64,000 nucleotides of DNA from Taklimakanibacter deserti (GTDB lineage: Bacteria; Pseudomonadota; Alphaproteobacteria; Rhizobiales; Aestuariivirgaceae). The translations under genes and the position numbers were made by a program. The notes below the pieces were generated by a model, which worked only from the letters and a program-made list of their open reading frames with translations, did not search any database and was not told where the DNA came from. This document shows positions 1 to 64,000 of the stretch, in pieces (position 1 is the first letter of the stretch; the number at the start of each line of letters is the position of its first letter). The DNA is taken from contig QORU01000015.1 in the NCBI GenBank assembly GCA_003574785.1, positions 62,001 through 126,000 of the forward strand, in the 5' to 3' direction.

Positions 1-2
1 CG

Positions 3-509
3 ATGGAACGGTTGCTTGCCGCCATGGGCTGGACGCTCGGCGATTTCTCGCTCGCCTCCGAGCTCAAGGCCGACGAGCACGGGCCGGCTTTGTGCGATGG
101 CAAGATCGACGGCTTCTTCTATGGCGTGGGTCACCCTTCCGCCAATATCCAGGACCCGACGACGACCTGCGGCGCCAAGCTCGTCTCGCTCACCGGACCC
201 GTCATCGACAAGCTCGTCGCCGACAATGTCTATTATGCCAAGGCGACGATCCCGGGCGGCATGTACAATGCCAATCCCGATCCGACCGAGACCTTCGGCG
301 TCACCGCGACTCTCGTCACTTCCGCCAAGGCGCCGGACGAAGTCGTCTATCAGCTGGTGAAATCGACCTTCGAGAATTTCGACGAGTTCAAGAAGCTGCA
401 TCCGGCCTTCGCCGGTCTCGAGCCTGAGAACATGATCAAGAACGGCCTGTCGGCGCCGCTGCATCCCGGTGCTGAGAAATACTACAAGGAGAAAGGCTGG
501 CTGAAGTAA
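3..509 (+). CDS. TAXI-family TRAP transporter solute receptor (C-terminal part, 5' end outside window)
   Basis: Periplasmic substrate-binding protein of a TRAP transporter, cut by the window edge so only about 168 C-terminal residues are visible. The text fits the second lobe of TAXI (TRAP-associated extracytoplasmic immunogenic) receptors: a [19 protein letters not shown] stretch, then a [17 protein letters not shown] strand and an EKYYKEKGW end. The next gene downstream is a fused TRAP permease of the DctQM type, the usual partner of TAXI receptors. The substrate cannot be told from sequence. The family call is firm. The apparent ATG at position 3 is internal and should not be taken as the start. 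Confidence 0.85.
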
Positions 510-543
510 GCCACTCTTGTTGCATGTGGATTCTCCGCCCTCC

Positions 544-626
544 GGCGCAAGCCGGGATCCCCTAAATTCTTTCCACGCGATCAACATTGCCCGCGTGAAC
601 TTATTCAATGGATCCCGGCTTTCGCC
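544..626. repeat. 17-base inverted repeat with internal hairpin
   Basis: GGCGCAAGCCGGGATCC at 544-560 is matched in reverse complement at 610-626 with one difference, and the right arm runs into its own hairpin (ATCCCGGC, loop TTTC, GCCGGGAT, 612-631). It lies between the TAXI receptor and the TRAP permease. It looks like a dispersed palindromic element of the REP/RPE kind. The repeat supplies an ATG at 608 that artificially lengthens the downstream reading frame. Confidence 0.6.
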
Positions 627-721
627 GGGATGACGATTGTGGAGGATGGCGGGCATTAGAGACGAGGCCGCGAGGCGAAAATGCTGGCGGCCCTTTCGGG
701 GCTGAGATTTCCGGGGAGGGA

Positions 722-3307
722 ATGATGCAGGTCAAAGCCGAGGCGGCCACGACGCAAGTCGATCTCGAGCAGCTTGTCGCGGAAGCCGATACGGGCGGGC
801 GCAAGCCCAAGGGCTTGGCCGGCAAGCTCCTCCTGTGGGTGGCGATCGCCTGGTCACTGTTCCAGCTCTGGTATGCTTCCCCCTTGCCCTTCATGCTGGG
901 CTTCGGCGTCCTCAACGACACCGAAGCGCGCTCGATCCATCTGGCCTTCGCGCTCTTCCTCGCTTTCACCGCCTATCCGGCCTTCAGCTCCTCCTCGCGC
1001 CGGCATATCCCGGTGGGCGACTGGGTCCTGGCGCTCGCCGGCGCTTTTGCCGGCGGTTATCTCTTTCTCTTTTACGACCAGCTCGCGATGCGGCCGGGCC
1101 AGCCGACCACGCTCGATCTCGTGACCGCCGGCGTCGGCATCATCCTGCTGCTCGAGGCGACGCGCCGCTCGCTCGGGCTTCCCATGGTGATCGTGGCGAT
1201 CGCCTTCATCCTGTTCACTTTCGCCGGCCCCTATATGCCCGCCGTGCTCCAGCACAAGGGCGCCTCGCTCAGCCGCTTCCTCACCCATCAATGGCTCGTC
1301 ACCGAGGGCGTCTTCGGCATAGCGCTCGGCGTCTCGACGAGCTTCGTCTTCCTCTTCGTGCTGTTCGGCACGCTGCTCGACAAGGCGGGCGCCGGCAACT
1401 GGATGATGCAGATCTCGATAGCCCTTCTCGGCCATTTGCGCGGCGGGCCGGCCAAGGTGGCGGTCATCTCATCGGCCCTCAATGGCGTCGTCTCCGGCTC
1501 CTCGGTGTCGAATGTCGTCTCGGGCGGCATCTTCACCATCCCCTTGATGAAGCGCACCGGCCTTTCCGGCGTGAAGGCCGGCGCCATCGAGGCCTCGTCC
1601 TCGATCAACGGCCAGATCATGCCGCCGGTCATGGGGGCGGCCGCCTTCCTGATGGTCGAATATGTCGGCATTCCCTATTCCGAGATCATCAAGCACGCGG
1701 CCTTGCCGGCGATCCTGTCCTATGTATCGCTGCTCTATATCGTTCATCTCGAGGCGGTGAAGCTCGGCTCGCGGCCGATCCCGCGCGAGAAGGTCGACCG
1801 CAGGACGCGGGCTCTGCGCTCAGGCCTCGGCCTTGCCGGCACGATCGCCGTGCTTTGCCTGCTCTATTACGGCATCCAGGCGGCCAAGACGATCTTCGGC
1901 GCCAACGCGCCCTGGATATTGGGCATTGCCGGCATCGCGCTTTATGTGTGGACGGTCTGGTATGCGGCGCGCTTTCCCGATCTCGAGCTCGACGATCCCA
2001 ACGCGCCGATCATCAAGCTGCCGCGCGCATGGGATGTGACCCGCACCGGCCTCGATTTCCTCGTCCCGCTCGTCGTGCTGCTGTGGTGCCTGACGGTCGA
2101 GCAGATGTCGCCCGGCCTTTCGGCCTTCTGGGCCACCGTCTCGATCATCGCCATCGTGGTGACGCGAAGGCCCATGCTGGCCTGGTTCCGCCGGCAGGCG
2201 ATTTCGCCCGCCTGGAGCGCCGCGAGCGACGACCTCATCGACGGTCTCGCCAGCGGCGCCCGCAACATGATCGGCATCGCGATCGCGACCGCGACCGCCG
2301 GCATCGTCGTCGGCACCATCACCTTGACCGGCCTCGGCTTCATGATGACGGAGTTCGTCGAATTCATCTCCGGCGGCAATGTCATCGCCATGCTGGTGCT
2401 GATCGCGCTCGTCTCGCTGGTGCTCGGCATGGGCATACCGACCACGGCCAATTACATATTGGTGGCGACGCTGATGGCGCCGGTGGTGGTCGAGCTCGGC
2501 GCGCAAGCGGGCCTCGCCATCCCGCTGATCGCCGTCCATCTCTTCGTCTTCTATTTCGGCATCATGGCCGACATCACGCCACCCGTGGGCTTGGCCGCCT
2601 TCGCAGCGGCAGCGATCTCCAAGGAGGATCCGATCGCCACCGGCCTCCAGGGCGCCCTCTATTCGCTGCGCACCGCGATCCTCCCCTTCGTCTTCATCTT
2701 CAATCCGGAGATCCTGCTGATCGACATCGGGGGCTGGGCGCATCTGATCTGGGTGATCCTGGTCTCGACCGTGGCGATCCTGCTCTTCGCCGCCGCCACC
2801 ATGAACTGGTTCGTCACCAAAAGCCGGTTGTGGGAATCGGCCGTGCTGCTCATCTGCTGCTTCGTGCTCTTCCGCCCGGGCTGGGTTCTCGACCGTTTCT
2901 ATCCGTCTTCGGTCGAGGTGCCGGCTGCAACCTTCCTGCAGAAGGTCGGTGAGGCGCCCGAGCACGAGCGCATCGTCTTCATCGTCCAGGGCCTCTCTCT
3001 CGAAGGCGAGGATGTGCGCAAGACGGTCAGCCTGCCGCTGGGCCATCCGCAGGAGCCGCGCCTGCGGCTGCGCGCCCAGGGTCTCGGCGTGTCGCCCTTG
3101 GGCGATGCGGTCACGATCTCGGATGTCGCCTTCGGCTCCTATGCCAAGCGCATCGGCCTCGAGGTTGGCTATGAGATCACGGCCGTGCTCGAGCCGGCGG
3201 ACCGGCCGTCGCGCGTGATTCCGGCGGCGATAGCGCTTCTGGTCGCAGGCGGCATCGCCGCCTTGCAATTTGCCCGCGGCCGCAAGCTCAAGGCCGCGAT
3301 GGCATAA
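722..3307 (+). CDS. Fused TRAP transporter permease (DctQM type) with C-terminal DUF3394
   Basis: Inner-membrane permease of a sodium- or proton-coupled TRAP importer, about 861 residues. The N-terminal third has a small four-helix (DctQ-like) part. It is followed by the large DctM-like part with GSSVSNVVSGG and NGQIMPPVMGAAAFLM motifs, then a second half with GMGIPTTANYILVATLMAPV and ADITPPVGLAAFAAAA. The soluble tail (about residues 770-840) fits DUF3394 and includes a PDZ-like SYAKRIGLEVGYEI stretch. The start is placed at 722 because a strong GGGGAGGG ribosome site lies just before it. The longer frame from 608 begins inside the palindromic repeat. It is paired with the TAXI receptor upstream. 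Confidence 0.9.
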   Translation: MMQVKAEAATTQVDLEQLVAEADTGGRKPKGLAGKLLLWVAIAWSLFQLWYASPLPFMLGFGVLNDTEARSIHLAFALFLAFTAYPAFSSSSRRHIPVGDWVLALAGAFAGGYLFLFYDQLAMRPGQPTTLDLVTAGVGIILLLEATRRSLGLPMVIVAIAFILFTFAGPYMPAVLQHKGASLSRFLTHQWLVTEGVFGIALGVSTSFVFLFVLFGTLLDKAGAGNWMMQISIALLGHLRGGPAKVAVISSALNGVVSGSSVSNVVSGGIFTIPLMKRTGLSGVKAGAIEASSSINGQIMPPVMGAAAFLMVEYVGIPYSEIIKHAALPAILSYVSLLYIVHLEAVKLGSRPIPREKVDRRTRALRSGLGLAGTIAVLCLLYYGIQAAKTIFGANAPWILGIAGIALYVWTVWYAARFPDLELDDPNAPIIKLPRAWDVTRTGLDFLVPLVVLLWCLTVEQMSPGLSAFWATVSIIAIVVTRRPMLAWFRRQAISPAWSAASDDLIDGLASGARNMIGIAIATATAGIVVGTITLTGLGFMMTEFVEFISGGNVIAMLVLIALVSLVLGMGIPTTANYILVATLMAPVVVELGAQAGLAIPLIAVHLFVFYFGIMADITPPVGLAAFAAAAISKEDPIATGLQGALYSLRTAILPFVFIFNPEILLIDIGGWAHLIWVILVSTVAILLFAAATMNWFVTKSRLWESAVLLICCFVLFRPGWVLDRFYPSSVEVPAATFLQKVGEAPEHERIVFIVQGLSLEGEDVRKTVSLPLGHPQEPRLRLRAQGLGVSPLGDAVTISDVAFGSYAKRIGLEVGYEITAVLEPADRPSRVIPAAIALLVAGGIAALQFARGRKLKAAMA

Positions 3308-3460
3308 TCCCCTCTCCCCCTGCGGGGGAGAGGGTTAGGGTGAGGGGGAACCGGCGGATAAGTTTCTCCGATATTCAAGGAACTTCACCGCCCGTTCCCC
3401 CTCACCCTCCCAATGCTTCGCATTGGGGCCCCTCCCTCTCCCCCGTTGGGGGCGAGGGTG
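3308..3460 (+). repeat. 152-base composite palindromic repeat, copy A
   Basis: Three hairpin units: a CTCTCCCCC/GGGGGAGAG stem at the left end, a middle hairpin CCCAATGC-TTC-GCATTGGG (3409-3427), and CTCTCCCCC-GTT-GGGGGCGAG at the right end. GTGAGGGGGAAC and GTTCCCCCTCAC face each other across a short unique spacer. It begins directly after the TAA of the TRAP permease gene and fills the gap to the convergent ABC permease gene. Sister copies are at 5334-5485 and 31662-31813. It could terminate transcription from both sides. Confidence 0.85.
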
Positions 3461-3464
3461 TCAT

Positions 3465-4358
3465 CTACTCCTTCACCGCCCCGGTCATCGACGACACATA
3501 ATGCTCGACGAAGAAGGAATAGAGGATGACCACCGGCAATGAGCCGATGAGCGCGCCCGCCATGAGCGCGCCCCATTCATAGACGTCGCTGCGCACCAGC
3601 TCGGTCAGGACGCCGACCGGCACGGTCTTGTTCTCCGACGACTGGATGAAGGTGAGGGCATAGATGAATTCGTTCCACGAGAGCGTGAAGGCGAAGATGC
3701 CGGCCGAGATCAGTCCCGGCACGGCGAGCGGCAGCACGATCTTGGTCAGGATCTGCCAGCGCGTCGCGCCGTCGATCAGCGCGCATTCCTCGAGCTCATA
3801 AGGGATGGAGCGGAAATAGCCCATCAGCAGCCAGGTGCAGAAGGGGATGAGGAAGGTCGGATAGGTCAGGATCAGCGCGAAAGGTGTGTCATAGAGGCCG
3901 AGCTTGAACACCATCACCGCAAGCGGGATGAACAGGATCGAGGGCGGCACGAGATAAGCGAGGAAGATCGCAAGCCCGACCGTGCGCGCGCCCTGGAAGC
4001 GCAGGCGCTCGATGGAATAGGCGGCGAAGATCGAGGCGATGAGCGACAGGAAGGTCGCGGCGACCGAGATCAGCACCGTGTTGAGAAGCCAGCCCGGATA
4101 GGACGTCTCGAACAAAAGATATCGGATATGGTCGAAGGTCGGCCTGACCACCCAGAAGGGGCTGAAATTCTTGTAGTCGGTCAGTTCCTCATTCGGCTTG
4201 AAGGCGGTGATCGCCATCCAATAGAACGGGAACAGCAGCACGAAGACGAAGATGGCAAGCGGCAGGTAGATGGTGACGAGGCGCCACGGCAGGCGCTCGA
4301 GATAATTCATGCCGCCTTCATCGCCGGCGAGGTTCGCTGATCGCGTGACGTCGGCCAT
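3465..4358 (-). CDS. Carbohydrate ABC transporter permease, MalG type
   Basis: Inner-membrane permease of a CUT1-type sugar importer, 297 residues. It has six predicted membrane segments, and the cytoplasmic EAA loop that docks the ATPase reads EECALIDGATRWQILTKIVL near residue 195. A hydrophilic N-terminus precedes the first helix, as in the MalG branch. Its start codon overlaps the stop of the MalF-type gene (TGATG), which points to translational coupling. The operon order is binding protein, MalF, MalG on the minus strand, with the ATPase upstream of the binding protein. The sugar is unknown. Confidence 0.92.
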   Translation of the reverse strand: MADVTRSANLAGDEGGMNYLERLPWRLVTIYLPLAIFVFVLLFPFYWMAITAFKPNEELTDYKNFSPFWVVRPTFDHIRYLLFETSYPGWLLNTVLISVAATFLSLIASIFAAYSIERLRFQGARTVGLAIFLAYLVPPSILFIPLAVMVFKLGLYDTPFALILTYPTFLIPFCTWLLMGYFRSIPYELEECALIDGATRWQILTKIVLPLAVPGLISAGIFAFTLSWNEFIYALTFIQSSENKTVPVGVLTELVRSDVYEWGALMAGALIGSLPVVILYSFFVEHYVSSMTGAVKE

Positions 4359-5299
4359 CAGTCTTTCCCGCCTTGCTGCCAGCGCCGCCGCTGCAATCCG
4401 AAATAGCTGAACAGGATGGCGGCAAGCAGGAAGGGGATCATGGCGACGGCGATCGCCGCGCCTTCGCCGAGATTGCCGCCGGAAATGCCGCGCTGGAAGC
4501 TCAATGTCGCCATCAGATGCGTGGCATTCACCGGCCCGCCGCGGGTCAGCACATAGATGAGCTGGAAATCGGTGAAGGTGAAGAGCACCGAGAAGGTCAT
4601 CACGATGGCGATGATGGGCGTGAGCAACGGGAAGGTCACGAAGCGGAAGCGCTGCCAGGAGGTGGCGCCGTCGAGGGTCGCCGCCTCATAGAGCGAGGGC
4701 GAGATGGTCTGGAGGCCGGCGAGCAGCGTGATGGCGATGAAAGGGATGCCGCGCCAGATATTGGCGGCGATGACCGAGGCGCGCGCATTGGTCGGATCGC
4801 CGAGGAAGTTGATCGGCCCCGTGATCAGCCCGAATTTCTGCAGCACATAGGAGAGGATCGAGAATTGCGCGTCATAGATCCACCAGAAGGCGATGGCCGA
4901 GAGGACCGTCGGCACCACCCAGGGCAGGAGCACGATGGCGCGCAGGAAGGCCTTGAAGGGGAGCTTCTCGTTGAGGAGCAGCGCCAGCCACAGGCCCAAA
5001 GCGAATTTGAGAACCGAGGCGACGACGGTGTAGAGCAGCGTGTTGAAGACCGCGAGCCAGAAGACCGTGTCGTTCCACAGGAACTCGTAATTTTCGAGAC
5101 CGATATAGATGCCGGGCCGGCCGACGCGCTCGTCGGTGAAGCCGAGCCAGACGCCAAGGCCCAAGGGATAGGTGAGGAAGAGCAAAAGCAGCGTCGCCGC
5201 CGGCAAGAGAAAGAGGAGACCCAGCGCCAGGCGGCTGTTTTCGAGCCGGCCCAGGAGGGATGTCGATTGGGGGGATCCTATGGCTGTCGTATCGGCCAT
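4358..5299 (-). CDS. Carbohydrate ABC transporter permease, MalF type
   Basis: Second membrane subunit of the CUT1-type importer, about 313 residues with six helices and the EAA loop EAATLDGATSWQRFRFVTFP. It lacks the extra periplasmic loop of enteric MalF, as is usual in the UgpA/LacF-like branch. The frame is open to a GTG at 5314, but the ATG at 5299 is a more ordinary start. It overlaps the MalG-type gene by one base. The gap to the binding-protein gene upstream is filled by palindromic repeat copy B, which may set the ratio of binding protein to membrane subunits. Confidence 0.92.
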   Translation of the reverse strand: MADTTAIGSPQSTSLLGRLENSRLALGLLFLLPAATLLLLFLTYPLGLGVWLGFTDERVGRPGIYIGLENYEFLWNDTVFWLAVFNTLLYTVVASVLKFALGLWLALLLNEKLPFKAFLRAIVLLPWVVPTVLSAIAFWWIYDAQFSILSYVLQKFGLITGPINFLGDPTNARASVIAANIWRGIPFIAITLLAGLQTISPSLYEAATLDGATSWQRFRFVTFPLLTPIIAIVMTFSVLFTFTDFQLIYVLTRGGPVNATHLMATLSFQRGISGGNLGEGAAIAVAMIPFLLAAILFSYFGLQRRRWQQGGKD

Positions 5300-5333
5300 T
5301 ATTCTTTCAAACACTCCTCAGCCGAGGCGCCTT

Positions 5334-5485
5334 ACCCTCGCCCCCAACGGGGGAGAGGGAGGGGCCCATTGCGTAGCAACGGGAAGGTGAGGGGGAACGG
5401 ACGGGGAAGCTTCCTCGCATTTCATAGAAACCGCTCCGCCGGTTCCCCCTCACCCTAACCCTCTCCCCCGTTGGGGGAGAGGGGA
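5334..5485 (-). repeat. 152-base composite palindromic repeat, copy B (inside an operon)
   Basis: Reverse-complement copy of the element at 3308-3460. On the minus strand it starts five bases after the stop of the binding-protein gene and runs toward the MalF-type permease. The middle hairpin is CCCGTTGC-TAC-GCAATGGG in that orientation (plus strand 5365-5383), with one G-T wobble. Its position between binding-protein and permease genes resembles the REP sequence between malE and malF in enteric bacteria, which protects the upstream message. Confidence 0.85.
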
Positions 5486-5490
5486 TGTCG

Positions 5491-6801
5491 TCACACGCGA
5501 TAGTAGCGATTGGCCCGCTTCTCGGCGCGTTCCATGGCGGCTTGCGGCGTCTGCTGGCCGGTGACGGCTTCGGCGAACATGTCGACCAGCACGTAATCCG
5601 CCATCACGCCGGCCGAGGCATAGCCCAAGGGCCCGGCATAGCCGTTGTTGCGCAAGGTCTCCGACGCCTTGGCATAGGGTGCGTTCGCCGGATCCGCCGT
5701 CCATACCGGATTGCTGGCATAGGCCTTGAGCGTCTGGCAGCAATAGCCGCTCGACTTGGTGATCCAGTCATTCATCCGCGCCTCTTCGAACATGAATTGC
5801 AGATAGGCTTTCGCCGCATTGGGATATTTCGTGTATTTGAAGATGACGGCGCTCGTCACCTGGAACAGTTCGACCGGCTTGCCGACCGGTCCGATCGGCA
5901 GGTTGGTGGTGCGGATGTCCTTGGCGATCTCGGCGAGCTTCGGATCGTTCTTGGCCGAATAATAGGCCGAGATGCCGTTGGCGATGACCGACAATTCGCC
6001 GGCGAGGAAGGCGCGGTTGTTGTTCACATCGAGCCAGCCTTCGGTGCCGGGGATGAAGGTCTTGTAGAGCTCCATCGCATATTCGATGGCCTTCAGCGTC
6101 TCCGGGCTGTTGATGGCGACGGTGCCCTTCTCGTCGACCATCTTGCCGCCATGGCTCCACAAGAGCCAATGCGCATAGTTGTTGCCGTCGCCGACGCCAT
6201 GGCCATGGGTGAAGCCGACCGGATGGCCGGTCTTCTGCATGGCTTGGCAGAGTTTCAGGAATTCATCCGTGGTCTTGGGGAATTCGGCGAAGCCCGCTTC
6301 CTTCACCCAGCTCTCGCGATAGACGATGGCATTGCCGATGGTGGCGAGCGGCAGGCCGACGAAAACGCCGTCGCGCGTCGCATAGCTCTTGGGGCCGTCA
6401 TACCAGCCGCCATATTTGTTGCCCAGATAGTTGGCGAGATCGCTCACATCGAGCAGCTTGTCGGGATATTGATGCGGATCGTCGAACCAGACCCACATCA
6501 GGTCGGGACCCGATCCGACATTGGCGGCGACCGCGGCCTTGGGACGGATGTCCTCCCAGCTCTCCTTGTCGACGCGCACCTCGACGCCGGTCGCCTCGGT
6601 GAATTTCTTGGTATTGGCGAGCCACTGCTCCTCTTCGCTCTTGACGAAGGGCGACCAGCGCAGCAGGCGCAGGCTCGCCCCTTCCTCCGGCTTGAAGGAG
6701 AGATCCTGGGCCTGGGCCCTAGAGCCGAGGACCGCAGGCATGAACAGTCCGGCCGAAGCGCCGGCCGTCGTCTTGAGCAAATCGCGCCGCGTGAATCCCA
6801 T
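5491..6801 (-). CDS. Sugar ABC transporter substrate-binding protein (family 1) with Tat leader
   Basis: Periplasmic solute-binding protein of the CUT1 importer, about 436 residues. The leader has a twin-arginine motif (GFTRRDLLKTTAGASAG), so export as a folded protein is likely. The mature part has family-1 features such as GSGPDLMWVWFDDPHQYPDK and an aromatic-rich DNWGGKMVDEKG-like lobe region (the protein reads LLWSHGGKMVDEKGTVAINS). The ATG at 6801 is preferred because AGGAGG lies five bases upstream; the frame can be read from a GTG at 6819. The ATPase gene lies 30 bases upstream on the same strand. The ligand is unknown. Confidence 0.92.
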   Translation of the reverse strand: MGFTRRDLLKTTAGASAGLFMPAVLGSRAQAQDLSFKPEEGASLRLLRWSPFVKSEEEQWLANTKKFTEATGVEVRVDKESWEDIRPKAAVAANVGSGPDLMWVWFDDPHQYPDKLLDVSDLANYLGNKYGGWYDGPKSYATRDGVFVGLPLATIGNAIVYRESWVKEAGFAEFPKTTDEFLKLCQAMQKTGHPVGFTHGHGVGDGNNYAHWLLWSHGGKMVDEKGTVAINSPETLKAIEYAMELYKTFIPGTEGWLDVNNNRAFLAGELSVIANGISAYYSAKNDPKLAEIAKDIRTTNLPIGPVGKPVELFQVTSAVIFKYTKYPNAAKAYLQFMFEEARMNDWITKSSGYCCQTLKAYASNPVWTADPANAPYAKASETLRNNGYAGPLGYASAGVMADYVLVDMFAEAVTGQQTPQAAMERAEKRANRYYRV

Positions 6802-6831
6802 CATTTCCTCCTGTTCCACATTGCCTTCATG

Positions 6832-7884
<1,053 letters not shown>

Positions 7885-8062
7885 GCTGCGGCGATCCTCC
7901 CATTCCGCGCTCATGGTGTTGATTGTTGTAATGAGCGCGAAGCGGAACGATACGAATGCGGCGCCGCCGCTGCAAGCCAAGACCGCTCTATTCGACAAAA
8001 GACTAATACGCGCCGCAAGGTAAGGCCCGCCTAAAAAACAGGCAGACTTGCCATCCCGGGAA

Positions 8063-8075
8063 ATTGTATGACAAT
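8063..8075. promoter_or_regulatory. Candidate FadR/GntR-type operator
   Basis: ATTGTATGACAAT is an inverted repeat (ATTGT-N3-ACAAT) and matches the FadR-subfamily GntR consensus TNGTNNNACNA exactly at 8064-8074. It sits in the divergent promoter region, 29 bases before the ATG of the AraD1-like gene. No FadR-type regulator is encoded nearby, so the protein that binds it would be elsewhere in the genome. Confidence 0.4.
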
Positions 8076-8103
8076 AATTCGAAAAATCGGAAGGGAGCGT
8101 CGC

Positions 8104-9096
8104 ATGCTGTTGTCACAAGTGGTTTACAAGGGCGGTACAGGCGTGGTCGTGCGCGAAGCGGGTGCCGCCGGGCGCATCGTGAAGGGCGCGACCAGCGTCT
8201 ATGACCTGGCGCTGGCGGCGGCGGAGACGGGCGCCTCTCTCGCCGACAAGGTGAAGAAGCAGGGACTCGGCGAAGAGATTGATCTCGAACGTGCTTATGC
8301 CGACGGCAAGGTGCTGGCGCCGATCAACCATCGCAATGCCGCCAATCTGTACCTGACCGGCACCGGCCTCACCCATCTGGGCTCGGCGGCGACCCGCGAT
8401 GCCATGCACAAGAACCTCGCCGAGAAGGACAAGGAGACGCTGACCGACTCCATGAAGATCTTCCGCATGGGGCTCGAAGGCGGCAAGCCCAGGCCGGGCG
8501 AGGTGGGCGTCCAGCCGGAATGGTTCTACAAGGGCAATGGCGCGACCGCGACGGCGCCCGGCGCACCGCTGCTGTCGCCCGCTTTCGCGCTCGATGGCGG
8601 CGAGGAGCCCGAGGTCGCCGGCATCTATGTGATCACCAAGAACGGCACGCCCTTCCGCGTCGGCTTCGCTCTGTCGAACGAATTCTCCGACCATGTGACC
8701 GAGCGCATCAACTATCTCTATCTGGCCCATTCGAAGCTGAGACCCGCGAGCTTCGGCCCGGAGATCAGGGTCGGCGCACCCCCCGCCGACATCAGAGGCG
8801 CATCGCGCATCAAGCGCCAGGGCAAGGTGATCTGGGAAAAGCCCTTCCTGTCGGGCGAGGCGAACATGTCGCACACCTTCGCCAATCTCGAGCATCATCA
8901 CTTCAAATATGATCTCTTCCGCCAGCCGGGCGATGTCCATGTCCATATGTTCGGCACGGCGACGCTGTCCTTCGCCGACGGCATCAAGCCCGAGGAGGGC
9001 GATGTGTTCGAGATCGATTGCGCCGATTTCGGCCTGCCTTTGCGCAATCCGCTGAAGATCGCCAAGGAAAGCGCGGTCACGATCCGGATTCTCTAA
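8104..9096 (+). CDS. AraD1/GguC family protein (FAH superfamily)
   Basis: Cytoplasmic protein of 330 residues in the fumarylacetoacetate hydrolase superfamily, close to the AraD1/GguC group usually found beside sugar uptake genes in rhizobia. Members of this branch are linked to dehydration of 2-keto-3-deoxy pentonates; that role is inferred here. Visible features are [20 protein letters not shown] near residue 80, [10 protein letters not shown] near 145, and the acidic/His stretch [17 protein letters not shown]. The ATG at 8104 is chosen because GGAAGGGAG precedes it; the frame extends to 8068. It is divergent from the CUT1 importer and five bases from the AraC regulator downstream. Confidence 0.8.
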
Positions 9097-9101
9097 AGGC
9101 G

Positions 9102-9881
9102 ATGGATGTCGATCATCCGATTTGCCGTGGTGCGGATGGCCAAGAGGCACAGGTTTTCTTCCGCCGATATGCTCCGCCACCGGAAATACGAAGCTTTGTC
9201 GAGTCGCTCTGGACATTCGAGGCGGGGGCCGGGGGCAAGGCGCTGACCGATTATATCCTTCCTGATCTCGCCACTGAGATCATTTGCCGGATGGATGGCC
9301 AGGTTTTCATGCGCGGGCCCAGGCTGCATCTGGAAGAAATCACCATTGCGCCCAAGGCTCGCTATATGGGTGCGCGCTTGCGGCCGGGCGTGGCGCCTGA
9401 GCTTTTCAAGCTCGCCGCAAGAGATGCATGTGGATCACGCCTGGCGCTCGAGGATATGGGTTGCCTGGTTGCAGCATCCTCGCAGGGTGACTTTACCCGC
9501 TCTTTGGTTGATCTCTTCAGGCGGCGCGGTCTCACCGGCAACAGGATTGCCCGGCGTGCAGTGGATATCATATCGCGGCCGCGGGGCAGGATCTCCGTCG
9601 ATGCCGTTGCGACGGCCCTGGGCTGCTCGACCCGCCATCTTCACCGCGAGATGATTGCCGATCTCGGCATGGGCCCGAAGACAGTGGCGCGCATCGCCCG
9701 CCTCCGCCGAGCGATCACGCTCCTCGACGCCGGCCACGAGACTTTGGCCGCGACCGCTGCAGATGCCGGCTATGCCGATCAGGCCCATATGACGCGCGAA
9801 TTTTCCTTGCTGAGGATGCCGAGTCCCGCGCGCTGGCGGCAATGGCGCGAGTCCGATTTCATCAATACATCCCAGGCCTGA
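9102..9881 (+). CDS. AraC-family transcriptional regulator
   Basis: About 259 residues. The N-terminal half (RRYAPPPEIRSFVESLWTFE) fits the DUF6597-type sensory domain found in many AraC proteins. The C-terminal part has the double helix-turn-helix: ISVDAVATALGCSTRHLHRE near residue 165 and LAATAADAGYADQAHMTREF near 220. The start at 9102 is five bases after the stop of the AraD1-like gene, so the two are probably one transcript. It is a candidate regulator for the adjacent sugar-type importer, but no binding site can be assigned. Confidence 0.85.
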   Translation: MDVDHPICRGADGQEAQVFFRRYAPPPEIRSFVESLWTFEAGAGGKALTDYILPDLATEIICRMDGQVFMRGPRLHLEEITIAPKARYMGARLRPGVAPELFKLAARDACGSRLALEDMGCLVAASSQGDFTRSLVDLFRRRGLTGNRIARRAVDIISRPRGRISVDAVATALGCSTRHLHREMIADLGMGPKTVARIARLRRAITLLDAGHETLAATAADAGYADQAHMTREFSLLRMPSPARWRQWRESDFINTSQA

Positions 9882-9923
9882 TCGGCTCTAATTCCCTGCC
9901 TGGCAGCGGATTGGAGCGATGAA

Positions 9924-10334
9924 ATGCAACTCACCTTCAGATATTCGGGCTTCTTCGTTGAGGATGTCCCGGCGACAGTAGAGTTTTACCGGCGAGCCTT
10001 CGGTTTCGGGCTGCGCTATCTGCATCCGTCGCAAGGCTATGCCGAGCTTGCCACCGGCGACACGCTCCTGTGTTTCGTCGGTGAGGCTTTTCTCAGGGGC
10101 GCCGATCTGTTGGGCGGAGTTGACGTGACCTGCAGCCGTCCCGGCAGGCCGCCCATCGGCGCCCAGATCGCGCTGGTCTCGCATGATCTCGACCGCGATT
10201 GGGAACATGCGATCGAGGCGGGTGCTTCGGTCGTGAAATCGCCCGAGGCCAAGCCGTGGGGCCAGCGCGTAGGTTACCTGCAGGACATGAACGGTGTGCT
10301 CGTCGAACTGTGCACACCGAGCCCGAGACCGTAA
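9924..10334 (+). CDS. VOC-family (glyoxalase/dioxygenase fold) protein
   Basis: A 136-residue vicinal-oxygen-chelate fold protein. The repeated beta-alpha-beta-beta-beta units show as VEDVPATVEFYRRAFGFGLR at the start and DRDWEHAIEAGASVVKSP later, ending WGQRVGYLQDMNGVLVEL. The last glutamate is the usual metal ligand. A TTGGAG ribosome site precedes the ATG. It ends eight bases from the convergent FAD oxidoreductase gene. The family includes lyases, dioxygenases and antibiotic-binding proteins, and the sequence does not decide among them. Confidence 0.85.
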   Translation: MQLTFRYSGFFVEDVPATVEFYRRAFGFGLRYLHPSQGYAELATGDTLLCFVGEAFLRGADLLGGVDVTCSRPGRPPIGAQIALVSHDLDRDWEHAIEAGASVVKSPEAKPWGQRVGYLQDMNGVLVELCTPSPRP

Positions 10335-10341
10335 CGCCGAG

Positions 10342-11667
10342 CTAAAGCCCGGTCTCCGGCCGGATCGAGCTGCCGTCGGTGAAGCGTGCGAAGCGGAAGG
10401 GTGCGGGATCGGCGATCGGGCTTTCGCCTGTCACCAGTTGCGCGGTGAGGCTGCCGGCGCCGGGACCGATGCCGAAGCCGTGGCCCGAATAGCCGGTCGA
10501 GAGGATGAGGCCCGGCACGCTCTCGACGCGCGAGATCACCGGCAAGATGTCGGGCGTCGCATCGATCATGCCGCCCCAGGAAGCTTCCGTCCTGACGGTC
10601 TTGAAAACCGGGAATGTCTTTTCGAGATTCTGCCGCGCCCGCGCCAGATCATGTTGCGATGGCAGAGGATCGAGCTCACGCACGCGCTCGAAAGGCGATG
10701 GGCCATCTCTCGTCCAGTATCGGCCATAGACCGCTTCATCGAAAAAGCTGCGCCCGGCGTGCAGCGAGATGCCGCTCCATTCCATTTTGAGGAGCGGCAG
10801 GAATTCGCGGAAGAATCTGAAACTGTCGGGCACGATATCGGCGATGACGCTGCCATGCGAGACCGTATAACCGCCATCGCGCCTTTTGCGCAGCGAAAGA
10901 CCAGGGCCCCAGGCGGCGGGACCGGGACCTTGATCGGTCGGCGCCGTGCGCAGCACCGAGGCCAACACTTTGAGCTGCGGCAGACGCAAGCCCAGGCTGC
11001 GGCAGAAGAGGCTCGACCATACGCCGCCCGCCAGCACCACGGTGGTGCAGGCGACCGTTCCCTTCTCGGTCACCACGCCTGAAACGCGGCCGGCGCTCAA
11101 TTCGACCGAGCGCACCGCGCAATCCGTGAAAATCCGGGCACCCTTGCGCCGCGCCGCGAGCGCGATGGCGGGGGCCGCCAGGCTGGGTTCGGCGACACCG
11201 TCATCGGGCGTGAACAAGGCGCCGCTCCATTGCGCGACCGATCCCTGAAGTGTCTCGTTCACTTGCGGAGCCCGCAGGATGCGCGAGGACACGCCATAGG
11301 CCTTCGCGCGGTCGAGCCAGGCCTCGCGCTTCGCCAGCGTCTTGTCGTCCGGACATATATAAAGAGTGCCGGTCTGGCGGAAGCCGGTCTCGGCCCCGAT
11401 GCGGGCATCCATGTCGCGCCACAGTTTGAGGCTCGCTTGCGCGAGCGGCATTTCGCGCAAGTCCCGCCCCATGGTGCGGCACCAGCCCCAATTGCGGCTC
11501 GACTGCTCAGCCCCGATGCGGCCCTTCTCGCAGAGCAGCACCGGGATGCCCTTATCGGCGAGCTCGTAAGCCGTGCACACGCCAATGATGCCGCCGCCAA
11601 TGATCACCACATCAGCCTTGGCCGGCAGCTTCGCGTCGGAGGGGACGGGATCGAGCAGGACCGGCAT
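10342..11667 (-). CDS. FAD-dependent oxidoreductase, DAO (DadA-like) family
   Basis: Probable amine or amino-acid oxidoreductase of 441 residues. The dinucleotide-binding motif is VVIIGGGIIGVCTAYELADK near residue 20, and the GAEQSSRNWGWCR stretch after it is typical of this DadA-like branch. The C-terminal flavin contact is GLILSTGYSGHGFGIGPGAG. It follows the M24 protein by four bases and is the last gene of the PotABCD-type operon, so it should oxidise an N-containing compound brought in by that importer or released by the M24 protein. No signal peptide is seen, so it is probably cytoplasmic. Confidence 0.88.
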   Translation of the reverse strand: MPVLLDPVPSDAKLPAKADVVIIGGGIIGVCTAYELADKGIPVLLCEKGRIGAEQSSRNWGWCRTMGRDLREMPLAQASLKLWRDMDARIGAETGFRQTGTLYICPDDKTLAKREAWLDRAKAYGVSSRILRAPQVNETLQGSVAQWSGALFTPDDGVAEPSLAAPAIALAARRKGARIFTDCAVRSVELSAGRVSGVVTEKGTVACTTVVLAGGVWSSLFCRSLGLRLPQLKVLASVLRTAPTDQGPGPAAWGPGLSLRKRRDGGYTVSHGSVIADIVPDSFRFFREFLPLLKMEWSGISLHAGRSFFDEAVYGRYWTRDGPSPFERVRELDPLPSQHDLARARQNLEKTFPVFKTVRTEASWGGMIDATPDILPVISRVESVPGLILSTGYSGHGFGIGPGAGSLTAQLVTGESPIADPAPFRFARFTDGSSIRPETGL

Positions 11668-11671
11668 GATG

Positions 11672-12835
11672 TCAGGCCGAGACGAGATCGATATCGCCGG
11701 CGCCGGCCAGCATTTCGAGGCTGTCGTCGTTCAAGAGGTAAGTGCCGCCCTGGACGATGCCGATCTCTTCATCCGGCAGTTCCAGGCAGGAATGCAGAAC
11801 GAAGACCATGCCAGGCGCGAGGCGGCGATCGAAGCCGCGGCTGATCTGCAGGGTCTCGAGCCAGATCGGCGGATAGGCGATGCCGAGCCCATAGCCGAAG
11901 CGCATCATGGCGGCATGTTCGAGGCCGGCCTTGCGCAAAGGCTCGAGCGAGGCCTCTTCGATGGCATCGACGGGCGCTCCGGGCTTCGTCGCCTTGAGGC
12001 CGGCCCGCAGCGATTGCAAGGCGATGTCATAGAGCTCGCGTGCGCGCCCTGACGGCTCGCCGGCCGCCAGCGTCTGCAGCGCCGTCGCGTGATAGCGGTT
12101 GCTGACGCCGGCGAATTCGACATGGACGAGGTCAGCGGGCTCGATGATCTTGGACCGTGGTGCTGCATGGCCGCCGGCCGAGCGCCAGCCACTGGCAAGC
12201 TCGGTCGGGATCGCCCAATAGTCGCTGCCGGCGCGGCGCATGGCGGCTTCGATCTCGGCGGCGAGCGCGATCTCGGTCATGCCGGCTTTGAGCGTGCGCG
12301 CAGCGGCCTCGAGCCCGATCTTGGCGAAGGCGCCTGCTTGGCGCATCATGGCGATCTCGGCCGGCGATTTGATGAGCCGGAGATCGCCGAAAAGATCGGT
12401 GCAATCGGTGAAGGAGAAGCTCGGCAGCGCTTCCTCGAGACTGAGCGCCATGGCATGCGGCAAGGCATAGGACTGGAATTCGATGCCGAGCCTTCCTTTG
12501 CCAAGCCCTTTCTCCTTCAGCACCTTCTCCACCAGCCCAGGGACACTGTCGGTATGGAGGTGATAGGTGCGGATATCCCTGATCCAGGTCGTCTCTTGCG
12601 CCAAAGCCAGATCGACATTGCGCAGGATGAGCGTGGGCTCGTCCTCGTCCTTGGTGAAGATCATGAATTGCGGGCTGTTGACGCCGACCCAGGTCTCATA
12701 GCCGCCGGCGTGATAGATGTTCTCGGGCGCCACCATCAGGCAGCCGTCGAGCTTGGCCTCGCGCACCGTCTCGCGCAAGCGGGCAAATCTTTGTCTGTGC
12801 TCATCGACGGAAAAGGCGGCTGATCTCGGCTGCAT
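11672..12835 (-). CDS. M24-fold (creatinase/aminopeptidase P-like) protein with degenerate metal site
   Basis: A 387-residue pita-bread-fold protein with an N-terminal creatinase-type domain (about 1-150) and a C-terminal M24 catalytic domain. Metallopeptidases carry two aspartates in the D-x-G-x-n-Y-x-S-D region. Here it reads DLVHVEFAGVSNRYHATALQ, with Glu240 and Ala250 in those places, and the GHGIG histidine region reads GYGLGIAYPPIW. Creatinase itself lacks the metals, so a metal-free amidino- or amide-hydrolase role is possible. Ectoine hydrolase is a relative but not a close match. It lies between the permease and FAD oxidoreductase genes of one operon. Confidence 0.78.
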   Translation of the reverse strand: MQPRSAAFSVDEHRQRFARLRETVREAKLDGCLMVAPENIYHAGGYETWVGVNSPQFMIFTKDEDEPTLILRNVDLALAQETTWIRDIRTYHLHTDSVPGLVEKVLKEKGLGKGRLGIEFQSYALPHAMALSLEEALPSFSFTDCTDLFGDLRLIKSPAEIAMMRQAGAFAKIGLEAAARTLKAGMTEIALAAEIEAAMRRAGSDYWAIPTELASGWRSAGGHAAPRSKIIEPADLVHVEFAGVSNRYHATALQTLAAGEPSGRARELYDIALQSLRAGLKATKPGAPVDAIEEASLEPLRKAGLEHAAMMRFGYGLGIAYPPIWLETLQISRGFDRRLAPGMVFVLHSCLELPDEEIGIVQGGTYLLNDDSLEMLAGAGDIDLVSA

Positions 12836-12860
12836 GGTTGCCTCGTTGAAGGGAAGATTG

Positions 12861-13682
12861 TCAGTGGGAGCGGGCCGTCTTGCCGCCGCGCGCCGAAAGC
12901 AGCGCGACCAGAGCGAGGACGAAGGTCGTGAGAATCAGGAGAGTGGAGATGGCGGCGATGGCGGGGCTCACCTGGTCGCGCAAGGAAGTGAACATCTTGC
13001 GGGTCAGGGTCGAGGACGGTCCGCGCGAGACGAACAGCGCCACCACCACCTCGTCGAAGGAGGTGATGAAGGCGAAGAGCGCCGCCGACATGACGGAGGG
13101 CTTGATCTGCGGCAAGGTAACGGTCATGAAAGCCTTGAGCCGCGAGGCGCCGAGCGAGCGCGCCACCAATTCCTGATTGGCGTCGAAGCGCTGGAGCCCG
13201 GCGCTGATCACCACCATCACGAAGGGAATGGCAAGCACGCTATGGGCGAGGACGAGGCCCAGAAGCGTGTTCACCAGATTGAGCCTGGCATAGAGGTAGA
13301 ACACGCCGATGGCGATGATGATCACCGGCACGATGAGCGGGATGATCAGGCCTGCGCGGATCAGCCGGGTGAAGGCGAAGTGCGAATATTGCAGGCCATA
13401 GGAGGCGGCGATGCCGAGCGGCGTGGCGACGAGGACGGTCAGCACCGCGGCCTTGAGCGATATGATGGCGGCACCAATCCATTCGGGGCTTTTGGCCAGG
13501 CTCTGATACCAGCGCAGCGACAGCGCGCTCGGCGGGAATTCGAGGAACTCCGAGGGTGAGAAGGACATCGGGATGACGACGATGATCGGCGCCAAAAGGA
13601 AGATCGCGACGAAGAGGCAATAGAGATAGAGCCACAAGCGGCGCCAATGGTTGACGGTCGGGTCGCTGTCGAAATCCATCAT
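12861..13682 (-). CDS. ABC transporter permease, PotC type
   Basis: Second membrane subunit of a polyamine/opine-type importer, 273 residues, six helices, with the EAA-like loop LVARSLGASRLKAFMTVTLP. The start at 13682 overlaps the stop of the PotB-type gene (ATGA). The longer open frame to 13886 is a shadow within that gene. It is followed 25 bases later by the M24 gene. Confidence 0.9.
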   Translation of the reverse strand: MMDFDSDPTVNHWRRLWLYLYCLFVAIFLLAPIIVVIPMSFSPSEFLEFPPSALSLRWYQSLAKSPEWIGAAIISLKAAVLTVLVATPLGIAASYGLQYSHFAFTRLIRAGLIIPLIVPVIIIAIGVFYLYARLNLVNTLLGLVLAHSVLAIPFVMVVISAGLQRFDANQELVARSLGASRLKAFMTVTLPQIKPSVMSAALFAFITSFDEVVVALFVSRGPSSTLTRKMFTSLRDQVSPAIAAISTLLILTTFVLALVALLSARGGKTARSH

Positions 13683-14554
13683 GACGCCTTGCCCATCAGG
13701 CGATCGACCGGCACCAGCATCTGGATGGCCTTGAAGAGGAGAAGGGTCGCTACGAGCAGCACCACGCCCAAGGCCGAAGCCGCGCCCCAGTCGGAATAGA
13801 TGGTGGCGTTCTCGAGGATCTTCATCGAGACGAGATTGATCCGTCCGCCGCCCAGGATCTGCGGCGTGATGTAGAAGCCGAGGCAATAGATGAAGACGAG
13901 GAGGCTGCCGGCGATGAGGCCCGGCAGCGATAGGGGCGCGAAGACGGTGAGGAAGGCGCGCGAGCGCGGCGCGCCGAGGCTGATCGCCGCCCTGAGCAGC
14001 ATCGGATCGATCGAGCGCATGGTGGCATAGAGCGGCAGCACCATGAAGGGCAGCATGATATGGACCATGCCGATCACGACGCCCGACATATTATAGACAA
14101 GGCTCAGGGGCTCATCGATGATGCCGAGCGACATCAAGGTGGAGTTGACCAGGCCTTTGCGCTGCAGGAGGACGAGCCAGGCATAGGTGCGCACCAGGAG
14201 CGACGTCCAGAAGGGAAGGAGCACGACGGTGAGGCCGATGATCGCGAGGCGCCTCGGCAATTGCGACAGGAGATAGGCGAGCGGATAGCCCAGCACCGCC
14301 GTGATGAGGGTGACGAGGAAACTCGAGAGGAAAGTGACCTTGAAGATCTCGAAATAGGCTTCGTTCTGGACGAGCCGCATGTAATTGGCGGTGGTGAAGC
14401 CATCCTTGTCGACGAAGGACAGGAAGAACAGCCAGCCGACCGGCAGCAGCAGGATGATGAGAACGAGCAGTGATGCCGGGGCGGAGAGCGACAGGAGCCT
14501 CAGGCGCTCGCGCCGCGCATCGCCTTCGAGCACATCTGCCGCATGCGGTGTCAT
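13679..14554 (-). CDS. ABC transporter permease, PotB type
   Basis: First membrane subunit of the importer, 291 residues. The loop LLRAAISLGAPRSRAFLTVF is the ATPase-docking region, and the N-terminus has a long helix (LLVLIILLLPVGWLFFLSF). The ATG at 14554 overlaps the stop of the ATPase gene (TGATG), so a start at the in-frame TTG one codon earlier is less likely. It is part of the operon binding protein, ATPase, PotB, PotC, M24, FAD oxidoreductase. Confidence 0.9.
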   Translation of the reverse strand: MTPHAADVLEGDARRERLRLLSLSAPASLLVLIILLLPVGWLFFLSFVDKDGFTTANYMRLVQNEAYFEIFKVTFLSSFLVTLITAVLGYPLAYLLSQLPRRLAIIGLTVVLLPFWTSLLVRTYAWLVLLQRKGLVNSTLMSLGIIDEPLSLVYNMSGVVIGMVHIMLPFMVLPLYATMRSIDPMLLRAAISLGAPRSRAFLTVFAPLSLPGLIAGSLLVFIYCLGFYITPQILGGGRINLVSMKILENATIYSDWGAASALGVVLLVATLLLFKAIQMLVPVDRLMGKAS

Positions 14555-15648
14555 CAAGGGTGCTCTTCGGGGACGAGCAGCGTGTCATCGGCATGGAGGC
14601 CGACCTCCACCGCTGCATAGCGCGCCGGCAGGTTCTGCAGGCTTTGCTGGTCGGTGCCCTGGCGCAGGAACAGCGTCTCGCCGCCTTCGAGCCGGATCGA
14701 GAGCAGCACGCTCTCGCCCTGATAGACGATGTCATCGACGGTGCCGGCGAAGCGGTTCCAGGCTGCCGTGTTCTTCTTATCGACGAGCCGCAGCTTTTCC
14801 GGCCGCAGCACGACATGGGAAAGAGCGCCATTGACCTTGTCCTTGGTCTTGACCGGACGGCCGCGGAAGGTCGGTTGTTTCGCACCCTCATCGAGCGCCA
14901 GCAAGGTCGCATCGCCGATGAATTCGGCGACGAACTTGCTCGCCGGCCGCTCATAGAGCGCCTTCGGCTCGCCGATCTGGGCAAAGCGGCCGTGATTGAT
15001 GACGGCGATGCGGTCGGACATGGTCAGCGCCTCGCGCTGGTCATGGGTGACATAGATCGTGGTGACGCGCAGCGTCTCATGCAGGCGGCGGATCTCGATC
15101 TGCATATGCTCGCGCAATTTCTTGTCGAGGGCCGAGAGCGGCTCGTCCATCAGGAGCACCGAGGGCTCGAAGACGATGGCACGGGCGAGCGCCACGCGCT
15201 GGCGCTGGCCGCCCGAGAGCTGATCGATGCTGCGCTCGCCAAAACCGTCGAGCTTCACCAGAGCGAGCGCCCAGGCGACGCGCTTGTCGATCTCAGGCCT
15301 ACCGATGCCGCGCAGCTTCAGGGGATAGGCGACATTGCCGGCGACGCTCATATGCGGGAAGAGGGCGTAGTTCTGGAAGACGACGCCGATATTGCGTCTA
15401 TGCGGCTCGAGCCGCGTCACGTCGGCCGCGCCGAATTGGATGAGGCCGGAATCGGGGCGCAGGAAGCCGGCAATGGCCATCAGCAATGTCGATTTGCCGG
15501 AGCCCGAGGGACCGAGCAGCGTCAGGAACTCGCCGCCCGCTATGTCGAGATCGATCGCATCGAGCGCCCGATAGGGGCCATAGGTCTTGACCAGCTTCCG
15601 GATGGTGATCGGAACGCTCGCGCCGGATGAGGTTGCCTGGCTGGTCAT
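14554..15648 (-). CDS. ABC transporter ATPase, PotA type
   Basis: Cytoplasmic ATPase of 364 residues. Walker A is GPSGSGKST, the signature [14 protein letters not shown], and Walker B VLLMDEPLSALD, followed by YVTHDQREALTMSDR. A TOBE-type C-terminal domain follows (HVVLRPEKLRL). It is separated from the binding-protein gene by a 54-base gap that holds a strong hairpin, and overlaps the PotB gene by one base. The family imports polyamines, opines or similar cations; the substrate here is unknown. Confidence 0.92.
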   Translation of the reverse strand: MTSQATSSGASVPITIRKLVKTYGPYRALDAIDLDIAGGEFLTLLGPSGSGKSTLLMAIAGFLRPDSGLIQFGAADVTRLEPHRRNIGVVFQNYALFPHMSVAGNVAYPLKLRGIGRPEIDKRVAWALALVKLDGFGERSIDQLSGGQRQRVALARAIVFEPSVLLMDEPLSALDKKLREHMQIEIRRLHETLRVTTIYVTHDQREALTMSDRIAVINHGRFAQIGEPKALYERPASKFVAEFIGDATLLALDEGAKQPTFRGRPVKTKDKVNGALSHVVLRPEKLRLVDKKNTAAWNRFAGTVDDIVYQGESVLLSIRLEGGETLFLRQGTDQQSLQNLPARYAAVEVGLHADDTLLVPEEHP

Positions 15649-15659
15649 CTAAAAATGTG

Positions 15660-15685
15660 AGGAGTGATGCTCGCGCATCACTCCT
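15660..15685 (-). terminator. Hairpin between binding-protein and ATPase genes (attenuator or message stabiliser)
   Basis: On the minus strand AGGAGTGATGC pairs perfectly with GCATCACTCCT across a GCGA loop, an 11-base-pair stem with a GNRA tetraloop. It is followed within a few bases by CACATTTTTAG. It lies 17 bases after the stop of the binding-protein gene and before the ATPase start. This is the form of a partial intrinsic terminator, which would leave the binding protein more abundant than the other subunits. Confidence 0.7.
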
Positions 15686-15702
15686 TCCCCTCGCCGTAGC
15701 AT

Positions 15703-16761
15703 CTATTGATTGATGAACTTGGCCCAACGGTCGCGGGCCTTAGCGCCATTCTCGCCCCACCAGTCGCCGCGCACGATCGCCTGCTTGGCGGCGTTCTCGG
15801 GCGCGGTGTTGAGCGTCTTGGCGAGCTCGGGCGGGATCTTGCCGGTCTCGTAGGATTTGAGATTGGCCGGACCATAGTCGATATATTGCGGGATATTGGC
15901 GAGGATCTCGGCCGAGACGGCCTTCGCCAAAGCCTTCATCGCCAAGTCCTTGTTCTTCACGCCCTTGGGGATCGCCAGGCAGTCGGCGATGAGGAGCCCC
16001 TGGTTGAAGGTGAATTTGTATTTGGCGCCAGCGCCGATCGCGGCGCTGATGCGGCCGTTCCAGGCGCCGATCATGTCGACCTCGCCATCGGCGACGAGCT
16101 GGGCTGCCTGCGCGCCCGACGACCACCACACTGAAATGTGCGGCTTGATTTTTTCGAGGCTCTTGAAGGCGCGGTCGAGATCGAGCGGATAGAGCTTGTC
16201 GGGCGCCACGCCATCGGCGAGGAGGGCTGCTTCCAGCACTTCCGCCGGATCGTTGCGCAGCGAGCGCCGGCCGGGGAATTTCTCGACATCCCAGAAATCG
16301 GCCCAGCTCTGCGGACCGGCATCGCCGAATTTCTCAATGCTCCAGCCGATCACATTGGAATAGTAGTTGAAGCCGATATAGGTCGGCTGCACCACCGCCG
16401 GATCGAAGCCGTCCTTGCTGATGACGGCGTAATCGAGATTTTCGAACAGGCCTTCGGTCTGTCCCTGCGCGCAGCCGTCGATGGTGAGCTCGGTAATGTC
16501 CCACAGGACGCTGTTGGCGGTCACCTGGGCGCGCACATCGGCGAGGCCGTTGGTCGAATCTTCGAGGATGGTGATGCCGAGCTCCTTGGCGGTCGGCTGC
16601 CAGATCGCCTTCGACATCGCTTCCTGATAGTTGCCACCCCAGGACGAGATGGTGATGGTGTCTTCAGCCGAAGCGGGGACGGCGAAGAGCGCCATGACGG
16701 CGAAAGGCAATGCTTTCCGGGCGAGCTTCCTGGCGAGGCGCGCTTGTGAGGACTGAGGCAT
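15703..16761 (-). CDS. Polyamine/opine-type ABC substrate-binding protein, PotD type
   Basis: Periplasmic binding protein of about 352 residues. A Sec leader ends near AVPASA-ED. The mature start DTITISSWGGNYQEAMSKA is typical of the PotD/family-1 group, and WDITELTIDGCAQGQTEG is a ligand-cleft region. The ATG at 16761 has AGGGAG eight bases upstream; the frame can also start from a GTG at 16770. It is the first gene of the importer/M24/oxidoreductase operon and is divergent from the MocR regulator, which probably controls it. Confidence 0.9.
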   Translation of the reverse strand: MPQSSQARLARKLARKALPFAVMALFAVPASAEDTITISSWGGNYQEAMSKAIWQPTAKELGITILEDSTNGLADVRAQVTANSVLWDITELTIDGCAQGQTEGLFENLDYAVISKDGFDPAVVQPTYIGFNYYSNVIGWSIEKFGDAGPQSWADFWDVEKFPGRRSLRNDPAEVLEAALLADGVAPDKLYPLDLDRAFKSLEKIKPHISVWWSSGAQAAQLVADGEVDMIGAWNGRISAAIGAGAKYKFTFNQGLLIADCLAIPKGVKNKDLAMKALAKAVSAEILANIPQYIDYGPANLKSYETGKIPPELAKTLNTAPENAAKQAIVRGDWWGENGAKARDRWAKFINQ

Positions 16762-16970
16762 TCGATCCACTCCCTGTTCGTGGTTGTTGCGCCCCTTGCC
16801 ATGTACTTATCCACAGGCGAGGCGTTCAATTCGAAAATAAAGAGCAGGACAAGCAGGTCAATTATTATATTGTACTGCGACGCTTTATCACTGATTTACT
16901 TGGAGTTCTGGACATTGAGTGGCGTGCCCGCTAGCTTGTATGCCTCTCAGGACGAAGATCGGGGTCAATT

Positions 16971-18359
16971 GTGTGGGTTCCTGACTACAAGACAAGGCCG
17001 GGGCGCATCTATGTCGCCCTGGCGGATGCGATGGCGGACGACATCGCCTCAGGGCGCTTGCGGCCGGGCGAAAGATTGCCCACCCATCGCGAGCTCGCCT
17101 GGCATCTCCAGCTGTCGGTCTCGACCGTCAGCAAGGCCTATGCGCTGGCGGCACGCCGCCATCTGATCGGCGGCGAAGTCGGGCGCGGCACCTTCGTCAC
17201 CTCGAGGCCCTCCGACCTTTCGCGCCTCGAGCCCAACCGCGCCCAAAGCGATCTCATCGATCTCACTTTCAACTGCCCGGTGCAGCTTCCGGTGCAGGAG
17301 AAAGCGCTCGCCTCCACCTTGCGCGATATTGCCGATAGCGAGCGCCTGCCGCTGCTCATGCCCTATCATCGCGACTGGATCGGCATGCCGGAGCATCGCC
17401 ACGCCGCGTCCGCCTGGCTCGAGAAGCGCGGCGCCGAGGCCACGCAGGACGACATCGTCATCGTGAATGGCGGTCAGCAGGCGGTGTCGGTCATTCTCGC
17501 CGCCTTGCTGGAGCCGGGCGAGATCATGGCGGCCGAAGAGCTGACCGATCCCGGCATCAAATTCCTCGCCGCCAACCGTCATCTGACGCTGAAGGGATTG
17601 CCCATCGACGAGCATGGCCTGATCCCCGAGGCCTTCGACGCGGCCTGCCGCGGCGGACCGCTGCGCGCCTTGATCTGCTGTCCCAACCACCAGAGCCCGA
17701 CTCTTGCGGTGATGCCGGTGGAGCGGCGCCAGGCGATCGCCGAGATCGCGGTCAAGCACGATGTCATTTTGATCGAGGACGATGTCTATGGCGGCTTCAT
17801 CGAGACCGCATTGCCGTCGATCTCGAGCTTCGCGCCGGAGCATTCCTACTATGCGACGAGCCTGTCGAAGATCGTCTGCCCGGGCCTGCGCATCGGCTAT
17901 ATCGCGACACCGCCGGGCCGCGCGCGCGATCTGATCCCGGGCCTCGGCGCCACCACCTGGATGGCGGCCTCGCTCTCGGCCGAGATCGCCTATCGCTGGA
18001 TCGAGGACGGCACCGCCGATCGTCTCGCCCAGGTGCAGCGCGATGAGTTGCGCAAGCGCCAGGCGCTGGCGGGCGAGATTCTCGCCGGCCAGTCCTTCCG
18101 CTCGCTGCCCACCGGCCTCCATCTCTGGCTCGATCTCCCGGAAGCCTGGCGGGCCGAGAGCTTCGTCGCGCAGTTGCGCGCGCAGGGCGCTGCCGTGACG
18201 CCGGCGGAAGCCTTTGCCGTCGGCCATGGCCCTTCGCGCCATGCCATTCGCGTCAGCCTGGGCGGCGCCACGCCGTCGCGTACCGAATTGCAGAAGGGCC
18301 TCGAGATCCTGGCCGATCTGTTGCGCGGACGCCCGGCCGCTTCCTATGTGGTGCTGTGA
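16971..18359 (+). CDS. MocR-type regulator (GntR helix-turn-helix fused to aminotransferase fold)
   Basis: A 462-residue PLP-dependent transcription factor. The GntR winged helix covers about residues 10-80 (GERLPTHRELAWHLQLSVST). The rest is a fold-type I aminotransferase domain with the cofactor lysine at residue 300 in ATSLSKIVCPGLRIGY and an IEDDVYGGF motif before it. It begins with GTG. MocR proteins usually sense an amine or amino acid through PLP and control the adjacent divergent genes. Here that is the PotABCD-type importer with its oxidoreductase, in keeping with an amine-like substrate. Confidence 0.9.
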   Translation: MWVPDYKTRPGRIYVALADAMADDIASGRLRPGERLPTHRELAWHLQLSVSTVSKAYALAARRHLIGGEVGRGTFVTSRPSDLSRLEPNRAQSDLIDLTFNCPVQLPVQEKALASTLRDIADSERLPLLMPYHRDWIGMPEHRHAASAWLEKRGAEATQDDIVIVNGGQQAVSVILAALLEPGEIMAAEELTDPGIKFLAANRHLTLKGLPIDEHGLIPEAFDAACRGGPLRALICCPNHQSPTLAVMPVERRQAIAEIAVKHDVILIEDDVYGGFIETALPSISSFAPEHSYYATSLSKIVCPGLRIGYIATPPGRARDLIPGLGATTWMAASLSAEIAYRWIEDGTADRLAQVQRDELRKRQALAGEILAGQSFRSLPTGLHLWLDLPEAWRAESFVAQLRAQGAAVTPAEAFAVGHGPSRHAIRVSLGGATPSRTELQKGLEILADLLRGRPAASYVVL

Positions 18360-18362
18360 AAA

Positions 18363-19220
18363 TCAGACGCGCATCGCGTCGGCGAGTTTCCGCTTGAAGC
18401 TTGCGGAAAAACTTTCGAACCACGGCCAGCTATCGGTGCGCGCGGTGTTGCGCGCGAGATAGACGGTGCGCGTGAAGCGCGGCGCCCCTTCCACTTCATG
18501 GAGCCGCGCCGCTTCGAGATGCGGCTTTGCCACCCGATAGGGCAGATAGGCCGATCCGCCGCAAGTGAGGATGTGATCGAGCGCATGGGCGCTCGAGGTG
18601 AAGGTGACGATGGCGGTCTCCTCCACCGGATAGGCCTCCGCATGCTTGCGGCGGAAATCCTCGCCCAGATCGACGAAGACATAATCCGGATCCCAGCGCA
18701 TCAGCCCGCGCTTGACGGTGGCGACCTCCATGAAGACATCCTCGCACAGGACATCGACGGCAAAGGCGCCGCTCGGCGGCGTGTAGGAGAAGACGACGTC
18801 GACCATGGCGTTCATTTGCCAGGAGCGCGCGATGTCGCCTGCTCCTTCCGCCACGCTGATGGCGATCGTGCCGCGCTCGCCGCGCAAGCTGCCGACCCAT
18901 AATTCGCCGATGCCCGTCCATAGAGCGGGATCGCAGCCGATGGCGCAGACATCCTCGAAGCCGCGCGGCAGCGACGTCTCATAGCGCGCCTGTTTCCACA
19001 CCTGCACCATGACCTCGGCGTGGCGCAGGAACTTGGCGCCGGCGGGCGTCAGTTCGGTACCCGATTTGTTGCGGCGCAGGAGCTTTTGTCCGATCAGGTT
19101 TTCGAGCGCATCGATGCGCGCCGTCACTGTCGACTGGGTGACATTGAGCTTGAGTGCGGTCTTGTTGAGATTGCCGGTTTCGACCGCCACGACGAAGGTT
19201 TGCACATGGGCGAGGTTCAT
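18363..19220 (-). CDS. LysR-family transcriptional regulator
   Basis: 285 residues, with the N-terminal winged helix (LNKTALKLNVTQSTVTARID, residues about 18-37) and a type-2 periplasmic-binding-like effector domain. It is divergent from the flavin reductase/LLM monooxygenase cluster, which it probably controls. A T-N11-A box lies three bases from its start codon. It is convergent with the MocR gene, the two stops being only a few bases apart. Confidence 0.9.
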   Translation of the reverse strand: MNLAHVQTFVVAVETGNLNKTALKLNVTQSTVTARIDALENLIGQKLLRRNKSGTELTPAGAKFLRHAEVMVQVWKQARYETSLPRGFEDVCAIGCDPALWTGIGELWVGSLRGERGTIAISVAEGAGDIARSWQMNAMVDVVFSYTPPSGAFAVDVLCEDVFMEVATVKRGLMRWDPDYVFVDLGEDFRRKHAEAYPVEETAIVTFTSSAHALDHILTCGGSAYLPYRVAKPHLEAARLHEVEGAPRFTRTVYLARNTARTDSWPWFESFSASFKRKLADAMRV

Positions 19221-19222
19221 AA

Positions 19223-19237
19223 TTCGATTTATCCGAA
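19223..19237. promoter_or_regulatory. Candidate LysR box
   Basis: TTCGATTTATCCGAA is an inverted repeat (TTCG-N7-CGAA) that contains a T-N11-A core, the general LysR-type pattern. It lies in the 66-base gap between the LysR gene and the flavin reductase gene, beside an AT-rich stretch that could hold the divergent promoters. Confidence 0.45.
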
Positions 19238-19286
19238 CTTTCTAGCCAATATAATTTGATTTACAGGATTATCCCGGCCAAGGATA

Positions 19287-19814
19287 GTGCCGGGCATGGC
19301 ATGCACTTCCCAGGATTTCCGATTGGCGATGCGCCGCTTTCCCGCCGGCGTCGCGATCGTGGCCGCAGGCGCCAGGCCCTATCGGGCCGGCATGACGGCG
19401 ACCGCGATCTGCTCGCTCTCCGCCGATCCGCCGCAAGTGCTGGTCTGTCTCAATCAGCGCGCTATGACCACGCGCACCATCGGGCAGTGCCGGCGCTTCT
19501 CGATCAATCTGCTCAATACCGGCCAGCTTCCCTTGGCGCGTATCTTCGCCGGCCTCGAAGGCGAGGCGGCGGGCGAGGAAAAATTCTGCACCGGCGCCTG
19601 GCGCGACGGATCATCGGGCGCTCCCATTCTCATCGATGCGGTGCTGACGCTCGAATGCGCGCTCGTCACCTCTTATGCGGCGAGCACGCACAACATCGTC
19701 ATCGGCAAGGTGCTCGATATTCCAGGCTACGCCGCCGAGGACGCGCTTCTCTATCGCAGTGGCGCCTTCGGCCGATGGGCCGATCTCGCAAGCCCGCAGC
19801 AACATTTCATCTGA
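19287..19814 (+). CDS. Flavin reductase family protein (FMN-binding split barrel)
   Basis: About 172-175 residues. RLAMRRFPAGVAIVAAG at the start, LSADPPQVLVCLNQ and RRFSINLLNTGQLPLARIFAG are classic for the small reductase component that supplies reduced flavin to two-component monooxygenases. The frame begins with GTG at 19287 (AAGGA two bases upstream); the ATG at 19296 is an alternative with better spacing. The LLM oxygenase gene starts 20 bases after its stop, so the two are probably reductase and oxygenase of one system. Confidence 0.88.
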   Translation: MPGMACTSQDFRLAMRRFPAGVAIVAAGARPYRAGMTATAICSLSADPPQVLVCLNQRAMTTRTIGQCRRFSINLLNTGQLPLARIFAGLEGEAAGEEKFCTGAWRDGSSGAPILIDAVLTLECALVTSYAASTHNIVIGKVLDIPGYAAEDALLYRSGAFGRWADLASPQQHFI

Positions 19815-19834
19815 AAAAGATCGAGGCCATAGTT

Positions 19835-20875
19835 TTGCAATTCAATCACTTCCTCTCTTCTTATTATCCCGACAAGGCCTATGGCGGCGACCGGCTCTAT
19901 GCCGACATGATCGAGCAGGCGATTGCGAGCGAGCGCCTGGGCTATCGCGGTGTCACCATCCCCGAGCATCATCTGATCAATATCCTTCTCGTGCCCGATC
20001 CCTTGCAGATGGCGGTCAAGGTCGCGTCGGTGACGAAACGGATCGAGGTCGTGACCTCCGTGTCGGTGCTGCCCTTGCACGACATGCGCATCTTTGCCGG
20101 CCAGGCGATCCAGGCCGACATATTGTGTGAAGGCCGGCTCATCCTCGGCGTCGGCCGCGGCGCCTTCGCCTATGAGATGGCGCGCATGGATGTGCCGATC
20201 GAGATCTCGCGCGAGAAATTCGATGAATCGCTCGACCTCCTGATCGCGCTTTTCACCCGCGAGGAGGTTTCCTGGGACGGCAAGTACTATAAATTCGAAC
20301 CGATCACCGTGATGCCGCGACCGGTCACCAAGCCCATGCCGCAATTGATGGTCGCGGCCCTGGTGCCGGAAGGCATCTATGCCTCGGTGAAGCGCGGCTT
20401 CCATATCCAGACGACGCCGCTCGATGCGACATTCGAGAAGATGAAAGCGCAGGTCGGGGCCTTCCATCGCGGCAAGGCCGAGCTCGGCAAGGCGGGCGAG
20501 CATTTGCGCCTCGCTCTGTCGCGGGTCTGCCTGGTGGCGAAGGACGAGGCCGATGCCGAGCGCAAGCTGAGCCTCGCTTACGACTATTACGGCCGCTTCA
20601 ACAATGTGTTCACCGGGCCCGGCATCGTCGACAATGGCGCCATCAGACTCTTGCCGCAGAAGCAGACGATCGAGGAATTGTCGCGCAACCTGATCATCTG
20701 CACGGCCTCCGAAATGGTCGACCGGGTCGCGCAATATGCCGAGCTCGGCATTGACGATTTTATCATGAACGTGAATATCGGCCACACGCAGAGCGAGGCA
20801 TTGGAAGCGATGCAGCGCTTTGCCGAAGATGTCATGCCGCATATACCGAAGAGCGCAACCACGCGCGCAGCATAA
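19835..20875 (+). CDS. LLM-class flavin-dependent oxygenase (luciferase-like), TTG start
   Basis: About 346 residues of the bacterial luciferase-like fold. The natural N-terminus reads (M)QFNHFLSSYYPDKAYGGDR, and ERLGYRGVTIPEHHL and LIARL-like helices follow (GRLILGVGRGAFAYEMARMD). No ATG lies at this point. A TTG at 19835 with GAGG eight bases upstream fits both the family length and the ribosome site. The long open frame from 19256 is an artefact of the other reading frame of the flavin reductase. It would use FMNH2 from the upstream reductase to oxidise a small organic substrate, with tautomerase and hydrolase genes following. Confidence 0.87.
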   Translation: MQFNHFLSSYYPDKAYGGDRLYADMIEQAIASERLGYRGVTIPEHHLINILLVPDPLQMAVKVASVTKRIEVVTSVSVLPLHDMRIFAGQAIQADILCEGRLILGVGRGAFAYEMARMDVPIEISREKFDESLDLLIALFTREEVSWDGKYYKFEPITVMPRPVTKPMPQLMVAALVPEGIYASVKRGFHIQTTPLDATFEKMKAQVGAFHRGKAELGKAGEHLRLALSRVCLVAKDEADAERKLSLAYDYYGRFNNVFTGPGIVDNGAIRLLPQKQTIEELSRNLIICTASEMVDRVAQYAELGIDDFIMNVNIGHTQSEALEAMQRFAEDVMPHIPKSATTRAA

Positions 20876-20884
20876 GGATCATCC

Positions 20885-21082
20885 ATGCCCGTCATCAGAG
20901 TTGAAATGTTCAAAGGCCGCAGTGTCGATCAGAAGCGCGAATTGGTGAAGGAGCTGACCTCGGCCTTCCTGCGTACCTGCGGCGGCACGCCGGAAAGCGT
21001 GCAGATCGTGATCTTCGATGTCGACAAGCAGGACTGGGGCGGCGCCGGCCAGCTGATGTCGGACAAATATCCCGACAAATAG
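20885..21082 (+). CDS. 4-oxalocrotonate tautomerase family protein
   Basis: A 65-residue protein starting MPVIRVEMFKGRSVDQKREL. The proline after the initiator methionine is the catalytic base of this superfamily once Met is removed. A basic residue pair (KR) at the usual distance and an aromatic QDWGGAG end are seen. It lies nine bases after the LLM gene and eight bases before the hydrolase gene. In this context it probably isomerises a dienol or keto intermediate produced after ring or side-chain oxidation. Confidence 0.85.
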   Translation: MPVIRVEMFKGRSVDQKRELVKELTSAFLRTCGGTPESVQIVIFDVDKQDWGGAGQLMSDKYPDK

Positions 21083-21089
21083 GTAATCC

Positions 21090-21878
21090 ATGACAAATCC
21101 GGTCAGATCGGCCTTCTCGGTCGAGGGCGAAGGCCCGCCCTTGTTCATGATCCATGGGATCGGCGCCTCGCGCCATTCCTGGGACGGCCTCGTCAAGGAG
21201 CTGCGCGGCCAGTTCCGCTGCATCTCTTACGATTTGCGCGGCCATGGCCGATCGCCGATGACGCCCGTGCCTTTCAGCCTCGACGATCTGGTGGATGACC
21301 TCGAAGCCTTGCGCGCCGAGCTCGGCATCGCGCGCGCCCATTTCATCGGCCATTCGCTGGGCGGCATGATCGGTCCCGCTTATGCGCGCCGCTACCCTGA
21401 GCATGTCGAAACGCTGGGCCTGCTCAGCACCGCGGCCGGGCGCACGCAAGAGGACAGCGCCAAGGTGAAGGCCGTCGTCGCGGCGATGGAAGCGAAGGGC
21501 ATCGCGCCGGTGCTCGAGACGCTGAAGGACCGCTGGTTCACGCCCGAATTCGGCGAGAGGCGGCCGGATGTCATCGCCAACCGCCTGAAGCAAGTCATCG
21601 ACACCGACGCCCAGGTGTTCCTCAATGTCTTTCATATCTATGCCGAGACGGAGATGGCGCCCTGGCTCAAGGAGGTCGCCTGCCCGTCGCTGGTGCTGAC
21701 GGGCGAGTTCGACGGCGGCTGTCCGCCGCGCCTCAATGAGTTCATTGCCGGCGAGCTCCCGCAGTCGGAGCTGGTGATCCTTGACGGCCTGCGCCATGCG
21801 ATCCTGCTCGAGGCGCCGGAGCGCGTGGCTAGACCTGTTGCAGCTTTCCTCGCGCGGCACGGCGACCGTCGCGACTGA
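21090..21878 (+). CDS. Alpha/beta hydrolase (enol-lactonase-like)
   Basis: A 262-residue hydrolase. The oxyanion region is PLFMIHGIGASRHSWD, the nucleophile Ser89 sits in FIGHSLGGMIG, and the acid and histidine are likely Asp in LTGEFDGGCPP and His in LDGLRHAILLEAPE. It resembles 3-oxoadipate enol-lactonases and C-C bond hydrolases. It is the last gene of the flavin monooxygenase cluster, and its 3' end overlaps the convergent PLP enzyme gene by 50 bases. Confidence 0.87.
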   Translation: MTNPVRSAFSVEGEGPPLFMIHGIGASRHSWDGLVKELRGQFRCISYDLRGHGRSPMTPVPFSLDDLVDDLEALRAELGIARAHFIGHSLGGMIGPAYARRYPEHVETLGLLSTAAGRTQEDSAKVKAVVAAMEAKGIAPVLETLKDRWFTPEFGERRPDVIANRLKQVIDTDAQVFLNVFHIYAETEMAPWLKEVACPSLVLTGEFDGGCPPRLNEFIAGELPQSELVILDGLRHAILLEAPERVARPVAAFLARHGDRRD

Positions 21879-23115
21879 CCGCGCCGGCAAAGCTCCTAGC
21901 GACCCTTTCGACGCGCGTCAGCGCTTCGGTGATCTCGTCATCGGAGATGATGAGGGGTGGCGAGAAGCCGACGCTGGCCGGTCCCTTGTCGGTCGTCGAG
22001 AGGCCTTCCCGCCAGAAGGCCTCGACCAGGTCGCCGGTGAAATCGGGACCCGGCTCCCTTCCGCACAGCTGCGGTGCGAAGTCCAGCGCGAGCAGCAGGC
22101 CCTTGCCGCGGGCGCCGGCGATGAAAGGAGTGCGGGCGGCCATTTCGGCCAGGGCGAACATCACGCGCCGGCCCAGTTCGGCGGCGCGCTGGTCGAGCCG
22201 GTCGTCCTCGATGATCTCGATCATGGTCAGCGCCGCGCGGGCGGTCAGCGGATTCTTCTCATGGGTGTAGTGGCCGAGATCGAGTTCGGGCGCCACATCG
22301 AGCCGCGCATCGGCGATGACGGCGGCAATCGGCACCACGCCGCCGCCCAGCGCCTTGCCGAGGACGACGGCATCGGGGACGACGCCCATATGCTCGAAGG
22401 CGAAGAAGCGCCCGGTCTTGCCGAGACCGGAAGGTATCTCGTCGAAGATCAGCAGCGTGCCATGCGCATCGCATAGAAGGCGCACCTCGGGCCAGAACCA
22501 ATCCGGCGGCACATGGCAATTGGATCGGATCGGCTCGGCGATGACGGCGCCGATGTCCTTGGCCGAGCGGTCGAAGACCGCCTTCATCGCGGCGAGCGCC
22601 TGTTCGGCACCTTGCCAGTATCCCGGGACATGATGGCGCCCGGAGAGGAATGGGCCGAGCCTCGCATCGGGAGCGGATCGCGACAGCCCGAAGGCGCCAA
22701 AGCCATGGCCGTGATAGGAGCCTTCGAAGGAGAGCGTTCCCGGCCGCCCCGTGGCGACGCGGGCGAGCTTGAGCGCGATCTCGATCGCATCCGACCCGCC
22801 GGTCGCGAACAGCACCTTTGCGGGAGCGCCCGGCCAATGGCCGAGGAGCTTCTCGGCCAGCATCACCGCCGGTTCATTGGTGAAGCGGCGCGGCGAGAAG
22901 GGCAGCTCGTCGAGCTGCTGCTTGAGCGCGGCGATGAGGCGTGGATGGCCGTAGCCCAGATGATGGGCGGTGTTGCCATGGAGGTCGATGAAGCGGCGCC
23001 CCTCCACATCCTCAAGCCACACGCCTTGCGCTTTGTGCAGAGCGAAGGGGCATGGCGATGAGCCCTCCTGATGGAAGAAGGCGGCGGCATCCCGACTGAT
23101 GAGATCTTTTGTCAT
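21829..23115 (-). CDS. Class III PLP enzyme, probable (R)-1-hydroxy-2-aminoethylphosphonate ammonia-lyase (PbfA-like)
   Basis: 428 residues of the class III aminotransferase fold, with LIFDEIPSGLGKTGRFFAF and the cofactor lysine at about residue 254 in LGKALGGGVVP. The N-terminal text AAFFHQEGSSPC, GRRFIDLHGNTAHHLGYGHP and LPFSPRRFTNEPA closely recalls PbfA, which turns 1-hydroxy-2-aminoethylphosphonate into phosphonoacetaldehyde and ammonia. It overlaps the stop of the importer permease (ATGA), so it is the enzyme of that operon. An ordinary omega-aminotransferase is the alternative. No phosphonatase (PhnX) or PhnW is visible in the window. Confidence 0.62.
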   Translation of the reverse strand: MTKDLISRDAAAFFHQEGSSPCPFALHKAQGVWLEDVEGRRFIDLHGNTAHHLGYGHPRLIAALKQQLDELPFSPRRFTNEPAVMLAEKLLGHWPGAPAKVLFATGGSDAIEIALKLARVATGRPGTLSFEGSYHGHGFGAFGLSRSAPDARLGPFLSGRHHVPGYWQGAEQALAAMKAVFDRSAKDIGAVIAEPIRSNCHVPPDWFWPEVRLLCDAHGTLLIFDEIPSGLGKTGRFFAFEHMGVVPDAVVLGKALGGGVVPIAAVIADARLDVAPELDLGHYTHEKNPLTARAALTMIEIIEDDRLDQRAAELGRRVMFALAEMAARTPFIAGARGKGLLLALDFAPQLCGREPGPDFTGDLVEAFWREGLSTTDKGPASVGFSPPLIISDDEITEALTRVERVARSFAGAVSRDGRRAARGKLQQV

Positions 23116-25229
23116 GGTGCGAGGCTCGGTTTTGCGATCCGTGTCGGCAGCAGCCCGGACAGGGTGATCTTGCGCACGCGTCCCGGCGGCTGGTCGATGA
23201 GCCAGATGAGCGCCATGGCGGCGAGCGCCAGAACGAGCAGGATCACGCTCTTGGCGCCCGCATAGCCGAAATCGCCCGACGTCGCGTGATTGAAGATGGT
23301 GACGGAAGCGAGCTTGTAGTCGCCGGAGACGAGGAAGATCACCGAGGACAGAGTGGTCAGCCCGTCGACGAACACATAGAGCGTGCCGAGCAGCAGCGCC
23401 GGGCGCAGCATCGGCAAAGTGACATGGAAGAAGCGCCGCATGAGTCCGGCCCCCAGGCTTTCCGCCGCCTCATCGACCGCGACATTGAGGCGCTGCAGCG
23501 CGGCGCGTCCCGCCAGCACGCCGACGAAGAGATTGGAGAACAGGATGTTGATGATGAGGATGGCGGCGGTGCCGGAGAGCGACAGCGACGAGAAGCCGAA
23601 AGGAACGTTGAAGGCGACGATATAACCGATGCCGAAGATGATGCCGGGAAGGATCGCCGGCAACAGGCTCAAGGAGACGATGAGATTGGCGCCGGGCGGC
23701 CTCACCCTTTCGACGACATAAGCGACGATGATGCCGAAGAGCCCGCCGATGGGCGCGGCGATGCCGGCGATATAGAGGCTTGTCCAGATGGTGGAGAGGC
23801 CGCGATCGGAGCTGCCATAGCCCGAGCCCGCGAGCCCGACATCGACACCTTCATTGGTGAAATAGCCGAGCGTAAAACTCCAATCGACGCCCCAGACCCG
23901 GGTGACGGCGCCGAGTGCCATGGTCGCATAGATGATGAGCACCAGCGCCGAAACCGATCCCGCCAATGACCGGAGCATCCAGCGCCAGGCGCGCGGCATC
24001 GGCAATTCGCTGACGCTGCCGGCCTCGCCCGTCGAATAGGCTTTGCGGGAGCCGATCCGTTCGAGGAGGATATAGAGCAGGAGCGAGGGCAAAATGAGCC
24101 AGCAGCACAAGGCCGCGGCGAGCGGCATGTTCTGATAGGCCGTGATCTGCTGATAGACGACCTCGGCGAGCACCGGCGTGTCGCGCCAGAGCAGCACCGG
24201 ATTGGCGAAATCGGTGAGGCTCATGATGAAGGCGAGCGCGATGGCGCGCTTCATCGCGGGCCAGGCGAGCGGCAAGGTGACATGGGCGAAGACCGCGGCG
24301 TGCCCGGCGCCGAGGCTCGCCGCGGCCTCATCGACGCGCCCGCTCTGCCGCCGCATCACATTGTCGAAAATGATGAGCGTTGCCGGCAGGAAGGACAGAG
24401 CTTGCGCCACCACCGCGCCGGCAAACCCATAGGCATTGGTCGCTTCGGCATCGATCAATCCCAGCGTCTGGTCGAGGAAAGTGTGGGTGATGAGACCGCG
24501 CCGCCCGAACAGCATGATGATCGCGGTGGCGATGAGGACCGGCGGCGCGACCAGAGGCGTCAGCAGGATCGCGCGGGTCACGGCGGGCGAGCGCACGCCG
24601 CCGCCATTGATGGCATAAGCGAGGAAGAGACCGAGCGTCACGGTGAGCAGAGTGGAGGCCGTGGCGAGCATCAGGCTGTTGAGGCTGGCCTGGCGCAGAT
24701 AATGATCGCGGAAAATCGCGAGGTAGTTGTCGAACCCGATGCGGTCGTCGCGGCCGTTGCGCAATTCATCGAAACGCGCCTCGCCGATCCGGTCCCTGAC
24801 TTTGAAGGCAAGGGCGGTACGCTTATGCAGCATGATATGCGCGATCGGATAGTTGCCGGTGACCCTTTCCCTGACCGCCGCCGGGAGTCGGGCCAGCGCC
24901 TTGTCGAGATCGGTGGCCTGCGTGGTATAGAGCGCCTTGCGGTCCCAGGGCACCGACAGTCCTTCGAGGGTGAAGGCGGCGGCCATCGCATCGACGCGCT
25001 CATTTGGGCTCGCGGCGTCGCGCCACTGCGTGACGAGTTTTGCGCGCTCGTCGGCGCCGAGCGACTGGAGCGCCGCTTCGGTGACGGCCTCGAGGCGCGG
25101 CAGCGGCATGGGCCCGCGAATGACGAAGCTTTCGGCAAGGATGGCGCCGATCGGATAGGCGATGAAGAGCGCAAGCCCGGCAAGGACGGCGAGCGTGACG
25201 AGGATCTTCGGCAGATTCCGCGAGGACAT
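23112..25229 (-). CDS. Double-domain ABC permease (iron/2-aminoethylphosphonate type)
   Basis: A 705-residue permease holding two permease domains in one chain, each with its docking loop: DEAAASLGAGHAAVFAHVTLP in the first half, whose EAA core is visible, and DEAAESLGAGLMRRFFHV in the second. Between the first helix and the first domain lies a soluble stretch of about 140 residues (35-175), so the protein is longer than the roughly 570 residues of many relatives. The ATG at 25229 overlaps the ATPase stop (TAATG); the frame to 25493 is a shadow of that gene. Confidence 0.86.
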   Translation of the reverse strand: MSSRNLPKILVTLAVLAGLALFIAYPIGAILAESFVIRGPMPLPRLEAVTEAALQSLGADERAKLVTQWRDAASPNERVDAMAAAFTLEGLSVPWDRKALYTTQATDLDKALARLPAAVRERVTGNYPIAHIMLHKRTALAFKVRDRIGEARFDELRNGRDDRIGFDNYLAIFRDHYLRQASLNSLMLATASTLLTVTLGLFLAYAINGGGVRSPAVTRAILLTPLVAPPVLIATAIIMLFGRRGLITHTFLDQTLGLIDAEATNAYGFAGAVVAQALSFLPATLIIFDNVMRRQSGRVDEAAASLGAGHAAVFAHVTLPLAWPAMKRAIALAFIMSLTDFANPVLLWRDTPVLAEVVYQQITAYQNMPLAAALCCWLILPSLLLYILLERIGSRKAYSTGEAGSVSELPMPRAWRWMLRSLAGSVSALVLIIYATMALGAVTRVWGVDWSFTLGYFTNEGVDVGLAGSGYGSSDRGLSTIWTSLYIAGIAAPIGGLFGIIVAYVVERVRPPGANLIVSLSLLPAILPGIIFGIGYIVAFNVPFGFSSLSLSGTAAILIINILFSNLFVGVLAGRAALQRLNVAVDEAAESLGAGLMRRFFHVTLPMLRPALLLGTLYVFVDGLTTLSSVIFLVSGDYKLASVTIFNHATSGDFGYAGAKSVILLVLALAAMALIWLIDQPPGRVRKITLSGLLPTRIAKPSLAP

Positions 25230-26296
25230 TAGACGAATTCGTCGCGCAGGATCACGGCATGGCGCGGATCCGGCCTGACCGTGACCGGCATGCCGACGGC
25301 GAAGCCGTCCAGCATTTCGAGCGACGGCCGGTCGGCAATGACATGCCGTCCCGACGCCATGGCGATATCGAGACGCACGAAGGAGCCGAGGAAGGTCACG
25401 CTTGCGATCCGTCCGGCGAGACCGTCCTGTCCGTCGGTGCTCACCTCGAGATGCTCGGGTCGGTAGAGCGCGGTGACATCGCTTCCCGGCCACACGGCAG
25501 GCTCGGGCGCGATCGGCCAGATCTCGCCTTGGGCGTCGATGCCGCTTTGGGCGGCGCGGCCCTTGACCAGATTGGAGGCGCCGATGAATTGCGCCACGAA
25601 TTTCGTCCGCGGCCGGTGATAGACGTCTGCAGGCGTGCCGATCTGCTCGATGCGCCCCTGGCGCAGGATGGCGACGCGGTCGGAGAGCGCCAAAGCTTCT
25701 TCCTGGTCATGCGTCACATAGAGCGTCGTGATGCCGAGCCTCTCGACCAGGTTGCGGATCTCCGCGCGCAATCTCACCCTGATGCGGGCATCGAGCGCCG
25801 ACATCGGCTCATCGAGCAACAGCACTTCGGGATCGGAAGCGAGCGCCCGGGCCAGCGCCACGCGCTGCTGCTGGCCGCCCGACAATTCATGCGGATAGCG
25901 CTCGATCAGGGCCTGAATCTCGAACATCGAGGCGAGGTCGTGCACCCGCTTCTCGGTTTCGGCGCGCGGCTTCGCCGCCATGGTAAGCGCGAAGCCGATA
26001 TTCTGCCTGACGGTCTTGGTCGGGAACAGTGCATAGGACTGGAAGACGAAGCCCATGCGCCGCCCGGCCGGAGGGGCATTCGTCACATCGGCGCTTTTGA
26101 GCAGGACGCGGCCCTTGTCGGGCGCGGTGAAGCCCGCGACGATGCGCAGCAGCGTGGTCTTGCCGCAGCCTGAATCGCCGAGCAGCGTCACGAATTCGCC
26201 GCGGGTCAGCTGCAGCGAGACATCGTCCACGACATTGGGCCCGCCAAAGCTCTTGGCGACGCCCAGTATCGCAAGATGCGGCTCGGCGGCGAGCAT
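25229..26296 (-). CDS. ABC transporter ATPase (iron/2-aminoethylphosphonate type)
   Basis: 355-residue ATPase. Walker A is GDSGCGKTT, the signature LSGGQQQRVALARA, and Walker B VLLLDEPMSALD, followed by YVTHDQEEALALSDR and a TOBE-type tail (LYRPEHLEVSTDG). It lies 17 bases after the binding-protein stop; AAGGCGGAAG precedes the ATG at 26296. The family includes FbpC and the PhnT-type ATPases of phosphonate uptake. The operon partner, a PbfA-like lyase, favours an aminophosphonate. Confidence 0.88.
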   Translation of the reverse strand: MLAAEPHLAILGVAKSFGGPNVVDDVSLQLTRGEFVTLLGDSGCGKTTLLRIVAGFTAPDKGRVLLKSADVTNAPPAGRRMGFVFQSYALFPTKTVRQNIGFALTMAAKPRAETEKRVHDLASMFEIQALIERYPHELSGGQQQRVALARALASDPEVLLLDEPMSALDARIRVRLRAEIRNLVERLGITTLYVTHDQEEALALSDRVAILRQGRIEQIGTPADVYHRPRTKFVAQFIGASNLVKGRAAQSGIDAQGEIWPIAPEPAVWPGSDVTALYRPEHLEVSTDGQDGLAGRIASVTFLGSFVRLDIAMASGRHVIADRPSLEMLDGFAVGMPVTVRPDPRHAVILRDEFV

Positions 26297-26313
26297 GGAC
26301 TTCCGCCTTGCTG

Positions 26314-27273
26314 CTACTGCTTGAGGATGCGGCTGGCGAATTCCTTGCGGAATTCGGCGATGTCGACCGGCCGCTTCATCTTCCACAGCGTGATCTCCTT
26401 GAGATCGACGAGCCCGTGGCCCGGTACCGCGGTGGCGCCGACGACTTTGCCCAGGACTTGCGCCGCGTCCTCGCTCGCCATGAAGTCGAGGAAGATCTTG
26501 GCCTCGTCCGGATTGGGACCGCCGGCGACGAGCCCGCCGCCTTCCGAGACATTGGGCGTGATGCGGCCATAGACGATCTCGACCGGCTTGCCGGAGGATT
26601 TCGTCTCGAAGCAGGTGGTGTCGAAAGTGAGCCCGATCGATACCTCGCCTTGGCCTGCGAGCTGCGCCCCACCCGAGCCGCCATCCGAATATTGATAGAC
26701 GTTCTCATTGAGGTTTTCGACGAAGGGCCAGCCGAAGGCGTCGACGAAGGTGGTAAGAATGGCGCCGCCGGTGCCCGACTTCAGAGGCGAGGGCAGCGAT
26801 ATCTCCTTGGCATAGATGGGCTTGATCAGGTCTTCCCAGGTCGAAGGCTGCGGCAGGTTCTTCTGGGCGAGACGGTCCTTGTTCACCACCATGCACATGG
26901 TGGTGGCGAAATACTTGTTGTAGAAGCCGTCCGGATCGCGGAAGTCGGCGGTGATCTTCGACTCTTTCGGCTCATATGGCTCGAACACGCCCGCCTGCTT
27001 CAGTTGCTCGAGCGCCACATTGTTGATGAGATAGACGACGTCGGCCTGGGGCTTGGCCTTCTCGGCGATGGCCCGCTCGGTGATCGGACCGGTCGAGCCC
27101 GAAACGAATTTGACCTTGATGTCGGGATGCTTCTTCTCGAAGGCGGCGACGATGGCCGAATTGACGCTGTCGGACGCATTATAGACGACGATCTCGCCGG
27201 CGAGCGCGGTGCCGGCGCTCAAGCCGGCGATCAGGGCCAAGGCCGCGAGGCCGGATTTGGATGTGGCTGTCAT
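26314..27273 (-). CDS. ABC substrate-binding protein (FbpA/aminophosphonate type)
   Basis: 319-residue periplasmic protein with a Sec leader ending SAGTALA-GE. EIVVYNASDSVNSAIVAAFE and the later FDTTCFETKSSG fit the FbpA-like group that also includes AepX-type aminoethylphosphonate receptors. Iron-binding members use paired tyrosines near the C-terminal half. That pattern is not evident here, so an organic anion is the likelier ligand. It is the first gene of the minus-strand operon and is divergent from a LysR regulator. Confidence 0.82.
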   Translation of the reverse strand: MTATSKSGLAALALIAGLSAGTALAGEIVVYNASDSVNSAIVAAFEKKHPDIKVKFVSGSTGPITERAIAEKAKPQADVVYLINNVALEQLKQAGVFEPYEPKESKITADFRDPDGFYNKYFATTMCMVVNKDRLAQKNLPQPSTWEDLIKPIYAKEISLPSPLKSGTGGAILTTFVDAFGWPFVENLNENVYQYSDGGSGGAQLAGQGEVSIGLTFDTTCFETKSSGKPVEIVYGRITPNVSEGGGLVAGGPNPDEAKIFLDFMASEDAAQVLGKVVGATAVPGHGLVDLKEITLWKMKRPVDIAEFRKEFASRILKQ

Positions 27274-27349
27274 GTGACTCTCCCGCGATGAAGCATTCCT
27301 GTAATATTAGTGTTGCTTAAATCCGTGACAGTCGTATGAAGTAAAGCTT

Positions 27350-27363
27350 ATGGGCTAGCCTAT
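27350..27363. promoter_or_regulatory. Candidate LysR operator
   Basis: ATGGGCTAGCCTAT is a near-perfect palindrome with a perfect GGCTAGCC core, nine bases before the LysR ATG in the 99-base divergent gap. Its position at the regulator's own start suggests autoregulation and control of the divergent importer. Confidence 0.4.
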
Positions 27364-27372
27364 GGAAATCGC

Positions 27373-28251
27373 ATGAATTTCGCTCAGTTGCGCGCCTTCA
27401 ACGCGGTCGCCACTCATCGCACCTTCATGGCGGCGGCCCAGGCCCTGGGGGTGACCCAGTCGGCGATCACGCAAAACATCAAGGCGCTGGAGGAGAGCGT
27501 CGGGACGAGCCTGTTCACGCGCACCGGCACGCGCATCGAGCTGACGGCGAGCGCCTATGATCTCCTGCCGCGGGTGCGCGAGGTGGTCCTGGCGCTCGAG
27601 GATCTGGGAAGCCGCATCAGCAAGACGCGCGATCTGCGCCTCGGTCATCTGTCGATCGGCCTCTGCGCGCCCTATGTCGCCATGCCGATCTTCGAGCGGT
27701 TCTCTCAGAGCTATCCGGGCGTGACGCTCAATGTCCGGCTCGGCAATTCGAGCAGCCTCCTCGATCTCGTGGCGCAGCATGCCGTCGATGTGGCGATCGT
27801 CACGCTGCTCGAGCCCGATGATGATTTCGTCTGCGAGAGACTGGTCGACCAGGAGGTGATGATCCTGGTGCATCAGGGCCATCCCTGGTGGCAAGTCGAT
27901 CAGGTCACGGCCAAGGGTCTCGCAGGCCAGCCCTTCATCCTGCGCGAGACGGGATCGATGACGCGCCAGATCTTCGAGCGCGCCATGTCGAAGCTTGCGG
28001 TTCCGATCTCGACCCGTCTCGTCCTCGGCAGCCGCGAGGCGGTGAAGGAAGCGGTGGCGGCGGGCCTCGGCATCGGCATCGTGCTCAACCGCGAGATCGG
28101 CCAGGATGCGCGCGTTAAGGGTATTCGCCTCAAGGGCGCCGATGTGTCGGCAGGCGAATATCTCGTCACCTTGCCGCGCAACCGCGAGCGCGGTGTCATT
28201 CGCGAGTTCTTCGCCACGGCCTGCGATCAGGCCGCGGACGGGAAGGGCTGA
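27373..28251 (+). CDS. LysR-family transcriptional regulator
   Basis: 292 residues. The winged helix lies at the N-terminus (FMAAAQALGVTQSAITQNIK), followed by the effector domain with LSIGLCAPYVAMPIFERF. It is divergent from the FbpA/aminophosphonate importer operon and is its likely regulator. LysR proteins commonly control 2-aminoethylphosphonate use, which agrees with the PbfA-like gene. The 3' end overlaps the convergent HxlR gene by 25 bases. Confidence 0.9.
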   Translation: MNFAQLRAFNAVATHRTFMAAAQALGVTQSAITQNIKALEESVGTSLFTRTGTRIELTASAYDLLPRVREVVLALEDLGSRISKTRDLRLGHLSIGLCAPYVAMPIFERFSQSYPGVTLNVRLGNSSSLLDLVAQHAVDVAIVTLLEPDDDFVCERLVDQEVMILVHQGHPWWQVDQVTAKGLAGQPFILRETGSMTRQIFERAMSKLAVPISTRLVLGSREAVKEAVAAGLGIGIVLNREIGQDARVKGIRLKGADVSAGEYLVTLPRNRERGVIREFFATACDQAADGKG

Positions 28252-28628
28252 GGAGTCGCGGAGCCGATGCCTTGGCGCGCCGCCGCGAAATCAGGACCCT
28301 GCGCCATTGTCCAATCGAGGATCCTGTCGGCGAGTTCGAGGAAGCGCTGGCCAAGCCCGGTGAGCCGGTACTCCACGCGTGGCGGGACGACGGGAAAGAC
28401 CTTACGCGCAATGAGGCCGTCGCGCTCGAGTTGCTTCAATGTCCGCGTCAGCACTCTGGCCGAGATCGGGCGCGTTGCGCTGATCCGGCGCATGAGATCG
28501 GTGAACCGGATGGGCTCGCCTTCGATCATATGAATGACGCACACGCTCCACCTGTCGCCGAGCCGCGCCAGGACTTCCTGCGCAACCGCATAGCGCTCAT
28601 CGTTCATTGCTGCATGCCAGGGAGTCAT
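28227..28628 (-). CDS. HxlR-family (MarR-like) transcriptional regulator
   Basis: 133 residues with the HxlR winged helix: LGDRWSVCVIHMIEGEPIRF near residue 25, then ISARVLTRTLKQLERDGLI and the wing RKVFPVVPPRVEYRLT. Its ATG at 28628 overlaps the stop of the nucleotide cyclase gene by one base, so the two are translationally coupled. The longer frame to 28877 is a shadow. HxlR proteins often respond to oxidants or electrophiles. This copy has a single cysteine (WSVCV) near the usual redox position. Confidence 0.87.
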   Translation of the reverse strand: MTPWHAAMNDERYAVAQEVLARLGDRWSVCVIHMIEGEPIRFTDLMRRISATRPISARVLTRTLKQLERDGLIARKVFPVVPPRVEYRLTGLGQRFLELADRILDWTMAQGPDFAAARQGIGSATPQPFPSAA

Positions 28629-29323
28629 CAGGCGCTCTCCTTCATGGACCACGGGTGGAATATGGCGGGCCTGACCGCGAGCGGCCGCGCGCGGCCCGAG
28701 AGGGTGACCGAGAGCGCGGAGGGAAAATAATCGAGAAGGGCGGTATCGCCCGCAACTTGCGCGACGAGGCGGTAAAGCTCTTCCGATATGACGATGTCGG
28801 TGCCGAGACGACGGGTCTGGCGCTCGAGGCGGCTCGCGATATTCACCGTGTCGCCGAACACGCTGGGCTGATGGCACTCATCGGCATAAGGCCGCCCGAG
28901 CAGGACCGGCCCCGCATGGATGCCGATCCCGGCTTTCACCGCCGGGAGATTGCTCTTGGCGCGCCAGGCATTCCAGCGCTCCATCTCGACGAGGATGGCG
29001 AAGCCGCAGCGCAGCGCCCGGAAGGCCTGCACCGCGAGCGGCGCCTTGCCCTTCCACACCGCGAGCACCTCGTCGCCGAAATGATCGACGATGGCGGCAT
29101 CGTGCAGCGTGGTCGCCTGGCTGGTGCGCCGATAGAAATCGGCAAGCAGCAGGAAGGCCTCCTCGGGATCGAGGCTTTCGCAATGCTGGGTATAGCCGAC
29201 GATATCGGCGAACAAGGTGACGGCGGTCGTGACCTGCGGCAGGGATCGCGGCTCCTTGAGCTTCATGTCGGCGGCTCGTCCTTGGGCCTCGTGCAGGCTG
29301 CCATTGAAATGATACTGGTACAT
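28628..29323 (-). CDS. Class III adenylate/guanylate cyclase, catalytic domain only
   Basis: About 231 residues with a single cyclase homology domain. The metal aspartates lie in TLFADIVGYTQHCESLDPEE and HFGDEVLAVWKG, and the transition-state pair is in VFGDTVNIASRLERQTRR. No transmembrane or sensory domain is present. The ATG at 29323 is used; the frame runs on to 29518 without support. It is divergent from the OmpR/histidine-kinase pair across a 182-base gap, and its stop overlaps the HxlR start. Such stand-alone cyclases are frequent in rhizobia. Product choice (cAMP or cGMP) cannot be told safely. Confidence 0.85.
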   Translation of the reverse strand: MYQYHFNGSLHEAQGRAADMKLKEPRSLPQVTTAVTLFADIVGYTQHCESLDPEEAFLLLADFYRRTSQATTLHDAAIVDHFGDEVLAVWKGKAPLAVQAFRALRCGFAILVEMERWNAWRAKSNLPAVKAGIGIHAGPVLLGRPYADECHQPSVFGDTVNIASRLERQTRRLGTDIVISEELYRLVAQVAGDTALLDYFPSALSVTLSGRARPLAVRPAIFHPWSMKESA

Positions 29324-29377
29324 GGATGATTGTCCGGTCCTGTTCGCTCGATGGGTGCAATATGGGTGGCGGGGGTC

Positions 29378-29458
29378 GCGGAAATTGGGCGGAAAAAGCC
29401 GCATTTTCCGCGATCTGTCACAGGGCCCGCCTCTCGCCATAATTTGATACACTTTTCC
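29378..29458. promoter_or_regulatory. Divergent promoter region with repeated GCGGAAA sites and a TTGATACA motif
   Basis: GCGGAAA occurs at 29378 and 29389, exactly 11 bases apart, the spacing used by OmpR-family dimers. A reverse copy makes a GCGGAAAA-N7-TTTTCCGC inverted repeat at 29389-29411. TTGATACACTTTTCC follows at 29444-29458, and a nearly identical 15-mer lies upstream of the cytochrome c gene at 38071. These are candidates for binding by the adjacent response regulator. Confidence 0.4.
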
Positions 29459-29505
29459 CAGGGGCACACCTTTACTTGCCGTTATTGAGGTGTAGGGATC
29501 AGGGC

Positions 29506-30225
29506 ATGGACTCGGCACCCCATATCGCGGTCGTCGACGATCACCGCGACATTCGTGACCTGGTGGGCAAATATCTCACCAAGCACGGCTATCGCGTCTC
29601 GACGGCAGAGAATGCGACGAACTTGCGGCGGCTTCTCGACCGCAGCGCCTTCGACCTCATCGTCCTCGACGTCATGATGCCGGGCGAGGACGGCCTGTCG
29701 CTCTGCCGCTATGTGCGTTCGACCACCGAGGTGCCGGTCATCCTCCTCACCGCCATGACGGACGAGACCGACCGCATCATCGGCCTCGAGCTCGGCGCCG
29801 ACGACTATCTCGGCAAGCCGTTCAATCCGCGCGAGCTCCTGGCCCGCATCAAGGCGGTGCTGCGGCGCGTCACCAGCCTGCCGCCGCAGAAAGGGCGCAG
29901 CAAGGCGCAGCAAGTGAGGTTCGACCGCTGGCGGCTCGATGTCGGGCGCCGCGAGCTCTTAGGGCACGACGGCGTGGCGGTGCCGCTCTCGACCGCCGAG
30001 TACCGTTTGCTCTGCGCCTTCCTCGATCATGCCGGGCTGGTGCTGACGCGCGACCAGCTTCTCGACCTCACCGTCGGGCGCACCGCCGAGCTGTTCGACC
30101 GCAGCATCGATAACCAGGTGTCGCGCCTGCGCAAGAAGATCGAGCTCGATCCCAAGTCGCCGGCGCTCATCAAGACCCATTGGGGCGGCGGCTATTGCTT
30201 CGCCGCCGGCGTGGAGCAGGTCTGA
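29506..30225 (+). CDS. OmpR-family response regulator
   Basis: 239 residues. The receiver domain has acidic residues at VVDDHRD and the phosphoacceptor Asp55 in LIVLDVMMPGEDG, with Lys in YLGKPFNPREL. The C-terminal winged helix follows (PLSTAEYRLLCAFLDHAG and SIDNQVSRLRKKIE). Its stop overlaps the kinase start (TGATG), so the pair is translated together. The ATG at 29506 is used; the frame from 29476 begins before the likely ribosome site. Targets may include its own promoter. Confidence 0.92.
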   Translation: MDSAPHIAVVDDHRDIRDLVGKYLTKHGYRVSTAENATNLRRLLDRSAFDLIVLDVMMPGEDGLSLCRYVRSTTEVPVILLTAMTDETDRIIGLELGADDYLGKPFNPRELLARIKAVLRRVTSLPPQKGRSKAQQVRFDRWRLDVGRRELLGHDGVAVPLSTAEYRLLCAFLDHAGLVLTRDQLLDLTVGRTAELFDRSIDNQVSRLRKKIELDPKSPALIKTHWGGGYCFAAGVEQV

Positions 30226-31661
30226 TGCGCATCTGGGACCGCAGCATCGCCACGCAGTTCATCTGCCTCATGCTCTTCGCTCTCCTCTTGTCGCAGGCGA
30301 TCAGCTTCCTCATCTCGCGTGACGAGCGCGGCAATGCGGTGCGCGAAGCCTATAAGGGCGAGTTCCTGAGCCGCGCGGAAGCGGTGGCGCGGCTGCTCGA
30401 GACGACATCGCCTGCGATCGAGGATCAGATCACTCAGGCCAATAACACGCTGAACACGCGTTATTGGGTGACAGCGGAGCCGCCTCCCGCCGATCCCGAA
30501 ACCTGGCGCCAGGCGGCATGGGCGCGGCTGACGGAGCCTTTCACATCTTCGGAGTCGGCCGCTTTCATGGCCCGCGCGATCAAGAAGGATCTTCAGCATG
30601 ACAAGATCGGCGCCAGCGCGGTCATCGGTACCGGCTGGACCAACCTGTCACCGGAAGACTGGCATTCGCCTCGTCCGGCGAAATTCATCAGGCTCGATGA
30701 TTATTATGGCGTAGGCCTTGCCGTCGAGCTCAATCGCGGCACATGGCTCAACACCGCTTTTGCCAAGCCGGCGATGGGCGGTTTCTGGAGCTCCTCCGCT
30801 TTGTCCTTCGCGGTCACGGCGCTGACCCTGTCGATCATCACCATCCTCGCCGCACGCGCCATCACACGCCCGATGCGCCGCTTGGCGGTGGCGGCCGAGG
30901 CGCTGGGCCGCGGCGAGGCGACGACGCCGCTGCCCGAGACGGGTCCTCAGGACATGCGTTACACCGCGCAGGCCTTCAACCGCATGCAGCAGCGCTTGCA
31001 GCGCTTTGTGGCCGACCGCACCCGCATGCTGGCGGCGATCGGCCATGATCTGCGCACGCCGATCACCTCGCTCAGACTGCGCACCGAATTCGTCGGCGAC
31101 GCCGAAATCCGCGAGAAGATGCTGGCGACGATCGACGAGATGCAGAAGATGACCGAGGCGACGCTCACTTTCGCGCGCGAGGAATCGGCCGCCGAGGAGA
31201 CGCGCTCGATCGATCTCTCGGCCTTGGTGCAGTCGCTCTCCGACGATCTCGCCGATATGGGCCATGACGTCACGTTCAACAACGGCTTCAAGATCAAATA
31301 TCGCTGCCGCGCCGATGCGCTGAGGCGCGCCATCCGCAATCTGATCGAGAATGCGGTGCGCTACGGTCAGCGCGCGCGCGTCTCGATCACCAAGGGCGAG
31401 GACTCGATCGACATCGTGATCGAGGATGACGGGCCCGGCATTCCGCCCGAGCTTGCCGAGCAGGTCTTCGTGCCCTTCTATCGGCTCGAGGATTCGCGCA
31501 ATCGCGAGACGGGTGGCGTGGGCTTGGGCCTCTCCATCGCGCGCAGCATCGTGCGCAATCATGGCGGCGACATTAAGCTGGTCAATCGCCCAGGCGGCTT
31601 GCGCGCCATCATCACCTTGCCGGCGATCGACGCGCGCACAAGGCTTGCGGCCGCGGCTTGA
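30225..31661 (+). CDS. Sensor histidine kinase
   Basis: 478-residue inner-membrane kinase. One helix near residue 15 and a second near 190 bracket a periplasmic domain of about 150 residues. A HAMP segment follows (ITRPMRRLAVAAEALGRGE). The phospho-acceptor His274 lies in IGHDLRTPITSLR, and the ATP lid has NLIENAVRYG, EDDGPGIPPE and GVGLGLSIARSIV. It belongs to the EnvZ-like group. The signal is unknown. The stop codon is followed at once by palindromic repeat copy C. Confidence 0.92.
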   Translation: MRIWDRSIATQFICLMLFALLLSQAISFLISRDERGNAVREAYKGEFLSRAEAVARLLETTSPAIEDQITQANNTLNTRYWVTAEPPPADPETWRQAAWARLTEPFTSSESAAFMARAIKKDLQHDKIGASAVIGTGWTNLSPEDWHSPRPAKFIRLDDYYGVGLAVELNRGTWLNTAFAKPAMGGFWSSSALSFAVTALTLSIITILAARAITRPMRRLAVAAEALGRGEATTPLPETGPQDMRYTAQAFNRMQQRLQRFVADRTRMLAAIGHDLRTPITSLRLRTEFVGDAEIREKMLATIDEMQKMTEATLTFAREESAAEETRSIDLSALVQSLSDDLADMGHDVTFNNGFKIKYRCRADALRRAIRNLIENAVRYGQRARVSITKGEDSIDIVIEDDGPGIPPELAEQVFVPFYRLEDSRNRETGGVGLGLSIARSIVRNHGGDIKLVNRPGGLRAIITLPAIDARTRLAAAA

Positions 31662-31813
31662 TCCCCTCTCCCCCAACGGGGGAGAGGGCTAGGGTGAGGG
31701 GGAACCGGCGGAAATAATCTGCTCAAGCGCAACAAGCTTTGCCGTCTGTTCCCCCTCACCCTCCCGTCGCTGCGCGACGGGTCCCTCCCTCTCCCCCGTT
31801 GGGGGCGAGGGTG
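31662..31813 (+). repeat. 152-base composite palindromic repeat, copy C
   Basis: Same arrangement as the copy at 3308-3460, starting directly after the TGA of the histidine kinase gene. The middle hairpin is CCCGTCGC-TGC-GCGACGGG (31763-31781), a different sequence with full pairing kept. It fills the gap between convergent kinase and soxA genes and could end both transcripts. Confidence 0.85.
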
Positions 31814-31816
31814 TTC

Positions 31817-32584
31817 TTACGGCCTCACCCCCGGCGTCTCGATCTTGAGCCCCTTGGCGCGCGACATGAGATAGGCTTCGAGCTCGATCATTTCCTGGGC
31901 GCCATAAGGGAAGGGCTCGGCGCGCATGCCGATCAGGCAATTGCGCAACCGCCTTTGCAGCGATCCGAGCGCCTGCCATTCGAGCCGGTAGAGCGGATAG
32001 GCGGTCGGATGCGCCTGCGGGATGACGCTGCCGCCGAGGCGCTGGCCAGGGGCGGCATCATGGCAGGCGGCGCAGGACAGGCCGAGCTGGCCCAGTCGGC
32101 GCTCGAACAGCGCCTGGCCGTTCTGCCGATGCCTGTCGAGTTTCGCATCCTGGGAAGGCGCGATCACCTGACCCCGCGATTGATGCGCCACATAGGCGGT
32201 GAGCGCCAGGAGCTCCGGGCTTTCATAGGCGAAGGGCGCCGCCGACTGCTTCTCCTGCCGGCAGAGATTGATCCGCTCCTGCAGGTCGATCAGCCGGCCG
32301 CCTTGCTTGTCGACTTGCGGATAGCGGATCGCCGCACCCCGCATGCTTTGCCGTGCCTCGCCATGGCATTGCGCACAGGCGGTGCCCGCCGGGTTGTCAC
32401 GGGCTTGCCACAGCGCCTCGCCCTCGGCGATCGAGAGCATGCCAGGATTGCTCAGATCGTCTTCCTGCATGGCTTGCGTCTCGGGCGCCATGAAGTCGAA
32501 GCCCGATTTCTTCTCGCCGGCCTGCAAGACTCCGCCGGATAAAATCAGAGCGGCCGCGGCGAGGAGCGGGAGCCGCCATGCCAT
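31817..32584 (-). CDS. soxA: Sulfur-oxidation c-type cytochrome SoxA (diheme form)
   Basis: 255-residue periplasmic protein with a Sec leader ending near LQA-GE. Two heme sites are present, CAQCH (70-74) and CAACH (171-175). Cys216 lies in RRLRNCLIGMRAEPFPYGAQ, the conserved place of the cysteine persulfide ligand of the active heme. SoxA joins a sulfur substrate to the SoxY carrier with SoxX as partner. The ATG at 32584 overlaps the soxZ stop. It is the last gene of the Mo-hydroxylase/FCSD/sox operon. Confidence 0.88.
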   Translation of the reverse strand: MAWRLPLLAAAALILSGGVLQAGEKKSGFDFMAPETQAMQEDDLSNPGMLSIAEGEALWQARDNPAGTACAQCHGEARQSMRGAAIRYPQVDKQGGRLIDLQERINLCRQEKQSAAPFAYESPELLALTAYVAHQSRGQVIAPSQDAKLDRHRQNGQALFERRLGQLGLSCAACHDAAPGQRLGGSVIPQAHPTAYPLYRLEWQALGSLQRRLRNCLIGMRAEPFPYGAQEMIELEAYLMSRAKGLKIETPGVRP

Positions 32585-32904
32585 CACACCACCTTGATCT
32601 CGGCGGTGGCGGTCTCGGTGTTGCCCTTGTCGTCGGTCCAGGCGAAAGCGATGGTGCCGCTCTTGGTCGCGATGGTGCTGAAAGCGATGAACGGATTGGC
32701 GGATATCGCCGGGAACAGCTCGGCGGCGAAGATCTCCGCCCCGTCATAGAAGCAGGTGAAGCGGTTGATGATGTTCCGCTCGATCGCCGCACCACCCGCA
32801 TCGCGGCGATAGCCCGTCTCCATCACATGGGCGATCATCGCCTTGATCTCGATGATCTCGCCGGTGTGCGCTTGCTTCGGCACGTTGATGAGGGCGCGCG
32901 TCAC
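32584..32904 (-). CDS. soxZ: Sulfur-carrier partner protein SoxZ
   Basis: 106 residues, canonical SoxZ: ETGYRRDAGGAAIERNIINR, ISANPFIAFST and the AWTDDKGNTETATAEIKVV end, an immunoglobulin-like fold without a leader. In known systems it reaches the periplasm bound to the Tat-exported SoxY. It starts with GTG, which overlaps the soxY stop (GTGA). No residue expected of SoxZ is missing. Confidence 0.92.
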   Translation of the reverse strand: MTRALINVPKQAHTGEIIEIKAMIAHVMETGYRRDAGGAAIERNIINRFTCFYDGAEIFAAELFPAISANPFIAFSTIATKSGTIAFAWTDDKGNTETATAEIKVV

Positions 32905-33278
32905 AGGAGATCCTCGACGCAGGCGGCGAGCGTCACGATCACCTTGGCCTCGCCCGACCAGAAGCTGCCGTCGCTGAGCTCGGCCACCGCCTTGACCGTC
33001 TGCGACGCGGCGAGGCGGATGCGGGTCGACACCTTGGCCTGTCCCGAGCGGGGGCCGAGATGGAAGATGGCGACGCCCGATTGCGGGTTCTTCTCATTGA
33101 AGAGGGCGATGCGCCGCACATGGTCGCTCGCCGTCATCGGGCTTTCCACCGTCACCGTGACGCCGACGGCATTGCCGTTCTCGACCAGAGGCGGGATGTC
33201 GAGATGGACGCGGCCGCTCCTTATGTCGGCGGAGCCCGCGAATTCCTGAACCGCTTCTTGCAGCGAGGGACGCGCCAT
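32901..33278 (-). CDS. soxY: SoxY-like sulfur carrier, leaderless and with atypical C-terminus
   Basis: 125 residues corresponding to the mature part of SoxY (LQEAVQEFAGSADIRSGRV onward). Two hallmarks are missing. There is no Tat leader, and the frame cannot be extended because the soxX stop lies two codons upstream in the same frame. The chain also ends VTLAACVEDLL in place of the canonical VTVGGCGG swinging arm. Cys120, in the register of the carrier cysteine, is the only cysteine. A good ribosome site (AAGGAG) precedes the ATG, so the start is firm. Whether it still carries sulfur is uncertain. Confidence 0.78.
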   Translation of the reverse strand: MARPSLQEAVQEFAGSADIRSGRVHLDIPPLVENGNAVGVTVTVESPMTASDHVRRIALFNEKNPQSGVAIFHLGPRSGQAKVSTRIRLAASQTVKAVAELSDGSFWSGEAKVIVTLAACVEDLL

Positions 33279-33281
33279 GTC

Positions 33282-33695
33282 TCACTCCTTGAGGGTAGTG
33301 AGGAAGGCGACAATGTCCTCGATTGCCTGCGCCTCGAGCACCGGCTTGCCGCGCCAGGCTTCGCCGACCCGTGCATGATCGGCGATGCGATAATAGGCTG
33401 GCATGATGGTCGAAGGATTGAGCCGCTTCATGTCGACGATACGCAAGCGGATCTGCCCTTCCGAGAGCCGGCCGCCCACACCGCGCAGATCCGGCGCCAG
33501 CGTGCCCTGGGCATGGGGTTCCGGAAACGGACCCTGATGGCAGAGCAGGCAAAGACTCGCTTGCCGACTCATCACCAGGCTTTGTCCGCGCGCGGCATCG
33601 CCGCGCTGGCCGGTGAGCGGCAGAGGAATGGCGTCACCCGCGACGGTATAGGGCAAGAGGCTCATGACGACCGGCATCATGATGAAGAACCTCAC
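33282..33695 (-). CDS. soxX: Sulfur-oxidation c-type cytochrome SoxX
   Basis: 137-residue monoheme cytochrome with a short Sec leader. CLLCH lies at 49-53 and the axial Met98 in RLNPSTIMPAYYR, a stretch diagnostic of SoxX. It pairs with SoxA. The start is a GTG at 33695 that overlaps the stop of the flavoprotein gene (GTGA); an ATG five codons later is possible. Its TGA is in the same frame as soxY, with only one sense codon between that stop and the soxY ATG. Confidence 0.87.
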   Translation of the reverse strand: MRFFIMMPVVMSLLPYTVAGDAIPLPLTGQRGDAARGQSLVMSRQASLCLLCHQGPFPEPHAQGTLAPDLRGVGGRLSEGQIRLRIVDMKRLNPSTIMPAYYRIADHARVGEAWRGKPVLEAQAIEDIVAFLTTLKE

Positions 33696-34966
33696 CCGAA
33701 GACTTCCCCGGTGATCGTCTGGAACCAGGCCTCGGCATAGGCAGCCTCGACGGCGCGCTGTGCGGGCTTGGCTTCGAGCGGACTCACGCCGCCCGCCCCT
33801 TTGATCTCGGTCAGGAGACCATCCTTGGGACTGTACACACCCGCGACCGAGATGCCGTAATCCGGGGCCACCAGGCTGTAGCAAGTATTGATGAGCTTCA
33901 CCTCATGCACTTCCTCGCCGCGCATGAGGCCCGCGATCATCTGGGCCGCGACCTTGGCCTGGGCATTGGCGGCGAAAGCGGATTTGGGCATGGCGCCGGC
34001 AATGGCGGCATCGCCGATCACATGGACATCGGGTCTGAGCTTCGATTCGAAGGTTAAGGGATCGATGGGGCACCAGCCGGTCTGGTCGGCGACGCCGGCC
34101 GAGACGGCGATGGCGCCAGCGCGCTGCGGCGGGATGACATTGGCGACATCGGCGCGGTGACTGCCGAATTCGGTGATGAGCGTCTTGCTGGCGGGATCGA
34201 CTTCCGTGACGCGGCCCCCTTGCGACAGCGGCACCCATTCGATGAGGCCCGGATAGAGGTCTTGCCACGCCGCCTGGAACAATTTCTGCTTGGAGAAGGT
34301 ATCCTTGGCGTCGAGCAGGATGAGCTTGGAGCGTGGTTTCCGGGCTTTCAGGTAATGCGCGATGAGGCTCGCCCGCTCATAGGGACCGGGCGGGCAGCGG
34401 AAGGGATTGGCCGGTGCCGACATGACGACCACGCCGCCATCCGCCATCGCCTCGAGCTGCTGGCGCAGGAGAACGGTCTGCGCGCCGGCCTTCCAGGCAT
34501 GCGGCATGATCTCGGCCGCCGGCTGGTCATAGCCCGGCAGCGCGTCGAATCTGAGATCGATGCCGGGCGCGAGCACGATGCGCTGATAGTCGAGGCTCCG
34601 GCCGTCGGCGAGCCGCACCTGGCTTGCGTCCCAATCGATCGCGACGACGATCTGCTCGGCGATCTCGACGCCGGATTTCTTCACGCCGTCGTAGCTGAAA
34701 TATTGCGCCTCGATCGGGCGCAGTCCGGCGATGACGGCGTTGCTGAAGGGGCAAGCGGCGAAGCGGTTGTTCGGCTCGATCAAGGTGACGGCGAATTTGC
34801 CCGCTTCCTGCTTGAGCCAGCGTGCGCACGTGGCGCCGGCAAAGCCGCCGCCGATGACGACGATGCGCTGAGGCGCCTGCCCGAGCACGGGCGGTGCGGC
34901 GAGGGCCACGAGCCCGGCGGCACCACCCTTCAGGATCGTCCTACGGTTTGGCGCCGCTTTGCGCAT
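33692..34966 (-). CDS. Flavocytochrome c sulfide dehydrogenase flavoprotein subunit (SoxF/FccB type)
   Basis: 424-residue periplasmic FAD protein. The Tat leader is NRRTILKGGAAGLVALAA, and the FAD motif is RIVVIGGGFAGATCARWLK. A redox cysteine pair is suggested by FAACPFSNAV and the later cysteine in TGWCPID, as in FCSD. ANPFRCPPGPYERASL and HVIGDAAIAGAMPKSAFAAN are typical FCSD text. It oxidises sulfide or a sulfur-bound cysteine and passes electrons to the small cytochrome encoded just upstream. The ATG at 34966 overlaps that gene by 26 bases; one at 34996 is also possible. Confidence 0.87.
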   Translation of the reverse strand: MRKAAPNRRTILKGGAAGLVALAAPPVLGQAPQRIVVIGGGFAGATCARWLKQEAGKFAVTLIEPNNRFAACPFSNAVIAGLRPIEAQYFSYDGVKKSGVEIAEQIVVAIDWDASQVRLADGRSLDYQRIVLAPGIDLRFDALPGYDQPAAEIMPHAWKAGAQTVLLRQQLEAMADGGVVVMSAPANPFRCPPGPYERASLIAHYLKARKPRSKLILLDAKDTFSKQKLFQAAWQDLYPGLIEWVPLSQGGRVTEVDPASKTLITEFGSHRADVANVIPPQRAGAIAVSAGVADQTGWCPIDPLTFESKLRPDVHVIGDAAIAGAMPKSAFAANAQAKVAAQMIAGLMRGEEVHEVKLINTCYSLVAPDYGISVAGVYSPKDGLLTEIKGAGGVSPLEAKPAQRAVEAAYAEAWFQTITGEVFG

Positions 34967-35264
34967 ACCAGTCCGCGATGGCGCGTATCTCTTCATCGGA
35001 ATACCCCTTTGCGATGCGGTCCATCACCGTCGCCTCGCGCTCGCCGCTGCGGAAAGCCGCCATTGCCGCGACGATGTCCTGCGCCGGCCTTCCTGCGAGA
35101 TTGGGCACGGCGCCTTCCATCGTCGGTGCATGACAGCCGGAACAGGCGGCAGCGGAGGTCTGAGCTGCCGCCTGTCCCGGACCCGCAAGCAGCGCAAGAA
35201 GAACGAGCGCGATCGGCTCGACGGGGGATCTTGCGCCGCTGCGATATGGCGAGGATGAGCGCAT
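34941..35264 (-). CDS. Small c-type cytochrome, probable FCSD heme subunit (SoxE-like)
   Basis: 107 residues with a Sec leader ending AAAQ and one heme site, CSGCH at 41-45, in the pattern AACSGCHAPTMEGAVPNLAGR. The end RIAKGYSDEEIRAIADWYAQ is typical of the cytochrome subunit of sulfide dehydrogenases and class I relatives. The ATG overlaps the stop of the molybdenum hydroxylase gene (TGATG), and its 3' end overlaps the flavoprotein start, so it is coupled to both. Confidence 0.83.
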   Translation of the reverse strand: MRSSSPYRSGARSPVEPIALVLLALLAGPGQAAAQTSAAACSGCHAPTMEGAVPNLAGRPAQDIVAAMAAFRSGEREATVMDRIAKGYSDEEIRAIADWYAQSGAKP

Positions 35265-37435
35265 CAGGCGAGGTTGTGGTTCTTCAACGGCAAAATGCGG
35301 ATGCGCTTGCCGGTGGCGGCGAAGACGGCATTGAGCACCGCGGGCGCCGCGACCGCGATGGTAGGCTCGCCCACCCCGCCCCAGAAGCCGCCCGAGGGTA
35401 TGATGATCGTCTCGACTTGCGGCATCTCGGCCATGCGCATGACTTCATAAGTGTCGAAGTTCTCCTGCTCCATGCGCCCACCATTGACGATGCATTCGCC
35501 ATAGAGGCAGGCGGAGAGGCCATAGACGAAGGAGCCTTCGACCTGCCTTTCGATCTGCGCCGGATTGACGATGTGGCCGGGATCGGTCGCCGCCACGATG
35601 CGGTGGATCTTGAGCTGGCCATTGTCGACCGAGACCTCGGCGGCCGCCGCGACATAGCTGCCGAAGCCCATGATCTGGGCGAGGCCCCGATGCACGCCCT
35701 GCGGCGGCGGGTTGGTCCAGCCGATGCGCTCGGCGACCGCGTCCAGCACGGCGAGGTGCTTGGGATGCTGCGCCATGAGCTTGCGCCGGAAGGCGAGCGG
35801 ATCCTGGCCTGCCGCATGGGCAAGCTCGTCCATGAAGCATTCGACATAGATGGCATTCTGGTTGAGATTGACGCCCCGCCAGAAGCCCGGCGGCACCGGC
35901 GGATTGCGCATCGCATGGTCGATGAGAAGATTGTCGACCGAATAGCCGAATTCGTTCTCGGGGCCTTTCGGGTTGAGGCCCTGGAAGACGACCGGGTCCT
36001 TGCCGTTCTGCATGCCGTCGGGCCGGACCGAAGCGAGGATCGACTGGCCCGACAGGCGCATGTGCAAGGCGGTCAGGTTGCCTTGGTCATCGAGAACGCC
36101 GGTGAGCTTGCATTGCGTCGTCGGATGATAGGCGCCATGCAGCATGTCCTCCTCGCGCGACCAGATGAGCTTGACGGGTGTGCCCGGCATCTCCTTGGCG
36201 ATCAGCACGGCCTGGCGCACATAATCCTGGAAGGCGCCGCGCCGGCCGAAGCCGCCGCCCAGATGGATCTTGTGGACGTCGCATTGCTGCGGCGGCAGAC
36301 CCGCCGCTTCGGCGGCCGCCGCGAGGCTGCCTTCGCCATTCTGCGTCGGCACCCACACTTCGCAGCGCTCCGGCGACCACACCGCCGTTGCATTCATCGG
36401 CTCCATGGTGGCGTGGTTCTGATAGGGGAAGGCATAGGTGGCCGTCACCTTCCTGCCCGGCCCCGCGAGTGCCTTCAGCACATCGCCATTCTCATTGCCG
36501 ACGAAAGCTTCCTTGGCCTCCAGTCCTTCGGCCAGCATCTCGGCGATCTTGGTGCTGGTGAGATCCTTGTTCGGGCCTTCGTCCCAGACGATCGGCAAGG
36601 CGTCGAGCGCCGTCTTGGCGCGCCACCATGTGTCGGCGACGACGGCGACGGCGGTGTCGCCGACCTGCACGACCTTGCGCACGCCCGGCATGTTGGCGAC
36701 GGCATTCGCCTCGAAGCTCTTGACCTTCCCGCCGAAGACCGGACAGGCCTTGATCGCGGCATTCAGCATGTTGGGCTGCTTGAGATCGATGCCATAGACC
36801 TGCTTGCCGGTGAGCTTGTCGGCGGTGTCGAGCCGGGGCAGCGGCTTGCCGGCGATGGTCCAGTCTTTCGGATCCTTGAGCGGAACATCGGCGGGCGGCG
36901 TCACCTTGGCCGCTTCTTCCGCGACCTTGCCATAGGTGGTGCTGCGACCGCTGGCTTGATGCGCGATGACGCCCTTGCTCACCGAGCATTCCGTGGCCGG
37001 CACATTCCATTCGGCCGCGGCGGCCTGGATCAGCATGGCGCGCGCGGTGGCGCCGCCCTTGCGCACATATTCCTGCGATTCGCGGATGCCGCGGCTGCCG
37101 CCGGTCGAGAAGCTGCCCCAGATGCGGTCACGCGCCAGATTGGCGCCAGGCGTCGGATATTCGGTGGTGACCTTCGACCAGTCGCATTCGAGCTCTTCGG
37201 CGACGAGCTGGGCAAGGCCGGTCAGCGTTCCCTGGCCCATCTCCGAGCGCGCGATACGGATGACCACCGTGTCGTCGGGCTTGATGACCACCCAGGCATT
37301 GATCTCGGGAGACATGCCGGTAGCGGCGAGCGCGGCCTTCGGCAGCGGCACATGAAAGCCCAGCATGAGCCCGCCCGTGGCGGCGATGGAGCCCGCGATG
37401 AAATTGCGCCGCGAAAGATTTGGAATCATGTTCAT
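35264..37435 (-). CDS. Periplasmic molybdenum hydroxylase large subunit, IorB type
   Basis: 723-residue xanthine-oxidase-family subunit that binds Mo-molybdopterin cytosine dinucleotide. A Tat leader (NLSRRNFIAGSIAATGG) shows periplasmic placement. Motifs include MGQGTLTGLAQLVAEELE, IHLGGGFGRRGAFQDYVRQ, and the catalytic glutamate in FWGGVGEPTIAVAAPA. It is the isoquinoline 1-oxidoreductase beta type, also used for aldehydes and N-heterocycles, which normally passes electrons to cytochromes. GAGGAGG lies seven bases before the ATG at 37435. The overlap with the FCSD cytochrome ties it to the sox genes. The substrate is unknown. Confidence 0.88.
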   Translation of the reverse strand: MNMIPNLSRRNFIAGSIAATGGLMLGFHVPLPKAALAATGMSPEINAWVVIKPDDTVVIRIARSEMGQGTLTGLAQLVAEELECDWSKVTTEYPTPGANLARDRIWGSFSTGGSRGIRESQEYVRKGGATARAMLIQAAAAEWNVPATECSVSKGVIAHQASGRSTTYGKVAEEAAKVTPPADVPLKDPKDWTIAGKPLPRLDTADKLTGKQVYGIDLKQPNMLNAAIKACPVFGGKVKSFEANAVANMPGVRKVVQVGDTAVAVVADTWWRAKTALDALPIVWDEGPNKDLTSTKIAEMLAEGLEAKEAFVGNENGDVLKALAGPGRKVTATYAFPYQNHATMEPMNATAVWSPERCEVWVPTQNGEGSLAAAAEAAGLPPQQCDVHKIHLGGGFGRRGAFQDYVRQAVLIAKEMPGTPVKLIWSREEDMLHGAYHPTTQCKLTGVLDDQGNLTALHMRLSGQSILASVRPDGMQNGKDPVVFQGLNPKGPENEFGYSVDNLLIDHAMRNPPVPPGFWRGVNLNQNAIYVECFMDELAHAAGQDPLAFRRKLMAQHPKHLAVLDAVAERIGWTNPPPQGVHRGLAQIMGFGSYVAAAAEVSVDNGQLKIHRIVAATDPGHIVNPAQIERQVEGSFVYGLSACLYGECIVNGGRMEQENFDTYEVMRMAEMPQVETIIIPSGGFWGGVGEPTIAVAAPAVLNAVFAATGKRIRILPLKNHNLA

Positions 37436-37447
37436 CTGTGCGCCTCC

Positions 37448-37918
37448 TCAGCCGTTGGTCGTTGTGGTGTTTTGGGATGCGGCGAGCTTGATCGCGGCGC
37501 GCACGCGGTTATAGGTGCCGCATCTGCAGATATTGGTCATCTCGGCATCGATATCGGCATCGCTGGGATTGGGGTTCTGGGCGATGAGCGAGGCGGCCGC
37601 CATGATCATGCCGGCCTGGCAATAGCCGCATTGTGGGACATCGAGCGTGGCCCAGGCCTTCTGCACCGGATGCGATCCGTCGGGCGAGAGCCCTTCGATG
37701 GTCACGATCTTCTGCTCCGGCACAACCGCGCTGACAGGTGTCGCGCAAGCGCGTGTCGCGACACCATCTATATGTACCGTGCAGGAACCGCATTGCGCGA
37801 TGCCGCAGCCATATTTCGTGCCGGTAAGCCCGGCCTGCTCGCGCAGGACCCAGAGCAGCGGCGTGTCGGGATCGACATCGATATCACGAGTAGTGCCATT
37901 GATTGTCAGTCGGGCCAT
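37448..37918 (-). CDS. [2Fe-2S] subunit of molybdenum hydroxylase, IorA type
   Basis: 156 residues with two iron-sulfur clusters. Plant-type ligands are Cys38, 43, 46 and 58 in [16 protein letters not shown] and RAC; the second cluster has Cys97, 100, 131 and 133 in QCGYCQAGM and [10 protein letters not shown]. It has no leader of its own and would travel bound to the Tat-exported large subunit. AGGAGACC precedes the ATG at 37918. It is the first gene of the eight-gene operon that ends with soxA. Confidence 0.9.
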
Positions 37919-38203
37919 TCGGGGTCTCCTGAGATGATGGGGTGCCAAGCCGGAACTGGGCGCTGCCGCGCCGCAATGAACTCTCGAGGCTAAGGACGAC
38001 CTGTCGCAGAAACTTGGCCACGGGCGCTCAATTTGTCTCCGCTTGTCGCCGATGGGCCGGCTGACACAGCTTGATACAATTTTCCGAAGACCGCGCCCTG
38101 AGTCCGACGCCGGCGCCGCCTACCTACATGTCCGGACGGCCTTGCGCATGCGGACCTGCTTCGCATGACAGATTTTTTGTTGTTTGATCAGGGAGATTGT
38201 TGA
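37919..38203. promoter_or_regulatory. Divergent intergenic region between Mo-hydroxylase/sox operon and cytochrome c gene
   Basis: This 285-base gap is the only place where a promoter for the iorAB-sox operon can lie. It holds TTGATACAATTTTCC at 38071-38085, nearly the same as a motif before the response regulator gene at 29444. A CATGCG-N9-CGCATG inverted repeat lies at 38147-38167, 36 bases before the cytochrome ATG. AGGGAG serves as ribosome site for the cytochrome. No riboswitch or small RNA was recognised. Confidence 0.45.
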
Positions 38204-38593
38204 ATGAGATTGAGACCGGCCATGACCTTCGCTGTCATGTTTGTCATCGGCATCGGCGCGCCTTTCGTGGCGTCGGCGCAACAGGCGGGCGATGGGGAGC
38301 GCCTGTTCCGCCAGCGCTGTGCTGCCTGTCACGCGCTTGAAGCCGGGCAGAACAAGGCCGGGCCGCATCTCGATGGCCTCATCGGCAGAAAGGCCGGCAG
38401 TGTCGAAGGGGCGCGCTATTCCCGCGCACTGCAAGGCGCCGAGATCACCTGGGACGAGCAGACGCTCGACGGTTTCCTCGCCAATCCGCGCAAGGCAGTC
38501 TCCGGCACGACGATGGTGGTCGGCGTGCCCAATGAGGCTCAGCGCAAGGCCATCATCGCCTATCTCAAATCGGTGCCGGCGGCCGCCAATTGA
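38204..38593 (+). CDS. Class I c-type cytochrome (cytochrome c2-like)
   Basis: 129-residue periplasmic monoheme cytochrome. The Sec leader ends FVASA-QQ, the heme site CAACH lies at 39-43, and the axial methionine is probably Met104 in SGTTMVVGVPNEAQ. The DGLIGRKAGSVEGARYSRAL stretch is typical of soluble cytochrome c2. It is divergent from the molybdenum hydroxylase operon and is a good candidate for its electron acceptor. It converges with another cytochrome gene 15 bases away. Confidence 0.9.
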   Translation: MRLRPAMTFAVMFVIGIGAPFVASAQQAGDGERLFRQRCAACHALEAGQNKAGPHLDGLIGRKAGSVEGARYSRALQGAEITWDEQTLDGFLANPRKAVSGTTMVVGVPNEAQRKAIIAYLKSVPAAAN

Positions 38594-38608
38594 TGCGGGC
38601 CAGGCCGG

Positions 38609-39097
38609 CTAGTCGGGCATGATGACCGTCAGATAAGGCGCCGACGGCTTTTCCGCATGGCCGGCAATGGCCGGGACCTGATGATGGATAGGCTTCAGGC
38701 TCTTGAGATAAGCAGCAAGCGCATAGGCATCCGCATCGGTCAGCTTGCCATAGTGGCCATAAGGCATCACCGGCGCCAGGATGCGCCCATCGGGGCGTTC
38801 ACCGGTGCGCACCGCTTTGACGATATCGTCGGCGCTCCAGTTGCCCAGCCCCGTCTCGCGATCGGGTGTCAGATTGGGCGGGTAGAAGATACCGAGGCCT
38901 GGAATCTGGAAACCCACTTCGGAGCCCGCGAGATAGCGTTCGGGATCGGGCTTGCCGAGAAACACGCCCGTCGTGTGGCAACCGCCGCAATCCATGATGG
39001 TGGCGAGATACTCGCCGCGGCGCAGCGTGTCGTCGGCCGCGGATGCCGCGTCGGCAAGGGCCAGCAGGCTCGCAAGGGCAAGCAAAGATTTTCGCAT
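38609..39097 (-). CDS. c-type cytochrome (aldehyde/alcohol dehydrogenase-associated type)
   Basis: 162 residues with a Sec leader ending ASA-AD, one heme site CGGCH at 37-41 in the MDCGGCHTTG context, and a Met ligand likely in LAPVMPYGHYGKLTD. The IPGLGIFYPPNLTPDRETGLG stretch, of which the YPPNLTPD core is most conserved, matches the single domains of the multi-heme cytochromes that accept electrons from molybdenum aldehyde dehydrogenases and PQQ enzymes. It starts 24 bases after the TetR gene on the same strand. Confidence 0.85.
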   Translation of the reverse strand: MRKSLLALASLLALADAASAADDTLRRGEYLATIMDCGGCHTTGVFLGKPDPERYLAGSEVGFQIPGLGIFYPPNLTPDRETGLGNWSADDIVKAVRTGERPDGRILAPVMPYGHYGKLTDADAYALAAYLKSLKPIHHQVPAIAGHAEKPSAPYLTVIMPD

Positions 39098-39121
39098 GAT
39101 CGCTCCGTTCAGATGATTGGC

Positions 39122-39739
39122 TCAGGTCCTTCGCCGCGGCTTTCGCGCGGCGTCCACCAGCGCGCGGATGGCCCATTGCTTGACCTTGCGCGCTTCCGTG
39201 TCGCTCGTCTGCAGGACGTCCTTGAAGACCACGATCCCCTCGGTTCCGATGATGAGCGCCAGCGCCTTGTGCAGAAGCTTGAGGGCGGCGGGATCGAACT
39301 CGTTCCGTTCGGGCTTGAGTGCCGCCTCGATCAAGGGGCTGCGGCGGTTCTGGCGTGGCGGGATGTCGCTGTCCCCGCCGCCCTTGACGACCCGCTGCAG
39401 CGAATGCACCAGCATCATCCTGAGCGAAGGCTCATTGGCGAGGATCATGTCGTGAAGCGTGGTATCGACGAGATTGAGCCGCTCGACCGGATCGCTGGAG
39501 GAGTCGTTGCGGAAGAGCGCGTCGGCATCCGGCACGGCGAGGTCGAGGGAAGCCTCGACGAGCAGCGCCTCGACGCCCGGGAAATAGCGATAGGCCGTGG
39601 CGCGCGACACCATGGCTTCATCGGCGATTTCTTCGAGGCTTGGATTTTGCCCGTGCTTCATGAGGCGCGCCGCGGCCTGCAGCAGATCCTTGCGGGTCCG
39701 CCGCCGCTGATTGGCGCGGCCGGCACCTTCGCCATCCAT
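39122..39739 (-). CDS. TetR-family transcriptional regulator
   Basis: 205 residues with the helix-turn-helix SLEEIADEAMVSRATAYRYF near residue 35 and a variable ligand domain. It follows the SnoaL-like gene by five bases. The ATG at 39739 is used; the frame to 39790 overlaps that gene. The perfect-arm inverted repeat at 40200-40217 upstream of the pair is the probable operator for self-control. Confidence 0.88.
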   Translation of the reverse strand: MDGEGAGRANQRRRTRKDLLQAAARLMKHGQNPSLEEIADEAMVSRATAYRYFPGVEALLVEASLDLAVPDADALFRNDSSSDPVERLNLVDTTLHDMILANEPSLRMMLVHSLQRVVKGGGDSDIPPRQNRRSPLIEAALKPERNEFDPAALKLLHKALALIIGTEGIVVFKDVLQTSDTEARKVKQWAIRALVDAARKPRRRT

Positions 39740-39744
39740 GTGCG

Positions 39745-40164
39745 TCACTCCTGCGGCAACTGCCGCATGATGGCGGCGAAATCGATCCACACATTCTCAT
39801 GGCCGATCTCACCGGTATTGGTGAATTCGATGACGTGAAGCAGCCGGAATTCGAGCGGCCGGTCGCGGCCTTCCAGTCCGAACGGCCTGCCATGCGCCCT
39901 GCCGTGCCAGAGCGATTCATCGACCAGGAAATTCTCGCCATAAAGCCGCCTCAGGCTGTCGACACGGCTTTCGGAGAGATCGGCGAAGAGCCGCTCATAG
40001 AAGACGCGGGCCTCGGCGCGGCCATAGGAAGGGCCGCTGGGCCAGCCGACGACATCATGCACGGCGTCGCAAGCGAGCGTCGCGAGCACGCCTTCCACGT
40101 CGTCACGGGCTTCGAAGCCGAAATGCTCGTCGAGCTTACGGTCCATTTCCGCAGGGGTCAGCAT
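39745..40164 (-). CDS. SnoaL/NTF2-like protein
   Basis: About 139 residues of the NTF2-like cone fold: AEMDRKLDEHFGFEARDDVE at the start, then HDVVGWPSGPSYGRAEARVF and ENVWIDFAAIMRQLP. Members bind or isomerise small hydrophobic compounds. TGAGGAA before the ATG at 40164 supports that start; an ATG at 40176 is the alternative. It is the first gene of a TetR-controlled transcription unit. The substrate is not known. Confidence 0.8.
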   Translation of the reverse strand: MLTPAEMDRKLDEHFGFEARDDVEGVLATLACDAVHDVVGWPSGPSYGRAEARVFYERLFADLSESRVDSLRRLYGENFLVDESLWHGRAHGRPFGLEGRDRPLEFRLLHVIEFTNTGEIGHENVWIDFAAIMRQLPQE

Positions 40165-40199
40165 CGGGTTCCTCATTATTGCCTTTACCAAAGGTCATA

Positions 40200-40217
40200 A
40201 TGAGATTATCGTCTCAT
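40200..40217. promoter_or_regulatory. Candidate TetR operator
   Basis: ATGAGATTATCGTCTCAT is an inverted repeat with perfect six-base arms (ATGAGA-N6-TCTCAT). It lies 36 bases before the SnoaL-like gene, in an AT-rich stretch that looks like its promoter. The size suits a TetR dimer. Confidence 0.5.
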
Positions 40218-40256
40218 GTCAATACGTAAATATCTTAATAGGACTCCAGGCTCGAA

Positions 40257-41750
40257 CTATAGCCGCATATCGCGGTCGAGCGGAAAGATCGGCCGCGGCA
40301 CATTGCGGTAAGGCAATCGCTCCAGATAGGTCGTGCACAAAGCGCCGCTGTCGCAGACGATCACCTTGCCGGCGATGGGCTCGAAGGCGGCGCGGAAATG
40401 CTGCATGGATTTGAGCGCCACCACCGTCTTCGCCGCCGGATCGATGCCGAAGGCGCGGAACTGCTGCAGGTCCAGCATCTGGGCCGGCTCCGTCACCACC
40501 AATATGTCGATGCCGCCGACTTTCAGCACCGCCGTCGGCCCGAAGCTCAGCCGCAATTTGCCGACCATGGGCCCGTCACCGACATAGGATCCGTCGCTGA
40601 CCAGCTTCAGCTCGCCCTCGACATCGAGCGGTGCGCCGCCGAAGCGCGGATCGGTCTTGCCGCCGAGGCTCAGCCTGACGCGCTCGCCCACCTTGTGCTT
40701 GTGCAATTGCCGCGCGGCTTCGGGATCGACCATCGGGCCATAGGCGGCGTCCGCGATGCCGGCATCGAGCATGGCCTTCAGCAAATTAGTCGAATCGCCA
40801 TAACCGCCACCGCCCGGATTGTCGGCATAATCGGCGATGATGATCGGACCATTCTGGCGCTTGTAGGTTTTGGCAACGGCGGCGGCTTCCTCCACCGTCA
40901 TGAAGCTGTTGATGACCTCGAAGCGCTTCTCCCAGATGTCGTCGGCGAGGCCCTCGGCGAAAGCGCGGTGTGGTACCTCATTGCCCTCGTAAGTGACGAG
41001 CACGGTCGGTCCGACGTCCCAGATGTCGGCATTGCCGAAGCCGGCATTGATGCTGACGGCGAACACGCCCGGCTCTTTCTCATAGGCGACGGCCTTCGCC
41101 ATGCGCTCGATCATCGGGCCGACATCGGTGCGCCCGCTATTGGCTTCGTCCAGCATCGGGCGATGCGCGCGCAAGGTGCGCGGCCGGATCTCGCCCTTCA
41201 TCGTGCGCTCGAGAATGTCGCCCGCCTGGCGGGCGCGTTCGCGCATGTCGATATGCGGATAGGTCTTGTAGGAGACGATGATATTGGCGAGCGCGCACAT
41301 CTTGGGCGTGACATTGGCATGGGGATCGAGCGTGATGGCGATTGGAAGATCGGGCCCCACCACCTGGCGCAGCCGCTCGAGCAGCTCGCCTTCGCCGTCT
41401 TCGCAGAAATCGGTCACCATGGCGCCATGCAGCGCCAGAGCGATGCCGTCGAGACTGTCCTTGTGCTTGGCGGCGGCAGCGACGATGGCGCCGCCCAGCC
41501 GGTCGAAGGCATCGCGCGTCACATAGCCTGCGGGCTCGGCCGCCGTGCTCAGCACATGGATATGCTTCCAGCCATATTTGCGTTCCGCGTCGCAGAAGCC
41601 GGCGAGCCCAGTATTGGCGTCGCCGAGCTCGCGGATCGCGTCCGCGCCGAAATAGCCGAAGCGCTCCATGAAAGCGTCATAGTCGGTGAGGTTCCTGTTG
41701 AAGGTGTTGGTCTCATGCATGAACTCGGCGGAAAGGACGGTGAAGGTCAT
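40257..41750 (-). CDS. M81-family metallopeptidase (MlrC/microcystinase C type)
   Basis: 497 residues of the MlrC family, which includes the third enzyme of microcystin breakdown, a zinc peptidase that cuts short peptides. The N-terminus has EFMHETNTFNRNLTDYD (HET motif), then LALHGAMVTDFCEDGEGELL and TLDPHANVTPKM, which supply likely metal-binding Asp and His, and the DYADNPGGGGYGDST loop. Its start overlaps the stop of the DppF-type ATPase gene (ATGA), so it is translated with a dipeptide-type importer and probably acts on what that importer brings in. Confidence 0.88.
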   Translation of the reverse strand: MTFTVLSAEFMHETNTFNRNLTDYDAFMERFGYFGADAIRELGDANTGLAGFCDAERKYGWKHIHVLSTAAEPAGYVTRDAFDRLGGAIVAAAAKHKDSLDGIALALHGAMVTDFCEDGEGELLERLRQVVGPDLPIAITLDPHANVTPKMCALANIIVSYKTYPHIDMRERARQAGDILERTMKGEIRPRTLRAHRPMLDEANSGRTDVGPMIERMAKAVAYEKEPGVFAVSINAGFGNADIWDVGPTVLVTYEGNEVPHRAFAEGLADDIWEKRFEVINSFMTVEEAAAVAKTYKRQNGPIIIADYADNPGGGGYGDSTNLLKAMLDAGIADAAYGPMVDPEAARQLHKHKVGERVRLSLGGKTDPRFGGAPLDVEGELKLVSDGSYVGDGPMVGKLRLSFGPTAVLKVGGIDILVVTEPAQMLDLQQFRAFGIDPAAKTVVALKSMQHFRAAFEPIAGKVIVCDSGALCTTYLERLPYRNVPRPIFPLDRDMRL

Positions 41751-42745
41751 GGCGTTTCCCGATTTTGAGGTGAGAGGTTGGGGTTGAAGCAGGCCGTTTC
41801 ATGGTCGTCGGCGGAGGTCTCGAGACGCGGCCGTTCGCTGCGGCAGCGGGCATCGGCATAGGTGCAGCGCGCCGCGAAGGCGCAGCCCGGCGGCAGGTCG
41901 AAGGGGCTCGGGATCTCGCCCGAGAGCTGGCCAATCTCACGCCGCCTTGTCGGATCGGGCGCGAAGGTGCTGTCGAGCAGGGTCTGCGTATAAGGATGGC
42001 GGGGTCTCGCCTTGGGATGAGGAAGGATCTCGACGATGCGGCCGAGATACATGACGACGATGCGGTCGCAGAAATAACGCACCAGCCCCAGATCATGCGA
42101 GATGAAGAGATAGGTGAGGCCGAGTTCGCGCTTCAGCCTTTCGAGCAAAGTGATGATCTGCGCCTGGATCGAGACGTCGAGCGAGGCGGTGGGTTCATCG
42201 AGCACCAGGAAGTCGGGCTCGAGCGCCAGCGCTCGGGCGATACCGACACGCTGGCGCTGGCCGCCCGACAATTGATGCGGATGGCTTTCGCCGAGCTTGC
42301 GGTCGAGACCCACCATGGCGAGCAGCGCTTCGACCTTGCTACGCGCCGCGCCGGCGCTGAGCTTCAGGCCTTGCACCTTGAACGGCTCGAGCAAGGCATC
42401 GGCGACGCGGTAGCGCGGATCGATCGAGGAATAGGGGTCCTGGAAGACCATTTGCATGCGCCGGCGCTGGCGCCGCATTTCCTGATGCGACAGGCCTCTG
42501 AGATCGACGCCGTCGAAGACGACGCGTCCGCTCGTCGCCTCCAGGAGGCGCAGAGCGAGGCGCGCCAAAGTCGACTTGCCGCAGCCCGATTCGCCGACCA
42601 CGCCCGTCACCTGTCCGCGCGGTATGTCGAGCGTTACCTGGCTCACCGCCGTCATCTTGCGGCTGCCGCCGAACAGGCCCTTGCGGCTCTCGAAGACTTT
42701 GTCGAGCTCGCGAAGCTCGACAAGCGCTGGCATCTTGTCAGCCAT
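41747..42745 (-). CDS. Oligopeptide/dipeptide ABC transporter ATPase, DppF type
   Basis: 332-residue ATPase: Walker A GESGCGKST, signature [14 protein letters not shown], Walker B FLVLDEPTASLD. The C-terminal oligopeptide-transport domain has the four-cysteine cluster region GCAFAARCTYADARCRSERP, typical of the DppD/F group. It overlaps the DppD-type gene by a few bases and the M81 gene by four. The ATG at 42745 is chosen; the frame to 43033 is a shadow. Confidence 0.92.
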   Translation of the reverse strand: MADKMPALVELRELDKVFESRKGLFGGSRKMTAVSQVTLDIPRGQVTGVVGESGCGKSTLARLALRLLEATSGRVVFDGVDLRGLSHQEMRRQRRRMQMVFQDPYSSIDPRYRVADALLEPFKVQGLKLSAGAARSKVEALLAMVGLDRKLGESHPHQLSGGQRQRVGIARALALEPDFLVLDEPTASLDVSIQAQIITLLERLKRELGLTYLFISHDLGLVRYFCDRIVVMYLGRIVEILPHPKARPRHPYTQTLLDSTFAPDPTRRREIGQLSGEIPSPFDLPPGCAFAARCTYADARCRSERPRLETSADDHETACFNPNLSPQNRETP

Positions 42746-43706
42746 GGGCGGCTCCGGCATCGCTGAAATGGCAGGCGACGGCGCCGCCCTTAGGCGATCC
42801 GTCGAGCGACGGTACGGTCGTGGCACAGGTCGCTTCCTTGCGGGCGCAGCGCGGATGAAACCGGCAGCCGGAAGGGTAATGTCCGACGCTCGGCACGGTC
42901 CCGGGAATGCCGGCGAGGCTTCCCGCCGGCATGCCGTCGCGTGGGATGCAGCCGATGAGGGCTTGCGTATAGGGATGGCGCGGCGTGGCGAAGATGCTCC
43001 GCACGTCATTGCTTTCGGCCACCCGCCCGGCATAGAGCACGCTCACCCGGTCGCAGCTCTGCGCCACGACGCTCATGTCATGGGTGATGAGGATGAGGGC
43101 GAGGCCGCGGTCGCGCACCAATTCGCCGAGAAGCCCGACGATCTGCGCCTGGATGGTGACGTCGAGCGCCGTCGTCGGTTCATCGGCGATGATGAGATCG
43201 GGATCGGCGGCGAGCGCCATGGCGATGACGATGCGCTGCTTCATGCCGCCCGACAATTGATGCGGATAGTGATGATGGAGCATCGCGGCTTCTGGGATGC
43301 GCAAGCGCTCCATGAGCGCGATGCTGCGCGCCCGCGCGGCCTCCGCGTCGAGGCCGAGATGGAGCCGCGACACCTGGTCGATCTGGGCGCCGACGCGCAT
43401 GACGGGATCGAGCGAGGTCATCGGATTCTGGGTGATGAAGGCGATGCGGCGGCCGCGCAGCTTGCGGTATTGCGGCTCGGCGAGGCGCGTCAGCTCCGTT
43501 CCGTCGAAGCGGATCGAGCCGCGTTGGATCCGCCCGCCGATCAAGGGCAGGAGTCCCATGACCGAAAGCGCGGTGAGCGACTTGCCGGAGCCCGATTCGC
43601 CGACCAACCCCAAGATCTCGCTTTTGTCGACCGCGAAGCTGATGCCGTCGAGCGGCTTCAGGCCCGAAATGGCGATCGACAGGTCGTTGACCTCGAGCAG
43701 CGCCAT
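42738..43706 (-). CDS. Oligopeptide/dipeptide ABC transporter ATPase, DppD type
   Basis: 322-residue ATPase: Walker A GESGSGKSL, signature LSGGMKQRIVIAMA, Walker B LIIADEPTTALD. The C-terminal cysteine cluster reads GCRFHPRCARKEATC. It starts at 43706, two bases after the DppC-type stop. With the DppF-type subunit it forms the ATPase pair of the importer. Confidence 0.92.
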   Translation of the reverse strand: MALLEVNDLSIAISGLKPLDGISFAVDKSEILGLVGESGSGKSLTALSVMGLLPLIGGRIQRGSIRFDGTELTRLAEPQYRKLRGRRIAFITQNPMTSLDPVMRVGAQIDQVSRLHLGLDAEAARARSIALMERLRIPEAAMLHHHYPHQLSGGMKQRIVIAMALAADPDLIIADEPTTALDVTIQAQIVGLLGELVRDRGLALILITHDMSVVAQSCDRVSVLYAGRVAESNDVRSIFATPRHPYTQALIGCIPRDGMPAGSLAGIPGTVPSVGHYPSGCRFHPRCARKEATCATTVPSLDGSPKGGAVACHFSDAGAAHG

Positions 43707-43708
43707 GA

Positions 43709-44596
43709 TCAGCCGTCCCTGAGCTTGGAGCGGATGTCGAGCGCCCGGATCAGGGCGTCGCCGAACAGGTTGATGGCGATCACCGTCACGGCGACGGCGC
43801 AGCCGGGGAAGATGATGATCCACGGCGCCTTGAAGATCTGCGCCGTGCCGCTCGACATCATGGCGCCCCAGCTTGGCACCGGCGGCTGCGCGCCGAGGCC
43901 GAAGAAGCCGAGCGTCGCTTCGAGGATGATGGCATCGCCCGTCGCCAGCATGCCGCAGATGATGACCGGCGCCATGGCATTGGGCAAAAGATGGCGGAAG
44001 ATGATATGGCTGTGGCTGGCGCCGAGGCCGATCGTCGCCTCGATGTAGGTCTCGCTCTTGAGCGCCAGGATTTCGGCGCGGGTCAGGCGCGTGAACTGGG
44101 CGAGGTAGGCGATGCCGATGGCAAACATCGTGCTGTTGAGGCCGGGGCCGATGATGGCGACGAGGATGAGCGCGATCAGGATTTCCGGGAACGACCAGGT
44201 GAGGTCGACCGCCGCCGTGATGATGCGATCGATAAGGCCGCCAAAATAGGCAGCCGCGGCGCCGAGGCACATGCCGACGAAGACCGAGACGGCGATGGCG
44301 GTGATGCTGACCGACAGCGAGGTGCGCGCGCCATAGATGATGCGCGACAGCACGTCGCGGCCGAATTCATCGGTGCCGAGCGGATGTGCGAGATCGGGCG
44401 GCCGGGCCGCGATGGACAGGTTCTGTACGTCATAGGGATAGGGTGTGATCCAGGGGGCGAGGAGCGCCAGCAGGATGATGGCGATGAGATAGCACCCGGC
44501 GATGCCGCCTTTGGATGTCAGGAAGATCTTGCCGGCGACGCTGCGCCGGAAGGCCTGCCACGGGCTGGTGCCGGTTTCGGTCACGGGCATCGTCAT
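43709..44596 (-). CDS. Dipeptide-type ABC permease, DppC type
   Basis: 295 residues, six helices, a DppC-type N-terminal cytoplasmic segment followed by a PLGTDEFGRDVLSRIIYGAR motif. The docking loop is YIEATIGLGASHSHIIFRHL. It overlaps the DppB-type gene by four bases (ATGA). Confidence 0.92.
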   Translation of the reverse strand: MTMPVTETGTSPWQAFRRSVAGKIFLTSKGGIAGCYLIAIILLALLAPWITPYPYDVQNLSIAARPPDLAHPLGTDEFGRDVLSRIIYGARTSLSVSITAIAVSVFVGMCLGAAAAYFGGLIDRIITAAVDLTWSFPEILIALILVAIIGPGLNSTMFAIGIAYLAQFTRLTRAEILALKSETYIEATIGLGASHSHIIFRHLLPNAMAPVIICGMLATGDAIILEATLGFFGLGAQPPVPSWGAMMSSGTAQIFKAPWIIIFPGCAVAVTVIAINLFGDALIRALDIRSKLRDG

Positions 44597-45519
44597 GCGA
44601 GCGCGCTCCTGATGCGCGGATCCATCGCCGCCTGGACGAGATCGCCGATGAGCGTGCCGAGCATCACCGCGATGGCGAGCATCAGGAGGCAGGCCTGCAC
44701 CACAGGATAATCATGCTGGGCGAGCCCTTTGATCAGCAAGGTGCCGAGGCCGGGCCTGGCGAAGACATATTCGACCGTCACCGCGCCGCCGAGGATCCAG
44801 CCGATGCGCAGGCCGAGGATGGTGACGACCGGCAGCAGCGCATGGCGCAGCACGTGGCGCAATTGGATGGTGGAGGCGGCGAGGCCCTTGGCATGGAGCA
44901 GCAGCACGAAGTCCTTCTGCGCGGTCTCGAGCATGGCGATGCGGGTCACGCGCGCCACGAGCGCCGTGCCGCCGAGGCCGACGGTGAGGATGGGCAGCAC
45001 CAGGCTCTGCCAGGAGCGCGCCCCCGATACCGGGAACCAGCGCAGCCAGACGGCGAAGAACAGGATCAGCATCAGCCCCAGCCAGAAGCTCGGCAAGGTC
45101 GAGCCGAACAGGATGCCGGTCATGACGCCGCGGTCGACAGTGCTGTCCTTGCGCCAGGCGGCGACGACGCCCGCCGCTATGCCGAGCACGGTCGAGAACA
45201 GGAGGGCCGAGGCCCCGAGGCTCAGGCTATAGGGCAGGTTCTGGGCGATGAGGTCGGCGACCGGGCGGCGCATGACGATGGCGGTGCCGAGATCGCCGCG
45301 CATGAGATTGCCCAGCCAGATGAGATATTGCTCGATGAGCGGCCGGTCGAGGCCGTAGCGCTGGGTGATCTCGGCCTTCTGCTCGGGCGTCGAGCCGACC
45401 CGCAGCAGATTGTCGATCGGATCGCCCGGCACCAGATGGATGATGAGAAAGATGATGCCGGAAACGGCGAAGAAGACCGGAATGAGGAGCAGCAGGCGTC
45501 TTACCGCATAGCTCAGCAT
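44593..45519 (-). CDS. Dipeptide-type ABC permease, DppB type
   Basis: 308 residues. The N-terminus RRLLLLIPVFFAVSGIIFL and LVPGDPIDNLLRVGSTPEQ is the classic DppB start. The docking region is KDFVLLLHAKGLAASTIQLR. AAGGGAG lies upstream of the ATG. It follows the binding-protein gene in the operon order binding protein, DppB, DppC, DppD, DppF, M81 peptidase. Confidence 0.92.
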   Translation of the reverse strand: MLSYAVRRLLLLIPVFFAVSGIIFLIIHLVPGDPIDNLLRVGSTPEQKAEITQRYGLDRPLIEQYLIWLGNLMRGDLGTAIVMRRPVADLIAQNLPYSLSLGASALLFSTVLGIAAGVVAAWRKDSTVDRGVMTGILFGSTLPSFWLGLMLILFFAVWLRWFPVSGARSWQSLVLPILTVGLGGTALVARVTRIAMLETAQKDFVLLLHAKGLAASTIQLRHVLRHALLPVVTILGLRIGWILGGAVTVEYVFARPGLGTLLIKGLAQHDYPVVQACLLMLAIAVMLGTLIGDLVQAAMDPRIRSALA

Positions 45520-45548
45520 CCCGGCCTTCTCCCTTGACGTCGTGGAGA

Positions 45549-47129
45549 CTACTGGACGAGCTCGAGATCGAGCACCGAAGAGGTGGTGACGCCCTTGCTC
45601 AGCATCTTGTCGGTGACCTTGAGACGGTCCTTGTTGTAGGCGACGTTGAGCATCGGCTGATAGATCGGCACGAAGGGAAACTGCGACAGCACATATTCAT
45701 GATAGGCCTTGAAGTTGGCGACGCGCTCGGCCGACGTCTTGGAGCCCGTCAGCGCCTTCTTGTTGAGCTCCTCGCCCTTGGGGTCGTTCCACATGGAGAT
45801 ATTGGGATAGCCGAGGCGCTGGCCCGAGAAGAACCAGTCGAGGATGTCGGCATTGCTCCAATTATAGGAGCGCACCGCGAGCTGATGCTCGTTCTTCTTG
45901 TACTGGTCGCGGATGGCGGATGAATCGAAGACGGTGATCTCGGCATCCATGCCGACCGCCTTCAATTGCGCCTGCACCGCCTCGGTCAGGCGCTTGAACT
46001 CGGTATCGCTCTGGGTCCACAGCTTGACCTTGAGCGGCTTGCCGTCCTTCTCGCGGATGCCGTTGGCGCCGAGCTTCCAGCCGGCCTCGTCGAACACCTT
46101 CGCCGATCTGTCCGGGTTGTAGCTGATCTCGAATTTGGGATCGACCTTCGATTCCGGCAGCGCGCTGATGAGGAAATTATGCGCCTCGAGCCCGATACCG
46201 CCATAGATGCTGGCGAGTATCTCCTTCTGGTTGATGGCGAAGGCCGTCGCCTCGCGCACCTTGATGTCGGTGAAGGGTTCCGACGTCACATTGATCGGCA
46301 TATAGGCGACATCGGTGCCGGGCCTGGTGATGACGCCGACATTGGGCTCGGCCTTGAGCTGCGGCAGATAGTCGGTCGGCACCGAATAGAGGAAGTCGAC
46401 GCCGCCCGATTTGAGCTCGAGGAAGGCGGTCGAATCTTCCGGGATCTCGCGGAAGGTGATCTTGGCGATCTTGGCCGGGCCCTTGTTGTCGGAAAGCTCC
46501 GAGCCCCATTTGTAGTCGTCATTGCGCGTGAGCACGGTCTCCTGGCCGATGGCGAAGCTCTCGAGCTTGAACGGACCGGTGCCGATCGCCTGGGTGATGC
46601 CGAAATTGTCGCCGAGCTCCTTATAGGCCTTGGGTGCGGGAACACCCATGAAGACCTGGGAGAAGTTGAACAGGAGATTGGGCTCGGGATGCTTCATCAC
46701 GAATTTGACGGTGTGGTCGTCGACGACTTCCACCTTGTCGATGGCCGCGACCATATAGGCGTTGTCGGTGCCGGCGAAGCTCGGGATCCAGGCGGCGATG
46801 GCGGCGGCGTTGAAGGGCTCGCCATTGTGGAAAGTAACGCCCTTGTGCAGATGGAAGATCCACTGCATCCCGTCCGGCGCCTCTTCCCAGCTATCGGCCA
46901 GATGCGGATGGAAGGTGAGATCGACGTCCTGGACGACGAGCGTGTCATAGATGAGCTCGGTCGCGCGGTTGGTCAACGTGGTCTTGACCGGATTGTAGGT
47001 GGTGGCGCCGACCTCGTTGGTCGGCATGACGAAGATCGCCTCTTGCGCCGCGGCGAGGCCGCTTGCCCCGACGAGGGTCAAGAGCGCCGTGCCGGCTATG
47101 AGAAAGGCCCTGCGTAGCTGGTGTTTCAT
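45549..47129 (-). CDS. Family 5 ABC substrate-binding protein (peptide type)
   Basis: 526-residue periplasmic receptor with a Sec leader ending GLAAA-QE. The family-5 pattern is seen in DTLVVQDVDLTFHPHLADSW and LHKGVTFHNGEPFNAAAI. This family binds peptides, nickel, opines or oligosaccharides. The M81 peptidase in the same operon favours a peptide or peptide-like amide. It is the first gene of the operon, with the RpiR gene 48 bases upstream on the same strand. Confidence 0.9.
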   Translation of the reverse strand: MKHQLRRAFLIAGTALLTLVGASGLAAAQEAIFVMPTNEVGATTYNPVKTTLTNRATELIYDTLVVQDVDLTFHPHLADSWEEAPDGMQWIFHLHKGVTFHNGEPFNAAAIAAWIPSFAGTDNAYMVAAIDKVEVVDDHTVKFVMKHPEPNLLFNFSQVFMGVPAPKAYKELGDNFGITQAIGTGPFKLESFAIGQETVLTRNDDYKWGSELSDNKGPAKIAKITFREIPEDSTAFLELKSGGVDFLYSVPTDYLPQLKAEPNVGVITRPGTDVAYMPINVTSEPFTDIKVREATAFAINQKEILASIYGGIGLEAHNFLISALPESKVDPKFEISYNPDRSAKVFDEAGWKLGANGIREKDGKPLKVKLWTQSDTEFKRLTEAVQAQLKAVGMDAEITVFDSSAIRDQYKKNEHQLAVRSYNWSNADILDWFFSGQRLGYPNISMWNDPKGEELNKKALTGSKTSAERVANFKAYHEYVLSQFPFVPIYQPMLNVAYNKDRLKVTDKMLSKGVTTSSVLDLELVQ

Positions 47130-47177
47130 GAGTTCCTCCGTCTTCCTTTGTTATGGTTGGATGCGAGAGCGCCCGCT

Positions 47178-48056
47178 TCACGAATCGGGCTTGCCCGGGT
47201 CGCCGACACGGCCGGTGAAGCGGCTGTAGAGGGCTGCCACCTTGTTCATGCGCCCTTCGATGTCGGGGCCGAGTTCGTTGAAGATGCTGTTGATCATGAG
47301 CGCGATGAGGCTCGCGAATTGCGGCGTCGAATCCCAGAACTGGTTGATATCGGTCTCGACCGCGAAAACCTCGTCGACCACGTCATGCGCCCAGTCGCAG
47401 AACTTGTCGGTGATCAGCGTCGTAGCGATGCCTTGGGCGCGGGCATCGATGGCAAGGAGGCGGGCGAGCCGCGAATAGCGCCGCGCCTCGATGATGACAA
47501 GATTGGTCCGCCGCGGCTCGCCCAAGAGCACATCGGAGAAATTGCCGCCGGCGAGATCGGCGAGATGCACGCCCGGGCGCAGATAATGCAGCTGATTGAC
47601 CATGTATTGCGCCAGGCCGCGCTCGGTCTGGAAGCCCGCGACATAGAGGGTGGGAATATGAGCGAGGCGCCTGGCGGCGCGCTTCCATTCCTTGCTGCGC
47701 GCCATCTCGTAATTATTGACGAGAGCGGCGATCTCCATTTCGAGGCCGCGCGCCAATTCGTCATTGCCACGCCGGCTGCGCTCGCGATAGTCCTTGAGCC
47801 TGTCGCCGATGAGCCACGGGCCGTCGCCGATATCGGCCTTGAGGTCGGCTTTCAGGCCCTTGAAATGCTCATAGCCGATGGAGCGGCAGAAACGCCCGAC
47901 CGACGGCTCGCTCAGGCCCACTTTCTCGGCAAGGGTCGCCGCCGTTTCGAAGGGGAGGCTTTTGAGATTGGCCAGCATGTAGCTGGCGAGCGTGCGCTCG
48001 GCCTTGGTCGCGTCCTCGAGGCATGCGGTCAGCCGCTGGCGCACCGATTCCCGCAT
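47178..48056 (-). CDS. RpiR/MurR-family transcriptional regulator with SIS domain
   Basis: 292 residues. The N-terminal RpiR helix-turn-helix (TLAEKVGLSEPSVGRFCRSI, residues about 40-60) is followed by a sugar-isomerase (SIS) domain (YVAGFQTERGLAQYMVNQL and NLVIIEARRYSRLARL). RpiR regulators usually sense phosphosugars or amino-sugars. A ligand that is an amino-sugar peptide would unite it with the downstream M81/dipeptide importer. Direct CTGTCA repeats lie in its upstream region. Confidence 0.88.
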   Translation of the reverse strand: MRESVRQRLTACLEDATKAERTLASYMLANLKSLPFETAATLAEKVGLSEPSVGRFCRSIGYEHFKGLKADLKADIGDGPWLIGDRLKDYRERSRRGNDELARGLEMEIAALVNNYEMARSKEWKRAARRLAHIPTLYVAGFQTERGLAQYMVNQLHYLRPGVHLADLAGGNFSDVLLGEPRRTNLVIIEARRYSRLARLLAIDARAQGIATTLITDKFCDWAHDVVDEVFAVETDINQFWDSTPQFASLIALMINSIFNELGPDIEGRMNKVAALYSRFTGRVGDPGKPDS

Positions 48057-48093
48057 GCCGCTTCCTCTCTCCTTTTTTCTGGTTGCATGAACT

Positions 48094-48138
48094 CTGTCAG
48101 TTTTCTGTCATGCTGTCAATTTGGTAAACTTTCTATCA
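48094..48138. promoter_or_regulatory. Cluster of CTGTCA direct repeats upstream of the RpiR gene
   Basis: CTGTCA occurs at 48094, 48105 and 48113, with CTATCA at 48133. The stretch is AT-rich, 38 bases from the RpiR start codon, and is a candidate self-operator or promoter region. The spacing (11, 8 and 20 bases) is only partly regular. Confidence 0.35.
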
Positions 48139-48164
48139 TAGCTGAAAGAGCCGACTTGACTTAT

Positions 48165-48198
48165 TGACCGCTAGTCATTAATTACTGACTGATAGTCA
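48165..48198. promoter_or_regulatory. Tandem candidate TetR operators
   Basis: TGACCGCTAGTCA (48165-48177) and TGACTGATAGTCA (48186-48198) are two copies of a TGACY-N3-AGTCA palindrome. Their starts are 21 bases apart, two helical turns. The second ends ten bases before the TetR ATG. The arrangement is typical of cooperative TetR self-repression. Confidence 0.6.
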
Positions 48199-48207
48199 AT
48201 AAGGTCG

Positions 48208-48807
48208 ATGATGCGCCGGCGCTTGAAACCCGATGCCCGCCGCCTGGAGATCCTCGTGGCGGCGGAGAAACTCCTGAAGCGGCGTGGCACCGCGGTGCGC
48301 GTGGAGGATGTCGTCGCCGAAGCGCGCGCCGCCAAGGGGACGTTCTACACCTACTTCGCCACCTGGGATGATCTCCTCGAGGCCATCCGCGCCCGCAAGA
48401 TCGCCGAGCTGGAAGCCGCTGCGGCCCCGATCCTCGCCTTCGGCCCCGCCACGGATTGGCGCAAGGTCCTGCCGGCGCTGGCCGCGCTCCTGATCGATTT
48501 CATCACCGCCTCGGGTGGATTGCATGAAGCCTTGTTCCACTCGGCCTTCACCCGCAACCGCCCCGAGCCGCCGCATAAGCGTCTGGCGGCGCGCCTCGCC
48601 CAGATCGTCAAGGCCGGCATGGCGGCCGGCGCCTATGCGAAGCTCGACCCCGAGCCGACCGGCGTGCTGATCTCGGCAGTCATCCATGAAACCGCCGATC
48701 AAATCCTCGCCGGCGCCGATCGCGTGCGATCGCAGGCCGCCCTCGACCACCTGCTTCATCGCCTGGTCTTCGCCGATTCCCCAACCGAGCAAGGGGGGCT
48801 CTCATGA
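48208..48807 (+). CDS. TetR-family transcriptional regulator
   Basis: 199 residues with the helix-turn-helix VRVEDVVAEARAAKGTFYTY near residue 35. Two ATG codons stand at 48208 and 48211; AAGG six bases before the second favours it. The stop overlaps the start of the methyltransferase gene (ATGA), so the methyltransferase is probably the regulated gene. The tandem operator lies immediately upstream. Confidence 0.88.
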   Translation: MMRRRLKPDARRLEILVAAEKLLKRRGTAVRVEDVVAEARAAKGTFYTYFATWDDLLEAIRARKIAELEAAAAPILAFGPATDWRKVLPALAALLIDFITASGGLHEALFHSAFTRNRPEPPHKRLAARLAQIVKAGMAAGAYAKLDPEPTGVLISAVIHETADQILAGADRVRSQAALDHLLHRLVFADSPTEQGGLS

Positions 48808-49247
48808 AGAAACTGCTGCCGCCCGTTCTGGTCGCGATCATCACCATCGTGATGTGTGGGGCGCGGATCGTCTTGCCCGGTCCCGTTATCGTGCCCGCGC
48901 CTTACAACTGGCTCGGCCTTGCGCTTCTCGTGGCCGGACCCGCGCTCGCTCTCATCGGCGCGCGTAGATTCGACAAGGTGGGCACGAATATCAAGACCTT
49001 CAACGAGCCGACCCTTCTGGTGACAGACGGGCTCTTCAAATGGACCCGCAATCCGATGTATCTGGGCCTCACCCTCTTCCTCTTAGGGCTTGCGGTCCTG
49101 CTCGGAACACTCTTTCCGTTTCTCGGACCGGTCGCCTTCGCCGTGACCGCCGATTGCTGGTACATCCCTTTCGAGGAAGCCGCATTGCAGCACAAATTCG
49201 GCGAGCGCTATGAAGCCTATAAGCGCGCCACCCGGCGCTGGATCTGA
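48804..49247 (+). CDS. Integral-membrane methyltransferase, ICMT/PEMT type
   Basis: 147 residues with three or four membrane helices and the conserved end of the isoprenylcysteine carboxyl methyltransferase/phospholipid methyltransferase group: LFKWTRNPMYLGLTLFLLG, then EEAALQHKFGERYEAYKRAT. The SAM-binding RNPMY motif is intact. Substrates of bacterial members are mostly unknown. Its 3' end overlaps the convergent decarboxylase gene by 31 bases. Confidence 0.85.
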   Translation: MKKLLPPVLVAIITIVMCGARIVLPGPVIVPAPYNWLGLALLVAGPALALIGARRFDKVGTNIKTFNEPTLLVTDGLFKWTRNPMYLGLTLFLLGLAVLLGTLFPFLGPVAFAVTADCWYIPFEEAALQHKFGERYEAYKRATRRWI

Positions 49248-50710
49248 TCCGCAGGCCTGATCTCAGCGCCGAGGCGCAAGGTCTCGGCCACGAGAAGGTC
49301 GAGATCGCGGCGCCTTGTGCGGTGATTGTTGATCGCTACCCGCAAGGCATGGGTGCCACGGATCGTGGTGTCGGAAATGGCCGCGATCCCTTGCTCCTGG
49401 AGTCTGAGCATGATCTCGATATTGAGGGCTTTGAGCGCCGCCGCATCGAGATCGCCCGGGCGGTAGCGGAAGCAGACGATGTTGATGCTGGTGGGGGCGG
49501 CGAGCTCGAGGCACGGCTCGCGCCGGATAAGGTCGCTCAGATATTTCGCCTGCGCGATATTCTGGTCGATGAGGCGGGCGAATTTATTGACGCCATGCTC
49601 CTTGAACGCCATCCAGATCTTGAGCGCGCGGAAGGCGCGCGAGGTCTGCAGGCCGTAATCATGCAGCCAGTGGCCCGAGGCGAGACCGCGTGGCCTGCCT
49701 TCGAGAAATTCCGGCGTCACGGTGAAGGTCCGGCGATGCGCCTCTGCATCGCGGATGAGAACGCAACCCGCTTCGAACGGCGTATGCAGCCATTTATGCG
49801 GATCGAAAGCGAGCGAATCCGCCCGCTCCAACCCCGCGACGCGATGCGCGTTCTTGGGTGCTAAGGCGATTAGCGCGCCGATGCAGCCATCGATATGGAA
49901 CCATAGTCCCTCCTCCTCCGCCAGATCGGCGAGCGCCGGGAGGTCGTCGATGGCGCCGGTATTGACGGTGCCGGCCGTGGCGATGATGCAGGCGGGAGCG
50001 AGGCCCTGGGCGCGATCTTCGGCAATGGCCCGCCGCAGCGCCGAAACATCGATCCTGAAATCGGCATCGGTGGCGATGCGGCGCAGCGACTGGTTGCCGA
50101 GCCCCAGCGCCTCGACCGCCTTGCGATGGCAGCTGTGCATCTGGTCGGAGGCATAGAAGCGCAACGGTTTCTTGATGGCCGCGACGCCCAGCTCCCGGAC
50201 ATCGATGCCGGCTTTGACATTGCGCGCCACGTTGAGGCCGATGAAATTCGCCATCGACCCACCCGAGGTCAGCGTGCCGCTGGCGGATGAAGGAAAGCCC
50301 AGGAGCTCCTTGCACCAGTCGACGACCTGCTGGTCCATGAGGGCTGCGGCGTGATTGCCGCCGCCCAGATTGGAGCCCTGGATGGCGGCGAGGAATTCGC
50401 CCATCGCGCCGGCGAAATTGCCAGCCCCCATATACCAGGACCAGAAGCGCGGATGGATATTACCCATGGGATAGGGCATCACCTTCTCGCTCACCTGGCG
50501 GTAGACGTCGCCGAGCGCCATGGGCGAGCGCGGCAACGGTGTGGTGAAGAAGGTCTTCACCTCTTCCGGCATTTCTTGCCATACCGGGCGATCGCGCAGA
50601 TCGCGCAGATAGGCGATCGCATCATCGACCATCCGGTGCGACAGGGCCTCGATATCGGCCCAGTTGCCGGGGTCGAGGGTCTCCTCGACGGGCTCGACGG
50701 CGATATTCAC
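49217..50710 (-). CDS. Aromatic-L-amino-acid decarboxylase-like PLP enzyme
   Basis: About 497 residues of the group II PLP decarboxylases. HPRFWSWYMGAGNFAG, SGTLTSGGSMANFIGLNVAR, WFHIDGCIGAL and the cofactor lysine at about residue 306 in AFDPHKWLHTPFEAG are present. No ATG suits the N-terminus. The GTG at 50710, with GAGG five bases upstream and the sequence (M)NIAVEPVEETLDPGNW, fits the family. It decarboxylates an aromatic amino acid or a relative. It is divergent from the BTAD/TPR regulator. Confidence 0.86.
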   Translation of the reverse strand: MNIAVEPVEETLDPGNWADIEALSHRMVDDAIAYLRDLRDRPVWQEMPEEVKTFFTTPLPRSPMALGDVYRQVSEKVMPYPMGNIHPRFWSWYMGAGNFAGAMGEFLAAIQGSNLGGGNHAAALMDQQVVDWCKELLGFPSSASGTLTSGGSMANFIGLNVARNVKAGIDVRELGVAAIKKPLRFYASDQMHSCHRKAVEALGLGNQSLRRIATDADFRIDVSALRRAIAEDRAQGLAPACIIATAGTVNTGAIDDLPALADLAEEEGLWFHIDGCIGALIALAPKNAHRVAGLERADSLAFDPHKWLHTPFEAGCVLIRDAEAHRRTFTVTPEFLEGRPRGLASGHWLHDYGLQTSRAFRALKIWMAFKEHGVNKFARLIDQNIAQAKYLSDLIRREPCLELAAPTSINIVCFRYRPGDLDAAALKALNIEIMLRLQEQGIAAISDTTIRGTHALRVAINNHRTRRRDLDLLVAETLRLGAEIRPADQIQRRVARL

Positions 50711-50833
50711 AAAGGCCTCACGAATTGTGCGCGCCACGCTTGGCGGGAGGCCGTGCCGGATTGGGGGATGATGCCTGCCATGATATGCTCCACGATATGT
50801 CTGCCTTCTTCTTCTCATCGCTAGAGGATCGCC

Positions 50834-52873
50834 GTGGGAGCCAGCGTGGGAATCGCCATGGAAACGCATGACGGTCCCGCCATACCGGACAGGCTGAGCC
50901 CCACGCCCGGCCTTCACCTCAAGCTGATGGGGCCTCTCGCCATTCATCGCGACGGCGTCGCGCTGAAGCTGCCGGCCTCGCGCAAGGCGCGCGCCCTTCT
51001 CGCTTATCTCGCCCTCGGCCCCGGGGCGCCGGGACGCCGTCATCTCTGCGAGCTTTTATGGGAGGTGCCGAACGATCCGCGCGGCGAGCTGCGCTGGTGC
51101 CTGAGCAAGATCAGGGGGCTTGTCGACGACGCCGATCATCCGCGGCTCAAGGCCCATGACGACCAGGTCTCGCTCGATCTCAGCGATTGCCATGTCGATG
51201 CCGCGGAGATCGCAGCCGCCCTCGATGAAGGGCTGGCGCTCTTGCCGCTCGAGCGGCTCACGGCGCTCGAACGCTTGTTCGCCGGCGAGTTCCTCGAGCG
51301 TCTCGACATCGACCGCAGCCCCTCCTTCCAGGCCTGGCTCATCGCCCAGCGCCGCCGGTTCCGCGCCGCCAATGTCGCGGTGCTGCAGCATCTGGTTGGG
51401 CTCCTGCCGGCGACGAGCGACGAGATCTTTCCCTATCTGGAGAAATGGATCGAACTCGCCCCCTTCGACCGGCAGCCGCATCTGGCCTTGCTCTCGGCGC
51501 TCGCCGAGCGCGGCCGCCGCGCTGAATGCGACGAGCATCTGGCCGCGTCGGCGAAACGCTTCGCGGCCGAGGAGCTCGATTTCACGCCGATCCGCATGGC
51601 CTGGCAGGCGTTGAAGGAAGAGCGAGCGGCGGTCCGCGTCTCGGCTGCGCAATCGCCCGATCCGGTCGCGGCGGAGGCGACCCGATCCCATCGCGTCGCT
51701 TTGGCGGTGATGCCCTTCATCGAGGAGACGGGCATGACGAGGCCGGGCGGCGGATTGGCCCATGGCCTCACCCATGACATCATCACCCGGCTGGCGAAGC
51801 TCCGGGCCTTTTCCGTCATCGCGCAAGGCTCGGTCTTTGCCTTGGCCGAGCGCGGCGTCGCGTCGGCCGAAGCCGCGCACAAGCTCGATGTCGACTATGT
51901 CGCGAGCGGCACCTTGCGGGAGCACGGAGATCGCCTTGCCGTCGCGGTCGAGCTGGCGGAGGCGCGCGGCCAGCGCATCGTTTGGGCGGAAAAATTCGAC
52001 TACCGGCTCGCGGACGCCTTGCTGCTCATCGACGAGATCGGCAACGAGATCGTTTCCGCCATCGCGGGTGAGATCGAGACGGCGGAGCGCAACCGCGCGG
52101 TTCTGAAAGCCCCCAATTCGCTCAATGCCTGGGAAGCCTATCATCGCGGCCTCTGGCACATGTATCGCTTCACCAAGGCGGAGAACGATCAGGCCCGGCA
52201 GTTCTTCACCACGGCGATCAGGCTCGACCCGACTTTTTCCCGGGCCTATGCCGGCCTCTCCTTCACCCACTGGCAGAGCGCCTTCCAGCGCTGGGCCGAC
52301 CGCGCGGAGGACAGCCGGCTTGCCTTGGCGACCGCGGATCAGGGGCTCATCATCGATGAGCATGATCCTTCCGTCCACTGGGCGCTGGGCCGGGCCCTGT
52401 GGCTCAACCGGCGCGAGGCCGATTCGCTCGCCGCTTTGGAGCGGACCGTCGATCTGAGCCCGAGCTTTGCGCTCGGTCATTACGCGCTGTCTTTCGTGCA
52501 GGCGCAGTCGGGCGATCCGCGCATGGCGATCGGCTCATCCGACCATTCCCGCCGCTTGAGCCCGTTCGATCCCTTGCTGTTCGCCATGCTGAGCTCGCGG
52601 GCCCTCGCCCATGTGCGCCTCGGCGAGTTCGAGGAAGCGGCGGTCTGGGCGCTGAAAGGTGCGGCGCGGCCCAACGCCCATCCGACGATCACGGCGATTG
52701 CCGCGCACTGCCTCGCGCTGACGGGACGGGTCGAGGAGGGACGCCGGCTCGTGGCAACCATTCGCCAGACCCTGCCCAACTATGGCTTCGAGGATTTTCG
52801 GACGACGTTCCACTTTCCCGCCGATACCGAGGCGCTGTTCCGGCAAGCGGCCGAGCGCATCGGTTTGGCGTGA
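50834..52873 (+). CDS. BTAD/SARP-like regulator with TolB/FlgO-like and TPR domains
   Basis: 679 residues, no signal peptide. The N-terminal OmpR/SARP-type winged helix (residues about 25-100, ASRKARALLAYLALGPGAPG) leads into a BTAD-like helical region to about 270. Then comes a TolB-amino/FlgO-like stretch (VALAVMPFIEETG and DYVASGTLREHGDRLAVAVE) and TPR-like helices from about 420 to the end. Such proteins are common in rhizobia and often annotated as adenylate-cyclase-like, but no cyclase domain is present. It starts with GTG and GAGG six bases upstream. It is divergent from the decarboxylase and may control it. Confidence 0.8.
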   Translation: MGASVGIAMETHDGPAIPDRLSPTPGLHLKLMGPLAIHRDGVALKLPASRKARALLAYLALGPGAPGRRHLCELLWEVPNDPRGELRWCLSKIRGLVDDADHPRLKAHDDQVSLDLSDCHVDAAEIAAALDEGLALLPLERLTALERLFAGEFLERLDIDRSPSFQAWLIAQRRRFRAANVAVLQHLVGLLPATSDEIFPYLEKWIELAPFDRQPHLALLSALAERGRRAECDEHLAASAKRFAAEELDFTPIRMAWQALKEERAAVRVSAAQSPDPVAAEATRSHRVALAVMPFIEETGMTRPGGGLAHGLTHDIITRLAKLRAFSVIAQGSVFALAERGVASAEAAHKLDVDYVASGTLREHGDRLAVAVELAEARGQRIVWAEKFDYRLADALLLIDEIGNEIVSAIAGEIETAERNRAVLKAPNSLNAWEAYHRGLWHMYRFTKAENDQARQFFTTAIRLDPTFSRAYAGLSFTHWQSAFQRWADRAEDSRLALATADQGLIIDEHDPSVHWALGRALWLNRREADSLAALERTVDLSPSFALGHYALSFVQAQSGDPRMAIGSSDHSRRLSPFDPLLFAMLSSRALAHVRLGEFEEAAVWALKGAARPNAHPTITAIAAHCLALTGRVEEGRRLVATIRQTLPNYGFEDFRTTFHFPADTEALFRQAAERIGLA

Positions 52874-53404
52874 TCAGAACTCGGGAGCCTCTTGCAGATT
52901 GGTGATGACGCGCCGGTTCTGCGATTTGCATTCGATCTCCGGGCAGTCCTCGCCGATGCGCTCACGGCCATAGCCTTTGGCGAGCATGCGGCCGGATTCG
53001 ATGCCTTGCGAGGCGAGATAGTTGCGCACCGCGTCGGCCCGCTTCTGCGACAGCGCCGTCTGGGCCTGCGGCGAGCCCGGATCGTCGGCCGAGCCCTGCA
53101 GCTTCACCTTCCATTGCGGATACTGGTTGAGCCATTGCGCCTGCTTGTCGAGCGTCGCGCGCGCCACATCGTCGAGCTCGGCCGAGCTTTGCTTGAAGAA
53201 AGTGCGCCGCCCGACGCTGACCATGAAATCCTCTTCGCTGCCGGGCGTGACATTGACGCCGCCCGCGATCGGCGCATTGGTGACATTGTCGGCGGCGGTC
53301 AGGCCGCTGCCGCTGTCCGTGGCGTTTTTGGCACTGTTGCAACCCGCCAGCAGCACGAGGAGGGTGAGAGCCGCCGCGTGTTGCCAGCTTCTCCTGCCTG
53401 TCAT
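52874..53404 (-). CDS. OmpA/Pal-like lipoprotein
   Basis: 176 residues. The lipobox LLVLLAGC makes it an outer-membrane lipoprotein. The C-terminal OmpA domain binds peptidoglycan (KVKLQGSADDPGSPQAQTAL and SQKRADAVRNYLASQGI, with SQNRRV near the end). GAGAGG lies eight bases before the ATG at 53404. It follows the L,D-transpeptidase gene by 16 bases on the same strand, which fits a shared cell-wall role. Confidence 0.88.
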   Translation of the reverse strand: MTGRRSWQHAAALTLLVLLAGCNSAKNATDSGSGLTAADNVTNAPIAGGVNVTPGSEEDFMVSVGRRTFFKQSSAELDDVARATLDKQAQWLNQYPQWKVKLQGSADDPGSPQAQTALSQKRADAVRNYLASQGIESGRMLAKGYGRERIGEDCPEIECKSQNRRVITNLQEAPEF

Positions 53405-53420
53405 AGTCCCATTCCTCTCC

Positions 53421-54113
53421 TCACGCCGGCGGCTCGGTATCGATCGGTGCCCGTTCATCGATCACCGGGGCGCCCAGAGTCCTGAGGACCAGCACCCGGG
53501 TGCCGATCGGGCAGCGCTGATAGAGGTCGATCACATCTTCGGAGAACATGCGGATGCAGCCCGAAGAAACATTGTTGCCGATCGACCACGGCTCCATCGT
53601 GCCATGCAGGCGATAGCCGAGATCGATGCCCTTGCGGTAGAGATACAGGGCGCGCGGGCCCAAGGGGTTGTCGATCCCGCCATCGACATATTCCGGAAGA
53701 TTGGGGGTGCGCGCGCGCATTTCAGGCGGCGGCACCCAGCGCGGCCACAGCGCCTTGCGGTCGATGCGGGCGCGGCCATACCAGCGGAAACCGTCGCGCC
53801 CGACGCCCACGCCATAGCGCAAGGCGGTCTGATTCTCGAATACGACGTAGAGGTAGTGGTTCTGCGCATCGACCACGACGCTACCGATCGGCTCGGTGCT
53901 CTTGTATTTGACGAGTTGCCGGCGCCATTGCGACTTGATCTTCTTAAAATTGGTCGCCCGGTATTGGTACCCGTTATCCGTTGCGATGCCGGTGAAATAG
54001 GTCATCGCCGCCTTGCTGAACTTGGTGGAATAGGCATGGGCTTCGGAGGCGGTCAGGCCGGCAGCGCCCGCTGCCGCCATCCCGGCCAGAAAATCCCTAC
54101 GGCTCAAAGACAT
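53421..54113 (-). CDS. L,D-transpeptidase (YkuD family)
   Basis: 230-residue periplasmic enzyme with a Tat leader (SRRDFLAGMAAAGAAG). The YkuD catalytic region is GYRLHGTMEPWSIGNNVSSG followed by CIRM, with the nucleophile cysteine and the HG histidine intact. It cross-links peptidoglycan or attaches proteins to it. AGAGGG precedes the ATG at 54113. The frame to 54176 adds an unsupported extension. Confidence 0.9.
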   Translation of the reverse strand: MSLSRRDFLAGMAAAGAAGLTASEAHAYSTKFSKAAMTYFTGIATDNGYQYRATNFKKIKSQWRRQLVKYKSTEPIGSVVVDAQNHYLYVVFENQTALRYGVGVGRDGFRWYGRARIDRKALWPRWVPPPEMRARTPNLPEYVDGGIDNPLGPRALYLYRKGIDLGYRLHGTMEPWSIGNNVSSGCIRMFSEDVIDLYQRCPIGTRVLVLRTLGAPVIDERAPIDTEPPA

Positions 54114-54198
54114 GGAACCCTCTTTCGGCACCCTCTCGACGTGGCGGCAGTTTACATGATCCGATGGCCTTGCCAAGGTGGCGGGTGGCCTCGAGGCC

Positions 54199-55260
54199 TC
54201 AGCCGGGCTCGAAAAGGGCCGTGATCTCGTCCGTTACGGAGAGCTTCCCGGCCGTCGCCAGGAGCAGCTGGCGCAAGGCCGGATGGACCGCAAGGCCCGA
54301 TTGCCGGGCCTCTTCCCAGGCCACCCGGCTTCTGGTTCCGGGGATGACGGCCTGCATTTCCCCCGGGGCCCGGCCGAGCCAGTCGAGGAAGGCCTCGACC
54401 TCCCGCTCATAGGCCTCGATGCCCGCCAGGCGGGCGACATCGAGATAGAGCGACAGCATGTTGTTCGAGGGATCCGCCTCCCCATCACCCGTGTGGCAGC
54501 GGCCACCGGTCAGCGCGCCGGCCAGGATCTCGACAAAGACGGCGAGGCCAAAACCCTTGAAGCCGCCAAAGGGCAGCATGGCGCGGGAGGCGAGAAAGAC
54601 GGCCGGATCGTCGGTGAGCGTGCCGTCCTTGGCGAGGACCGAGGCGCGCGGCAGCTTTTCGCCCCGCTCCTGCGCGAGCTTGACCGCATTGACGGAGAAA
54701 TCGCCGGTGGCGAAATCGACGATGACGGGCGCGCCATCGCGGCGTGGGGCGCCGAGCGCGATGGGATTGGAGGTGAGCCGCGCCTCACGCCCGCCCGGCG
54801 GGGCGACGCTCGACGGCGCGCCGGGCGCATTGATGAAATGGAGCGAGGCGACACCCTGCTCGGCCGCGAGTTCCGGCCATCGGCCGTTGCGCCCGAAATG
54901 GCCGCTATTGCTCACCATGACGGCCGCGATGCCGTGCTGCTTGGCATGGCCGATGCCGTGCCGCGCCGCGAAGGCGCCGACCACCTGGCCGAAGGCGGCG
55001 CCCCCATTGATCCGCATGATCGGCCCGTCGACCGTAGTGATCCGCGGGCGCGCCGTGCCCGACATCTGACCCGTCACGAGGCGCTCCACATAGAGTGCGA
55101 CCAGCCTCAGGCCATGCGAGGCATGACCGCTCGCTTCGGCATCGACCAGGTTTCGAGCGACTTCGAGCGCGATGTCGCCGTCGGCTCCGGCCTTGGCGAG
55201 AAGCAACCGCGCGGCTTCGACGAGACGATCCGATCCTATTCGACGGGCCTCGGCACTCAT
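54199..55260 (-). CDS. Ldh-family (malate/L-lactate/sulfolactate type) dehydrogenase
   Basis: 353 residues of the type-2 malate/L-lactate dehydrogenase family, NAD(P)-dependent. Family text includes AEASGHASHGLRLVALYVER, VSNSGHFGRNGRWPELAAEQ and ASRAMLPFGGFKGFGLAVFV. The ATG at 55260 overlaps the dehydratase stop (TGATG). It is the last gene of the ten-gene operon and a GGCCTCGAGGCC palindrome follows its stop. It probably interconverts a 2-keto and a 2-hydroxy acid in the sugar-acid-like pathway of that operon. Confidence 0.87.
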   Translation of the reverse strand: MSAEARRIGSDRLVEAARLLLAKAGADGDIALEVARNLVDAEASGHASHGLRLVALYVERLVTGQMSGTARPRITTVDGPIMRINGGAAFGQVVGAFAARHGIGHAKQHGIAAVMVSNSGHFGRNGRWPELAAEQGVASLHFINAPGAPSSVAPPGGREARLTSNPIALGAPRRDGAPVIVDFATGDFSVNAVKLAQERGEKLPRASVLAKDGTLTDDPAVFLASRAMLPFGGFKGFGLAVFVEILAGALTGGRCHTGDGEADPSNNMLSLYLDVARLAGIEAYEREVEAFLDWLGRAPGEMQAVIPGTRSRVAWEEARQSGLAVHPALRQLLLATAGKLSVTDEITALFEPG

Positions 55261-56993
55261 CAATAGATCGCGGGCTCGCCAATGGCGGCGCCGAAGCGGG
55301 TTTCCAGGAAATCGAAGTCGCAGCCTCGATGCGCTTGCGTCATATGGCGCGCGGCAAGCCAGCCGAAGCCCCGCTCATAGCGGGCAGGCGGTGCCTGCCA
55401 GGCCGAGCGGCGCTCGGCGAGCGTCTCTTCCGGCACTTCGAGATCGATGCTCCGGCGCGCGACATCGACCGCGATGATGTCGCCGGTCTTAACCAGCGCC
55501 AGGGGCCCGCCAATATAGGCTTCAGGCGAGACATGGAGGACGCAGGCGCCATAGCTCGTGCCCGACATGCGGGCGTCCGATATGCGCAGCATGTCGCGGA
55601 CGCCTGCGTTGATGAGCTTCTTGGGGATCGGCAGCATGCCCCATTCGGGCATGCCGGGTCCGCCGAGCGGTCCGGCATTCTTCAGAACCAGCACATGGTC
55701 GGGCGTGACATCGAGATCGTCACGCTCGATCGCCGCCTTCATCTCGGCATAGCTCTCGAATGCGAGCGCCGGCCCTTTGTGCTTGTGAAGGCGCGCTTCC
55801 GCCGCCGCGGGCTTCATGACGCAGCCATTGGGCGCCAGATTGCCGCGCAGCACCGCGGTCGCCCCTTCCGCATAGATCGGCCGGTCGAGCGGGCGGATCA
55901 CGTCCTCATTATATATGCCGGCATCCGCCGCGGTTTCGATGATCGGCCGCCCGGTGACCGTGATGGCGTTCTCGTGGAAATGGGGAATGAGCCGGCGCAG
56001 GATGGCGCGCAAGCCGCCGGCATAGAAGAAGTCCTCCATCAGATAGGTCGAGCCCGACGGCCTGATATTGGCGATCACCGGTATGCGCCGCGACATGGCG
56101 TCGAACTCGTCGAGCCCATAGGCGATGCCGGCGCGGCCTGCCATGGCGATGGCATGGATGATGGCATTGGTCGATCCACCGATCGCCATCTGCACCATGG
56201 TCGCATGGTCGAAGGCCTCGCGCGTCAGGATCTTGTCGGGCGTCAGGTCTTCCCACACCATCTCGACGGCGCGCCGGCCCGAGGCGGCCGCCATGCGCTG
56301 ATGCGATGAATCGGCGGCCGGAATGGAGCTCGCCCCCGGCAAGGTCATGCCCAGCGCCTCGGCAAAGGCGGTCATGGTGCTGGCGGTGCCCATGGTCATG
56401 CAATGGCCGTAGGAGCGGGCGATGCCGCCTTCCATGCCGGACCATTCCTCGTCGCTGATCTTGCCGGCGCGGCGCTCGTCCCAGTATTTCCAGTTGTCGG
56501 AGCCCGAGCCCAGCACCTGGCCGCGGAAATAGCCGCGCAGCATCGGTCCCGCCGGCACGAAGATCGCAGGCAATCCGGCCGAGGTCGCGCCCATGATGAG
56601 CGCGGGCGTGGTCTTGTCGCAGCCGCCCATCAGCACGACGCCGTCGATGGGATGGCTGCGGATCAGCTCCTCGCATTCGATCGCCAGCAGGTTGCGGTAG
56701 AGCATGGTCGTCGGCTTGACGAAGGGCTCGCTCAGGCTCAGCGCCGGCAATTCGATCGGCATGCCGCCAGCCTGCATGATGCCGCGCTTGACCCATTGCA
56801 CCCGGTCGGGGAAATGCGCATGGCACTGGTTGATGTCGGACCAGGTGTTGATGATGCCGATGATCGGCCGGTCCCAGTCGACCGCGTCATAGCCCATTTG
56901 CCGGGCCCGCGAGCGATGGCCGAAGGCTCTGAGGTCGTCGACCCCGAACCAGCGCCGGCTGCGCAATTCGGCAAGCTTCTTACGCTGTTCCAT
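55260..56993 (-). CDS. IlvD/Edd-family sugar-acid dehydratase
   Basis: 577 residues. The iron-sulfur ligands Cys57 (NQCHAH), Cys125 (MGGCDKTTPA, whose Lys127 is the usual carbamylated residue) and Cys198 (GHCMTMGTAS) are all present, and the catalytic serine lies in DARMSGTSYGACVLH. Length and text are closer to pentonate dehydratases such as L-arabinonate dehydratase than to biosynthetic IlvD. It would remove water from an aldonic or related acid, giving a 2-keto-3-deoxy acid. It overlaps the RraA-like gene by one base (TGATG). Confidence 0.88.
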   Translation of the reverse strand: MEQRKKLAELRSRRWFGVDDLRAFGHRSRARQMGYDAVDWDRPIIGIINTWSDINQCHAHFPDRVQWVKRGIMQAGGMPIELPALSLSEPFVKPTTMLYRNLLAIECEELIRSHPIDGVVLMGGCDKTTPALIMGATSAGLPAIFVPAGPMLRGYFRGQVLGSGSDNWKYWDERRAGKISDEEWSGMEGGIARSYGHCMTMGTASTMTAFAEALGMTLPGASSIPAADSSHQRMAAASGRRAVEMVWEDLTPDKILTREAFDHATMVQMAIGGSTNAIIHAIAMAGRAGIAYGLDEFDAMSRRIPVIANIRPSGSTYLMEDFFYAGGLRAILRRLIPHFHENAITVTGRPIIETAADAGIYNEDVIRPLDRPIYAEGATAVLRGNLAPNGCVMKPAAAEARLHKHKGPALAFESYAEMKAAIERDDLDVTPDHVLVLKNAGPLGGPGMPEWGMLPIPKKLINAGVRDMLRISDARMSGTSYGACVLHVSPEAYIGGPLALVKTGDIIAVDVARRSIDLEVPEETLAERRSAWQAPPARYERGFGWLAARHMTQAHRGCDFDFLETRFGAAIGEPAIY

Positions 56994-57718
56994 CAGGCTT
57001 CTCCTCTTCCTTCCCGCCAGATCCTGAAGGTCTGGCGGGCTTCGGGCGACGGTGGATAGAGGCCGAAGATGCCGTCCCCCGCCATCACCCGTTCCTGCAC
57101 GAAAGTCTCGAACAGCGTCTGCTCCACCGCCTCATCGGCCACATGGTCGGCCAGCGCGCGCGGGATCACCACGGCGCCATCCGTGTCGGAAACAATAATG
57201 TCGCCCGGATAGACCGCCACATCGCCGCAGCCGATCGGCACATTGAGATCGACGGCATGATGGCGGATGAGATTGGTCGGCGCCGAGGGCCCGGCATGGA
57301 AGGCCGGAAAGGGCAGCTTGGCGATGTCGGCGGAATCGCGGAAGCCGCCATCGGTCACTATGCCGGCGGCGGCGCGCTTCCACAATCGCGTCACCAATAT
57401 GTCGCCGGCCGAGGCGGCGGCGCGGTCCTTGCGGCTGTCGATCACCATGACATGGCCCGGCGGGCATTCCTCGACGCCCTTGCGCTGGGGGTGCGCGCGG
57501 TCCTCGAACACCTTGAGCTGATCGAGGTCCTCGCGCGCCGGAATGTAGCGCAGCGTGTAGGCGGGTCCCACCATGCGGGCATGCTCCGGGTTGAGCGGAT
57601 GGATGCCGCCGATGAAGCAGTTGCGGAAGCCGCGCTTGAACATGATCGTGGTCAGCGTCGCGGTCGAGACGGTGAGAAGCTTGCGGCGCGTGTCCTCGGT
57701 GAATATATGCTCGGCCAT
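56993..57718 (-). CDS. RraA-family aldolase/decarboxylase-like protein
   Basis: 241 residues of the RraA fold shared by 4-hydroxy-4-methyl-2-oxoglutarate aldolases. The metal/substrate motif reads GIVTDGGFRDSADI, with the expected Arg-Asp pair. AAGGAG precedes the ATG at 57718. Between a sugar-acid dehydratase and the importer genes, an aldol-cleaving role that makes pyruvate and an aldehyde is the simplest reading. True RraA (RNase E inhibitor) is shorter and would not sit here. Confidence 0.84.
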   Translation of the reverse strand: MAEHIFTEDTRRKLLTVSTATLTTIMFKRGFRNCFIGGIHPLNPEHARMVGPAYTLRYIPAREDLDQLKVFEDRAHPQRKGVEECPPGHVMVIDSRKDRAAASAGDILVTRLWKRAAAGIVTDGGFRDSADIAKLPFPAFHAGPSAPTNLIRHHAVDLNVPIGCGDVAVYPGDIIVSDTDGAVVIPRALADHVADEAVEQTLFETFVQERVMAGDGIFGLYPPSPEARQTFRIWREGRGEA

Positions 57719-57728
57719 GATCTCTCCT

Positions 57729-58577
57729 TCAATTGACCTCGAAGCCCCCGCGGGCGAGGACGCGGCGCATCCAGTCGCCGGTGAGGCCGATGGCGATGAC
57801 GACAAAGCCTATACCGAGACCTGGCAAGGTTGAAATCCACCAGGCATTGTCGAGATAATTCTTGCCATTGGCGATGATCCGCCCCCAGCTCGGCACGGTC
57901 GGCGGCGTGCCGAGGCCCAGATAGCCGAGCGCCGATTCCGCCAGGATGATCAGGCTCAGTTCGGCGGTGAGCACGATGATGAGCGGCGCCACCAGATTGG
58001 GCAGGATGCAGGACCAGATGACCTTGGGCACCGGGAAGCCGAGGGTGAGGGCCGCTTCCACATAGCTCTGCTGGCGGGCCTTGACGGTGACGGCGCGGGC
58101 GAGCCTCGCGATCTGCGCCCAGCGCGTGATCGCCAGAACCGCGATGACGGCAAGGATGCTCGGCGGCACGAAGGCCGCCAGGAAGACGGCGATCAATATG
58201 GAGGGAAAGGAGAGCTGCACATCCGCCACCCGCATGATGAAGGCTTCCGATCTGCCGCCGAGCCAGCCGGCGGTGACGCCGACCAGGGTGCCGACGAGGC
58301 CGGCGAGGAGGGCCGCGGCGACGCCGATCAGAAGCGATATGCGCGCGCCATGGAGGATCTGCTCCAGCATGCCGCGGCCGAGCTGGTCGGTGCCGAGCAG
58401 GAAGAACGTGCCGTTGCGGTTGTAGGAGAAGGGCGCGAGCAGCCGGCTCGACGTATCGACCGAAGCGGGATTGAACGCGACGACAAAGGGTCCGATCACG
58501 GCGAGCAGGATCATGGCGATGAGTATGATCACGCCCAGAGGCGGCTTGCGCCAGAGTGAGGAGGAGGACCCTGTCAT
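57729..58577 (-). CDS. Dipeptide-type ABC permease, DppC type
   Basis: 282 residues with six helices, the LLGTDQLGRGMLEQILHGAR motif and docking loop YVEAALTLGFPVPKVIWSC. Its ATG overlaps the DppB-type stop (TGATG). It is part of the operon binding protein, two ATPases, two unknown genes, DppB, DppC, RraA, dehydratase, dehydrogenase. Confidence 0.91.
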   Translation of the reverse strand: MTGSSSSLWRKPPLGVIILIAMILLAVIGPFVVAFNPASVDTSSRLLAPFSYNRNGTFFLLGTDQLGRGMLEQILHGARISLLIGVAAALLAGLVGTLVGVTAGWLGGRSEAFIMRVADVQLSFPSILIAVFLAAFVPPSILAVIAVLAITRWAQIARLARAVTVKARQQSYVEAALTLGFPVPKVIWSCILPNLVAPLIIVLTAELSLIILAESALGYLGLGTPPTVPSWGRIIANGKNYLDNAWWISTLPGLGIGFVVIAIGLTGDWMRRVLARGGFEVN

Positions 58578-59494
58578 CAGCCGGACCGGAAACGCGGATC
58601 GATGAAGCGATAGGCGAGATCGACCAGCAGGTTGACCACGACGACCATGACGGTCATCAGGATGATGCAGCCCTGGACTACCGGATAGTCGCGTGTCGCG
58701 ATCGAGCGGATCAGCAGCTGGCCGACGCCCGGCCAGCCGAAGACGCTTTCGATCACCGCAGCACCCCCCAGCAGGTGGCCGAACTGGACGCCGCCAATGG
58801 TGAGCACCGGGATGACGGCATTGCGCAGCACATGGCGCTTCAATATGTCGGAGAGCTTGAGGCCGCGGGCGCGCGCCAGCGTGACATAGGGCGCCTTGAG
58901 CACGCCGATCGTTTCATTGCGCATGAGCCGCAGATTGACCGCGGCGAGGGGCAGCGCCAGCGTCACGACCGGCAGGATCAAGGCGAGGCCGCTTCCGCCC
59001 GAGCTCGGCAGCCAGTGCAATTGACGCGCGAAGATCAAGATCAGCACGATGCCGAGCCAGAAGTCGGGCAGCGACAGCGCCACGAAGGCGCCGCCGCTCG
59101 TCACTTTGTCGACCGGCCTGTCGCGGTAGAGCGCGCATAGTATGCCGAGCGGGATCGCGATGATGATGGTGAGGAGGATGGTCACGATGCCGAGCAGCAC
59201 CGACGGGCCGACGCGCGACAGGACCAGTTCATGCACCGGTATCCCTTGCGTGATCGACCGGCCGAAATCGAGCGTCGCCGCCTTCATGAGATAGATGCCG
59301 AGCTGCACAAGGATCGGCTGGTCGAGCCCATAGGCCTCGCGCCCGCGCGCGATCTCCTCCGCACTCGCCATGTCGCCGAGCAGGACCTCGATCGGATCGC
59401 CCGGTGCGATGCGCACCATGATGAACACGGCGATGGCGGTGACCACGGTCGTGACCAGGGCCTGGAACAGGCGATGGGCGAGATAGCTCCACAT
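58577..59494 (-). CDS. Dipeptide-type ABC permease, DppB type
   Basis: 305 residues: the DppB-like N-terminus (VRIAPGDPIEVLLGDMASAE), a first long periplasmic stretch, and the docking region YVTLARARGLKLSDILKRH. It starts six bases after the stop of the 108-residue unknown gene. Confidence 0.91.
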   Translation of the reverse strand: MWSYLAHRLFQALVTTVVTAIAVFIMVRIAPGDPIEVLLGDMASAEEIARGREAYGLDQPILVQLGIYLMKAATLDFGRSITQGIPVHELVLSRVGPSVLLGIVTILLTIIIAIPLGILCALYRDRPVDKVTSGGAFVALSLPDFWLGIVLILIFARQLHWLPSSGGSGLALILPVVTLALPLAAVNLRLMRNETIGVLKAPYVTLARARGLKLSDILKRHVLRNAVIPVLTIGGVQFGHLLGGAAVIESVFGWPGVGQLLIRSIATRDYPVVQGCIILMTVMVVVVNLLVDLAYRFIDPRFRSG

Positions 59495-59500
59495 GGTCCG

Positions 59501-59827
59501 TTATTTGAGGTTGAGATAGACGATCACCTTGGGCGTGGCTTTTATGCGGTCGAGGCGGCGGATCCTGAGCCAGCCGCCGAAATGCTTGAGCCTGAGGAAG
59601 CCGAGCATCTCGCCATCGCTGAGCTCACAGACCGTTCCTTCAGGGCACCAGCGCATGCCGTCGGGCGATATCTCGGCCATGAATCTGAGCTTGCCGCGAG
59701 GCTTGGGGTCGAGGACGCGGATGAAGAAGATGGCCTCGTCCGCCCAGGCCGCCTCATAGGGCTCGCTGGCAAAATCCGGGGTCAGGACGACATTGCGCTC
59801 GACCGCCGCCGTATAGCTCTCCCGCAT
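59501..59827 (-). CDS. Unrecognised 108-residue protein in importer operon
   Basis: I do not recognise this family. The chain is mixed in charge, without leader or membrane helix. It is rich in predicted beta strands (EAIFFIRVLDPKPRGKLRFM, MRWCPEGTVCELS, LRIRRLDRIKATPKVIVYL), like an immunoglobulin- or jelly-roll-type sandwich. The ATG at 59827 lies one base after the stop of the 279-residue unknown gene, so the two are coupled and may form a complex. It stands between ATPase and permease genes, an unusual place for a non-transport protein. Confidence 0.7.
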   Translation of the reverse strand: MRESYTAAVERNVVLTPDFASEPYEAAWADEAIFFIRVLDPKPRGKLRFMAEISPDGMRWCPEGTVCELSDGEMLGFLRLKHFGGWLRIRRLDRIKATPKVIVYLNLK

Positions 59828-59828
59828 G

Positions 59829-60668
59829 TCAACCCTCCGTCGAATAAAGAATGCTGTCGAAATAGAGAAAGGCACGTTTGTCGACGTCGGTTTCGACGAA
59901 GAAGATCGTGTTCAGAAGGCCGCGCAGATTGGGCATGATCGCGATCTCGAAGGGCGCCAGCATGCTGGCGTCCATGACGATGTCGTTGCAGCGCACCGTC
60001 TCGAAGCGCATGGTCTCGAGGTTGAAGGTCACCGCCAGATAGTGCCAGTTCATCTTGCTGGCGAGCTCGTTGCCGCACATTTCGTGCCGGCCGTTGGGGA
60101 TGTCGGCATAGCCTTCATCGGCATAGTGGTTGATCGACACGGTCTCACCGCGCGTGCCGATGTCGCGCTTCGCCGGTTTCTCGACCTTGACCTGCCATTT
60201 GCCGATCTTCTCGCCGTTGCGGGCATTGAGGTAGCGCACCCGGGGCAGCATGCGCAGGCGGTCGTCCTGCAGGTCGAGCAGGAAGCCGAAGCCGCGCACA
60301 TCGGTTTCCGACAGGCGGAGCTCGCTTGCTTCCGATTTGTAGCCGAACCAGGTCTCCATGCGGATGCGGCAGAGCTTCGTCCAGGTCAGCCGCTTGGTGC
60401 ATACCGCGACGCTGCCTTTGCGCGGGCGCGTGGCGAGCTTCAGCGCATAGGTCCCATCGAGCGATCCGGCGGTGCCGGTGTCCCACATCGGCCGGTTGCT
60501 GAGCTGCGGCGGCCGGAAATCGGCCATTTCGGGGATGATCTCGTCGAGCGTGCCTTCGTAATTGCCGATCGTCTCGGTAAAACCGTTATAGCCCGTGTCG
60601 AAATCGGCATGATAGATGATGCGCGGCAACGGTTCGAACTTGTCGAAACAGCGCTCATTGGAAATCAT
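59829..60668 (-). CDS. Unrecognised 279-residue beta-rich protein (possibly DUF6772-like) in importer operon
   Basis: No firm family, though it recalls proteins labelled DUF6772. It has no leader and no membrane helix. The N-terminal part (PRIIYHADFDTGYNGFTETI, then GTAGSLDGTYALKLATRP) and the evenly spaced strands after it suggest a concanavalin-type or LamG-like sandwich, a fold often used for carbohydrate binding or cleavage. The ATG overlaps the stop of the DppF-type ATPase (TGATG). Lack of a signal peptide means it acts in the cytoplasm, on the imported compound or on the enzymes encoded downstream. Confidence 0.7.
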   Translation of the reverse strand: MISNERCFDKFEPLPRIIYHADFDTGYNGFTETIGNYEGTLDEIIPEMADFRPPQLSNRPMWDTGTAGSLDGTYALKLATRPRKGSVAVCTKRLTWTKLCRIRMETWFGYKSEASELRLSETDVRGFGFLLDLQDDRLRMLPRVRYLNARNGEKIGKWQVKVEKPAKRDIGTRGETVSINHYADEGYADIPNGRHEMCGNELASKMNWHYLAVTFNLETMRFETVRCNDIVMDASMLAPFEIAIMPNLRGLLNTIFFVETDVDKRAFLYFDSILYSTEG

Positions 60669-61513
60669 CAGGTTGCTCCTGTTTTTTTCGGATGATCGGG
60701 AAGGGCGGCGACGCTGCGCAAGAGCGCGCCGCGGTCGCTGAGGCGCGGCGCCGAAGCGATGAGCTGCCGCGTATAGGGATGAACGGGCGCGGCGATGGTG
60801 GCGGAGGTGGCGCCCTGCTCCACGATGCGCCCGCCCTGCATGACGATGATGCGCTCGGCGATGCGGTTCACCACCGCGAGATTGTGCGAGATGAAGAGCA
60901 GCGCATAGCCTTCCGCCTTGAGGGCGGCGAAGAGATCGAGGATCTGCGCCTGGATCGAGACATCGAGCGCGGAAGTGGGCTCATCGCAGATGAGAAGCCG
61001 GGGCGTAGTGGCGAGCGCCCGGGCGATCGATATCCGCTGCCGCTGCCCGCCGGAAAAGGCGTGCGGATAGCGCTCCAGCGCATCCGCGCCGAGGCCGACC
61101 TTGTCGAGAAGGCCGAGCGCCTGCGCCCGCCTCTCGTCTCTTTCCGCTTGCGGCCGCCACAGCGCCAGGACCTCATCGAGGATGCGCCCGACCGTCTGGA
61201 ACGGGTTCAGTGTCGAGGTGTGATCCTGGAAGATCATCTGTATACCATGGCGGGCGGCAGCGCCTCGCCGGCGCGGCAGGTCGCGGCCGTCGATGCGGAT
61301 ATGGCCGGAGGACGGGCTGACCAGGCCGACGATGGCGCGCGCCAGGGTGGATTTCCCGCTGCCCGATTCGCCCACCACGCCAATGGCCTCGCCGCGCGAG
61401 AGCGCGAGCGATATGTTGGCGAGGGCTTTGAGACGGCGCACCGTGCGTCCCGCCGCATCGTGGATCTGATAGGTCACATCGAGCCGATCGATGTCGAGCA
61501 GGGCGTCAGCCAT
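60668..61513 (-). CDS. Dipeptide-type ABC transporter ATPase, DppF type (short form)
   Basis: 281 residues: Walker A GESGSGKST, signature FSGGQRQRISIARA, Walker B LLICDEPTSALD. It is shorter than usual because the C-terminal oligopeptide domain with its cysteine cluster is absent; the chain ends soon after HPYTRQLIASAPRLS. It overlaps the DppD-type gene by eight bases and the unknown gene by one. Confidence 0.9.
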   Translation of the reverse strand: MADALLDIDRLDVTYQIHDAAGRTVRRLKALANISLALSRGEAIGVVGESGSGKSTLARAIVGLVSPSSGHIRIDGRDLPRRRGAAARHGIQMIFQDHTSTLNPFQTVGRILDEVLALWRPQAERDERRAQALGLLDKVGLGADALERYPHAFSGGQRQRISIARALATTPRLLICDEPTSALDVSIQAQILDLFAALKAEGYALLFISHNLAVVNRIAERIIVMQGGRIVEQGATSATIAAPVHPYTRQLIASAPRLSDRGALLRSVAALPDHPKKTGAT

Positions 61514-62348
61514 GGGGGCTCACACTTGCGGCATCGAGATCGGGAACGGCGCTGACGAGGTTGCGCGTATAGGCGTGCCCGGGCGCCTTGCAGATCGTCT
61601 CGGCATCGCCGCGCTCGACGATCTCGCCCTTGTTCATCACCAGGACCTGGTCGGCGAGCTGATAGACGATGCCGAGGTCATGGGTGATGAGGAGAACGCT
61701 CATCTCCATATGGCGGCGCAATTCATCGAGCAAAGCCAGGATGCCGGCTTGCACCGTCACGTCGAGTGCGCTGGTCGGCTCATCGGCGATCAGGATGCGC
61801 GGCTTGAGCGCGATGGCGCCGGCGATCACGATGCGCTGCTTCATGCCGCCCGAGAAGGAATGCGGATAGTCCTGGGCACGCGTCGCGGCGGAGGCGATGC
61901 GCACCTGATCGAGGGCGCGGACCGCCTCGCGCCGCGCCGCGGTCCAGTCCATGCCCTGATGCAGGACGAAGAGCTCGGCGATCTGGTCGCCGACCGGCAT
62001 CGTCGGATCGAGCGCCCGGCCGGGATCCTGCGTGACATAGCCGATGCGGGTGCCGCGCAATCGGGCGAAGCTCGGATCGTCGATGCTCTTGAGATCCTGG
62101 TCCAGTATCCTGAGCCGGTCGAAGGACACGATATATTGCTCAGCGTCGGTTAACCCGAGGAGAGCGGTGGCGGTCAGGCTCTTGCCGCTGCCCGATTCGC
62201 CGATGAGGGCGGTGATCTCAGCCTCCGGCAGGCTGAAGGATATGGCGCGCACCAGGGGCAGTGCCTCGCCGTCGTCGCGGCGCGCGGAAATGGAAAGACC
62301 GGCAGCTTCAATGTCATATCGGGGCATCATGGCTGCCGGACTCGTCAT
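61506..62348 (-). CDS. Dipeptide-type ABC transporter ATPase, DppD type (short form)
   Basis: 280 residues: Walker A GESGSGKSL, signature FSGGMKQRIVIAGA, Walker B ILIADEPTSALD. Like its partner it stops soon after HAYTRNLVSAVPDLD and lacks the usual C-terminal cysteine-rich domain. It starts 22 bases after the binding-protein stop. Confidence 0.9.
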   Translation of the reverse strand: MTSPAAMMPRYDIEAAGLSISARRDDGEALPLVRAISFSLPEAEITALIGESGSGKSLTATALLGLTDAEQYIVSFDRLRILDQDLKSIDDPSFARLRGTRIGYVTQDPGRALDPTMPVGDQIAELFVLHQGMDWTAARREAVRALDQVRIASAATRAQDYPHSFSGGMKQRIVIAGAIALKPRILIADEPTSALDVTVQAGILALLDELRRHMEMSVLLITHDLGIVYQLADQVLVMNKGEIVERGDAETICKAPGHAYTRNLVSAVPDLDAASVSPHG

Positions 62349-62370
62349 CTTTCCAGGCGATCAGGCGGGT

Positions 62371-63858
62371 CTACTTGATCTCGACATCGCGGAAGCGCGG
62401 CGCCATGGTGGGCGCCAGCTGTATGCCGGAGACGGTCGAGCGATAGACATAGACGGCCTTGGCTTCCGAGGGGAAGATCCCGACCGCGTCGTTCCAGATG
62501 ATCTGGATGGCTTTGGCATAAAGTTCCTTGCGCTTGCTCTGGTCGGATTCGCGCCGGGCCTCCAGGAGGATCTTGTCGAGCTCGGGATTGGCATAGCCGT
62601 TCTCATTGTTCTCCGAGAGATAGAGCCGGCCGATCGTGTAATCGGCATCCTCGGTGTAGGACGGGTTGGTGGCGAGCACCATGTCCCAGTTGAGATCGCG
62701 CAATGCCGCGGTCCACACCGCATGCTCCTGCTGCATCGGCGTCACCTTGACGCCGATCTTGTCCCAGTAGGAGACGAAGGCCAGCGCCATCTGGTCGACC
62801 GATGCGCCGAAATTCTGCGAATATTTGAGCTCGGCGGTGAAGCCTTGCGGATAGCCCGCTTCGGCGAGAAGCTTCTTGGCGAGCTCGGGATCATAGGAAT
62901 AGGGCTGCTGCGGCGCATAGCCGAAGACGGTTTCGGCGATCGGCGCCTTGCCGAGCGAGCCGGTCAGGGGCAGGAGATCCGCGACCACTTGCTTGACATC
63001 GACGGCATGCCACAGCGCCCGCCGGACGCGGGCGTCCTTGAACGGTCCGCGGCTGCCGTTGAACCAGTTGTAGTAGTAGACGACCGAGGGAACGATGTTG
63101 ACCGTGACGTCGCTGTTCGACTGGAGCGCCGGGATCTGGTCGTCGGGCACGCCCCAGGTCACATCGATCTCGTCATTGAGCAATGCCGTTACCCGGCCGG
63201 TGAGCTCGGGGATCGTCTGGAAGCGGATGCCGTCGATCTTGGGCGCGCCACCCCAATAAGTGGGATTGGCCTTGAGAGTGAGCGACTGGCCGGGCTCGAA
63301 GCTCTCGATCACGAAGGCGCCCGAACCCGGCAGCCTGACGCTTGCGCCATATTCGCCCTTCGTCGCGGCGATGGCCTCGGAGGGCGCGATCTGCAGCAGC
63401 GCCACATTCCTGAGGAAGGGACCGACCGATTCCTTGAGCTTGACGACCACGGTCTTGGCATCCGGCGTCTCGACCGTATCGAGCTGCGTCCACAAACGGG
63501 CGAGGCCGCCTTTCGCCTTGGCGAGCCTCTCGAGCGAGGCTTTGACATCGGCGGAGTCGAGCGTGGTGCCGTCATGGAAAGTGACGCCGTCGCGCAAGGT
63601 GAAGCGCCAGGTCTTGGCATCGACCTGTTGCCACTGGGTGGCGAGGCGGCCTTGCGGCTCGCCGTCCTTGAACTCGATGAGCGAGTCATAGACCTGGCGT
63701 CCCGCCATGATCGTATCGCGCACGACCGAATTCGAGCCGTGCGGATCGATGTCGTTGATGGGGGCGGGTGCCGAGACGCGCAATGTCTTGGCGTCGCTTA
63801 CGCTTGCCGTGGCGGCCAAAGCCGCAGCGGCCAGTAATGCCAGAAGTCCCTTTCGCAT
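62371..63858 (-). CDS. Family 5 ABC substrate-binding protein
   Basis: 495-residue periplasmic receptor. The Sec leader ends SVSDA-KT. The mature start LRVSAPAPINDIDPHGSNSV and FTLRDGVTFHDGTTLDSADV are family-5 text. AAGGGAG lies before the ATG. It is the first gene of the ten-gene operon, with a TGTAATT operator cluster upstream. The catabolic genes suggest a sugar acid or a conjugate of one as ligand, not a plain peptide. Confidence 0.9.
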   Translation of the reverse strand: MRKGLLALLAAAALAATASVSDAKTLRVSAPAPINDIDPHGSNSVVRDTIMAGRQVYDSLIEFKDGEPQGRLATQWQQVDAKTWRFTLRDGVTFHDGTTLDSADVKASLERLAKAKGGLARLWTQLDTVETPDAKTVVVKLKESVGPFLRNVALLQIAPSEAIAATKGEYGASVRLPGSGAFVIESFEPGQSLTLKANPTYWGGAPKIDGIRFQTIPELTGRVTALLNDEIDVTWGVPDDQIPALQSNSDVTVNIVPSVVYYYNWFNGSRGPFKDARVRRALWHAVDVKQVVADLLPLTGSLGKAPIAETVFGYAPQQPYSYDPELAKKLLAEAGYPQGFTAELKYSQNFGASVDQMALAFVSYWDKIGVKVTPMQQEHAVWTAALRDLNWDMVLATNPSYTEDADYTIGRLYLSENNENGYANPELDKILLEARRESDQSKRKELYAKAIQIIWNDAVGIFPSEAKAVYVYRSTVSGIQLAPTMAPRFRDVEIK

Positions 63859-63885
63859 GGATCACTCCCTTTATGCGGAACCACA

Positions 63886-63984
63886 TATTTGTAATTTTTC
63901 TGGAGTGATAAATTACATATTGGTACAGTTCGTCAAGAAAAGAATCGACAATCTCGTGTTTTTGTGAGATTTGTAATTACAAAT
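63886..63984. promoter_or_regulatory. Operator cluster with 16-base perfect palindrome (GntR-like)
   Basis: ATTTGTAATTACAAAT at 63969-63984 is a perfect palindrome. The same half-site recurs as ATTTGTAATTT at 63886-63896 and in reverse as AAATTACATAT near 63910-63920. The stretch is far richer in A and T than the rest of the window and stands 28 to 126 bases before the binding-protein start, where promoter and operators should lie. The pattern resembles GntR or LacI sites. The regulator would lie beyond the window end. Confidence 0.55.
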
Positions 63985-64000
63985 TTGTTCAGTGGGGACT

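Follow-up and report, generated by a model that had tools for sequence, protein, structure and literature searches.

The locus described here raises the question of why one half of the Sox machinery should be joined, in an operon shared by many soil and plant-associated bacteria, to a molybdenum enzyme of the carbon-oxidising type. The window, by which we mean the whole 64-kb stretch of DNA analysed, carries eight genes on the minus strand, and our searches bore out the places and families that the initial annotation had assigned to them. Together with a divergent cytochrome gene these are:

37448..37918, minus strand: iorA, small [2Fe-2S] subunit of a xanthine-oxidase-family molybdenum hydroxylase (PF01799 and PF00111 over cut-off; orthologs adjoin iorB in relatives)
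35264..37435, minus strand: iorB, molybdenum-binding subunit (PF20256 and PF02738 over cut-off)
34941..35264, minus strand: small mono-heme cytochrome c, CSGCH (PF13442 and PF00034)
33692..34966, minus strand: FCSD (SoxF-like) flavoprotein, alternative start at 34996 (PF21706 and PF09242 over cut-off)
33282..33695, minus strand: soxX, mono-heme cytochrome c (TIGR04485, 68.2 bits, cut-off 61)
32901..33278, minus strand: soxY variant of the AACIE-arm type (TIGR04487, 199.9 bits, cut-off 172)
32584..32904, minus strand: soxZ (TIGR04490, 94.9 bits, cut-off 76)
31817..32584, minus strand: soxA (TIGR04484, 218.5 bits, cut-off 110; 1h31_A, E 2e-43)
38204..38593, plus strand: cytochrome c550-like gene (PF00034; 25 of the best 80 of 227 loci have a relative in their flank), whose product is a possible electron acceptor

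The tight junctions described before can be read in the sequence, namely TGATG between iorB and the cytochrome gene, GTGA between the FCSD gene and soxX, TGA-GAC-ATG between soxX and soxY, GTGA between soxY and soxZ and TGATG between soxZ and soxA, while iorA and iorB are separated by a gap of 12 bases. The overlap between the cytochrome and FCSD genes is 26 bases, as previously given, with the FCSD start at 34966 and 56 bases with the start at 34996. The gene order is more than chance, since the same order recurs in the relatives that were fetched.

It had been claimed that SoxB and SoxCD are absent here and that the molybdenum enzyme of the operon has a fold different from that of the SoxCD type. 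The latter agrees with our results, and a tblastn search of the 64-kb window with one SoxB and one SoxC query gave no match. Around the 80 loci (best 80 of 227) the flanks contained no match to either protein with at least 40% identity, and in 11 of 20 whole genomes, chosen by hand from these loci, neither reached its cut-off. SoxB was present in six of the 20, and five of the six SoxB regions have a GGCGG SoxY of their own (L145-L149). The initial annotation had held that a complete second sox set elsewhere in the same genome would speak against its reading; since the SoxB regions mostly carry their own SoxY, we do not count them against it. In Taklimakanibacter lacteus, the nearest named relative, no SoxB was over cut-off (best 104 bits versus 550) and a search for SoxC gave no match. 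Within a sample of 289 genomes of the class, those with an IorB of the Sox-linked type have SoxB slightly more often than the others, not less often (6/27 versus 20/262, p 0.023). Thiosulfate oxidation through a SoxB encoded elsewhere in the genome was considered, and was rejected for most carriers after the whole-genome and sample searches.

The linkage of iorAB with the sox genes is strongly conserved, as the initial annotation had supposed: iorAB adjoins soxXYZA in 73 of 80 relatives, these being the best 80 of 227 loci and hence biased toward close relatives. Six of the remaining seven loci are cut by contig ends. At L049, soxXYZA is present and iorAB absent. Among these best 80 of 227 loci the operon order is kept across named alpha-, beta- and gammaproteobacteria, with mesorhizobia, methylobacteria and azospirilla among the named carriers, and five Ancylobacter loci (L024, L028, L034, L037, L041) have the gene order of the window. 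FCSD is present in 66 of the 80 loci and is missing together with the small cytochrome in the other 14, two of which (L022, L047) are cut by contig ends; both are thus optional parts of the unit. The conserved unit consists of IorAB, SoxXA and a SoxYZ of variant type, to which FCSD and a linked two-component system are often added. Even the carrier appears to be dispensable at least once, as the genome G086 (given as 5.4 Mb, one 5.44-Mb contig) has IorAB and open SoxX and SoxA frames and a search of it for a SoxY match found none; at locus L202, SoxYZ stands with a distant IorAB, and no soxXA lies in the fetched stretch.

Among the recurring neighbour families that were identified, only three were conspicuous: the two-component system, the cytochrome c550 and, at 21 loci, a generic family of ABC ATPases. 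The remaining recurring neighbour clusters are shadow frames or unassigned families, and the flanks gave no clue to the substrate. A second iorAB pair occurs near the operon in Ancylobacter, and another second pair in G590.

This gene content has been reported once before, as a 'second sox cluster' in Starkeya novella. Among the open-access papers listed, only that of Kappler et al. (2013; PMC3797975) deals with such a cluster, soxX2Y2Z2A2F2 with the xanthine-oxidase-family Mo enzyme Snov_1975/1976. The cluster matches the window in gene content as described, in the lack of soxB and soxCD and in the kind of Mo enzyme. It was near-silent and very low on thiosulfate, and the authors suggest that it may have no function or may act under other conditions. 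The account is of one species, however, and in the passages on this cluster neither conservation nor an arm variant nor a linked regulator is reported.

We turn now to the individual proteins, whose signal peptides were judged by eye. IorB has a twin-arginine-like N-terminus (SRRNFIAGS) and IorA no visible signal peptide. IorB contains the MoCoBD_1 and MoCoBD_2 domains and, like all 15 rows compared, the Glu of the GVGEP motif, which is catalytic in such hydroxylases. Its nearest solved chain is 8gy3_C (E 1.1e-78), the large subunit of an aldehyde dehydrogenase that we take to be from Gluconobacter. Sox-linked IorB proteins at 60% identity or more form one clade, which departs from all nine other IorB rows compared in 31 columns. 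The window enzyme thus resembles periplasmic hydroxylases such as 8gy3 in being of the XO family and in having a Tat-like signal, by eye, on the large subunit, but differs from them in belonging to a separate clade and in the lack of a cytochrome that tracks IorAB. Among the 80 loci (best 80 of 227), no operon cytochrome follows IorAB rather than FCSD: the small cytochrome is found in 60 of the 66 FCSD-positive loci and in none of the 14 FCSD-negative ones, so that it is probably the haem subunit of FCSD. As it was never found without FCSD among these loci, a role as an IorAB subunit was rejected. FCSD itself has a twin-arginine-like N-terminus and matches 5n1t_A (E 1.8e-141), with the cysteines of CPFSN, FRCPPGP and TCYSL shared in the alignment. 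SoxA has two CxxCH motifs and keeps the active-site cysteine (RRLRNC); its residues C172, C175, H176, R213, C217 and R222 are common to the 13 canonical SoxA proteins compared. As far as can be judged from sequence, the residues for loading, namely the carrier Cys, the active Cys and haem of SoxA and the haem and Met of SoxX, are all retained, and SoxXA is predicted to have a Cys-ligated active haem.

In the SoxY of the window the carrier cysteine is kept in the alignment, but the arm reads LAACVEDLL and does not end in GGCGG, and the four Gly columns found in at least 90% of 15 canonical SoxY rows read A/A/V/E. The protein passes the cut-off of TIGR04487, the model for SoxY-related AACIE arm proteins, and scores 96.2 bits with the true-SoxY model TIGR04488, under the cut-off of 125. 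Compared with canonical Sox systems, therefore, SoxX, SoxA and SoxZ are over their family cut-offs and both the carrier Cys and the SoxA active Cys are kept, whereas the arm is changed from GGCGG to AACVE, no SoxB or SoxC was found nearby and the molybdenum enzyme has another fold. In the sources such proteins often carry the plain name 'sulfur-oxidizing protein SoxY', which suggests thiosulfate oxidation; the present evidence speaks against it. TIGR04487 is a protein model of type 'exception', and its output mentions no IorAB, regulator or function.

The arm type was found to sort with the partner enzyme. In the 289-genome sample, which was drawn by the search tool and in which the best three IorB candidates per genome were scored, TIGR04487 was over cut-off in 16 genomes, and all 16 have an IorB of the same clade with at least 51% identity, also where the genes lie on different contigs. 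The census of arms took in all 87 SoxY-type matches of this sample, none left out. Of these, 34 have xAC arms, with an IorB neighbour in 27 (21 at 50% identity or more; the six distant ones, at 27-38%, are L200, L201, L202, L249, L252 and L253) and SoxB in none, while 52 have GGC arms, with IorB in none and SoxB in 26; one further arm is SGC (L203), with IorB. Fisher p values for this sorting, uncorrected for relatedness, are 3.4e-16 for IorB and 9.0e-8 for SoxB. Long frames of at least 169 residues, probably fused SoxYZ-like proteins, make up 18 of the 52 GGC carriers, and when they are set aside the remaining 34 loci have IorB in none and SoxB in 26. Seven xAC loci are without an IorB neighbour: L091 and L119 are cut by contig ends, L129 and L138 have IorB on another contig, and for L205, L208 and L209, which have a GACS arm, we have no explanation.

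Since the SoxY arm tracks the molybdenum enzyme, oxidation on the carrier is favoured over a scheme in which the hydroxylase acts before the Sox proteins. We tentatively favour, as the reading to which we incline without being confident of it, a Sox system independent of SoxB and SoxCD and built round a xanthine-oxidase-family molybdenum hydroxylase, in which SoxXA loads a thiol and IorAB oxidises it on the carrier. In the periplasm, SoxXA would join a thiol R-CH2-SH to the arm cysteine of SoxY as a mixed disulfide, IorAB would hydroxylate the carbon next to the sulfur while the substrate is held on the arm, and the alpha-hydroxy disulfide would collapse to an aldehyde and a SoxY persulfide. 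Hydroxylation and collapse would thereby replace in one step both SoxB, which clears the arm, and the molybdenum-dependent oxidation by SoxCD. FCSD and the cytochrome, where present, would take the sulfane sulfur or sulfide, and electrons might pass to SoxXA, cytochrome c550 or other c-type cytochromes, while a two-component system would sense the signal and switch the operon via a site, TTCTGCGACAG, described below. The very low level of the S. novella cluster on thiosulfate agrees with this reading. Against it stand G086, which does without SoxY, the xAC loci that lack an IorB neighbour, the loci L202 and L049 and the weak enrichment of SoxB in genomes with the Sox-linked-type IorB; nor, to our knowledge, has any enzyme of the xanthine oxidase family been described that hydroxylates a disulfide bound to a protein. 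The SoxY of the window has no visible signal peptide, and a visible Tat signal is missing from SoxY in three distinct parts of the IorB tree, in keeping with export of SoxY as part of a complex whose other member carries the Tat signal. We hold it possible, with some doubt, that the altered-arm SoxYZ presents an organic sulfur compound to a hydroxylase acting on a protein-tethered substrate, that this one enzyme replaces SoxB and SoxCD and that in some lineages a signal-less SoxYZ may pass the Tat pore with IorAB or FCSD. If this is true, the principle of the Sox carrier holds for organic as well as inorganic sulfur, and action of IorAB on a SoxY-bound substrate would be a chemistry new to molybdenum hydroxylases and would add a branch to the sulfur cycle. 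The operon points to a sulfur-linked pathway that has not yet been characterised.

Several other explanations have to be weighed. The initial annotation had proposed that IorAB oxidises a soluble organosulfur compound and that the freed sulfide or sulfane is taken by SoxXA/SoxYZ and FCSD. Its iorAB-sox unit without SoxB and SoxC stands, and both the conservation of this mostly SoxB-independent unit and the presence of FCSD in 66 of the 80 loci (best 80 of 227) agree with the proposal; the order of events had to be modified, as the change of the SoxY arm with the presence of IorB is left unexplained by it, and so is the loss of FCSD in 14 of these loci (two cut by contig ends), and we regard it as fairly unlikely. 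Co-regulation of unrelated enzymes needed in the same habitat would account for the cases in which FCSD with its cytochrome, SoxYZ or SoxXA is lacking. Yet the order is kept across alpha-, beta- and gammaproteobacteria (best 80 of 227 loci), the Sox-linked IorB form one clade, arm type sorts with the partner enzyme and co-occurrence holds in 16 of 16 genomes even with the genes on different contigs, all of which makes mere co-regulation very unlikely. It also seems improbable that SoxYZ carries inorganic sulfide or sulfane sulfur with IorAB as a sulfane dehydrogenase in place of SoxCD. The characterised relatives of IorAB oxidise C-H bonds or aldehydes, and no SoxB stands beside any xAC carrier to clear a sulfonate from the arm, although the SoxXA loading residues are kept, FCSD is common among the loci (best 80 of 227) and SoxB is mildly enriched in genomes with the Sox-linked-type IorB. 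The expression reported for S. novella bears on both sides, in that one FCSD subunit of its second cluster was detected at a low level, though not on glucose, whereas the cluster was very low on thiosulfate and the main sox cluster high (PMC3797975).

A role of the Sox proteins in upkeep of the enzyme, rather than in catabolism of its substrate, is likewise unlikely in our judgement. IorAB would here oxidise a sulfur-free substrate (an aldehyde or N-heterocycle), and SoxXYZA would supply sulfane sulfur to the Mo=S ligand or remove poisoning thiols or sulfide. The nearest solved relative of IorB is indeed an aldehyde dehydrogenase, and IorAB with SoxXA persists without SoxY in G086. Against this, ten paralogous IorB loci of the 289-genome sample (at most 45% identity; L272-L281) have no Sox gene in the fetched stretch, which argues that this type of enzyme does not generally need Sox help, and sulfuration of such molybdenum enzymes normally precedes Tat export. 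A parallel in its favour is that fused SoxYZ-like carriers go with PQQ alcohol dehydrogenases, for which maturation, redox control or protection has been proposed (PMC12997753, PMC11237559). The quinoprotein-associated carrier (TIGR04557; P. putida PP_2677, PMC12997753) resembles the window in that a SoxYZ-type carrier stands beside a periplasmic carbon-oxidising dehydrogenase and in that its function is described as unsettled, but it is a fused SoxYZ with a PQQ enzyme, SoxH and rhodanese, whereas the window has separate genes, and the window proteins score 62.1 and 40.5 bits with TIGR04557, far below the cut-off of 140. Divergent swinging arms tied to other enzymes are described for the SoxY variants of sulfur-oxidising symbionts (PMC11237559); SoxY sequences without the GGC motif were deleted from that census, which would have left out the AACIE type.

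Returning to the on-carrier oxidation that we favour, a direct way to the inducer, and hence to the substrate, is offered by the linked two-component system and an operator-like site:

30180..31661, plus strand: operon-linked histidine kinase (HAMP, HisKA, HATPase_c; orthologs at most 10 kb from the operon in 40 of the best 80 of 227 loci)
29476..30225, plus strand: operon-linked OmpR-type response regulator (Response_reg and Trans_reg_C; orthologs with 71-90% identity in 40 of the best 80 of 227 loci)
38001..38011, minus strand: conserved operator-like site TTCTGCGACAG, which precedes iorA in the intergenic region between it and the cytochrome c550 gene (exact in the window)

As judged from these comparisons, the two-component system (29476-31661) and the putative site belong to the operon unit. 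Where the two-component system is present, the site occurs with at most two mismatches in 36 of 42 upstream regions, counting that of the window; these are not independent, as the motif was found in the same regions that were counted and many are from Mesorhizobium or Ancylobacter. Where the system is absent the figure is 3 of 43, which is the chance rate (0.07 per 300 bases). A broad regulon was considered and rejected: the pattern TTCTGCGACAN{6,10}CTAG gave 15 sites in the 23 genomes searched, 13 of which have a site, and 12 of the sites lie before the iorA of the operon, one between the response regulator and soxA (L224), one before another iorAB pair (L214) and one elsewhere (L218). The backward control pattern gave 13 sites, so that the stray sites may be chance. 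A second exact TTCTGCGACAG site in the window, at 53043, lies inside a gene (52874-53458) and was taken as chance.

The operon of the window joining a molybdenum hydroxylase of the xanthine-oxidase family (IorAB) to soxXYZA had been described as a possible organosulfur route without SoxB or SoxCD. The positions and family identities of all eight genes agree with the initial annotation and the gene junctions match its description, with the 26-base overlap at the FCSD junction holding provided that FCSD starts at 34966. The operon and its surroundings are:

28628-29518, minus strand: protein with an adenylate/guanylate cyclase domain, oriented divergently to the response regulator
29476-31661: response regulator and histidine kinase, adjoining soxA
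31817-37918, minus strand: the operon iorA, iorB, small cytochrome c, FCSD flavoprotein, soxX, soxY (32901-33278), soxZ, soxA
38609-39790, minus strand: further cytochrome c gene and TetR-type regulator, adjoining cytochrome c550
40257-44596, minus strand: MlrC-type M81 metallopeptidase, then genes resembling, by eye, a dipeptide-type ABC transporter

A single SoxB and a single SoxC query found no match in the 64-kb window, as had been claimed. The best NCBIfam model for the SoxY encoded here is TIGR04487 'SoxY-related AACIE arm protein', with 199.9 bits over a cut-off of 172, and the true-SoxY model reaches 96.2 bits, under its cut-off of 125. The carrier cysteine is retained in the alignment, but TIGGCGG of the canonical SoxY arm is replaced by TLAACVEDLL. 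Alignment comparison also showed that SoxA keeps its active cysteine and its two haem motifs, and SoxX its haem and Met. With these residues kept, the loading step by SoxXA could, judging from the sequence, still run in this system.

The linkage is conserved in relatives. Genome contigs were scanned with a SoxY alignment, and among the best 80 of 227 loci IorB adjoins soxXYZA in the same order in 73. Six of the seven loci without IorB have an upstream contig end within about 2.2 kb of SoxY; the real exception is L049 of Methylobacterium sp. WSM2598, an AAC-type soxXYZA with no iorAB within 10 kb on either side. Within the same 80 loci, no flank had a soxB or soxC match at 40% identity or above, the SoxY cysteine lies in AAC in 79 (LAACIED in 44) and in LPACIEG in the remaining one, and FCSD is present in 66. 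The small cytochrome is probably part of FCSD, because it accompanies FCSD in 60 of the 66 loci and is absent from all 14 that lack FCSD. The cytochrome c and TetR-type regulator at 38609-39790, used as queries, had no match in these 80 loci. In records from Roseomonas, offshore Alphaproteobacteria and Burkholderiales, iorAB directly precedes soxXYZA.

The type of SoxY arm goes with the partner enzyme. We classified all 87 SoxY-type matches of a 289-genome sample from the class of T. lacteus (Alphaproteobacteria, judged from its name), with flanks mostly of about 8 kb per side. An xAC arm was found in 34; IorB is a neighbour in 27 of these (identity 50% or above in 21, 27-38% in 6) and SoxB in none, as far as the available flanks reach. 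A GGC arm was found in 52, of which 26 have SoxB and none an IorB neighbour in the available flanks, and the single SGC arm (L203) has an IorB at 37% identity. Fisher p values, uncorrected for relatedness, are 3.4e-16 for IorB and 9.0e-8 for SoxB. Seven xAC loci lack an IorB neighbour: L091 and L119 are truncated by contig ends, and the genomes of L129 and L138 carry IorB on another contig; the three without evident cause (L205, L208 and L209) have GACS arms and soxXYZA, with neither soxB nor iorAB in the fetched stretch. Another GACS locus, L202, combines soxYZ, FCSD and a distant IorAB, with no soxXA in the fetched stretch. Distant IorB (31-38% identity) adjoins SoxY with a GAC or SGC arm in L201 (G098:C18), L249, L252, L253 and L203, and in L201 two tandem iorAB pairs lie next to soxYZ, FCSD, soxX and soxA. 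No Sox gene was seen in the sequence fetched around ten paralogous IorB loci (45% identity or below; L272-L281, two with short flanks). In L231, L233, L235, L239, L211, L141, L204 and L259, some at contig ends, an unfused GGC-type SoxY lies in a fetched stretch that holds neither SoxB nor IorB.

An IorB tree of 67 rows, made by a quick method and with two long branches flagged, places the Sox-linked IorB of at least 60% identity in one clade of 55 rows (SH-aLRT 100) with other IorB outside; adding L195 and L196 gives 57 rows (SH-aLRT 86). The distant IorB of L201-L203 fall outside, which means that xAC or SGC carriers also pair with IorB from beyond this clade.

TIGR04487 was above cut-off in 16 of the 289 genomes, counting the centre G001, and in one of 274 from the class of Luteimonas (Gammaproteobacteria, judged from its name), namely the centre itself. 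A reverse search of the 289 genomes with IorB, taking the best three candidates per genome, gave 27 genomes with a copy at 51% identity or above, the next copies listed being at 45% or below. These 27 include all 16 TIGR04487 genomes, and 26 have SoxY with an xAC arm; the remaining one, G086, gave no SoxY match. SoxB over cut-off is weakly enriched in these 27 genomes (6/27 versus 20/262 in the others, Fisher p 0.023). Among 20 genomes picked from named loci, SoxB was over cut-off in 6, SoxC in 8 and either in 9. SoxY was read in five of the six SoxB-positive genomes (L145-L149, the sixth being L150), and in each of the five the SoxB region contains a GGCGG SoxY.

The best-supported reading, which we put forward tentatively, is that IorAB would oxidize a thiol while it is bound on the SoxY carrier. 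It is the sorting of arms with partners that chiefly supports this idea, whereas G086, L049 and the three GACS loci count against it. In G086, the locus L193 (G086:C1:2347000-2366000) runs iorA-iorB-soxX-soxA without soxYZ, the frames of SoxX and SoxA being open; upstream lie MoxR-like and VWA genes, which by eye we take to be CoxD/CoxE-like. We consider a maintenance model less likely, and a model in which IorAB acts off the carrier slightly less so again.

Canonical SoxY has RR near the N terminus (15 of 15 compared). By eye, the SoxY encoded in the window and its T. lacteus counterpart begin directly at the mature protein. The same applies by eye to L023, L039 and L043 (Steroidobacter/Peristeroidobacter) and L048 (Geminicoccus), and the IorAB-linked SoxY of L001 likewise lacks a visible signal peptide; L047 looks similar, but its SoxY begins at a contig end. 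The three lineages with signal-less SoxY stand apart on the IorB tree. Other exported proteins of these loci have, by eye, signal-like N termini where the start is clear. Export of SoxY together with a Tat-signalled partner would explain this arrangement.

The IorAB-sox system is real, conserved and little noticed; its components are known and their combination has been reported once. The 'second sox cluster' of Starkeya novella has the same gene content, and the passages concerning it report very low expression on glucose, methanol or thiosulfate, no detection of SoxAX and SoxYZ, and low levels of one FCSD subunit, glucose excepted; the authors suggested that the cluster either has no function or serves under other conditions (Kappler et al. 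2013, PMC3797975). The matches listed held no further open-access paper on this cluster. In a 2024 SoxY census, the filtering step as described deleted sequences without GGC (PMC11237559), which would remove the AACIE-arm type. Related carriers paired with PQQ alcohol dehydrogenases are treated in the relevant part of PMC12997753.

In 40 of the best 80 of 227 loci, orthologs of the response regulator and histidine kinase beside soxA (71-90% and 53-80% identity) occur no more than 10 kb from the operon; neither their side nor their orientation is constant. The operator-like site TTCTGCGACAG, with up to 2 mismatches, was found upstream of iorA in 36 of 42 regions with the two-component system (window counted) versus 3 of 43 without, at a chance rate of 0.07 per 300 bases. 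The best ten-letter word upstream of iorA occurs in 33 of the 42 regions, and shuffles gave no more than 4. A stricter pattern matched 15 sites in the 23 genomes searched, 12 of them preceding iorA of this operon; the backward control gave 13 sites anywhere in these genomes. We infer that the response regulator binds this site. A second exact TTCTGCGACAG in the window (53043-53053, plus strand) lies within the gene at 52874-53458 and was taken as chance. An operator-like site also precedes a second, paralogous iorAB pair in L227 (G590:C22, position 10125), possibly by chance in view of the control count.
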